Below, one piece after another: positions 1 to 32,670 of a stretch of DNA of 32,670 nt. Each line of letters begins with the position of its first letter. The first letter of the stretch is position 1. The position numbers and the translations under genes were made by a program. Source of the stretch: Oscillospiraceae bacterium (lineage in GTDB: Bacteria; Bacillota; Clostridia; Oscillospirales; Acutalibacteraceae); NCBI GenBank assembly GCA_022508845.1, contig JAFLUL010000002.1:33453-66122 (forward strand), given 5' to 3'. The notes beneath the pieces were generated by a model. It searched no databases and was not told where the DNA came from. It was given only the letters and a program-made list of their open reading frames with translations.

Positions 1-91
1 TTTTCTCGTCACGATATCAGCGTGAAATTCTAATTTTTGTTCGGGATTTTCTCGTTATAATATCAGTGTGTAAGTTTAATTTTCGCTCAGG
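1..91. repeat. Two tandem imperfect copies of a ~46-bp unit
   Basis: Positions 1-46 and 47-91 align end to end, both starting TTTTCTCGT and sharing ATATCAG and AATTTT blocks, at roughly 75% identity by eye. The second copy runs into the 3' end of the thioredoxin reductase gene and contains its stop codon, so the first copy looks like a degenerate duplication of the gene's tail and 3' flank. The array may continue to the left of the window. I see no terminator in this stretch. Confidence 0.55.
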
Positions 92-987
92 TATTTTATA
101 GCCCCTGCTGCTGCCACTGCGCCGTCGGCGGCGGCGGTAACAAGCTGGCGCACTTCCTTTTGGCGGTTATCTCCCGCAACAAAAATTCCCGGTGTTTTGG
201 TTCGGCAGTTTTCGTCCGAGGCGGCGTAGCCTATGTCGTCCAGTTCGGCAACTGCTGCAAAACTGCGGGTTTCGGGTATGCGCCCAACGGCAACAAACAA
301 ACCGCTGACCTCTATCGTTGAAGCCGCACCGCTGTTGCTTGTTACCTCAATACTTTTCAGCCCTTTCTCTGCGTTCAGGGCGGTAACGCTGCTGTTTAAA
401 ACAAAACTTACGTTTTCTCGCTCCTTTAATTTTTGAACGGTTGAGGTTTCACCGCGAAATTCATCGCGGCGGTGTATGAGATAAACCGTGTTGGCAATGT
501 CTGAAAGATAGAGAGCGTCCTCAAGGGCGGTATTGCCGCCGCCAACAACCGCAACCTTTTTTTTGCGGAAAAAATTGCCGTCGCAGGTGGCGCAATAAGA
601 AACGCCTCTGCCTATAAGCTCATTTTCATTCGGCAGGCCAAGCTTTCGGGGGGCTGAGCCTGTTGCAATAATAACAGCGCGGGCAGTGTAGCTGCCGTGA
701 GGGGTGAAAACCGTTTTTATTTCGCCGTCTGTTTTTATATCAGTTGCCCGCTCAAGCTTGATCTCAGTTCCGAGGATCTTTGCCTGTTCGGTAAGGCGGG
801 TTGCAAAATCAAAGCCTGAGATATGTTCCCAGGTTGGGTAGTTTTCAATATCCGGCGTGTTTATTATCTGTCCGCCGCAGCTTTTTGCCTCCAAAACCAA
901 AACGCTCTTAAAGGCTCGGCGCGCGTAAACGGCGGCGGTAAGCCCCGCCGGGCCTCCGCCGATTATAATAATATCGTACATACTCAT
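76..987 (-). CDS. trxB: Thioredoxin reductase (NADPH, FAD-dependent)
   Basis: This 303-residue protein has the normal length and layout of a low-molecular-weight bacterial thioredoxin reductase. An N-terminal FAD-binding GGGPAG motif lies at residues 10-15, the redox-active CATC at 132-135, a second nucleotide-binding GGGNTA (NADPH side) at 149-154, and a C-terminal FAD motif GIFVAGD near 265-271. It passes electrons from NADPH through FAD and the CATC disulfide to thioredoxin in the cytoplasm. The start is the ATG at 987, which overlaps the thioredoxin stop codon as ATGA, so the two are translationally coupled. It is the last gene of the redox group on this strand and presumably recharges the thioredoxin that serves the Gpx-type peroxidase upstream. 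Confidence 0.95.
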   Translation of the reverse strand: MSMYDIIIIGGGPAGLTAAVYARRAFKSVLVLEAKSCGGQIINTPDIENYPTWEHISGFDFATRLTEQAKILGTEIKLERATDIKTDGEIKTVFTPHGSYTARAVIIATGSAPRKLGLPNENELIGRGVSYCATCDGNFFRKKKVAVVGGGNTALEDALYLSDIANTVYLIHRRDEFRGETSTVQKLKERENVSFVLNSSVTALNAEKGLKSIEVTSNSGAASTIEVSGLFVAVGRIPETRSFAAVAELDDIGYAASDENCRTKTPGIFVAGDNRQKEVRQLVTAAADGAVAAAGAIKYLSEN

Positions 988-1295
988 TCTTTGGCAAGCG
1001 AAATAAGCTCATCCTTTGAGATAAGCCCTACGCTGCGGTTTGTTTCCTCGCCGTTTTTAAAAACGATAAGGCAGGGAATTGAAGAAATGTCGTTATCCTC
1101 TGCCAGAGTTTCCTCATCGTCAACGTTAATCGAAACAAATTTTACTTCGCTCAGCTCATCCGAAACCTCTTCGAGAACGGGCGCAAGCATTTTGCATGGG
1201 CCGCACCAATCCGCGTTGAAATCGGCTATAACGGTCTTTTCGGATTTTAATACCTCCGTTTCAAAGGTATCTGACGTAACTTTTTTAACAGCCAT
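984..1295 (-). CDS. trxA: Thioredoxin
   Basis: This 103-residue protein has a single thioredoxin fold. The active site WCGPC is at residues 30-34 and the cis-proline at 74. It is a cytoplasmic dithiol donor reduced by the adjacent thioredoxin reductase. A Shine-Dalgarno AAGGAAG lies just before the ATG, and the stop overlaps the start of trxB by 4 nt. One oddity is a third cysteine directly after the cis-proline (IPC where most thioredoxins have IPT). That residue faces the active site and could affect substrate docking or be open to modification. Divergent Clostridia thioredoxins do vary here, so I do not read it as loss of function. Confidence 0.95.
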   Translation of the reverse strand: MAVKKVTSDTFETEVLKSEKTVIADFNADWCGPCKMLAPVLEEVSDELSEVKFVSINVDDEETLAEDNDISSIPCLIVFKNGEETNRSVGLISKDELISLAKE

Positions 1296-1346
1296 TTTTG
1301 TCTTCCTTTTCTTTTTTTCTTAGTTTATCCGCTTTTGCGGTTAAAA

Positions 1347-1885
1347 TTACAGCAGAGACTTTATGTGGCTCTCAAGCTTATCGGCGATTTCGGTGGGTGC
1401 AAAACGTTTAACAACGTTTCCCTCACGGTCAACAAGAAATTTGGTGAAATTCCAGCGGATATCTCCGGCTTTTTTTGTTGAACTGCTTAAGGCTGACATC
1501 ATTTTCATTGCGGCCTTGTTTGCAAATCCGCTGATTTCCTCCTCGGGCTGAGCTGACTTTAAGAATGAATAAAGCGGCTCCTCGTTTTCGCCGTTTACCT
1601 CAATTTTTGCGAGCTGATCAAACCGGGTTTTGTATTTGGCGGTGCAAAAGGAATGAATTTCCTCATCGCTGCCGGGCGCCTGGTTCATAAACTGGTTGCA
1701 GGGAAAATCAAGAACCTCAAAGCCCTGCCCGTGATACTTCTCGTAGAGCTTTTCGATGCCCTCATATTGAGGAGTAAAGCCGCAGCCCGTTGCGGTGTTA
1801 ATTATAAGCATAACCTTTCCCCTGAAATCCGAAAGGTCAAGCCCGCCCTCTCTGCGTTTTTTTTCTTAAAATCATAAATTGTCAT
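1347..1885 (-). CDS. Glutathione-peroxidase-family thiol peroxidase, apparent frameshift near the 5' end
   Basis: The open frame from 1811 gives 154 residues of a Gpx/BsaA-type peroxidase. It has the peroxidatic Cys10 in TATGCGF, Gln44 in NQAPG, and Trp120-Asn121 in RWNF, matching the Cys/Gln/Trp/Asn tetrad. It lacks the usual N-terminal ~24 residues. These are encoded just upstream in another frame: an ATG at 1885, preceded by a strong AAGGAGGGG site, reads MTIYDFKKK and then runs into a tract of eight A. Shifting frame at that tract restores a typical Gpx N-terminus (EGGLDLSDFRGKVMLIIN). The gene is therefore either a true 1-nt frameshift mutant, a sequencing or assembly error in the homopolymer, or expressed by slippage. 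Bacterial Gpx homologues with Cys usually use thioredoxin rather than glutathione, which fits the trxA-trxB genes directly downstream. Confidence 0.8.
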
Positions 1886-1910
1886 AATAAACCCCTCCTT
1901 TTATTTAAGC

Positions 1911-1947
1911 GCAATTAAATTGCATTAAATAAAAAATGAGGCGTCAA
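1911..1947 (-). promoter_or_regulatory. Candidate promoter with a palindrome over the -10 for the peroxidase-thioredoxin group
   Basis: On the minus strand, TTGACG (1947-1942) is followed after 17 nt by TGCAAT, a weak -10. This overlaps a perfect palindrome, GCAATTAAATTGC, at 1911-1923. A dyad over the -10 is the usual layout of a repressor site, but I do not recognise the binding protein. The gap between the flavin reductase stop and the peroxidase start is only 75 nt, so read-through from upstream is also possible. Confidence 0.35.
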
Positions 1948-1960
1948 GTATTATATGCGA

Positions 1961-2524
1961 TTATTTGATGGCAAGCCCGTCTTTAAAAGCATTCCCAACT
2001 CTGCCGCCAACCTTATAATAGCCGCAGGTAAAGGGGTCAAAGGCAATGGCCTCCAGCGAATCAATATCCACCTTGCCGTCTTTTAAATTGGCTTCTTCAA
2101 CCGTTGTTCTCAGCACCTTGCCCGCAACGCCGATACCGGTTTCTCCGCTCTGGTATTCGATAAACTCGCATTCCATTGCAACGGGAAGCTCGTTTATTAT
2201 CGGCGCGTCAATAATATCCGATTTTGTGTAGGTGAGTCCGCTTTTTGCGAGCTTATCCTTTTCTTTATTCCCGCTTACAACTCCGAAATAGTCAGCCTCG
2301 ATAACGTGCTTTGCGTCCGCAATGTGAACGGCAAAGGCCTTTCTTTTTTTAATATTTTCAACAGTCTTATGGCTCTCAGAGAGATTGAGGGCGATCATAT
2401 CGCTTTGGATCATCATGCCCCATGCGGCGTTCATAACGTCAACGCTGCCGTCCTCGTTAAAGGTGGAGATGAGCAGCACCGGCATAGGAAAAATCGCGTC
2501 TGTTGTTTTGATCTGCTTTTTCAT
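1961..2524 (-). CDS. Flavin reductase / flavoredoxin-like FMN-binding protein
   Basis: This 187-residue cytoplasmic protein looks like the flavin reductase-like (split-barrel FMN-binding) family. It shows the N-terminal PMPVLLISTFNEDG strand, the N-A-A-W-G motif around residues 32-36, and the conserved FGVVSGN...D loop near 80-92, all typical of flavoredoxin-type proteins in anaerobes. It would hold FMN and shuttle electrons between reduced ferredoxin or NAD(P)H and an unknown acceptor. The start ATG at 2524 follows AAGGAG at good spacing. It has its own upstream promoter and lies on the same strand as the peroxidase-thioredoxin genes, consistent with an oxygen or redox stress role. The physiological partner cannot be told from the sequence. 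Confidence 0.85.
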   Translation of the reverse strand: MKKQIKTTDAIFPMPVLLISTFNEDGSVDVMNAAWGMMIQSDMIALNLSESHKTVENIKKRKAFAVHIADAKHVIEADYFGVVSGNKEKDKLAKSGLTYTKSDIIDAPIINELPVAMECEFIEYQSGETGIGVAGKVLRTTVEEANLKDGKVDIDSLEAIAFDPFTCGYYKVGGRVGNAFKDGLAIK

Positions 2525-2587
2525 AATTGTTTCTCCTTTTTATATTATTAGAGGTATTAACATATTTATCCTTTTTTCACAGAAAAC

Positions 2588-2616
2588 ATATTATCATATT
2601 ATTAAGAGAAAATCAA
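2588..2616 (-). promoter_or_regulatory. SigA-type promoter of the flavin reductase gene
   Basis: Read on the minus strand, TTGATT (2616-2611), a 17-nt spacer, then TAATAT (2593-2588). This places the transcription start about 55 nt upstream of the flavin reductase ATG. Confidence 0.6.
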
Positions 2617-2771
2617 ATCGAATTTTTTTAGATACAAGTATATTATTATGAAAAATTTTACTGTTTTCCAAGGTTTCAAAAGGTTTTTTTAGAGCAAGCA
2701 AATATTTTTTGCGGAATGTTTGCCGATATAAGCGTTATTTTTGAATTTTTAAAAAATATTTTAATTTAGAG

Positions 2772-2800
2772 TTGCAAAAGGGTTGGATATTTGGTATTAT
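2772..2800 (+). promoter_or_regulatory. SigA-type promoter of the giant secreted protein gene
   Basis: TTGCAA at 2772-2777 and TATTAT at 2795-2800 with exactly 17 nt between. The start would be near 2807, leaving an unusually long leader of about 158 nt before the ATG at 2965. Between 2620 and 2771 I see only AT-rich sequence with no gene. Confidence 0.65.
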
Positions 2801-2806
2801 GTAAGA

Positions 2807-2964
2807 TGAAAAAATGGCGTATTGTCTGAAAGTATACCCAAAAGGCATTGTTTATCGCTGCTCGCGAGTACGGGGTCAGACGAAAAACAGCGGCAAATTA
2901 AACATTCCCAAACGGTTATTTGCGCAATACGGTTTTCCGGTATTGAAAGGAGAATGATAGATAC
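2807..2964 (+). promoter_or_regulatory. Potentially structured 5' leader with a pseudoknot, unassigned class
   Basis: Several exact complementary segments nest in this leader. P1 is CGTATTG (2818-2824) with CAATACG (2925-2931). P2 is TCTGA (2825-2829) with TCAGA (2876-2880). P3 is GCAAAT (2893-2898) with ATTTGC (2918-2923). A possible pseudoknot joins CGCTG (2856-2860) inside P2 to CAGCG (2888-2892) outside it. The 3' strand of P1 can instead pair with GTATTG (2940-2945) to form a hairpin right before the AAAGGAG ribosome site (2946-2952). Two mutually exclusive folds next to a ribosome site is riboswitch-like logic. It does not match c-di-GMP-I/II, preQ1, THF, fluoride or cobalamin consensus motifs as I know them. 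Confidence 0.45.
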
Positions 2965-5900
2965 ATGGAAAAGAAAAATATTATGAACTATAGCGTACCG
3001 AAAAAAATGCTCAGCGCATTTTTGGCGTTTGTTATGGTACTTACTGCGGTAGCAGTGGGTATAATTCCGCTTGACCCAGTTACACAGTTTAAGGTGAATG
3101 CAGCATATACGGAGCTTACGGCATTTCCAACTAACGCAACCGCGTTAAACGGATATTATAAGCTGACGTCAAATAAAACGATTTCTGCTTCTGGTACCAC
3201 TGCCAGCGGTTGGTCTGTGGCCGCAAATGCAACGGCACTTATATATATTGCTGAGGGCGTAACTCTTACCGTGACCGGCGGAAAAGCCTCCGGTACTACC
3301 GGTGGTAAAGCAGGCATTCTTATGAATACCGGTAGCGTTTTGATTATAACAGGTCCCGGTAACCTCAAAGTTACCGGCGGTAATGGAGCAAACGGCAGTA
3401 ATGGTTCCAAAGGCGAAGATGCATCTACAGCAGACAGTGGCAAAGGCGGTGCTGGCGGAGCTGGTGGCGGCGGCGGCGGAGCCGGCATCGGCGGCAATGG
3501 CGGCGATGGTGGCAGTGGTGCTAGTGAAACCAGTTCATCCGATGTGAATGGAAATTCCGGTTCTTCTGGATCGAACGGCGGAGCCGGTGGTACGGTTTAT
3601 GTTTTGACATACGGAACTAATACTTTAACTGCAGGTAGCGGCGGCAGCGGCGGCAGCGGCGGTTCCGCAGGTGGTAATTCGTCCTTTATGATTACGTGGT
3701 ACGGCGGTGGCGGCGGAGCCGGCGGCGGCGGCGGTTATGGCGGTTCTGCTATTGGTGGCGGCGGAGCCGGAGCTGGCGGCGGCGGCGGCGGAGCCGGTGG
3801 TCGCTACTCTCAAGATAAGGGTTCTCCTGGCCTTGGAGGAAAAGGCTCAAGCAATGGTAGCAACGGATCCGGCGGAAGTTGGAAAACTTCTGGTTCGGGA
3901 GGCAGTGCAGGTACGAATGGCACCGGTTCGCTAGGTTATACTGCTCCTGAGGCTGCAAAAATTACAGTCAGTCTCAACAAAGTCGGCGGAACAGGTGGTA
4001 GTAACGATGTAAAGTGCACTATCGGCTATCCAATGACAACAATTACTCCACCCACCAAAGTAGGATATACATTTGAGGGATATTATACTGCCGAGTCCGG
4101 TGGAACGAAATATTATAATGCAGATGGCAGTTCCGCACATATTCTTGATTATAGAGCTCTTGATCTTTATGCTCATTGGACTTTAAATAAGCACTATATT
4201 GATATAAACAGCTATATTTATTCCGTTTCAAAGGACACCGGAACAGACGATGGCGGCCTTGGAAATAAGGCAACCGCCAATGTAACTGTTGGAGGAACGC
4301 TGGTTGGTAATGCGGTAAACGACTACTATGGTCAGCACGATTACAATAGTTCCTACAGTATTTCTGTCGAGCCAATCGCCGGTTGGAAATTAGACGGCGT
4401 AAGAGAACCCTTAAGTGGGTATACAATTGGTGTGAATACTGATTCAAGCATTGTTGTGAGCGGCAATATCCCCGATAATAATCTGTCTTTCCGGTTTAAT
4501 CTTCGACCCAAGGTAATCAAGCTTACACTGGATGATCAAAATGCCGACAGCGGCAAGACCGGTACGGCTACTGTCTATTACAAATACCAGCAGAATTCCA
4601 CTCAGGATACGAGCAATACAAGTTATACCGGCACATATTTTACAAACGGAGATAATTCTAATAATACTGTTACCGGGGTTATCACTGCTATTACAAAACC
4701 CGAAAAAATCGGCTATACATTTGATGGTTATTGGGATGCTGCAATCGGCGGTACGCAATATATTGATACTAATGGTAACTTTATAGAGACTTACGGTCAA
4801 ACAGCGTATAATACTTTTACTGAGGATAATACGCTCTATGCCCATTGGACACTCACTTCGTATACCATAACATATAACACCAACGGCGGTGATCCAATTA
4901 CCGCTAAAACATACACAACAACGGATAACACCTACAGATTGCCCACTCCGGAGAGAAAAGGCTATAATTTTGTAAGGTGGGACGCTTCTAATAACACCGG
5001 AAACTGGGATCAACCAAGCTATAAAGCTGACGATCCGGTTAGCGGCAAATACGGCGATGTTACTCTCACAGCCGTATGGGAGCCGAGAACATTTACCGTT
5101 ACTCTTGATAAGGATGGCGGAGAAGGCGGAGATTCGGTTGTTCATCCCACCTTTGATGCCGATATGCCGGAAATCAGCATACCCTCAAAATTGGGCTATG
5201 ATTTTGACGGTTACTATGCAGAAGAAGACGGCAAGGGAACGAAGTATTATGATGAGTTCGGTAGATCCGCAAATAAATGGGATCGAACCTCGCTCACTAA
5301 GCTCTATGCCAAATGGATACCGGACGAATATACAATTATATATAACGGCAATCAGCCTGAGGGTGCTTCCGGCAGTGTTGCTGATCTTCCCGGAAGCCAT
5401 ACCGAAACCTACGGTGAAGAGGTTACCATAGCAAATGCTCCCACCTTAGCCGGCTGGACATTTGAGGGCTGGAATACAACTCCCGACGGCAAGGGCGATT
5501 GGTATTATGCGGGTGATAAAGTTGCCGACAACAAGCTCTATCCCGGCACAAACAGCGGTTCTGTTACGCTCTATGCCCAGTGGACGCCGAAAACATACAC
5601 GGTTCATTTTGACGGCAACGGCTTCACCGGCGGTCTTATGCACGATCAGACCTTTACCTACGATACGCCCGGCAGACTCTCCGCAAACGGTTATTCTCGC
5701 AGATATACCGTTACATACCACGAGATATATAACGGCGTTGATACTTTGCATACAACATACGCAATATACACCTTTGCCGGATGGGCAACTGAAGAAGACG
5801 GAGCCGTTAAATATACAAACGGACAAACAGACGTTAAAAATATTACATCAGAGGACGAAATAACCCTTTATGCCGTTTGGGAGGGCGGAACCGTAACCCT

Positions 5901-8900
5901 TGCAAACTACCCCCACACGGGTACGGCCATTGAGGCATGGTATTCCGACAGCAGCCTCAGCGACAGCAGCTATGCCGGAAAGCCCGGGGAAACCTATAAG
6001 CCCGGAAAAAACGTTGACCTCTATGCAAAATGGGTTGAGAATGAATATGATATTATTTATGCCGCAAACGGCGCAGAAGGAACGGCGCCCGATTCGCAGA
6101 CCGGCATAAAATATGACGAGCATGTTACATTAAAAGACAGCGGAACGCTTTCAAAAACAGGCTATGAATTTGCCGGCTGGAACACCGAGGAAAACGGCAG
6201 CGGAACTCAGTATAATGCCGGAGATAAGGTTCAAGGGCTTACAATGGACAGCTCCATAACCCTTTATGCGCAGTGGACGCCCAAAACCTATACCGTTACT
6301 TTCCATTCCAATGACGGTACAGGCAGCTCCGCAGCAGCTTCGGCCACCTATGACGCAGCCTGGCCTGCCGCTCCCTCCATTGCTCGCGCCGGACTTACCT
6401 TTGAAGGCTGGTACAGCGAGAACGGAGAGGTTAAGTATTATAACGCGGACGGCACTCCCGTTAACAGTGCCTACACAATTGACGGCGATACGGAAGTTTA
6501 CGCCAAATGGACGACCGTTAAATACAGCATAAAATATGTGTCGGGCGTTGCCGGAGATACCAATGTTTCGGATATGCCTGAAACTAACCCCGCCGAAAAG
6601 GAATACGGAGTTAACTTAACTCTTGCCTCCGCTCCGAAAAGAACCGGATATGTTTTCGCAGGCTGGGCAACCGTCGACGGAAAAATTATTTATGCAGCCG
6701 GAGCCGATTTTAACGCCGATCCCGAAAATGTAACCGATGAAACCGTTATAACTCTCACTGCAACCTGGGAGGCTGTTAAATATACCGTTGAATATGACGG
6801 CAATGTTCCCTCCGGTGCTGACAGCAGTACGCTTTCAAACGTTCCCGCGGCTCAAACCAAAACCTACGGCGCAGCTCTTAAGCTGAGCGAAACAACTCCC
6901 TCGCTTGCGGGATATGAATTTTTAGGCTGGGAAATTTATGTTGGAGAAAACAGAATCGGCACAGGTATGCTTAATGCCGGAGCTGTACTCAACACGGACT
7001 ATGTTAACGCACAGGGTGAAAAGGTAACTCTTAAAGCGCATTGGACTGAAGTTGGATATAAGGTTATCTATAACGCAAACGGCGGCGAACCTGAAACTCA
7101 GGAATTTGATGTTTCATACGGTGTAACTTATCCCATACCCGAAGCTGTTACAAGAACCGGTTATGAATTTATCGGCTGGTTCACAAGCACAGGTGTTGAG
7201 ATACATCCCGGCGATGACGTTTATAATCCGCCGGCAGGAACGGTTCTCTTTGCCCGCTGGGAAATAAATAAGAGCACAGTTAAGGTTGATCCGAACGGCG
7301 GTAACTGGGATGGCGAAACCGAAAAGACCTATACTGACGGATATGATTCATATATTGATATCCCCGTACCCACAAGAGAAGGCTATACCTTTACCGGCTG
7401 GGTTCTTAAAGGCGAAGGCGATTCAGAGCCGAACGGAAAGCTCTATGACAATACCTATGTATTCGGCGCAGAGAAGAACAAAACCGATATCCTCACAGCT
7501 CAATGGGATCAGATAAAGTTTGATATAACCCTTATTCTCGGAGCCGGTTATGAGGTTGTTGAACAGAGCGCTTCTTCCGTTGAATATAACGGCAGTTATA
7601 CTGTTAAAATCAAACTTTCCGAGGGCTATACAAAGAGCGGCGCGCCGAGCGCAACGGTCAATAGCTTACCTCTTGGCGCTGTAGATAACGGCGACGGAAC
7701 CTATACATACACCGTTACTGAAATAAAAGAAAATAAGACGGTTAAAATTGAGGACGCTCAGAAAAACACTTATAACATTACCGTAACCGATGACGGCGCA
7801 AAAGGCATTGCCGGCTATGCGCCTCAAAACAGCGTAAGCGTTGAGCACGGCACCGGAACAACCACCATAACCGTAACTCTTGATGACGCTTACTCAAATT
7901 CAGATGCTCCGGTTATAACTTATAACGCTTCCAAGGCAAGCCTTTCCGGCGGCGTTAAGAAGGTCGTTAACGGCAAGACGGTTTACACCTATACGGTATA
8001 TAATGTAACTGATGATTGCGAGTTTATCATAGGCTCAGCAACAGCTAACAGCTATATTGTAACTCTCAGCGGAACAATGGTTGGATATACTGTTACAGAG
8101 TATCCGGCTTCGTCCGTTGAATACGGAAAATCAGTAAGCTTTACAATTGAGCTGGAAGACGCATACTCAAAGAGCGGCGCTCCCGAATGCTCCGTTAAAA
8201 TAGGCGAAAACGATGTTGAAAGCTCTGATATCAAGGTGTCTGTAAACGGCAGATTCATAACATACACCGTTGAGAACATAACTGATAACACTCAGATATT
8301 TATCGGGGATGCAGTTATAAACGAATATTCGGTAACTCTTGTTTCCTCCGATGTTGGTTACAGCGTAACAACCTATCCGGCGGCTGTTGTCAGCCATGGC
8401 GATAGCGTAACAGTTAAAATAATGCTCAACGAAGCTTACAGCAACTCTCCCGCCCCGGCCATCAGCCTTGATCCGGCAAGCGCAGGAAGCGCCCTGCGCC
8501 ATAAGAACGGCAATGAAGTTACCTATACCGTTACAAATATAAAGGACGATATCAAGATAACAATAGGCGACGCAGCAAAAAACAGATACACAGTAACATT
8601 CTATCCGGGCGCCGGAGTTGATATGTTTGATATGGATAAAAACGAGATCACCGAAGGTAAACAGTTCGCGGTTTATTACGGCGACAGCTTCAGCTTCACT
8701 CTCGGAAACACCGGCTCGTTTATACCCAAGGTTTTCGCAAACGGAGTTGCTGTTGAGCCGAATGCGAACGGAGTTTATACCGTAAATGTTACGAGAAATA
8801 TCATCATAACAACAGAGGACGTTAAGTATACCGTGATCTTTGTTGACTGGGATAATTCAATTCTTGCATCGTTTATAGTTTCGGCTCACGATAACGCTCC

Positions 8901-10452
8901 GACCGACAAGTTCAGCAAGCCTAAGAGAGAGAGCAGCGATTATCATCATTATGAATTCAGCGGATGGCTTTGCACCTCCCCGAAGGGCAGCTATGAAGTT
9001 GGCGATATGCTGGAGGATGTAACCGAAAACAGAGTATTCCAGGCTCAGTATATTACCGAGCATCATGATCTTCCGCTTGATTCAAGCAAAGACGGACATT
9101 GGCATTATTGCCCCGAGTGCGGTTATAAAGAGGATGTTGCGTCTCACACTCCCGGTTCACTTAAAATTGAAAACAGAGTTCCCTCAACCTGCACAACCCG
9201 CGGCAGCCACGATGAAGTTCTTTACTGCACGGTTTGCAAATATGAGATAAAGAGGGAAAACGTTACCGACGAGCTTGATTTCAATAACCACTCAACCGAT
9301 AAGACCTACTCCGAAATCCTTTATAACGCAAACTGCAAAGAGGCAGGACGCAAGGTTTACTATTGCCTTGCCTGCAAGCATGTTGTTGCCTATGAGGAAA
9401 TTCCCGTTAACGCGGATGCGCATAACTGGGGCGCTTGGGTTGCCAACGGCGACAATATGAGCCATTCAAGAACCTGCGTTCGCTGCGATATGGAGCAGAC
9501 GAAGTATCACAGCCTCAGAGAGATTTTCCGTTCCGGCGCAACCTGCGTAACAAACGGCAGCACCGTAAGCTTTTGCCCGGACTGCACAACGGTTGTAACC
9601 GAGGCTCCCCCTGCAACCGAAAAACACATCGCCGGCGATCCCGTTTGGGAGAATTATAAGGCTCCAACCTGCGTTCAGCGCGGCAGATATGATTTGGTAA
9701 GACATTGCACGATGTGCGGTCTTATTATGGATGAGTATACTCAGCATATAGACGTTCCCGCAACGGGAATCCACAGCTATGAGTTGAAGTTCTACACAGT
9801 TGACGGCGCGATTATCGACTATGACCGATTTGAATGCGGCTTTAAGGTTTCTGCCTACTATGAATGCACCTACTGCGGCCATCCTTATACCGAGGAATTC
9901 ACAGTTGAGCATCAGTATGAATGGGAAATGACCACCCCGCCTACCGATAAGGCGAGCGGAACCGCAACAGGCGTATGCTCCAAGTGCGGAGATACTATCA
10001 CGGCTGAACTTCCCTTTGAGCCAACCGGTGAGAGATTTATTCAGTTTATAGAGCAAAAGGGCGTTTCCTATGTGATCCCCTACGAGCAGGATAAGGAAAC
10101 CGGCGCGTGGACAGCAAATTCCTCCAATCCCACAAAGGTGAGCGGAAGAATAGGGTTCTATACAAACGTTGATCTCAAATTCTTCGTTTATATCAGCAAC
10201 GCCTTTGGTTATAACGATTATGACGTTTATATTGACGGAGTTAAGGCAGTTCAGAATCCGGACGGCTCCTACAGCGTTAAGGCCTCCGCAGAGAATGCGA
10301 GCATATCCGTTGTCGGAACAACTCCTTCGGTTATAGATCCCGGCGATTCAGGAACGGACAACGGCGGAAATAACGCCAAGCTCTCGATCTGGCAGAGAAT
10401 AGTTAACTTCTTCAAGAGCATCGGCGATTTCTTCAGAAATCTGTTCTCATAA
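2965..10452 (+). CDS. Giant secreted InlB-repeat surface protein (2495 aa)
   Basis: A signal peptide-like segment occupies residues 10-45. A very glycine-rich stretch follows (about 132-325, runs of GGGGG). Next come about 13 InlB B-type (Listeria-Bacteroides) repeats from about 332 to 1515, each of the form YTVTF..NGG...GYTFEGW......LYAQW. Four or five ~75-80-residue beta-repeats follow (about 1517-1950; motif VEYG..V.F.I.L.DAYS.S.AP...YTV.NI.D...I.IGDA), then one more InlB-like unit. A region with eight CxxC pairs (about 2032-2348) resembles the H/P-TC-G-Y-C-CG repeats common in Clostridia surface proteins. The protein ends in an amphipathic helix (IVNFFKSIGDFFRNLFS) with no LPXTG. InlB repeats are known from adhesins and envelope proteins, so an adhesin or stalk role is likely but unproven. 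AAAGGAG lies 12 nt before the ATG, slightly far. Confidence 0.85.
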   Translation: MEKKNIMNYSVPKKMLSAFLAFVMVLTAVAVGIIPLDPVTQFKVNAAYTELTAFPTNATALNGYYKLTSNKTISASGTTASGWSVAANATALIYIAEGVTLTVTGGKASGTTGGKAGILMNTGSVLIITGPGNLKVTGGNGANGSNGSKGEDASTADSGKGGAGGAGGGGGGAGIGGNGGDGGSGASETSSSDVNGNSGSSGSNGGAGGTVYVLTYGTNTLTAGSGGSGGSGGSAGGNSSFMITWYGGGGGAGGGGGYGGSAIGGGGAGAGGGGGGAGGRYSQDKGSPGLGGKGSSNGSNGSGGSWKTSGSGGSAGTNGTGSLGYTAPEAAKITVSLNKVGGTGGSNDVKCTIGYPMTTITPPTKVGYTFEGYYTAESGGTKYYNADGSSAHILDYRALDLYAHWTLNKHYIDINSYIYSVSKDTGTDDGGLGNKATANVTVGGTLVGNAVNDYYGQHDYNSSYSISVEPIAGWKLDGVREPLSGYTIGVNTDSSIVVSGNIPDNNLSFRFNLRPKVIKLTLDDQNADSGKTGTATVYYKYQQNSTQDTSNTSYTGTYFTNGDNSNNTVTGVITAITKPEKIGYTFDGYWDAAIGGTQYIDTNGNFIETYGQTAYNTFTEDNTLYAHWTLTSYTITYNTNGGDPITAKTYTTTDNTYRLPTPERKGYNFVRWDASNNTGNWDQPSYKADDPVSGKYGDVTLTAVWEPRTFTVTLDKDGGEGGDSVVHPTFDADMPEISIPSKLGYDFDGYYAEEDGKGTKYYDEFGRSANKWDRTSLTKLYAKWIPDEYTIIYNGNQPEGASGSVADLPGSHTETYGEEVTIANAPTLAGWTFEGWNTTPDGKGDWYYAGDKVADNKLYPGTNSGSVTLYAQWTPKTYTVHFDGNGFTGGLMHDQTFTYDTPGRLSANGYSRRYTVTYHEIYNGVDTLHTTYAIYTFAGWATEEDGAVKYTNGQTDVKNITSEDEITLYAVWEGGTVTLANYPHTGTAIEAWYSDSSLSDSSYAGKPGETYKPGKNVDLYAKWVENEYDIIYAANGAEGTAPDSQTGIKYDEHVTLKDSGTLSKTGYEFAGWNTEENGSGTQYNAGDKVQGLTMDSSITLYAQWTPKTYTVTFHSNDGTGSSAAASATYDAAWPAAPSIARAGLTFEGWYSENGEVKYYNADGTPVNSAYTIDGDTEVYAKWTTVKYSIKYVSGVAGDTNVSDMPETNPAEKEYGVNLTLASAPKRTGYVFAGWATVDGKIIYAAGADFNADPENVTDETVITLTATWEAVKYTVEYDGNVPSGADSSTLSNVPAAQTKTYGAALKLSETTPSLAGYEFLGWEIYVGENRIGTGMLNAGAVLNTDYVNAQGEKVTLKAHWTEVGYKVIYNANGGEPETQEFDVSYGVTYPIPEAVTRTGYEFIGWFTSTGVEIHPGDDVYNPPAGTVLFARWEINKSTVKVDPNGGNWDGETEKTYTDGYDSYIDIPVPTREGYTFTGWVLKGEGDSEPNGKLYDNTYVFGAEKNKTDILTAQWDQIKFDITLILGAGYEVVEQSASSVEYNGSYTVKIKLSEGYTKSGAPSATVNSLPLGAVDNGDGTYTYTVTEIKENKTVKIEDAQKNTYNITVTDDGAKGIAGYAPQNSVSVEHGTGTTTITVTLDDAYSNSDAPVITYNASKASLSGGVKKVVNGKTVYTYTVYNVTDDCEFIIGSATANSYIVTLSGTMVGYTVTEYPASSVEYGKSVSFTIELEDAYSKSGAPECSVKIGENDVESSDIKVSVNGRFITYTVENITDNTQIFIGDAVINEYSVTLVSSDVGYSVTTYPAAVVSHGDSVTVKIMLNEAYSNSPAPAISLDPASAGSALRHKNGNEVTYTVTNIKDDIKITIGDAAKNRYTVTFYPGAGVDMFDMDKNEITEGKQFAVYYGDSFSFTLGNTGSFIPKVFANGVAVEPNANGVYTVNVTRNIIITTEDVKYTVIFVDWDNSILASFIVSAHDNAPTDKFSKPKRESSDYHHYEFSGWLCTSPKGSYEVGDMLEDVTENRVFQAQYITEHHDLPLDSSKDGHWHYCPECGYKEDVASHTPGSLKIENRVPSTCTTRGSHDEVLYCTVCKYEIKRENVTDELDFNNHSTDKTYSEILYNANCKEAGRKVYYCLACKHVVAYEEIPVNADAHNWGAWVANGDNMSHSRTCVRCDMEQTKYHSLREIFRSGATCVTNGSTVSFCPDCTTVVTEAPPATEKHIAGDPVWENYKAPTCVQRGRYDLVRHCTMCGLIMDEYTQHIDVPATGIHSYELKFYTVDGAIIDYDRFECGFKVSAYYECTYCGHPYTEEFTVEHQYEWEMTTPPTDKASGTATGVCSKCGDTITAELPFEPTGERFIQFIEQKGVSYVIPYEQDKETGAWTANSSNPTKVSGRIGFYTNVDLKFFVYISNAFGYNDYDVYIDGVKAVQNPDGSYSVKASAENASISVVGTTPSVIDPGDSGTDNGGNNAKLSIWQRIVNFFKSIGDFFRNLFS

Positions 10453-10463
10453 AAAACTGAAAA

Positions 10464-10490
10464 AGGGACTGCCCTTAATGGGCAGTCCCT
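10464..10490. terminator. Perfect 11-bp hairpin after the giant gene
   Basis: AGGGACTGCCC (10464-10474) pairs with GGGCAGTCCCT (10480-10490) across a 5-nt loop. On the plus strand no T run follows. On the minus strand it is followed by TTTTTCAG, so as an intrinsic terminator it faces antisense to the flanking genes. On the plus strand it may act as a 3'-end stabiliser. Confidence 0.6.
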
Positions 10491-10505
10491 AAGTATAAGT
10501 AAGAT

Positions 10506-10994
10506 ATGACAGAAAAAGAATATAATAAAATGTATGATAAGCTCAACAGGCTTTTTGACGGAGTTACGCCGCTTAAAAAGGACTGCGGCGCGCTTTGCAG
10601 CGGAGCGTGCTGCAAGGGCGACGATAAAACGGGGATGCTCCTTTTTCCGTTTGAAAAAACACAGCTGAGAGAAATTTCAGAGAACGGCCGAAGATTTGTT
10701 GTTTGCTCCGGAGAATGCAACAGGAGCATTCGCCCTCTTTCCTGCAGGATCTTCCCTTTTTTCCCTACTCTGAATGAAAAGGGGAAAATCGAAATTGCCG
10801 CGGATAAGAGGGGATATGATATCTGCCCCCTTGTAAGGCACAGCGAGGAAATAATTTTTGACCGCCGATTTTTAAGAAACGTTAAGAAGGCGGGGAAAAT
10901 CCTTTCAAAGGACGCTCAGTGCAGAGCCTTTCTGCAGGAAATAAGCGAACAGATAAACGAGCTTAACGAATTTATAAATAAAATCAACATTTAG
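10506..10994 (+). CDS. YkgJ-like cysteine-cluster protein
   Basis: This 162-residue cytoplasmic protein has a cysteine pattern like the YkgJ/CxxCxxCC family: C-x3-C-x3-CC near residues 27-36 (DCGALCSGACCKGDD), then a second cluster (VVCSGEC..SIRPLSCRIFPF) around 66-85 and a further Cys in DICPL. The family is thought to bind a metal or Fe-S cluster and its role is poorly known. No clear ribosome site precedes the ATG at 10506. The gene begins 16 nt after the hairpin following the giant gene, so it may be read from upstream transcripts. A second possible start is the Met at residue 9. Confidence 0.75.
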   Translation: MTEKEYNKMYDKLNRLFDGVTPLKKDCGALCSGACCKGDDKTGMLLFPFEKTQLREISENGRRFVVCSGECNRSIRPLSCRIFPFFPTLNEKGKIEIAADKRGYDICPLVRHSEEIIFDRRFLRNVKKAGKILSKDAQCRAFLQEISEQINELNEFINKINI

Positions 10995-11001
10995 TAAAAA
11001 A

Positions 11002-11037
11002 AGCCGCGTTAAGATTTTCTTAACGCGGGCTGTTTTT
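11002..11037. terminator. Bidirectional intrinsic terminator between convergent genes
   Basis: A stem built around CGTTAAG/CTTAACG with GCC/GGC flanks is bordered by A7 on the left and GTTTTTT on the right. It can end the plus-strand cysteine-cluster gene and the minus-strand lipoprotein gene. Confidence 0.8.
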
Positions 11038-11043
11038 TAGGCT

Positions 11044-11940
11044 TTACCAATTTATATCCCAAACTTCAATCTGTTCGCCGGTAAAATCGGCGGAGCCTGT
11101 TATTCCCATGGCAACTGCCTTTGCATAGGCTGAGAGCGGAATAGAGTAGGTTACGCTCTGAACATATCCGTCAGAGCGAATAAGTGCGTCAATTATTGAG
11201 CCGGAATATTTGATATTAACTTCCTGAACGCTTATAACCGAAAATTCGCCTGCAATGTCGAGATAGCCTATTGAGGAAGCGTTGAATTTCGGTATGTCTG
11301 AGAGCGAATTTACCTCTTCGGGAACAAGCGTCAAAACAACGTGCGCAAGTCCGTTTTCGTCCGATATGGACGCACTTTCAACACCGTTGGGGGTGAGAGA
11401 AAAAGCTGAGGTTTTAGGGAGAAGAAGTTGAATTTTTTCTCCCTCGCTTGCTAATGCAATTCCGTCCGCGAAGAAATAATCCTCCTCTGAGGGCTTTATA
11501 ACGAGATCCTTAACAAAGTTTACCGCCTGAGTTACGAGATTTCCGCCGGGGTTTACGTTTGTTATGGTTGAGGAAAAGCTCTCCTTATGGTGAACGGTTA
11601 TATTGCCGGTATATCCCTTTGTTTTGTTTACAGCGGCGGAGAGGAAATTAACTATATCCGCCTTTGAATATGAGGAATAGTCAGTTTTCTGCACCTCGGC
11701 GGGAGCTGAGGCGGTTTCAGACGGCTCAGTTTCGGAAGAAATGGGCTGAGATTCGGTCCGGGAGTCGGATTCGCTCTGTGAAACACTTTCGCTTTCGCTC
11801 GGTTCCTCAATTTCGGATATGCTGCCGCTTTCGGATGTGCTGTTTCCGGAGGTATCATCGCCGGAATTATCTTTGCAGGCGGCAAAGGTCAGCATTGAAA
11901 ATATCAGCAGCACCGACAAAATGATTTTTATGCTTTTCAT
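11044..11940 (-). CDS. Serine-rich lipoprotein of unknown function
   Basis: This 298-residue exported lipoprotein starts with MKSIKIILSVLLIFSMLTF and has lipobox LTFAAC with the lipidated cysteine at 22. Residues about 25-85 form a low-complexity Ser/Glu/Thr linker that would hold the domain away from the membrane. The folded part (about 90-298) is rich in beta strands and shows no catalytic motif I recognise. Its pattern of paired strands followed by VTYSIPLS and WDINW at the end is loosely like lipoproteins that carry LolA/LppX-type folds, but this is a guess. It lies 20 nt downstream of the Mbeg1-like hydrolase gene on the same strand, so the two are probably one transcript. No good ribosome site is visible before its ATG. 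Confidence 0.75.
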   Translation of the reverse strand: MKSIKIILSVLLIFSMLTFAACKDNSGDDTSGNSTSESGSISEIEEPSESESVSQSESDSRTESQPISSETEPSETASAPAEVQKTDYSSYSKADIVNFLSAAVNKTKGYTGNITVHHKESFSSTITNVNPGGNLVTQAVNFVKDLVIKPSEEDYFFADGIALASEGEKIQLLLPKTSAFSLTPNGVESASISDENGLAHVVLTLVPEEVNSLSDIPKFNASSIGYLDIAGEFSVISVQEVNIKYSGSIIDALIRSDGYVQSVTYSIPLSAYAKAVAMGITGSADFTGEQIEVWDINW

Positions 11941-11960
11941 AGAATTTGCTTTGGTTTGGC

Positions 11961-13112
11961 TTATGACTGAACGGTTGCGGGGGCTGATTTCTTTTCGGCT
12001 GAAACCTGAGCGCGTGTTTCCTTAATGGAGGAGCCTATTGCTTTCCCTGTGCCCTTAAAGCTGTTTTTAAAATCGTTTCGCATATCCGCGTCCGTATCGC
12101 GCCACGCTTTAACGGCTCCCTTTAAGCTCGGGCTGATGTTTTTAACGAAATCAACAAGATAAAGCTCGCCGAGGCCTTTAACCACATTGTCGGCAACCTT
12201 TTCTATTGTGCCGTAGTATTCCTCGGGGACAAGCTCAATGAGCTTTTTCATAAACGCGTCGTTTATTTTCCCCATAAAACTAAGCTCGGGGAGGTAAATA
12301 AGGCTGTCATCCTGAGTGAGCCAGGTGTGGAGGTCGTGCTGGATGGGGCCGATAAGACCGTTGCTCTTTATAACGGAATAGTCTTCGTCGTGAGCGAGCA
12401 TAACGCCAACGAAGGCGCTCTGCGGGATGAGATGATGATAAACCTTTTTTATTTCGGCATATTCGTTTGTGCCGTAAAGATGGTAATTATAAAATCCGGG
12501 ACCTTCAAGATTATAAAGTCCCTTTATTCTGCTTCTTACGTTCTTTTCGCAGTTAAGGGCTGCCCAGAGAGCTAAGTTTCCGCCCTTTGAATGGCCGCAG
12601 ATGATTATATCGCCATCATATTTTTCGGCGGCGCGGTTTAAGTAGTCCGCGGCAAGATTATGGGAGGGAATGCCCTTTTTTGCAAGGATATCCAAATCCT
12701 CCTTCCATCCGATTATTGAATCGTCGGTGCCTCTGTAAACTATAACCGTTGTTCCGTTGTCAAGCAGCAGAGTCATTGCTGCAAACTGAACTGCCGGAGA
12801 GGTCAAAAAGGTTTCGGATACGTCCGCAACGGTTATTTCTCCGAACCGTCCGCTTCTTGCCATTTCAACAGCCTCAATGCTAACGTGCTTTGAAAGAATC
12901 AGGCCTACTGCCTTGTGTTTTGAGCCGCGCAGCTCGAAGGTTTTCATATAGAGATCTTTGAGCGAGGTCATTTTGCCGTTTAAGTTTCTGTATACCGATT
13001 CAACCGGCAGATAAAACGAATGGCAAAGGCATACGCTGTCAATATCGTTAAAGGGCATTTGGGAAAAGTTGAAGTTTCCGTATTTTCTTATGTAGTCATA
13101 AGTGTTTGCCAT
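11961..13112 (-). CDS. Mbeg1-like (DUF2974) alpha/beta hydrolase
   Basis: This 383-residue cytoplasmic protein has the lipase-class signature GHSKGG at residues 173-178 (nucleophile Ser175), preceded by the oxyanion-side motif YRGTDD at 126-131, as in the Mbeg1-like/DUF2974 branch of alpha/beta hydrolases. The opening (NTYDYIRKYGNFNF, then F-N-D-I-D) is also typical of that family. The C-terminal tail of about 60 residues is charged and low-complexity. Likely an esterase or lipase-like enzyme; the substrate is unknown. AAGGAGAG precedes the ATG at 13112. The Ser-rich lipoprotein follows 20 nt downstream. Confidence 0.85.
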   Translation of the reverse strand: MANTYDYIRKYGNFNFSQMPFNDIDSVCLCHSFYLPVESVYRNLNGKMTSLKDLYMKTFELRGSKHKAVGLILSKHVSIEAVEMARSGRFGEITVADVSETFLTSPAVQFAAMTLLLDNGTTVIVYRGTDDSIIGWKEDLDILAKKGIPSHNLAADYLNRAAEKYDGDIIICGHSKGGNLALWAALNCEKNVRSRIKGLYNLEGPGFYNYHLYGTNEYAEIKKVYHHLIPQSAFVGVMLAHDEDYSVIKSNGLIGPIQHDLHTWLTQDDSLIYLPELSFMGKINDAFMKKLIELVPEEYYGTIEKVADNVVKGLGELYLVDFVKNISPSLKGAVKAWRDTDADMRNDFKNSFKGTGKAIGSSIKETRAQVSAEKKSAPATVQS

Positions 13113-13151
13113 ATATATCTCTCTCCTTGAGTTTTGCTGAATACTATTTTA

Positions 13152-14525
13152 TCACAACGCTTTGGCGTTTTCAAGATTTATTAACACGGTATTAACGGAA
13201 AATGAATTTATTTTTACGGTTTCTCCAATGTTAAAGCCATAGCGTGTTAAATCATTTTCGGCATCGGTAACATAAATTTCTCCTCCGAAGCGAAGGCGAA
13301 GCTCTTTTTCTTTATCCGATGGGTTCAAAATAATAAAAATAAGCTTATCTTCCGTTTTGAAGGCGGCGGTCATAATATCACCGTCGTCGGTTTTTGCCGC
13401 AATTCTGACAGCCCCTCTCGGGATAAATTTTGAAAAGTTTCCGAAGGCGTAATATCTCTTTGTCATTTCAAAGCTCTGTGTTTTTGGGTCTATATACAAA
13501 AGTCCGTCGCAGTAGTCATAAGGAGAGCAGGCGATCCACCCCTGAAAAGAGGAAGCGCAAAGTATTGTTAAATCTTCAAGCATAACTCTCGCCTGAACGA
13601 GAGCGGAGTCCATGTAAGCATTTTTGCCGCCCTGCATATGGCACCATTCGCTGACCTTAATAGGAACGCCGGGGTAATTTTTATCCATCCATTTTCTGAA
13701 ACGCCTCAGATATGCCGGTCTGTTTCCGAAAAACGGGAGGCTGTCATTTAAGAAATAGGAGTGAACGTCCACCGAATCGACCATCCCGCGTATTTCGCTG
13801 TTGCCGAGCAGGGCTCTTGTGTAGCTCTTATTAAACCAGCGGATATCTCCGTTTTCGAGCCCCGAGAGCTTAACGTTTTTGAGCGCAGGGCGTTTTTTTA
13901 TTTCCCGGGCAAATTCTTTCATAACATATCTGCACCTTATCGGAGAATAATGGCAGCCCTCCTGCCCGCCGTTCCATACCCAGAGCGGCTCGTTTACGGG
14001 GGAAATATATTTAACGGGAAGCCCCTCTTTAATAAAATGCTCGGCAACGTCGGCGCAGTACTTCGCAAAGGCGGGAATATTCGATTTTTTTATGTTTGTT
14101 TTGCCGGTGCGGGATTTGTCGGTGTGGCCGAGGCCGTTTATTGTAAACTCCTCGAGGGGAGAATTAACAAAAAAAACCAGCTCCTGAGCGCCTTCTCTGA
14201 CTGCCGCTTTCATCATATAAACGCTCTCTTCGTCCTTTGAAAAATCAAGGCCGTTGGGAGTGTAAAAGCTCTGTGCGCGGCGCAAAGGGTCGCTGAAAGT
14301 TCCTCTGCCGCTTTCTGCCGAGCCGGAGCCGAGGTTATATCTGAATGTATCAATGCCGATGCCTGAGGTTTTATTAAAGAGCAGCCCGGCTATTTTATCC
14401 CGAACAGGAGTATTGTTTGGGCAAACGCTGCTCCATCCTCCAACGCTCTGAGCCCACCATGCCCCGCTTATTCCGAATCCGGACATTGTTTGAAAGGTTT
14501 TGCTTGTATCAATAAAAAGGCGCAT
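13152..14525 (-). CDS. GH30-type glycoside hydrolase, possibly subfamily 5 (beta-1,6-galactanase-like)
   Basis: This 457-residue protein has no signal peptide, so it is likely cytoplasmic. It has the (beta/alpha)8-plus-beta-sandwich layout of GH30: opening GFGISGAWWAQ, acid/base Glu179 in SPVNEPLW, nucleophile Glu293 in KVSEW, and a C-terminal beta domain (about 380-455) made of strands at both ends of the chain. The GAWWAQ and VNEPLWVWNGGQEGC stretches resemble GH30 subfamily 5 endo-beta-1,6-galactanases. The exact substrate is inference, and related beta-glycans or host glycans are possible. It is divergently transcribed from a GPH-type sugar symporter with which it shares the control region, which suggests uptake followed by intracellular cleavage of an oligosaccharide. 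AAGGAGGGG precedes the ATG. Confidence 0.8.
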   Translation of the reverse strand: MRLFIDTSKTFQTMSGFGISGAWWAQSVGGWSSVCPNNTPVRDKIAGLLFNKTSGIGIDTFRYNLGSGSAESGRGTFSDPLRRAQSFYTPNGLDFSKDEESVYMMKAAVREGAQELVFFVNSPLEEFTINGLGHTDKSRTGKTNIKKSNIPAFAKYCADVAEHFIKEGLPVKYISPVNEPLWVWNGGQEGCHYSPIRCRYVMKEFAREIKKRPALKNVKLSGLENGDIRWFNKSYTRALLGNSEIRGMVDSVDVHSYFLNDSLPFFGNRPAYLRRFRKWMDKNYPGVPIKVSEWCHMQGGKNAYMDSALVQARVMLEDLTILCASSFQGWIACSPYDYCDGLLYIDPKTQSFEMTKRYYAFGNFSKFIPRGAVRIAAKTDDGDIMTAAFKTEDKLIFIILNPSDKEKELRLRFGGEIYVTDAENDLTRYGFNIGETVKINSFSVNTVLINLENAKAL

Positions 14526-14545
14526 ATTTTCCCCTCCTTAATGCC

Positions 14546-14574
14546 AGTATATTACTTTTATTTCCTGTTGTCAA
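14546..14574 (-). promoter_or_regulatory. SigA-type promoter of the GH30 gene
   Basis: On the minus strand, TTGACA (14574-14569), 17 nt, TATACT (14551-14546). The -35 is half of an inverted repeat with the -35 of the divergent symporter promoter. Confidence 0.75.
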
Positions 14575-14585
14575 ATCCGGTTTAT

Positions 14586-14614
14586 TTGACATTAACCCTA
14601 AACTGTGATATTCT
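14586..14614 (+). promoter_or_regulatory. SigA-type promoter of the symporter gene
   Basis: TTGACA (14586-14591), 17 nt, TATTCT (14609-14614). It starts about 16 nt upstream of the symporter ribosome site. TGTCAAAT (14569-14576) and ATTTGACA (14584-14591) form a perfect 8-bp inverted repeat with a 7-nt centre across both -35 boxes. Confidence 0.65.
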
Positions 14615-14635
14615 TTAATTGAGGTGACGGAAAAT

Positions 14636-16114
14636 ATGAAAAATCCGCTTGGTTTTTTGTTTTCAAGGGAAGAAACCGACGAACATCTTCCGAACAGAGA
14701 AATTTTATCCTATGCCGCCGGATTGACGGGGCAGAACATTTCCTACAGCTTTATTTCAAGCCGCCTTACATATTTTTATGAAAATCACGCTGTAAGCCAG
14801 CAAAGCGCCAGCAAGGTTGGAAAGCTGATGACATATACCTACCTCTGGGATGCGGTGAACGACGTTATCGTTGGCGCATATGTTGATAAAAGGCCGCATA
14901 AGCCCTATCAGAAGATGAGGCCGTATCTGCTCTACTTTCCTGCCGTTATAGGCATTTTATGTGCTTTAATGTTTATAAAGGCCGGCTCCGGCGATATTTT
15001 TAAGCTCATTTATCTCGGAGTTCTCTATTTTATTTGGGATCTTTTGTATTCCTTCCAGGATGTGGGACTTTGGGGGCTTTTGGCGCTTTCATCGCCCCAT
15101 TCGCACGAACGCTCAAGGGTTGCGCAGTGGGTTACCATCGGCGCGGCGGCGGGCGGCACCATAGCCGGAGCATTTCCGTTTTTATGGGATGTATTAAAGG
15201 GAAGTGCCGGAATGAAAGAGAGCACTATATTTACGGTGTTTGCCTTTATCTTCGGCCTTGGCGGCGAAATGCTTTCTCTCAGGGCGGCAAAATTCAGAGA
15301 GAGAGTTGATTCCCCCGTTCAAAAGGACGAAAAAATATGGGAGTCCCTGTCCATTGTGCGCCATAATCCAACGCTCATATTTATCTCGCTTGCAAGATTT
15401 TCGCAGGGACTCAGCCCGAAAATAAATCAGACCTATTTCTTTCAGTCGGAATACCGCAATTCAAGCTCCGCTCTCTTAAAAGGAGGAACGGCGGAGGTGC
15501 TTTACGGCATTGTTTCGGGTTTTCCCGGGGCTATTGCGCTTCCGTTTGCAAATAAGATAATAGACCGCGTCGGCGGGATGAAGAGGCTGCTCCTGATTTC
15601 CCAGATAGCCGCTATTGTTACGCGCCTTATAGCTTTCGGCGTTGGAAGCATACCCGCTCTTAAATACAGCACCCCGGTTGGATTTGTTGTTATGTGTTTG
15701 CTTGTTGCAGTTCATAATATCCCCGGCGGACTTATGGATATAGCCCACCGCTCTCTTACCTCCGATTCAATAGACGAGGTTGAGCTGAAAACCGGTATAA
15801 GGAGCGAGGGAGTTTCGTTTTCGATGCAGAATTTTACAACAAAGCTAACTTCGGGCGTAAGCACCCGAATTCAGAACTTTTTCCTCTATAATGTTTTGGG
15901 CTATATTGCCTATGACGATGAAAACTACATAGCTATGCAGGGTGAAAAGTTTTATAAATGGCAGTATCCGCTGTTTATGCTCGGCCCGATTGTAGGAGCT
16001 GTGCTGTATATTGTTTTCATCAGCTTTGTTAAAGACAATAAGCAACACCGAGCGGAGGTTGAGAGGCTTCTCAAAGAGAGAAGAGCTGCCGTTGCCGAAA
16101 CAGCCGAAAACTGA
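14636..16114 (+). CDS. GPH/MelB-family sugar-cation symporter (MFS)
   Basis: This ~492-residue membrane protein has about 12 hydrophobic segments and reads as a glycoside-pentoside-hexuronide:cation symporter. It has the early YTYLWDAVNDVIVGAYVDKR motif (MelB helix II: W-D-x2-N-D-P-x2-G), a cytoplasmic RP-x2-PY, and a central loop. In the helix II motif the usual Asn-Asp-Pro is Asn-Asp-Val. A GTG at 14624 also opens the frame, but GAGGTG at 14621-14626 is a ribosome site 9 nt before the ATG at 14636, so I use that. It imports a sugar or small glycoside with Na+ or H+. Divergence from the GH30 gene ties the two functionally. The ribosomal GTPase gene follows after 9 nt and may share its transcript. 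Confidence 0.85.
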   Translation: MKNPLGFLFSREETDEHLPNREILSYAAGLTGQNISYSFISSRLTYFYENHAVSQQSASKVGKLMTYTYLWDAVNDVIVGAYVDKRPHKPYQKMRPYLLYFPAVIGILCALMFIKAGSGDIFKLIYLGVLYFIWDLLYSFQDVGLWGLLALSSPHSHERSRVAQWVTIGAAAGGTIAGAFPFLWDVLKGSAGMKESTIFTVFAFIFGLGGEMLSLRAAKFRERVDSPVQKDEKIWESLSIVRHNPTLIFISLARFSQGLSPKINQTYFFQSEYRNSSSALLKGGTAEVLYGIVSGFPGAIALPFANKIIDRVGGMKRLLLISQIAAIVTRLIAFGVGSIPALKYSTPVGFVVMCLLVAVHNIPGGLMDIAHRSLTSDSIDEVELKTGIRSEGVSFSMQNFTTKLTSGVSTRIQNFFLYNVLGYIAYDDENYIAMQGEKFYKWQYPLFMLGPIVGAVLYIVFISFVKDNKQHRAEVERLLKERRAAVAETAEN

Positions 16115-16123
16115 CCTGTTATT

Positions 16124-18733
16124 ATGGATAACTCTGCAAACAGCATAAAAAATAAAATAGTGTTGGGCGTTTTGGCCCACGTTGACTCGGGCAAGACCAC
16201 CTTGACCGAGGCGCTTATGTATTGCTCGGGAAACATTTCAAAGCTCGGACGGGTGGATCACGGCGATTCGTTTCTTGACACCGATCTCATTGAGCGCAGC
16301 AGGGGAATAACAGTTTTTTCAAAACAGGCCGTTATGAAATATGAAAGCACCTGCTTTACTTTGCTCGACACTCCCGGCCATGTTGATTTTTCCGCCGAGG
16401 CGGAGCGGACTTTGCAGGTGCTCGACTATGCCGTTTTGGTTATCAGCGGAACCGCCGGGATTCAGAGCCACACAAAAACTCTCTGGAAGCTGTTAAAAAA
16501 ATACAGTGTGCCGTGCTTTGTTTTTATTAACAAAACAGATCTTGCGGGATTTCAGAAAGAGAGCGTTTTAGCTTCGCTCTCAGAGCAGCTGAGCGAAGGG
16601 TTTGTTGATTTCAGCAGCCAAAACAGCGAGGAATTTTTTGAAAATATTGCCGTTTGCGATGATAAGCTCTTAAATTCCTATTATGAAAACGGCACAATAA
16701 CGCCGCAGGAGATACGTTTGGCAATAAAGGAGCGAAAAATTTTCCCCTGCTGCTTCGGCTCGGCATTGAAGCTCACGGGAATAGAGGAGTTTTTAAAAAC
16801 CCTCTGCTGTTACACCGAAATGCCCGTTTACGGCGGCGAGTTTGCCGCAAAGGTATTTAAGATAAGCGAAGATAAGCAGGGGAAACGCCTCACCTTTTTA
16901 AAGGTAACGGGCGGCAGCCTTCAGGTAAAGGATGTTATAAAGAGCGAAAAAAATGTTTCTTCTGAAAAGGCGGAGCAGATAAGGATTTATTCTGGTGAAA
17001 AATTTACTTCGGCAAATGAAGCTCCCGCGGGAACGGTTTGCGCCGTAACGGGAATAAATTTTGTTTCCCCGGGTGATGGGCTCGGAGCAGAAAAGAACAC
17101 CGCTTCGCCCGTTCTTAAAAGTGTTCTTACATATAAGGTTGAGCTCCCCGAGGGGGTTGACAGCCATTTTGCCCTTGAAAAGCTGAGAATTCTCGAAAAT
17201 GAGGATCCGCAGCTGGGAGTTCAGTGGGATCCTCTTTCGGGCGAGATAAGAGTGCGTCTTATGGGTGAAATGCAGCTTGAAATCCTTGAGGGGGTAATTG
17301 AGCGGCGTTTCGGATTCAAGGTTACTTTCGGCAAGGGGAGCATTATATATAAGGAGACGATAAAAAACACCGCCGAGGGAGTTGGACATTTTGAGCCTCT
17401 GAGGCACTATGCCGAGGTTCACCTTATCTTAAAGCCGTTAAAGCAAAACAGCGGACTTGTTTTTAAGTCATCGTGCCGAGAGGATCAGCTCGATAAAAAC
17501 TGGCAAAGGCTGATCCTTACCCATTTATATGAAAAAACTCACCTAGGTGTTTTAACCGGTTCGCCCATAACGGATATGGAAATATTGCTCGTTTCCGGCA
17601 GATCGCACCCAAAACACACCGAGGGCGGCGATTTTCGCCAGGCAACCTACAGAGCCGTGCGCCACGGCCTGAGAAAGGCCGAAAGCGTTCTGCTGGAGCC
17701 TATTTATGATTTTGTTCTTGAGGTACCGAGCGAAAATATCGGCAGAGCCATAAGCGATATTGAGCGTATGAACGGCAGCTTTGAATCTCCGGTTACTGCG
17801 GGAGAGTTTACCTCCGTCAGCGGAAGAGCTCCTGTTTCCGAAATGGACGGATATACAAAGGAGCTTTTGCAGTATACCCGCGGCAGGGGGAGCCTGAGCT
17901 GCGTTTTCGGCGGATATGAGCCCTGCCATAACGCCGATGAGGTTATAAAAAAAATTGGCTACGATCCCGATTTGGATCCCGAGAATCCCTGCGGCAGCGT
18001 TTTTTGTTCTCACGGCGCGGGCTTTAACGTTAAGTGGGATGAGGTTGAATCGCATATGCACCTCCCATTGAATTCTCAAAATAAAAATGCGGGCGTCTAT
18101 GAGAGGAGCGAGCCTTTTAAGGCCTATTCGAGGGGCGGAGATATTTTTGCTCTTGATAAGGAGCTTATGCGGATTTTTGAGCAGACCTACGGCCCCGTTA
18201 AGGAGAGAAAGGATCCATATAATATCCATACTCCGTCTATAAGCGGTAAAAATAAGTCAGAAAAGCTTGTAAGCTTGTCCGAACCGAAGTATCTCGGGAA
18301 AGAATATCTTTTGGTTGACGGATACAACGTTATTTATTCCTGGAACAGCCTTAAAAAGGTTTCCGAAGGCAGTATGGCCGACGCAAGGGATAGGCTTATA
18401 AATATTTTATGCAATTTTCAAGGCTATAAAAAGTGCGAGGTCATATTGGTTTTTGACGCGTATAAGGTAAAGGGAGAAAACAGAGAAGTTGAAGCCGTTG
18501 GCGGAATAAGCGTTGTTTATACAAAAGAGGCCGAAACCGCCGATACATATATTGAAAAGACCTCCCACGAGCTTGCAAAGGATCACAGGGTGAGGGTTGT
18601 TACCTCCGACGGGATGGAACAGATAATTATTCTCGGCAACGGCGCCCTCAGAGTGTCCTCCGATGCATTTTTGGAGGAGGTAAACGCCGCTCAGGAGGAG
18701 ATAAGAAAAATTATAGCGGGAGAGCCAATTTAA
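16124..18733 (+). CDS. TetM/EF-G-like ribosomal GTPase fused to a C-terminal NYN (YacP/Rae1-type) nuclease domain
   Basis: This 869-residue protein has two parts. Residues 1 to about 650 are a ribosome-binding translational GTPase of the TetM/TetO/EF-G superfamily: P-loop AHVDSGKT (18-25), switch I RGIT (60-63), DTPGH (82-86), NKTD (136-139), then EF-G-like domains II-V ending around a CSHGAGFNVKWDEV stretch. After a linker, residues about 726-869 form an NYN/PIN-like domain with the acidic residues expected for metal-dependent RNase activity: VDGYNV, VFDAY, ETADTYIE and TSDGMEQ. In Bacillus subtilis the stand-alone NYN protein YacP/Rae1 cuts mRNA in the ribosomal A site, the same site bound by TetM-type GTPases. 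A ribosome-delivered endonuclease is therefore a reasonable inference. No clear ribosome site precedes the ATG. It is probably cotranscribed with the symporter. Confidence 0.85.
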   Translation: MDNSANSIKNKIVLGVLAHVDSGKTTLTEALMYCSGNISKLGRVDHGDSFLDTDLIERSRGITVFSKQAVMKYESTCFTLLDTPGHVDFSAEAERTLQVLDYAVLVISGTAGIQSHTKTLWKLLKKYSVPCFVFINKTDLAGFQKESVLASLSEQLSEGFVDFSSQNSEEFFENIAVCDDKLLNSYYENGTITPQEIRLAIKERKIFPCCFGSALKLTGIEEFLKTLCCYTEMPVYGGEFAAKVFKISEDKQGKRLTFLKVTGGSLQVKDVIKSEKNVSSEKAEQIRIYSGEKFTSANEAPAGTVCAVTGINFVSPGDGLGAEKNTASPVLKSVLTYKVELPEGVDSHFALEKLRILENEDPQLGVQWDPLSGEIRVRLMGEMQLEILEGVIERRFGFKVTFGKGSIIYKETIKNTAEGVGHFEPLRHYAEVHLILKPLKQNSGLVFKSSCREDQLDKNWQRLILTHLYEKTHLGVLTGSPITDMEILLVSGRSHPKHTEGGDFRQATYRAVRHGLRKAESVLLEPIYDFVLEVPSENIGRAISDIERMNGSFESPVTAGEFTSVSGRAPVSEMDGYTKELLQYTRGRGSLSCVFGGYEPCHNADEVIKKIGYDPDLDPENPCGSVFCSHGAGFNVKWDEVESHMHLPLNSQNKNAGVYERSEPFKAYSRGGDIFALDKELMRIFEQTYGPVKERKDPYNIHTPSISGKNKSEKLVSLSEPKYLGKEYLLVDGYNVIYSWNSLKKVSEGSMADARDRLINILCNFQGYKKCEVILVFDAYKVKGENREVEAVGGISVVYTKEAETADTYIEKTSHELAKDHRVRVVTSDGMEQIIILGNGALRVSSDAFLEEVNAAQEEIRKIIAGEPI

Positions 18734-18807
18734 ACTGCTTAGGTGATTTGCACAAATAATGAGATTAAAAAATTTCTGATTAAAAACAGAAACAAAGAGA
18801 AGTGTTG

Positions 18808-18836
18808 TTGACTTTTTAAATTATTTGTTGTATAAT
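18808..18836 (+). promoter_or_regulatory. SigA-type promoter of the secreted protein gene
   Basis: TTGACT (18808-18813), 17 nt, TATAAT (18831-18836), followed by AAAGGAGG just before the ATG at 18880. This is one of the strongest promoters in the window. Confidence 0.8.
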
Positions 18837-18879
18837 TACCTTAATAATATGATGATTTGCTATAAAGGAGGCAAATACC

Positions 18880-19989
18880 ATGAAAAAAACATTATCTGTT
18901 ATTCTTGCAGCGGTAATGATATTTATGTTTGTTCCTTATTTCGCTTTTGCCGCGGTTGGAACTCAGGAAGTTACTCAGGCTTATCTTGAAGAAAACAGCT
19001 ATGTTCTTCCTTCCGGCAGCGAATATGTTGCGGCTGAGGATATTTCCGTTCCCGCCGGAACAACATTCTATGTTTCAAGCAACGCTAAGCTCTTTATTCC
19101 CGAGGAATATTCGCTTTCCATTTACGGAAACGTTGTTGTTCTCCCTCAGGGCGAGCTTAAAATTGACGGTTCTGTAAGAAATGCCGACAAAATAACCGGC
19201 GACGGCACCTATGTTGCAAGAGTTGTTTTCCCCTCTCTTGAAAAGTATGGTCTGAACGGAAAAATTGAAGTATCCTATGCCTATTCACATACAGGCAGCG
19301 CATACGACAATATCATTCCCGGCGCTCTCACCTATTATCCCATTAAGGCTGAAGGTGAAGCGGTTTATGCTCCTCTCAATGAATATATCTTTATCATAGC
19401 TCATATAATTGAGCCTGTTGTTGGTATTGATAAGTTTGACGATGCTCTTATGACCGTTCGTCTCAACGGCGTTGAGATCCCCTATTCTCAGGGCGACCAT
19501 CACACCCTTCTTACAACCAGCGGAGATATATCCTATGCAACCTGGTTAAATGATGATGCGTTTTTGAGCACCTTTAAGATAGACCTCCCTGTTAAGGAGG
19601 GCGCAACGGTTATAGGCCGCGAGGGTGAAAAGAGCGCTGACGGCGAAATCGTTTACATCAAATACGGTCAGCCCTTCTCATTCAGAGTTGAAATAGAAGA
19701 AGAATACAGCAAGGCTCCCGTTGAGGTTTATATCGTTAGAGGTTACGGCTGGACAAATATGGATCTTGATACCATCCTTGCAGACCTTACCCCCGCCAAG
19801 CCCGACGCCGACGGATATTACACCATCCCCGAGGTTATGAGCGACTATACTGTATTTGTTCTCGGTCTTGTTTCAAATGAAACCATTGATAAGGTTTCCG
19901 GCATTTTCGAGCAGATAAGAAGCATAATCGAAATAATCAAAAAGTTCACAGAGAAGTTCCTTGCTCTGTTTGGAGTTACTCTCGGATAA
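18880..19989 (+). CDS. Secreted beta-repeat protein with C-terminal amphipathic tail, unknown function
   Basis: This 369-residue exported protein has a classic signal peptide (MKKTLSVILAAVMIFMF..., cleavage near AFA-AVG, residues 23-25). Residues about 40-110 look like a beta-solenoid or strand-rich cap (runs such as ISVPAGTTFYVSSNAKLFIP). Residues about 255-335 repeat the beta-domain of the giant protein: YGQPFSFRVEIEEEYSKAPV, then DYTVFVLGL near the end. The last about 25 residues (IRSIIEIIKKFTEKFLALFG) form an amphipathic helix like those ending two other exported proteins in the window. No enzyme motif is seen. It is a single-gene unit with a strong promoter and its own terminator, so likely well expressed. 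Confidence 0.7.
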   Translation: MKKTLSVILAAVMIFMFVPYFAFAAVGTQEVTQAYLEENSYVLPSGSEYVAAEDISVPAGTTFYVSSNAKLFIPEEYSLSIYGNVVVLPQGELKIDGSVRNADKITGDGTYVARVVFPSLEKYGLNGKIEVSYAYSHTGSAYDNIIPGALTYYPIKAEGEAVYAPLNEYIFIIAHIIEPVVGIDKFDDALMTVRLNGVEIPYSQGDHHTLLTTSGDISYATWLNDDAFLSTFKIDLPVKEGATVIGREGEKSADGEIVYIKYGQPFSFRVEIEEEYSKAPVEVYIVRGYGWTNMDLDTILADLTPAKPDADGYYTIPEVMSDYTVFVLGLVSNETIDKVSGIFEQIRSIIEIIKKFTEKFLALFGVTLG

Positions 19990-20011
19990 AAAATTGGAAT
20001 CAAAAAAAATA

Positions 20012-20040
20012 AAAACGCTCCCGATTCGGGAGCGTTTTTT
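20012..20040. terminator. Strong bidirectional intrinsic terminator
   Basis: AAAACGCTCCCG-ATT-CGGGAGCGTTTTTT forms a GC-rich stem with A and T tails on either side. It ends the secreted protein gene on the plus strand and the sialidase-like gene on the minus strand. Confidence 0.9.
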
Positions 20041-20051
20041 CTGCATATCAA

Positions 20052-21155
20052 TTATTCCAGAGTTATGTGTCTTACGGCGGTTTTTGAAAGGCAGGTGCCG
20101 TCCTCTTCTCCGCCGCAGCAATATGATAAAAGCATTTCTTTTTCGTTTAAAAAGAGAATTGCGGGGTAGCAATAGCCGTGGTCGGGGTTGTTTTCAATGA
20201 CCGTATAATCGGAAAAATCAAGTCCGTTTTCGCTCACCGCCAAAACAAACGGCGTTCTGCCGGCGTGGATCCATCTCTTGTTTTTATCAAGTCTGCCGTT
20301 ATAGTTCGGTATGGGATTCCAAATAGAGTAATAAAGTCCCGAATAGGGGTTTTTAAGAATCAGCATGGGTGAATCGGGAGAGGTAAAGCGCGAGGGAACG
20401 GGACGCGACCAGTTTTTTCCTCCGTCAGATGAAAAGCTCTCAAACTGAAAATGCCTGTCGGTGCGAAAATATGCTAAAAGTCTGCCGTCGGAAAGCTCTG
20501 TTACTCCCGGCTCTTGAAGTCCTGTTTCGGAAAAACCGGGCATATACATTGAAACAATGTTTGAAACCTGTTTGAAATTTGTGCCGTCCGGATCGCCCTT
20601 ATAAAAGCAGCAGTTTCCGAAATATATTCCGCTGCGTCTGCCGCCGGGTCTTTTAACTATCCTGTGTCTTGCTAGCGGCAAAATGAGCGAACCGTCGCTG
20701 AGTTTGGCAACGCGGCAGTTATTTACAACATAATATATGTTTTTGAGCTGAGGAACGATAAGCTCCGGCTCGCCGAAAACGATATTTGTTTCGTCAATGC
20801 AGCGTCTTAAATACATTTCCGACTGGGGTCCCTGTTTGCAGAGATAAAAAAGGCAGAGAGTTCCGTTATCAAGCCGTTCAAGCGATACGCTCATAATGTT
20901 TAGCGTATTGTGCTGTTTTGCCTCGGCAAGAAAATGAGGAACTTTTTCAAAGCTCTTTCCGTTATCTGAGGAAACAATGGCGGAAACGTTGCAGGGGGCG
21001 TCATCGTGGCCGCTGGAGCCTACATATTTGCTGTAAGCAAAGAGAATTCTGCCGTCTTTCAGCTTGGCAAAATCGCCCTCGCTGTTTCGGGGATTGTTTT
21101 CCCCGGGAGGAAGCGTTGCGGTTATTTCTGAACTGAGGATTTTCGGTGCGTCCAT
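20052..21155 (-). CDS. Sialidase-fold (BNR/Asp-box) protein
   Basis: This 367-residue protein has no signal peptide. Asp-box motifs mark a sialidase-type six-bladed beta-propeller: SSDNGKSFE near residue 61 and SSDGGKNWS near 241, with further degenerate copies. The repeated DGRILFAYS, DGSLILPLARHR and DGRLLAYFRTDR strands fit exo-alpha-sialidase family annotation. I do not see a FRIP motif, so a true GH33 sialidase cannot be claimed; similar folds act on other sugars. A GGGAGA site precedes the ATG at 21155. It follows the amidohydrolase gene after 2 nt, so both are one operon, and both look cytoplasmic, suggesting breakdown of an imported small molecule. Confidence 0.75.
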   Translation of the reverse strand: MDAPKILSSEITATLPPGENNPRNSEGDFAKLKDGRILFAYSKYVGSSGHDDAPCNVSAIVSSDNGKSFEKVPHFLAEAKQHNTLNIMSVSLERLDNGTLCLFYLCKQGPQSEMYLRRCIDETNIVFGEPELIVPQLKNIYYVVNNCRVAKLSDGSLILPLARHRIVKRPGGRRSGIYFGNCCFYKGDPDGTNFKQVSNIVSMYMPGFSETGLQEPGVTELSDGRLLAYFRTDRHFQFESFSSDGGKNWSRPVPSRFTSPDSPMLILKNPYSGLYYSIWNPIPNYNGRLDKNKRWIHAGRTPFVLAVSENGLDFSDYTVIENNPDHGYCYPAILFLNEKEMLLSYCCGGEEDGTCLSKTAVRHITLE

Positions 21156-21157
21156 CT

Positions 21158-22003
21158 TTATTCTCCCAACAGCCTTTCGGCGTTTTTATACAGTATTTTT
21201 TCCTTTTCCTCTTCCGAAAGCGGCAGCGATAAGAAGTCCTCAAGAGAGCTCTTCTGCGAAGTCCAGGGGCTGTCCGTTCCGAACAGAACCCTGTTTGCAC
21301 CAAAGATTTTTATCGTTTTTATAAACTGCTCCGAGTCCATAAGGGGCAATTCCTCGGGAGTGTAGTAGTCCGGCTCGGTGGGATGGATAGCGCCGTATGA
21401 AAAAGCGGTGTCGATATAGGTGTTCTTAAAGTCAGCAAGCTGATAAACCTGCTCCCACTGCTTCCAGCCGCCCATATGCGCTAAAACAAGAGTTACATCT
21501 CCAACCTGCTTCAGTGCGTTTGCCGTTTTTGAAACGGCTGCCTGCTCTTCTCCGGGAAAGCCTACGTCAAGCCCTGCGTGCATAACAACAAAAAGTCCGT
21601 TTTCTCCGGCGCAGTATAAAAGCTCTAAAAACTTTGGGTCGTCAATATCGGTATACTGATAAACGGGATGAATTTTTATGCCCTTTAAGCCAAGCGAGGG
21701 AATTCGCGCCATCTCCTTTTTCATATCGGGAGTGTGCGGGTGCATTCCTCCGAGGTGATAAATTCCGTTTATTCCGTTTAGTTTAGCCGAAAAATTGTTT
21801 ATACTCTCGGTTTTTTCGGGATTCGTTACAACGGGTAAAACAACGCTGTTTGTTATTCCCGCTTCTTTCATTGAGGCAAGAAGAGCCCCTTCGCTCCCGG
21901 TTGTGTAGGCTGTAAGGCGCGACATATCGCTCATATTCTGAACGGTGTCAGCGGCGATTTTGTCCGGGAAAGTGTGAGTGTGAAAGTCAATAATTCTTTT
22001 CAA
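21158..22003 (-). CDS. Amidohydrolase-superfamily (PF04909-like) metal-dependent hydrolase
   Basis: This ~281-residue cytoplasmic protein has the amidohydrolase TIM-barrel metal site: FHTHTF near the N-terminus (the HxH pair), a KIHP motif, HAG, HMGG, and the late Asp in GTDSPW. This order matches the PF04909 group (ACMS-decarboxylase/uronate-type lactonases and dehydratases). The exact reaction is unknown. The frame is open from a GTG at 22012, but AGGTG lies 6 nt before a TTG at 22003, which gives MKRIIDFHTHTF as the N-terminus, so I prefer the TTG. It is the first gene of a two-gene operon with the sialidase-fold gene. On the minus strand a TATAAT at 22038-22033 could be its -10; I see no good -35. 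Confidence 0.75.
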   Translation of the reverse strand: MKRIIDFHTHTFPDKIAADTVQNMSDMSRLTAYTTGSEGALLASMKEAGITNSVVLPVVTNPEKTESINNFSAKLNGINGIYHLGGMHPHTPDMKKEMARIPSLGLKGIKIHPVYQYTDIDDPKFLELLYCAGENGLFVVMHAGLDVGFPGEEQAAVSKTANALKQVGDVTLVLAHMGGWKQWEQVYQLADFKNTYIDTAFSYGAIHPTEPDYYTPEELPLMDSEQFIKTIKIFGANRVLFGTDSPWTSQKSSLEDFLSLPLSEEEKEKILYKNAERLLGE

Positions 22004-22090
22004 AACGATCACCTGTTTTATTTATTTCCGTTATTATAGTAGCGCATATAACAAAAAAAAGCAATATTCGGCTGCTAAATTAAAAAAATC

Positions 22091-22119
22091 TTGACAATTA
22101 TTTTTTTATGTGTTAATAT
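22091..22119 (+). promoter_or_regulatory. SigA-type promoter of the cobalamin-riboswitch operon
   Basis: TTGACA (22091-22096), 17 nt, TAATAT (22114-22119). The transcript would begin near 22126, right where the riboswitch-like sequence starts. Confidence 0.8.
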
Positions 22120-22127
22120 TTTATTAA

Positions 22128-22328
22128 CAATCTGATATGCGGGAAACAAGGAAATCTCGGTGAAAATCCGTCGCAACCGCCATTGCCGTAATTGGGAAAC
22201 CATAAGTCGGAATGCTTGCTCCCGTGTAATACCTGATCACCTTTGGGAAAATGGGCTTTTTGCCCGGGGAAGGGTGTGACGTAAAGCAGCACGGCTCTTA
22301 GGGGGCTGTGGCTCAGCGTATTTATGTT
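22128..22328 (+). promoter_or_regulatory. Cobalamin riboswitch (B12 element) leader
   Basis: The leader carries pieces of the cobalamin riboswitch core in the right order: GCGGGAAAC, then CGGTGAAAATCCG (the P4-type hairpin with a GGTGnAAATCC core), GCAACCGCC, a GTAA, and later AGTCGGAATGCTTGC, which corresponds to the 3' conserved box. The flanks TATGCGGG and CCCGTGTA pair as an outer stem. After the core (from about 22232) a GC-rich variable region includes a GGGC-TTTTT-GCCC hairpin. The core is short, closer to the compact cobalamin classes, so which cobalamin form is bound is not clear. It should turn the downstream five genes off when cobalamin is abundant. Confidence 0.75.
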
Positions 22329-22362
22329 GCACCGCTCTTTTGAGGCAGGTGCTTTTATTTTT
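22329..22362 (+). terminator. Riboswitch intrinsic terminator just before the first gene
   Basis: GCACC (22329-22333) pairs with GGTGC (22348-22352) and is followed by TTTTATTTTT (22353-22362). It ends 4 nt before the ATG at 22366. The ribosome-site-like GAGG lies inside its stem, so both transcription and translation could be controlled. Confidence 0.7.
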
Positions 22363-22365
22363 GCT

Positions 22366-23544
22366 ATGAAAATTTATAAAAGAATTATTACATTACTGCT
22401 GATTTGTGTTTTGTGTGCAGCGTCGTTTTCATTTTTTTCATTTGCTGAAAACGGTACTGCAACAGTCAGTGTTGAATTGCTTTCAATAGGCTCCGGTTAT
22501 ATTGTTTCGCCCACACAGGTAGCTGTTTCGGGAACCGAGCGTGCAAGCGAGGTCTTGATGAGGCTTGTTTCTGAAAACGGATATGTGTGTTATTTCGGCG
22601 GCGAGAGGGATTCATCGTTTTATCTTGCATATATAGCGGATGGAAATAAAAGCGGGAGATATAACGGCTATAAATGTTCCTCAGAATTATATCCCGTTTC
22701 CTCTCCCAAAACGCTGAACTTGCGCGAAAACATTCCTGAGACGACGAAGGATTTTTTATCAAAATACGCCGATTTTTTTGACGAAGGCGATTACCGCGAA
22801 AATTTTCGCGGATATATAGGCGAATTTGTTTACACAAACGGCTCGGGATGGATGTGTTCGTTGAACGGCGGTTATTCTCAAAAAGATCTCTCCGCTATTT
22901 ATCTTAAGCCCGGCGACACATTAAAGCTCCAGTTTACTCTCTATCTCGGAGTTGACCTCGGTGCGGCTGATGAAGAAACTCAAAGGATATTTAACGAAAT
23001 GGTTTCGAAGAGTGAACAGACAACCCTTGCTCCCGAAACAACAACAAAAGCTCCCGAAACAACAACAAAAGCCCCCGAAACAACAACAAATGCTCCCGAA
23101 ACAACAACAAAAGCTCCCGAGGCGACAACGAAAGCTCCCGAGGCGACAACGAAAGCTCCCGAATCGACAACAAAGACCCCCGAATCGACAACAAAAGCCC
23201 CCGAATCGACAACAAAGGCCCCCGAGACGACAACAAAATCCTCAGAAACAACAACGAAAGCTCCCGAAATAACCTCAGCTGAATCCGAAGGGCATCAGAC
23301 GGAATATTCTGAAACAGCCGAAGAAACAGAGGCTTATGAAGAAGATTCTTTCAAAGAAATCGAGAGTGAAATCCGGGATGAAGAAAATAATTCTGAAGAT
23401 AAAACGGATATATCGGATGAGCCTCAGAATGAACCAAAAAGAATTGTTATTGCGGTAATTGCAGCCGCGGCGGTAGTGGCCATATCTGCCGGTGCTGTAA
23501 TAATTATAAAAAACAAAAAAGGAGAAAAACACAGTGAAAATTAA
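22366..23544 (+). CDS. DUF4430 surface protein with Thr/Pro stalk and C-terminal membrane anchor
   Basis: This ~392-residue protein opens with a signal peptide (MKIYKRIITLLLICVLCAAS..., cleavage near SFA-ENG). A DUF4430 (transcobalamin C-terminal-like) beta domain lies at about 30-200, with the late SGWMCSLNGGY and LKPGDTLKLQFTLYLG signature. A stalk of about 14 TTKAPE-type hexapeptides follows, then an acidic stretch, a transmembrane helix (IVIAVIAAAAVVAISAGAVI) and a short basic tail. No LPXTG is present. An ATG at 22324 is in frame but inside the riboswitch leader, so I take the ATG at 22366 with its clean signal peptide. The stop overlaps the next gene by 11 nt. Expected at the outer face of the membrane, it likely binds a corrinoid or holds the partner domains. 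Confidence 0.8.
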   Translation: MKIYKRIITLLLICVLCAASFSFFSFAENGTATVSVELLSIGSGYIVSPTQVAVSGTERASEVLMRLVSENGYVCYFGGERDSSFYLAYIADGNKSGRYNGYKCSSELYPVSSPKTLNLRENIPETTKDFLSKYADFFDEGDYRENFRGYIGEFVYTNGSGWMCSLNGGYSQKDLSAIYLKPGDTLKLQFTLYLGVDLGAADEETQRIFNEMVSKSEQTTLAPETTTKAPETTTKAPETTTNAPETTTKAPEATTKAPEATTKAPESTTKTPESTTKAPESTTKAPETTTKSSETTTKAPEITSAESEGHQTEYSETAEETEAYEEDSFKEIESEIRDEENNSEDKTDISDEPQNEPKRIVIAVIAAAAVVAISAGAVIIIKNKKGEKHSEN

Positions 23545-24535
23545 AAAGATATTGAGCGTTGTTTTTGCTGCCCTTATCTGTATGTCCTGCTTTGCTCTTA
23601 TTGCCTATGCCGATAATGCGGCAGGCAAGGTTTATATCAGCCTTGAAGATTTCGGTGACAGGGATTATCTGCTCGAATACTGCGATGAGGATGAAATGGC
23701 ATATCTCGAGCAGTTCGGCGTTATAGTTCCGAAAACCGAGGTTCCGATATATGCGGGCGAATCGGTTGCCGAGGCTGTTGTAAGATTTTTTGAAATGAAC
23801 GGCATTAAGTATAATGCATACGGTACACCGGAGCTTAACGGCGGCTTTTATCTTGTTGATATAAGCTTTACCTCGGGAAATGAATATGTAGATAGTTTCG
23901 GCGAAGGTTCCATAACTCCCGACGATGATTTTATGCGTTATTTCAGCGGCTGGATGGTAAAGCTTAATAACTGCTTTACTTCATCGGGAATTTCCTGTTA
24001 TGAGGTCGATGACGGCGATATAATAGAAATTCAGTATACCTGCTCTATGGGCGCGGATCTGGGCTACGATTTCAGCGTTCAGTCGGCCGCAATAACAGGT
24101 ATTGTTATTGATGAAAGCTACGGAACCATTTCCCCCGAGTTCAGCGAAGATATAAAGGAATATACATTAACTCTGAATGACGGTGTAAACTCCGTTAAGC
24201 TGGCTGTTCAAAACGAGAACTATTCTTCCGTTGTAACCTATTCGGCTAACGGAACAGAGTATAAGTTTATGAGAGATATTCCCGTTCAGGACGGCACGGT
24301 TATAACCGTTAAGAGCGAATACTATGCCTCCGATTATCCGGATTATGTTCCCTATCTTTTCGATGAGGATGAAATAACCATAACGGTGGTAAAACCCGCA
24401 ATCAAAGAGCCTGAGGAAGACGGCGATACCTCGTTCCTCGGCAGAATTAAGGCCTTCTTTGCAAAAATAGGCAATTTCTTTAAAAATATTTTCTCAAGAA
24501 TTTCTGATTTTTTCAGCGGACTTTTTAACAGATGA
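23534..24535 (+). CDS. Secreted DUF4430 plus cadherin-like protein with amphipathic C-terminus
   Basis: This 333-residue exported protein starts at a GTG (23534) with AAAGGAG ahead. The signal peptide runs to about residue 26 (AYA-DNA). The DUF4430 domain at about 70-175 has YSGE-type features, SGWMVKLNN and the end YTCSMGADLG; here the core reads F-S-G-W-M-V. Residues about 185-290 look like a cadherin-like beta-sandwich (GTISPEFSEDIKEYTLTL). The C-terminus (IKAFFAKIGNFFKNIFSRIS...) is a long amphipathic helix similar to the giant protein's tail. Its stop overlaps the next gene's start as ATGA. Together with the other operon members it is probably part of a surface corrinoid-binding complex. 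Confidence 0.75.
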   Translation: MKIKKILSVVFAALICMSCFALIAYADNAAGKVYISLEDFGDRDYLLEYCDEDEMAYLEQFGVIVPKTEVPIYAGESVAEAVVRFFEMNGIKYNAYGTPELNGGFYLVDISFTSGNEYVDSFGEGSITPDDDFMRYFSGWMVKLNNCFTSSGISCYEVDDGDIIEIQYTCSMGADLGYDFSVQSAAITGIVIDESYGTISPEFSEDIKEYTLTLNDGVNSVKLAVQNENYSSVVTYSANGTEYKFMRDIPVQDGTVITVKSEYYASDYPDYVPYLFDEDEITITVVKPAIKEPEEDGDTSFLGRIKAFFAKIGNFFKNIFSRISDFFSGLFNR

Positions 24536-25701
24536 TCACCCGAGTTTTTTCAAAAAGAATCCTTAAAGCAGGCTGTGTCTTTTTAGGCACGGTCCTGCTT
24601 TTTTGCTGTGTTTTTTCTGTTTCTTATGCTCAAAATAACAGTTCGCAGCTCCAAGACTATATTAACAGTACTCTTGACGCAAGATTTTCTCACACGGATT
24701 TCTTTGATGAGAGCGAAGTCGGCTCAACTATGTGTGACTGGATAGCCTTTGCAATGGGGCGCTACGCTATAGTTTATAATGATGGAAAAAGAGAAGTTTT
24801 TTGCAGCGTGCAAACAGATGAATATGCCGACGCTGCAGAAAAGTATCTCAGGGATTTTTATGAGACAAGCGGGGTTAAAACCTCGGTTAAGCTAACGGAA
24901 TATTTTCGCACTGCCATAACGCTGACCGCGCTGGGGCGGGATGTTTCAGATATTATTAAGGCGGTAACGCTCAATAATCCCGTTTCTCTCTCAAGGCTGG
25001 CGGTTATGACTCTTTCCTATGCGCTTATAGCTCTTGAGATTAGTGATATTAAACCCGATGAAGGCTCTGTCCACACCGAACAGGAGTTTATTGACAGGCT
25101 GATTTCCCTGCAGCTTGATGACGGCGGCTGGAGCCTTACCCCTCTTCTTGCAGGCAGCTCCGATGTGGACGTAACCGCAATTACCCTGCAAGCTCTTGCC
25201 CCGTTTTTCAGGGCGGGAAATAAGGACGCTGTTTCGGCTGTGGATAAAGCTCTTGTTTTTCTCTCTTCCCGTCAGAGAAGCAGCGGAGATTTTGCATCCT
25301 ACGGAGTTTTTAACGCGGAGAGCACCTCGCAGGTTTTGGTTGCCTTAACTGAGCTTGGCATAAACTTTTATTCGGACGAACGTTTTATTAAAGACGGCAA
25401 CACCGTTCTTGACGGACTGCTTTTATACCGCCTCTCCGACGGCAGCTTTACCCACGCTTTTACCAAAGACGATCAAAACGCCTCGGCTGTTCCGGGAGCA
25501 TATAATTATCTCGCAACCGACCAGGCGGCCTATGCTCTTGTTTCCTGCTGGAGGCAGCAAACGGAGCTTAATTCCCTTTATAATATGCGCGTCGATGTGT
25601 CAGATTTTGCAGACGTCGATATTGTTTCCGTTTTGAGCAGCTTAAGAGAGCTTCTTTTTAGGCTCGTATATATTCTCTTTTCAGAATTCATTACGCTATG
25701 A
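24532..25701 (+). CDS. Secreted alpha/alpha-toroid protein (transcobalamin/intrinsic-factor alpha-domain-like)
   Basis: This 389-residue protein has a signal peptide (..CVFLGTVLLFCCVFSVSYA). Its helical repeats have the signature of terpenoid-cyclase/prenyltransferase toroids, the fold also used by the alpha domain of intrinsic factor and transcobalamin: LQLDDGGWSL...DVDVTAITLQAL, RQRSSGDFASYG...STSQVLVAL and YRLSDGSFTHAF...TDQAAYALV. No prenyltransferase zinc or DDxxD-type catalytic residues stand out, so a binding role fits better. The C-terminus (SLRELLFRLVYILFSEF) is a hydrophobic or amphipathic helix. Overlaps of 4 nt on both sides imply translational coupling. It is a paralogue of the next gene. 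Confidence 0.75.
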   Translation: MITRVFSKRILKAGCVFLGTVLLFCCVFSVSYAQNNSSQLQDYINSTLDARFSHTDFFDESEVGSTMCDWIAFAMGRYAIVYNDGKREVFCSVQTDEYADAAEKYLRDFYETSGVKTSVKLTEYFRTAITLTALGRDVSDIIKAVTLNNPVSLSRLAVMTLSYALIALEISDIKPDEGSVHTEQEFIDRLISLQLDDGGWSLTPLLAGSSDVDVTAITLQALAPFFRAGNKDAVSAVDKALVFLSSRQRSSGDFASYGVFNAESTSQVLVALTELGINFYSDERFIKDGNTVLDGLLLYRLSDGSFTHAFTKDDQNASAVPGAYNYLATDQAAYALVSCWRQQTELNSLYNMRVDVSDFADVDIVSVLSSLRELLFRLVYILFSEFITL

Positions 25702-26918
25702 AAAAAATAATATCATTTATTCTTATTATACCGATAATATTTTCATTTTCCTTTTCAGCGCTTGCCGGGAGTCTTTCTGAGCAGGAGATTTGCGCTGTTG
25801 CCTCAGGCATTGCCGAATATAAAAGGAATGGAAAAGAAACGATGTTTTCCGGTTCCTTTCTTGAATCGGCGGGCTCAACCGCAGGCGATTGGTATCCTCT
25901 CGGGCTGTCGCTTTTCGGGTTTAACGAGGATTATAAGGCTTTTCTCTCTGCGCTCCGGGATAATGTACGCGAGCGTTATGAGTCTGATGAAAAATTAAGC
26001 TCCGATAAGGCAACCGAATGGCACCGAATAATAATTTCATCCCTTGCTTGCGGTGCTGATCCGGAAAATTTCTGCGTTACAAAAAGCGGTGATACCATAA
26101 ACCTTTTGGCAGACGGCGTGTATTACAGAAAAAATATAGCTCGCCAGGGTATAAACGGATATATATGGGGGCTTATTGCGCTCAATACCCGCAATTACGC
26201 CGAGCCTAAGGACGCGGTAAATACAAAAGATAGCATTTTATCAGAGCTTCTTTCGCGGCAGCTTGAAAACGGCGGCTGGAGTATGACAAAAGCTGCCGAT
26301 ACCGATATAACCGCTATGGCTCTGATCGCCCTTTCACCATTTTATGGGAAAAATGACGAAGTTACCGCCGCAGCGGATAAAGCTCTCTCCCTTTTATCTG
26401 ATATTCAGCTCGAAAACGGCGGATATGCGCAAAGCGGAATTGAAAACAGCGAGAGCTGTGCGGAGGTTATAACTGCTCTCTGCAGCCTTGGTATAGACCC
26501 CGAAAATGACAAAAGATTTATAAAAAACGGCCTTAGTCCGGTTGACGCTCTTTTGAGCTACCGCCTTAATAACGGCTCGTTTACTCACTCTTTTGTTTAT
26601 GATAAAGAAAACCCCTCCGCGGTTTGCGGAGAGGCCAATGATATGTCGTGCCAGCAGGCGTTAATTGCTCTCGGAGCGCTTTATAAGATGAAAACGGGCG
26701 GTGATACCGTATTTGATTTCAGCGCGGCATCCGTAAACAGCGATGGCTTCGATTCAGTTCCCAAAGAGCCGGGTGCAGCTCAAAAAGCATTAGAAACTCT
26801 CAATGTTTTTTTCTCCGACGCGGATAAGCGCAAGGTATTTGTTTCAGCCGCCCTGCTTATTGTTATTGCCGTTTTGGTATTGTCTTTTATTAAGAGGAGA
26901 AAAAAGAAAAAGCAATGA
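25698..26918 (+). CDS. Membrane-anchored alpha/alpha-toroid protein, paralogue of the preceding gene
   Basis: This 406-residue protein has a signal peptide (MKKIISFILIIPIIFSFSFS...ALA), toroid repeats RQLENGGWSM...DTDITAMALIAL, IQLENGGYAQSG...SCAEVITAL and YRLNNGSFTHSF...SCQQALIAL, and a C-terminal transmembrane helix (AALLIVIAVLVLSFI) followed by KRRKKKKQ. Each repeat has the Q-x-x-x-GG-[WY] pattern of prenyltransferase-like toroids, and the repeats align with those of the preceding gene, so the pair arose by tandem duplication. The free gene product and this anchored one could bind corrinoid alone or with the DUF4430 partners. ATGA overlaps link it to both neighbours. Confidence 0.75.
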   Translation: MKKIISFILIIPIIFSFSFSALAGSLSEQEICAVASGIAEYKRNGKETMFSGSFLESAGSTAGDWYPLGLSLFGFNEDYKAFLSALRDNVRERYESDEKLSSDKATEWHRIIISSLACGADPENFCVTKSGDTINLLADGVYYRKNIARQGINGYIWGLIALNTRNYAEPKDAVNTKDSILSELLSRQLENGGWSMTKAADTDITAMALIALSPFYGKNDEVTAAADKALSLLSDIQLENGGYAQSGIENSESCAEVITALCSLGIDPENDKRFIKNGLSPVDALLSYRLNNGSFTHSFVYDKENPSAVCGEANDMSCQQALIALGALYKMKTGGDTVFDFSAASVNSDGFDSVPKEPGAAQKALETLNVFFSDADKRKVFVSAALLIVIAVLVLSFIKRRKKKKQ

Positions 26919-27439
26919 AAAAGGATATTTTGATAGTCTTTGCAGTTATCCTCGCCCTTGCGGTCTTTATAGGGGGCAGCAATTTTCAGAGTGTTGACGA
27001 ATATTATCTTGTCCATATAGACGATATTGAAGATGACAGCGAAACTGTTTTTATTGAAATAAGATGCGATGATATCTTAAACCACCTTGACGATCTGGAT
27101 AAAAGCCTGAACAGCCCCGAATATGTTCCGTCGGACGGAGTTATTCTGCCCTTAACGGAATATGTCCTGCGCCCGGGCGATACTGCATTTGACCTTCTCT
27201 CCAGATGCATAAGGCGCAACCGCATTCAGATGGAATATCAGGGGCTCGATAAAAACGCCTTCGGGAGCGTTTATATTCAAAGCATAAACTATATTTACGA
27301 ATTTTCGTGCGGACCGCAGTCGGGCTGGATATTTACCGTAAACGGCGAGGTTCCAGATAAGGGCTGCTCCGCGTTTGAACTGGCTGACGGTGACAGGGTG
27401 AGCTGGATATATTCCTGCTCGCTTGATGAAGCATTCTGA
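26915..27439 (+). CDS. Short DUF4430 protein with N-terminal membrane anchor
   Basis: This 174-residue protein has an N-terminal transmembrane segment (ILIVFAVILALAVFIGGS) without a clear cleavage site, so it is probably an anchored exoplasmic protein. Residues about 80-172 are a textbook DUF4430 domain: GDTAFDLLSRCI, then YIYEFSCGPQSGWIFTVNG, P-x-x-G-CS, and the final DGDRVSWIYSCSL. Its shape resembles the cobalamin-capping beta domain of transcobalamin and intrinsic factor. It is the last gene of the operon, with an ATGA overlap to the toroid gene upstream. It ends in tandem stops TGA TAA, after which the same frame stays open for 45 codons. Confidence 0.8.
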   Translation: MKKDILIVFAVILALAVFIGGSNFQSVDEYYLVHIDDIEDDSETVFIEIRCDDILNHLDDLDKSLNSPEYVPSDGVILPLTEYVLRPGDTAFDLLSRCIRRNRIQMEYQGLDKNAFGSVYIQSINYIYEFSCGPQSGWIFTVNGEVPDKGCSAFELADGDRVSWIYSCSLDEAF

Positions 27440-27554
27440 TAATATATCACGGTTAATGCTTATTTAGTTAAGAATTTTGAAAGCTTAATCTCTTATCTCT
27501 CTGAAATGATATCCGCATCCGCCGAAAAATGCAGCCATACTGACGAAACGGAAG

Positions 27555-27908
27555 TTATTCGTCTTTCGGAAAGCTCCTAAAGAAAATCACGTTGTTATCA
27601 GGATCATAAAAACTCATATTAACTGCGCCCCAAGGCCGCTTGGCAGGCCCCTCAATAACTTTCGCGCCCAATGCTAAAACCTTTTTATACTCGCATTCAA
27701 TGTCATCTACTGTAAAAGCTAAGCAAATATTCCGGTTTTGATTATTCTTTATTGATCCATCATTATGAATCGTCAGAGCAGTTCCTTCTGTAATAAGAAA
27801 CTGATGAACTTCATCATCACTGCCATTGTCAATTCCGAGTAATTTCTTATAAAAAGATGCAAGTCTCAGCACATCGTTCGTCAATAAACATACTTCACCG
27901 ATTTTCAT
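27555..27908 (-). CDS. VOC-family (glyoxalase/bleomycin-resistance-like) protein
   Basis: This ~117-residue cytoplasmic protein has the paired beta-alpha-beta-beta-beta modules of the vicinal oxygen chelate family: FYKKLLGI near residue 20 and the late PWGAVNMSFYDPDNNVIFF motif. VOC proteins with this small layout include metal-dependent isomerases, dioxygenases and antibiotic-binding proteins; the substrate cannot be told. The frame is open upstream to 28067, but GGAGA lies before the ATG at 27908 and the domain starts there (MKIGEVCLLTND), so the upstream extension is not coding. It is convergent with the DUF4430 gene. Its composition is more AT-rich than the genes before 27.4 kb. Confidence 0.8.
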   Translation of the reverse strand: MKIGEVCLLTNDVLRLASFYKKLLGIDNGSDDEVHQFLITEGTALTIHNDGSIKNNQNRNICLAFTVDDIECEYKKVLALGAKVIEGPAKRPWGAVNMSFYDPDNNVIFFRSFPKDE

Positions 27909-27938
27909 AAAATATCTCCACATAAATTCCGATTTGCA

Positions 27939-27985
27939 GAACAGATTATACCGCATAAATGTGAAAATTTCTACCCTGACAAAAA
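27939..27985 (-). repeat. 47-bp promoter-side box, copy 1 (upstream of the VOC gene)
   Basis: This block aligns with 31863-31909 upstream of the GNAT gene. The two share GAACAGATTATA, CATAAAT, GAAA-TTTC and ACAAAAA in the same spacing. On the minus strand the first segment reads TATAATCTGTTC, a -10 hexamer and start region, so the pair are related promoters. The -35 hexamers are poor, suggesting an activator or a duplicated promoter cassette. Confidence 0.6.
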
Positions 27986-28084
27986 GGAGGGGGTTAATGC
28001 CCCCAACATCTATGCCTGTTGCGTTCTTAAATCGGAAGGTTATTTTTATCCGGCAGATATTCAACAAGATCGCGCTGTGTGCGA

Positions 28085-28226
28085 TGAAATCCGAGCAAGC
28101 TCGGATGAAATCTTCAGCCTGTGGCTTCAGATGAAATTAAATTCGTACTCTCACTCTGCGAAGCAGGAGCTCATCCCGAAGGGATTTTAAGCACCGCAGG
28201 TGGATTTATCTCGTCCGCAGGACGGA
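28085..28226. repeat. Array of six mini-hairpins separated by short linkers
   Basis: Six tiny stem-loops follow one another: CCGAG-CAAG-CTCGG, AGCC-TGT-GGCT, CTGC-GAA-GCAG, ATCCC-GAA-GGGAT, CACC-GCA-GGTG and CGTCC-GCA-GGACG. They are spaced about 18-40 nt, and the first two are set off by GATGAAAT-type linkers. Stem sequences all differ while stem length (4-5 bp) and 3-4 nt loops stay the same. No gene overlaps it. It resembles non-coding repeats I associate with gut Clostridia intergenic regions, but I cannot name a family. Confidence 0.6.
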
Positions 28227-28260
28227 TTTAGTTGAAAAGAAACCTAATTTTTATACAAAT

Positions 28261-28286
28261 GAACCCCTTTTTAATTCAAGGGGTTC
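28261..28286. terminator. Hairpin downstream of the DUF4375-like gene
   Basis: GAACCCCTT (28261-28269) pairs with AAGGGGTTC (28278-28286). On the minus strand it lies after the stop codon of the gene ending at 28328 and is followed by an AT-rich tail (ATTTGTATAAAAATT), acceptable for a weak terminator. Confidence 0.55.
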
Positions 28287-28327
28287 AAAATCTATCAATG
28301 GGGTTCTCTTTTTCTGTATAGTGTTGA

Positions 28328-29029
28328 TCAATATACATTTTCTTTGTTGATAAGTTTGTTTGTAATGTGTTTTACTACAACTTTGCGTAATTCATCCCAA
28401 GCCAAATCTTCATTATTCCAAATCAACTTATTTGCTTTAAAGATTCTGTTATACATTTGATCAATCTGCTCGTCGCTCAATGGGAGAGCAATGTTTGGAA
28501 ATAATTCGTTGAGGATTTGCAAGAGCAGATCGGCATATATTGTTACTCCGATTCTTTGTAAGGCATCGACCATCTGGGTCAGATGAACTGATGCGAGTAT
28601 CTCTTGAATATCATCTGTGATACCGTTCCAAAATTCCAAACAAAACGCAAGCAACAGCTCGTCTGAGGACAACTCATCGGCACTGTCTCCATATACTGCA
28701 TTCATAAACTTTTCAAAATGAAAAGAGGGCAAAGAATCTGTCTGTTGACCGTTATCCATATAGAATTCGTTGTATGAAGCTGTACGCCATCCGCCGGCTC
28801 TTTTTAATAAAATATGATATTCCGAAAGGTTACAATTAGAAATTACAGCATTCCTTTCAAAAGCATTGTTATCTTCAAGGTAATAAACGTCGGATTTAGG
28901 AACATCAATGTTAAGTGTTTTTCCATTTTTAATTGTTCCAACAAATTGTCCGTTGATATAAATGTTGTATGGCAGGAGCGATCCTGCGAACGCCGCTTTT
29001 CGATGAATAATGAAACGTACCGTCTCCAT
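28328..29029 (-). CDS. Unknown protein, possible DUF4375/DMP19-like C-terminal half
   Basis: This ~233-residue cytoplasmic protein has two parts. Residues 1 to about 75 form a strand-rich module (PYNIYINGQFVGTIKNGKTL, a pattern seen in small beta-sandwich modules). Residues about 95-200 are helical, and the stretch FCLEFWNGITDDI...MVDALQRIGVTIYADLL resembles DUF4375 (DMP19-type, NGG...aL..IG...A), without all the conserved residues. I would not assign DNA mimicry. A GTG at 29038 is in frame, but AGGTGG lies before the ATG at 29029, so I start there. It has its own promoter at 29063-29091. Confidence 0.55.
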   Translation of the reverse strand: METVRFIIHRKAAFAGSLLPYNIYINGQFVGTIKNGKTLNIDVPKSDVYYLEDNNAFERNAVISNCNLSEYHILLKRAGGWRTASYNEFYMDNGQQTDSLPSFHFEKFMNAVYGDSADELSSDELLLAFCLEFWNGITDDIQEILASVHLTQMVDALQRIGVTIYADLLLQILNELFPNIALPLSDEQIDQMYNRIFKANKLIWNNEDLAWDELRKVVVKHITNKLINKENVY

Positions 29030-29062
29030 CGTTTCCACCTGATTTGATTGACTGTTTTATTT

Positions 29063-29091
29063 ATTATAACATATTTTCAATTTATTTACAA
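29063..29091 (-). promoter_or_regulatory. SigA-type promoter of the DUF4375-like gene
   Basis: On the minus strand, TTGTAA (29091-29086), 17 nt, TATAAT (29068-29063). Confidence 0.65.
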
Positions 29092-29136
29092 GTGGTTGGC
29101 AACGGAACAGTAAATGCGATAATTTAACGCTTGCTT

Positions 29137-29215
29137 CATAAAATCAACAGTTATCCACAATAAGCTAACGATTACGCATAAATTTAACGATTATACCCAT
29201 AAATTCAACGATTAT
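29137..29215. repeat. Iteron-like direct repeats (~20-21 bp period) with a DnaA-box sequence
   Basis: Three 18-nt units match CATAAA(T/A)T(T/C)AAC(G/A)(A/G)TTAT at 29137-29154, 29177-29194 and 29198-29215, with a degenerate fourth at about 29157-29174. The spacing is about two helical turns. A perfect DnaA-box sequence TTATCCACA lies at 29151-29159 across the first unit. The intergenic stretch 29041-29338 holds no gene. A replication or regulator site is possible; chance AT-rich repetition cannot be excluded. Confidence 0.5.
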
Positions 29216-29338
29216 TCGTCTGAAGATCTCCGGGGAAGAGGCTGATAAAAGGTTCATTATGTACTGTCCGCACAAATTGGGGCTGTTCATTTTATCTTTG
29301 GTTCTTTTTTAATTCTTATTAAATTAAAGATTAACCTC

Positions 29339-30430
29339 TTATTTAATGAAATCGTATATTATTGTCCTGTTGCTTCCGTCGGTCTTCATAATATATGTAT
29401 CTCCTCGATGAATTTGATCATAACGAGAATGTGTGTCCTGTATATAAAAAATCCAATCACCTGCGATATTAAGATGCCATGTTTGATCATCGTTTAACTT
29501 ATGATTTTCACTACCGTCGGTTTTCATTACATATAATTTGCCGCCGTCACTATCGTTTATATAATAAATCAAATCGCCTGCCACATTGATGTAACTTGAG
29601 CTATCATCATTCAGTTTTCGGTTGTCACTTCCATCTGTGTTCATCACATATATTTTTCGTCTATCACTATAGTTGCAATAATAAATCTGATTTTCCAGTA
29701 CATTGATACTGTCTGACATATCATTATTCAGTTTATGTTCATCGCTTCCGTCAGTTTTCATCGAATATATTGTAGAATGATCGTCACTATTACAATAGAA
29801 AATTCGATCACCAACTACATTGATACTATAGGACTCTGCCCCATTTAATTTTTGAAGATTGCTCCCATCCGTTTTTACAGCGTAGATCATTCCGTCATCA
29901 CTATAGTTAGCATAATAAATCCAATCATCAACAACAGTCATATCGCCATAATGTGCCCTTTCATCTGTTATTTGTCTCAACTCACTCTCATCAGTCTTTA
30001 TTGCATAAATGCCGCTTAAATTATTAAAATATATCCAATCACCTACCACATTGACATCATATATTGCTGCGCCGTCATATATTTTATGACACTCACTTCC
30101 GTCCAATTTCATAGCCCACAAGGAATTATTATTATATTGAAAATAAATCCAATCATCCAATATCGCCGCACATCCGCCATTGTGAATGTTTCCGGATGTG
30201 TTTCCCACTACAGTTTTATTGTTTCCGGATGTATTCTCCGCTACAGTTTCATTGTTTCCGGATGTATTCTCCGCTGCAGTTTCATTGTTTCCGGATGTAT
30301 TCTCCGCTGCAGTTTCATTGTTTTCGGATGTATTTCCCGCTGCAGTTTCATCGTTTTGCGACGGTGAACAGCCAACAGTCATCAAAAAAAGCATGCAAAG
30401 AATCAAACAAACTAAACAAAATCGTTTCAT
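29339..30430 (-). CDS. DUF5050-like repeat lipoprotein
   Basis: This ~363-residue exported lipoprotein has lipobox LMTVGC with the modified cysteine at 21 and a low-complexity stalk of five 11-residue units (ENTSGNNETAA) encoded by 33-bp repeats. It is followed by about seven propeller-like blades with the phrase GDWIYYxN...IYVMKTDGSxxHKLN. This is the pattern of DUF5050/YWTD-like beta-propellers, often seen in Clostridia surface lipoproteins; ligands are unknown. The frame is open upstream to 30511, but AGGAGG (minus strand of 30438-30443) fits the ATG at 30430. An intrinsic terminator stands in its leader, so expression is probably controlled by attenuation. Confidence 0.75.
   Translation of the reverse strand: MKRFCLVCLILCMLFLMTVGCSPSQNDETAAGNTSENNETAAENTSGNNETAAENTSGNNETVAENTSGNNKTVVGNTSGNIHNGGCAAILDDWIYFQYNNNSLWAMKLDGSECHKIYDGAAIYDVNVVGDWIYFNNLSGIYAIKTDESELRQITDERAHYGDMTVVDDWIYYANYSDDGMIYAVKTDGSNLQKLNGAESYSINVVGDRIFYCNSDDHSTIYSMKTDGSDEHKLNNDMSDSINVLENQIYYCNYSDRRKIYVMNTDGSDNRKLNDDSSSYINVAGDLIYYINDSDGGKLYVMKTDGSENHKLNDDQTWHLNIAGDWIFYIQDTHSRYDQIHRGDTYIMKTDGSNRTIIYDFIK
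30188..30352. repeat. Five tandem 33-bp repeats in the lipoprotein stalk
   Basis: The units begin with GTTTCCGGATG (the last with GTTTTCGGATG) at 30188, 30221, 30254, 30287 and 30320, each 33 bp, nearly identical and in frame. Expansion or contraction would lengthen or shorten the surface stalk by 11 residues without a frameshift. Confidence 0.85.
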
Positions 30431-30454
30431 TTTTATTCCTCCTAAAATATAAAA

Positions 30455-30480
30455 AGTGTGCCAACCGAAGTCAGCACACT
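30455..30480 (-). terminator. Intrinsic terminator in the lipoprotein leader
   Basis: On the minus strand an 11-bp stem (AGTGTGCTGAC with GTTGGCACACT) closes on a C(TTCG)G tetraloop and is followed by TTTTTATATTTT. It stands 12 nt upstream of the lipoprotein ribosome site AGGAGG, a typical attenuator position. Confidence 0.8.
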
Positions 30481-30656
30481 GAAAAATGCGGCTCCGATTG
30501 TTGTCACACAAATCTAATCAGAACAGGTATCAAACCATATATCTACCATATAGAGCTGCATTTTTGCAAAATCCGGTTGGTAGATATACAAAAAGGGTAT
30601 AATACCCCTCATAAAAAAGAATAACTGCAATTCTGATTATTTAGATTTATGTGACA
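30481..30656 (-). ncRNA. Structured leader or small RNA upstream of the lipoprotein
   Basis: The transcript from the promoter at 30690 would start near 30655, at one arm of a long inverted repeat: 30656-30631 pairs with 30523-30502 (TGTCACA..AAATCTA...ATCAGAA, about 22 bp). Inside this closing stem lie GGGTAT/ATACCC and TATCTACCA/TGGTAGATA hairpins. After the stem comes the terminator at 30455-30480. This gives a ~200-nt RNA that could be a terminated sRNA or a ligand- or protein-controlled leader. I see no T-box core sequence. Confidence 0.5.
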
Positions 30657-30661
30657 TTGGA

Positions 30662-30690
30662 ATTATATCGCACTCTGATATGATTGTCAA
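30662..30690 (-). promoter_or_regulatory. Near-consensus SigA promoter of the leader RNA/lipoprotein
   Basis: On the minus strand, TTGACA (30690-30685), 17 nt, TATAAT (30667-30662). Both hexamers are perfect. Confidence 0.85.
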
Positions 30691-30819
30691 TATATATAAA
30701 GTTTCACACCGAAACTATTCTTTTTGCCACGCTGAAATTTTTCTCGGCACAATGAAACTAATCTTTTCTGCCGGAACACCGAAAAGCCATGTGCTACGGG
30801 GATTTTTGCAAAAAGAAAA

Positions 30820-30862
30820 AGCACCAAAGCCCAAATACCGATGGTATCATAACTTTGGTGCT
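30820..30862 (-). terminator. Intrinsic terminator downstream of the GNAT gene
   Basis: AGCACCAAAG (30820-30829) pairs with CTTTGGTGCT (30853-30862), with an inner ATACC-GAT-GGTAT stem. On the minus strand TTTTTCTTTTTG follows. It lies about 130 nt past the GNAT stop codon. Confidence 0.8.
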
Positions 30863-30892
30863 TATTTGGCTACAAACGCATTTTTTGATACG

Positions 30893-30954
30893 GGTTGCAC
30901 GCGGTTACATTGGGTTGCATTTTCAGTTCAGAGGTTGCATTCACGCAACCTCTG
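30893..30954. repeat. GGTTGCA repeats at exact 20-bp spacing plus a 10-bp inverted repeat
   Basis: GGTTGCA occurs at 30893-30899, 30913-30919 and 30933-30939, exactly 20 bp apart, and the third is part of CAGAGGTTGC-ATTCAC-GCAACCTCTG (30929-30954). The same face of the helix is presented each time, as in protein-binding arrays. No coding sequence that I trust overlaps this stretch (30691-30993), which otherwise holds only the terminator hairpin. Confidence 0.6.
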
Positions 30955-30993
30955 AAAAAACGATGCGACCATACCGAAAAACCGAAATTTATC

Positions 30994-31845
30994 TTAAGAC
31001 TTAATCCTGGCTAAAAATTTAATTTTAACATCCTTATAATATTGTCGTTGTACCTCATGAAAACCACTTTTAATTGCAACTGCTTCTGAATAACTAGAAA
31101 TAGCAGTACCATAATAAGGGATGAAGCCATTGGCATAGCAATAAGCAGAAAAACTAATGGTTAGATATTTTCCGAAGTTTCTACCCCTTGATTTTTCTGC
31201 AACAAACACATTTGCAATATCATAAATGTTTTTGTATGAATTATTCGCAATAAGATAACCGCAAATTGCGCTATTTTCCTCTATAGTAAAAAATAAGTCA
31301 TTATCATTTCCATACTTTATCAACGAAGACAGTCCATCCCATTCATCATCTTTGTAACTGATATACTGAGACTTGTCTCCATTTTTAACAAGTTGTATTA
31401 AAACATTAGCAGGAATAGAAAAAGATGGTAATTCATCTTTAGAAAACTGGGCAAATACGCCATGTGTAGAAGAGTAATCCTTTATAATCTTAAAGGTTTT
31501 CTTAAAAAGAGGTGAATCATAGAATTTTCTTGAATTTGCGCCAATTCGAATTTTTTTATATTTTTTATGTTGTTTTTTTATCTCGTTAAAAGCATCCTTT
31601 ATTAACTTATCATTATCTGTTTTAAATTCAACAATTAACTCATCAAATATGTTTTCGCAAAAAGAAACATATTTATCTGATGGTAGACCATCTACTGTAT
31701 AAAAATAAACATCTTTTATTGCATATCCTGATTTTCCAGAATTCATAATATTATCACATGTATAAAAATTACAAATAATATTTTCAGACTCAAGGAAGGT
31801 TAGAAAGCTACTATTATCTACTTTAATCAATCTTATCACCACCAT
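30994..31845 (-). CDS. GNAT-family acetyltransferase
   Basis: This ~283-residue cytoplasmic protein has its acetyl-CoA fold in the C-terminal half: VFVAEKSRGRNFGKYLTISF carries the R/Q-x-x-G-x-G/A loop (here RGRNFG), followed by the second motif with YYGTAISSYSEAVAIKSGF. The N-terminal ~130 residues look like a degenerate GNAT-like module, so it may be a double-domain GNAT. The substrate is unknown. No ribosome site precedes the ATG at 31845, but GGTGGTG does precede a TTG at 31830 (MIKVDNSSFL), so the true start may be there. AT-rich codons suggest recent transfer. The 47-bp box at 31863-31909 lies just upstream. Confidence 0.75.
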   Translation of the reverse strand: MVVIRLIKVDNSSFLTFLESENIICNFYTCDNIMNSGKSGYAIKDVYFYTVDGLPSDKYVSFCENIFDELIVEFKTDNDKLIKDAFNEIKKQHKKYKKIRIGANSRKFYDSPLFKKTFKIIKDYSSTHGVFAQFSKDELPSFSIPANVLIQLVKNGDKSQYISYKDDEWDGLSSLIKYGNDNDLFFTIEENSAICGYLIANNSYKNIYDIANVFVAEKSRGRNFGKYLTISFSAYCYANGFIPYYGTAISSYSEAVAIKSGFHEVQRQYYKDVKIKFLARIKS

Positions 31846-31862
31846 TAAAATCCCAATTTATC

Positions 31863-31909
31863 GAACAGATTATAACACATAAATACGAAATTTTCATCTC
31901 AAACAAAAA
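31863..31909 (-). repeat. 47-bp promoter-side box, copy 2 (upstream of the GNAT gene)
   Basis: See copy 1 at 27939-27985. Here the minus-strand -10 TATAAT is at 31874-31869 and the shared TCTGTTC follows it, about 25 nt before the GNAT ATG. Confidence 0.6.
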
Positions 31910-31972
31910 ATTGGGAACTATTCTACAAAACGGAAAATTATAATGCTTTGCACAGCAGAGTTGCCGATTCTT

Positions 31973-32398
31973 TCACTCTTCTCCGGTGAAAGAAATTTCA
32001 ATTTTTTCATGAGGAATTTGAACACTCGTAGAACGTTGAATTTGCTTGCTATTCTCTTTTGCGGTATTGATAGATGCTATTAAAATTCGTTTGATTTCCA
32101 AACAATCATTCAGTAAAGATTTACTCATTTTATCATCGATATACTCTGACATATGAAGTAATTTAATCCAATACTCAGTTTCTGCTGTCTCCTTTAAAGC
32201 AATATGCATTTTAGAAATGAAATCAGCTTTGCTTTGACCGTAATTCGCTTCATTGATATTTGCACCAATGCTTGTACCACTACGGACAATTTGTTTTGAT
32301 ATTATGGTTTCCTTTTTGTTTTTAACAAGATGTTGATGAAGTTTTACGATTCTTGCGGCGAAAACAATAGATTTATCTATTAATAAATTTTCTTTCAA
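31973..32398 (-). CDS. Four-helix bundle protein (23S rRNA intervening-sequence protein family)
   Basis: This ~141-residue helical protein matches the family originally seen in rRNA intervening sequences (TIGR02436-like): SKQIVRSGTSIGANINEANYGQS is the hallmark, then SKADFISKMHIALKETAETEYWIKLL. Family members are stand-alone, often near mobile regions, and their function is unknown. The frame is open from a GTG at 32410, but AAGGTGG with 8-nt spacing favours the TTG at 32398 (start MKENLLIDKS). The region is AT-rich and lies between small repeats and the tRNA. Confidence 0.85.
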   Translation of the reverse strand: MKENLLIDKSIVFAARIVKLHQHLVKNKKETIISKQIVRSGTSIGANINEANYGQSKADFISKMHIALKETAETEYWIKLLHMSEYIDDKMSKSLLNDCLEIKRILIASINTAKENSKQIQRSTSVQIPHEKIEISFTGEE

Positions 32399-32446
32399 TT
32401 TATACACCACCTTTTATATTTTAGCATGAACCGAATTTTAAATCAA

Positions 32447-32530
32447 TTATTCATTATTCATCAGCGAAGCGACTTCATCATTCATTATTCACCCAAAATC
32501 CTGTCGCTGTCTAATGAATAATGAATATTG
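32447..32530. repeat. AT-rich MITE-like inverted repeat
   Basis: TTATTCATTATTCA followed by CAGCGA (32447-32468) faces TCGCTG then AATGAATAATGAAT (32504-32526), giving an almost perfect ~20-bp inverted repeat with a central loop holding further TTCATTATTC copies. No open reading frame is present. Such ATTATTCATT elements occur as dispersed small repeats in Clostridia genomes. Confidence 0.55.
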
Positions 32531-32556
32531 AATAATGAAAAATGAATAATACAAAA

Positions 32557-32592
32557 CGAAAATCCCGCCGACAAGAGTCGACAGGATTTTCG
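32557..32592 (-). terminator. tRNA terminator
   Basis: On the minus strand CGAAAATCC..GTCGAC-TCTT-GTCGGC..GGATTTTCG, followed by TTTT, starts 4 nt past the tRNA 3' end. Confidence 0.85.
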
Positions 32593-32595
32593 TTT

Positions 32596-32670
<75 letters not shown>

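Follow-up and report, generated by a model that had tools for sequence, protein, structure and literature searches.

A predicted split, intrinsic-factor-like corrinoid receptor encoded behind a cobalamin-riboswitch-like leader and linked to CbrT-type ECF transporters

Organisation of the operon

The window, a 32,670 nt stretch of Oscillospiraceae bacterium GCA_022508845.1 (contig JAFLUL010000002.1, 33,453–66,122, forward strand), contains five overlapping open reading frames (ORFs) on the + strand at 22366–27439. Successive ORFs overlap by 11, 4, 4 and 4 nt, and ORF calling thereby confirms the five-gene operon with 4–11 nt overlaps proposed in the initial annotation. The first ORF ends at 23544 and has two candidate starts, 22324 and 22366. 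The second of these is more likely, because it begins with the signal-like sequence MKIYKR and is directly preceded by a terminator hairpin.

Gene 1 (22366–23544, +) encodes P1, in which a signal-like N-terminus is followed by a DUF4430 domain, a Thr/Pro-rich linker and a C-terminal transmembrane (TM) helix with a basic tail. P2 (gene 2; 23534–24535, +) combines a signal-like N-terminus with DUF4430 and cadherin-like domains and a C-terminus that appears amphipathic by eye. P3 (gene 3; 24532–25701, +) and P4 (gene 4; 25698–26918, +) are α/α-toroid proteins with signal-like N-termini; P3 has a hydrophobic C-terminus, and P4 ends in a TM helix and a KRRKKKKQ tail. P5 (gene 5; 26915–27439, +) consists of an N-terminal TM anchor and a DUF4430 domain. 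From hydropathy and sequence, all five products are thus predicted to be exported or membrane-anchored, which supports the surface location originally ascribed to them.

The operon encodes three DUF4430 proteins, of the transcobalamin β-type, and two toroid proteins. P5 matches DUF4430 (PF14478) at 59.1 bits, well over the Pfam cut-off of 23.8 bits. P2 is borderline at this cut-off (23.5 bits in the window scan and 24.6 bits in a whole-genome search) and P1 falls below it (16.7–19.4 bits), but profile–profile comparison places P1 and P2 in the family of P5 (E 1.6e-17 and 6e-27, respectively). Together with the structural model of P4 and the paralogy of P3 and P4, these comparisons uphold the original count of three DUF4430 and two toroid genes, and the domain assignments support the presence of both halves of the intrinsic-factor architecture. 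In the window, toroid and β-domain are encoded by separate genes, unlike the single polypeptide of intrinsic factor or transcobalamin. As in the Gram-positive SLBB operons predicted to scavenge B12, several exported SLBB and toroid proteins share one operon.

Pfam scanning of 20 window proteins revealed one sugar-type MFS gene (14624–16114) and no corrinoid transporter, in agreement with the initial annotation. The operon is also without CbiO/CbiQ-type transporter genes in the window, unlike the operons described by Burroughs et al. in 2007.

Toroid proteins and their nearest folds

The P4 model is a helical α/α toroid (pLDDT 92.6), and P3 is a P4 paralogue (140 bits). Both proteins score below every Pfam toroid cut-off, with 13.8–18.9 bits against the 26.1–26.5 bits set for the class II terpene cyclase and prenyltransferase families PF13243 and PF00432; neither cut-off is reached by P3 or P4. 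Taken alone, the P4 model has drimenyl diphosphate synthase as its best fold match (E 1.2e-5), followed by transcobalamin (4.8e-4), and it is also similar to GH105 hydrolases. Sequence profiles match squalene–hopene cyclase among PDB sequences; phmmer searches with P5 and P4, and the profiles A1, A2 and A5, did not find transcobalamin or intrinsic factor there.

These similarities lend some weight to the view that the operon products form a surface system repressed by B12, in which the toroids act as enzymes (terpene-cyclase-, prenyltransferase- or GH105-like) or adhesins and bind no corrinoid. It is also favoured by some relatives, which are surface proteins of 1000–2600 aa with several domains; Big repeats occur in two of those scanned. 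This interpretation is nevertheless unlikely. The signal-like N-termini of P1–P4 and the N-terminal anchor of P5 speak against it, as do the fusions and the transporter linkage described below.

Natural fusions and membrane topology

Across 80 loci, toroid and DUF4430 domains are fused in 19 single ORFs, 4-nt gene overlaps not being counted as fusions. These fusions qualify the initial annotation, and separate genes as a general bacterial rule were rejected because of them. Eleven of the 19 ORFs have the domain order of intrinsic factor, and such fusions speak against cyclase- or adhesin-like toroids. By hydropathy, all eight P4–P5 fusions examined have the arrangement toroid–TM–short basic loop (2–11 aa)–TM–DUF4430. 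Similarly, a P3-like part is fused to a P2-like part in loci L042, L068 and L060.

For the modelled fusion of locus L184, the 15 top-ranking PDB structures are all transcobalamins, haptocorrin or intrinsic factor (E 7e-11 to 4e-7), at an aligned identity of 11–13%. The fused chain is closer to these animal B12 binders than to any cyclase, the best of which is matched at E 4e-6 against 7e-11, and this again argues against an enzymatic role. Domain placement in the model is uncertain (pTM 0.53), and the clamped arrangement of the animal binders is not reproduced, since the rmsd to them over both domains is 13.7–16.7 Å.

Linkage to an ECF transporter

Little is known about how Gram-positive bacteria of the gut and rumen take up B12. 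Where 1.2 kb or more of downstream sequence is available, an ecfT gene directly follows the gene for P5, the last DUF4430 gene, in 69 of 79 loci; 65 of these were detected by an ORF profile and four (L122, L124, L126 and L147) by tblastn. A toroid lies nearby in 63 of the 69 EcfT-linked loci, and in each of the remaining 10 genomes a CbrT homologue is encoded elsewhere than in the fetched locus (10/10). The T component at these loci is a CbiQ family member. Such regular association with CbrT-type transporters is a further point against toroids without corrinoid binding.

The genome from which the window derives has a full EcfT–EcfAA′–EcfS set on contig C140, and the proposal that the transporter is encoded elsewhere is thereby given a located candidate. 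The S-component has as its best PDB match 6FNP (E 7.9e-9 over residues 53–224, and 1.4e-11), which is the ECF-CbrT structure described in PMC5997447; by homology, it is related to CbrT. In an RF00174 search of the whole genome, no riboswitch was detected at the C140 set. A MetH-like gene is present in the genome. No FecCD/BtuC permease was found in this 85% complete genome, a permease present in 13 of 14 controls, and BtuFCD was rejected as the transporter as no FecCD match occurs in the genome. CbiC, the one B12 synthesis enzyme considered, was likewise not found in the genome and is present in 7 of 14 controls. Both absences are weak, because the genome is only 85% complete.

Taken together with the leader discussed below, the operon is best read as encoding a split, membrane-tethered, intrinsic-factor-like corrinoid receptor that would feed a CbrT-type ECF transporter, with a probability of roughly three in four. 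A variant in which the ligand is a corrinoid precursor, another tetrapyrrole or a cobalt ligand, and not cobalamin itself, departs from this reading in ligand preference only. The CbiQ family membership of the linked T component points in that direction, as does the characterised ECF-CbrT, which in the part of the report considered also moves cobinamide (PMC5997447). The variant is improbable, in that the S-component is related to CbrT and has no better PDB match, and the leader comes from the cobalamin riboswitch family.

The leader RNA

A promoter-like site, TTGACA-17-TAATAT with an extended TG, lies at 22091–22119 (+), just upstream of the leader, and has 10 of 12 matches. It is not distinctive, because chance alone yields such sites: the promoter scan gave 8 passing sites, against 10.3 expected. 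The leader contains a predicted compact cobalamin riboswitch aptamer at 22097–22237 (+), which matches RF00174 over model positions 1–189 at 25.8 bits (E 7.8e-5 in the stretch and 1.2e-4 in the whole genome) and is the sole RF00174 match in the genome at E up to 10. There is no Rfam match at the gathering cut-off, which is 31.5 bits for RF00174.

Downstream of the aptamer, the 5′ half of a predicted antiterminator helix (22273–22285, +) pairs with 22321–22333 in minimum-energy folds. Its 3′ half is overlapped by an intrinsic-terminator hairpin at 22329–22352 (+), followed by TTTTATTTTT and placed 13 nt before the likely start of gene 1. A simple terminator scan did not list this hairpin. The fold of 22325–22372 has an energy of −12 kcal/mol, which is unexceptional given a shuffle z of −1.34; that of the whole leader is not unusual either (z −0.73). 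In the nearest relative, L113, the leader is 84% identical, and aptamer, antiterminator and terminator are all conserved, yet this leader itself scores just 17.1 bits (E 0.039) against RF00174.

Covariation was assessed in 24 compact leaders, against a structure derived from the same alignment. In total, 93.4% of cells are paired, a value reached in 0 of 500 shuffles and compared with 27–57% in slid controls, and helices 1 and 2 are paired in 24 of 24 sequences. Correspondingly, the covariation score is 0.493 against 0.158 when shuffled, with support in all three helices. Of five measures, one does not exceed the shuffles: there are 7 double-change pairs against 5.8, and 72 of 500 shuffles are as high. 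Because the helices covary across these leaders, the match of the window leader exceeds chance. Judged from the alignment, the leader is a member of a compact cobalamin riboswitch subclass with covarying helices, a subclass that scores near or below the Rfam cut-off. The original assignment as a cobalamin-riboswitch-like leader fails at the gathering cut-off and stands on E-value, covariation and homologous leaders, and the latter two also led to rejection of a leader unrelated to cobalamin.

A decayed or non-functional riboswitch in front of a constitutive operon would account for the score below the gathering cut-off and the ordinary folding energies of leader and terminator hairpin, but is very improbable given three covarying helices across 24 leaders, the retention of all three elements in L113 and the same kind of position occupied by relatives' leaders.

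Riboswitch linkage across relatives

The family set comprises 80 genomes with a P4-like toroid, including the genome of the window; three other genomes of the same genus are among those listed without a toroid. RF00174 is matched at E up to 0.01 in 60 of the 80. Of 78 RF00174 matches, 52 have a same-strand toroid match no more than 10 kb downstream; pairs within 10 kb on opposite strands number 0, and in one case the riboswitch lies downstream of the toroid. By genome, 51 of 80 are linked, with a same-strand cobalamin riboswitch no more than 10 kb upstream of the toroid, against an estimated 0.2 or so expected by chance. Among genomes with exactly one RF00174 match, 36 of 43 are linked.

In a wider set of 49 searched loci, an upstream RF00174 match at E up to 0.01 occurs in 36, or in 38 when L113 and L174 (motif and alignment) are counted; the L137 leader is confirmed at 100.6 bits. 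Some counted leaders fit one sequence pattern only and were accepted on sequence, and those of L125 and L159 lie beyond the fetched stretch and had no pattern check. Nine candidate positions were left out of the count: six (L146, L151, three in L154 and one in L165) fit none of the three patterns, and those in L161, L142 (at 2337) and L179 (at 3126) fit a single loose pattern and were discarded on visual inspection. No linked riboswitch was found in 11 of the 49 loci and 29 of the 80 genomes, which is explained in part, though not in every case, by toroids near contig starts and search filters that lose weak leaders. The initial annotation had raised the prospect of the same gene set lying under an unrelated regulator; a cobalamin leader is upstream in 51 of the 80 family genomes and 38 of the 49 wider loci.

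Proposed mechanism

Under the corrinoid-receptor reading, low intracellular cobalamin would allow the antiterminator to form and the five genes to be transcribed, and high cobalamin would lead the aptamer to favour the terminator. Outside the Gram-positive-type cell, a toroid (P4 or P3) may pair with a DUF4430/SLBB protein (P5 or P2), with a corrinoid clamped between the two. Neighbouring TM helices would keep P4 and P5 adjacent, and P1, on its long Thr/Pro stalk, could act as an outer first catcher. The corrinoid would then be handed to the CbrT-type transporter (EcfT, EcfAA′ and EcfS on C140) and, once imported, be used by enzymes such as MetH.

Relation to known systems

A surface B12-capture system is not a new idea, because Burroughs, Balaji, Iyer and Aravind predicted B12 scavenging and surface complexes for a transcobalamin-like SLBB clade of low-GC Gram-positives in 2007 (PMC1796856). 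In the sections considered, that clade shares with the window its exported SLBB (DUF4430) proteins and the presence of SLBB paralogues in one operon. Its toroids are fused N- or C-terminally and CbiO/CbiQ genes lie in the operon, whereas in the window all domains are on separate genes and the transporter genes are on another contig. The word 'riboswitch' is absent from the main text of that paper, and CbrT is not named in the sections examined. The operon is thus of the kind predicted in 2007, and the riboswitch regulon, the CbrT link with the S-component identity, and the fusion topology come from the present analysis.

Animal intrinsic factor, transcobalamin and haptocorrin share the α/α toroid and β-grasp domain. 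They are single soluble polypeptides of ~400 aa, whereas the window encodes separate membrane-anchored proteins, and in the fusions of relatives two TM helices join the domains. The ECF-CbrT transporter of Lactobacillus delbrueckii (6FNP) has an S-component homologous to that of C140 over most of its length and an ECF energising module (PMC5997447). The set described here has its own EcfT–EcfAA′, and in relatives it lies beside extracellular receptor genes. PMC5997447 assigns substrate binding in the transporter to the S-component, and its main text has 0 occurrences each of 'lipoprotein' and 'riboswitch'. If the present reading is correct, an ECF transporter would have a dedicated extracellular receptor.

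In the passages considered, BtuG and BtuH of Bacteroides resemble the present proposal in capturing B12 at the surface, in their riboswitch-regulated loci and in feeding a transporter (PMC6143338, PMC8941943). BtuG differs in being a β-propeller lipoprotein partnered with the outer-membrane transporter BtuB (PMC6143338). In Gram-positives, the Lacticaseibacillus DUF4430 protein LGG_02295 has an annotation-level tie to B12 genes (PMC9963975). The same paper annotates an 'additional lipoprotein component of putative cobalamin ECF transporter'; its relevant passages give annotation only, do not equate this lipoprotein with LGG_02295 and make no mention of a five-protein surface operon.

The reading also implies that many Clostridia and Bacilli have an intrinsic-factor-like surface B12 receptor coupled to an ECF transporter. 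In its boldest form, for which the odds are slightly better than even, separate toroid and SLBB proteins, tied by neighbouring membrane helices, would together make up a heteromeric intrinsic factor of Clostridia and Bacilli that clamps extracellular corrinoid and docks to an ECF transporter of the CbrT type, under a compact riboswitch subclass that the Rfam cut-off tends to miss; animal intrinsic factor would derive from this bacterial stock. If the reading is right, the 2007 prediction of a bacterial origin for the animal B12 binders becomes directly testable, because named operon-bearing isolates, for example Ruminococcus bicirculans 80/3 and Sporosarcina ureae, and natural fusions of 536–651 aa are in hand.

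Operon organisation and encoded proteins

The operon lies in the window G000:C70:33453-66122, from a host genome that is 85% complete (2.36 Mb, 157 contigs), and a reading as a split, surface, intrinsic-factor-like corrinoid capture operon under a cobalamin-riboswitch-type leader is supported; corrinoid binding, complex formation and hand-over are predicted. Five plus-strand genes, P1–P5 (22366-27439), overlap successively by 11, 4, 4 and 4 nt. P5 clearly belongs to DUF4430 (59.1 bits, Pfam), P2 scores at the Pfam cut-off and P1 under it. In profile–profile comparisons with ten P5 orthologues, P2 and P1 matched with E-values of 6e-27 and 1.6e-17, respectively. A search of the host genome at E up to 1 found DUF4430 matches confined to this operon. 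P3 and P4 are mutually similar in sequence and reach the cut-off of no Pfam toroid family; the predicted structure of P4 is an alpha/alpha toroid (mean pLDDT 92.6, pTM 0.83).

Hydropathy analysis indicates a signal-like N-terminal segment and a hydrophobic C-terminal segment in P1, P3 and P4, the latter barely above threshold in P3. P2 has an N-terminal hydrophobic segment, with a C-terminus that looks amphipathic by eye, and P5 has an N-terminal anchor.

A compact cobalamin-riboswitch-type leader

The initial annotation had proposed a cobalamin-riboswitch-like leader. At the gathering cut-off the Rfam search of the window returned no cobalamin riboswitch, but by E-value the proposal held: RF00174, the cobalamin riboswitch family, matches 22097-22237 over the full model length (25.8 bits against a cut-off of 31.5, E 7.8e-5). 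This leader is the sole RF00174 match in the host genome at E up to 10 (genome-wide E 1.2e-4).

Upstream, on the plus strand, lies a promoter-like site, TTGACA-17-TAATAT (22091-22119). Folding shows that 22273-22285 (+) can pair with 22321-22333 (+) as an antiterminator, and this helix competes with a terminator hairpin at 22329-22352 (+), which is followed by TTTTATTTTT immediately 5′ of the P1 start at 22366. Because of this terminator/antiterminator anatomy, the leader would be expected to switch the operon with B12. Both elements are conserved in the nearest relative, L113 from goat rumen (P5 82% identical), whose leader (L113:5112-5390) is 84% identical across aptamer and expression platform; it scores only 17.1 bits (E 0.039) against RF00174 and, with an E-value limit of 10, is that genome's sole match.

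The window leader was aligned with 16 other short matches from genomes of the same family (L193-L208; 21.7-50.2 bits) and seven leaders from a wider set, and these 24 sequences appear to form one compact cobalamin-riboswitch subclass. In a structure derived from the same alignment as was used for the covariation test, three helices were 93.4% paired, compared with 74.6% after shuffling and 27-57% after sliding, and the covariation score was 0.493 versus 0.158 in shuffles. One base pair is C–G in 18 leaders, U–A in six and broken in none. Among five covariation measures, one, pairs with a double change, was not above chance, with shuffles as high in 72 of 500. The compact subclass scores 17-50 bits, around or under the Rfam cut-off, and may merit a separate covariance model.

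Riboswitch linkage across relatives

P4-like toroid matches were found in 80 of 300 same-family genomes, G000 included. The three further genomes listed from its genus (G076, G187 and G261) gave none; the operon is kept patchily among relatives. At E up to 0.01, 60 of the 80 toroid-bearing genomes contain RF00174 matches, 78 in total. On the same strand, 52 of the 78 have a toroid match at most 10 kb downstream; on the opposite strand none has one inside that distance, and a single RF00174 match sits downstream of a toroid match. Linkage is present in 51 of the 80 genomes, and in 36 of the 43 with exactly one RF00174 match, compared with a rough chance expectation of ~0.2 linked cases overall.

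A genome collection was also scanned with a P5 alignment, and the best 80 of at least 553 loci were taken as a wider set. Those listed come from Clostridia and Bacilli, and include Lysinibacillus, Sporosarcina, Kurthia, Siminovitchia, Ruminococcus bicirculans, Eubacterium ramulus and Desulfosporosinus. RF00174 was searched in the genomes of 49 of these 80 loci, and lies upstream on the same strand in 36 (position and motif check). The riboswitch is inside the fetched locus in 34 of these; in L125 and L159, assigned by position alone, it precedes P5 by about 11 and 10 kb. Linkage rises to 38 of 49 with L113 (E 0.039) and L174 (by motif, aligned among the compact leaders), and no upstream RF00174 link was found in the other 11 (L122, L128, L145, L146, L151, L160, L161, L163, L164, L166 and L187). 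The initial observation of a five-gene surface operon is confirmed.

Toroid–DUF4430 fusions and fold comparison

Among the best 80 of at least 553 P5 loci, 19 ORFs carry toroid and DUF4430 together. Eleven are toroid-first (L184, L185, L171, L190, L176, L170, L179, L174, L182, L192 and, partial, L188), an order that resembles intrinsic factor. L042, L068 and L060 carry fusions of the P2+P3 type. All eight P4–P5 fusions examined have the layout signal, toroid, transmembrane segment, loop (2–11 residues, mostly basic), transmembrane segment, DUF4430. P4 ends in a transmembrane segment and KRRKKKKQ, and P5 starts with MKKD and a transmembrane segment; joining them end-to-end would reproduce the fusion layout. 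This predicted topology places toroid and DUF4430 both outside and adjacent to each other. The natural fusions and two-segment topology support P4–P5 and P2–P3 as putative partner pairs.

The L184 fusion was modelled with AlphaFold (536 aa, 8 sequences, mean pLDDT 74.3, pTM 0.53). Its PDB matches 1–15 are all transcobalamin, haptocorrin or intrinsic-factor chains (E 7.1e-11 to 3.9e-7), with every terpene cyclase ranked below them, and the isolated transcobalamin beta domain matches it with a target TM of 0.81. Across both domains the rmsd to the animal binders is 13.7-16.7 Å, and the domain placement in the model therefore differs from the transcobalamin clamp, in which corrinoid is held between the two domains. 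The P4 model alone matches terpene cyclases best (E 1.2e-5), then transcobalamin (4.8e-4), with GH105 enzymes close; by itself this fold is not specific for B12 binders.

In four loci (L040:4186-8663, L044:10997-15389, L047:4310-8719 and L050:11172-15567), three extra genes accompany the toroid gene: a MoxR-like AAA ATPase, recognised by eye, and two membrane-like ORFs. In L040 and L044 they sit between toroid and P5.

ECF transporter and B12 metabolism

In relatives, the gene directly downstream of P5 is EcfT, and a double ATPase and an S-component (EcfS) come after it. Within the best 80 of at least 553 P5 loci, EcfT follows P5 in 69 of the 79 that extend 1.2 kb or more downstream (65 by ORF profile; L122, L124, L126 and L147 by tblastn), and ORF profiles identified an S-component in 51 of the 67 with at least 4 kb downstream. 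The window contains no EcfT, double ATPase or S-component gene of this kind, and hand-over to a transporter encoded outside it had been predicted. A relative's EcfT (E 1.6e-88) and EcfS (E 2.8e-67) located a complete ECF set on contig C140 of the same genome (L105:2123-5308). The top PDB match of the S-component is 6FNP (E 7.9e-9), ECF-CbrT, which transports cobalamin and cobinamide (PMC5997447). This complete set with its CbrT-related S-component is therefore a concrete candidate for the predicted hand-over. Ten loci (L113-L117, L135, L148-L150 and L191) have neither EcfT nor EcfS within the fetched stretch, and all ten genomes encode an S-component homologue elsewhere.

In the 85% complete host genome, searches found no FecCD permease (controls positive in 13 of 14 genomes) and no CbiC (7 of 14). 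A MetH-like gene encodes homocysteine methyltransferase, pterin and B12 domains. Of the 12 matches to B12-binding domains in this genome, seven lie on contig C125 (21733-43428), in frames of 553-661 aa, an unusual local cluster.

Relation to published work

Burroughs et al. (2007; PMC1796856) defined the SLBB superfamily and described SLBB proteins of the transcobalamin-like type, with toroids, at the surface of Gram-positive bacteria; their operons also hold paralogues and CbiO/CbiQ genes. The authors proposed that these proteins scavenge B12 and form complexes at the surface, and that the toroid–SLBB pair was transferred to animals. The present operon is a variant of the kind predicted then. 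The present analysis adds the riboswitch regulon and the compact leader that belongs to it (the word 'riboswitch' is absent from the main text of PMC1796856), the connection to a CbrT-type ECF transporter, with the detached set of this genome, and the membrane-hairpin fusions joining toroid to DUF4430.

DUF4430 is the C-terminal domain of the animal binders (PMC4350170), and BtuG is a functional analogue with a different fold (PMC6143338, PMC6977713). Annotation-level links to B12 exist in Lacticaseibacillus (PMC9963975). Passages of PMC7478625 and PMC8914203 hold nothing on these bacterial proteins, and literature searches confined to open-licence papers found no experimental study of bacterial DUF4430/toroid proteins.

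Other genes in the window

Divergent from the operon, and with a common upstream region, are BNR-repeat (sialidase-like) and Amidohydro_2 genes (20052-22012, minus strand). An 869-aa ORF (16124-18733, plus strand) combines an EF-G/ribosomal-protection-like GTPase with a C-terminal YacP-like NYN domain. A GH30-family glycosidase gene adjoins a divergent MFS_2 sugar-transporter gene (13152-16114), and a 2495-aa ORF (2965-10452, plus strand), in which Flg_new (Listeria-Bacteroides) repeats match eight times, probably encodes a large surface protein.
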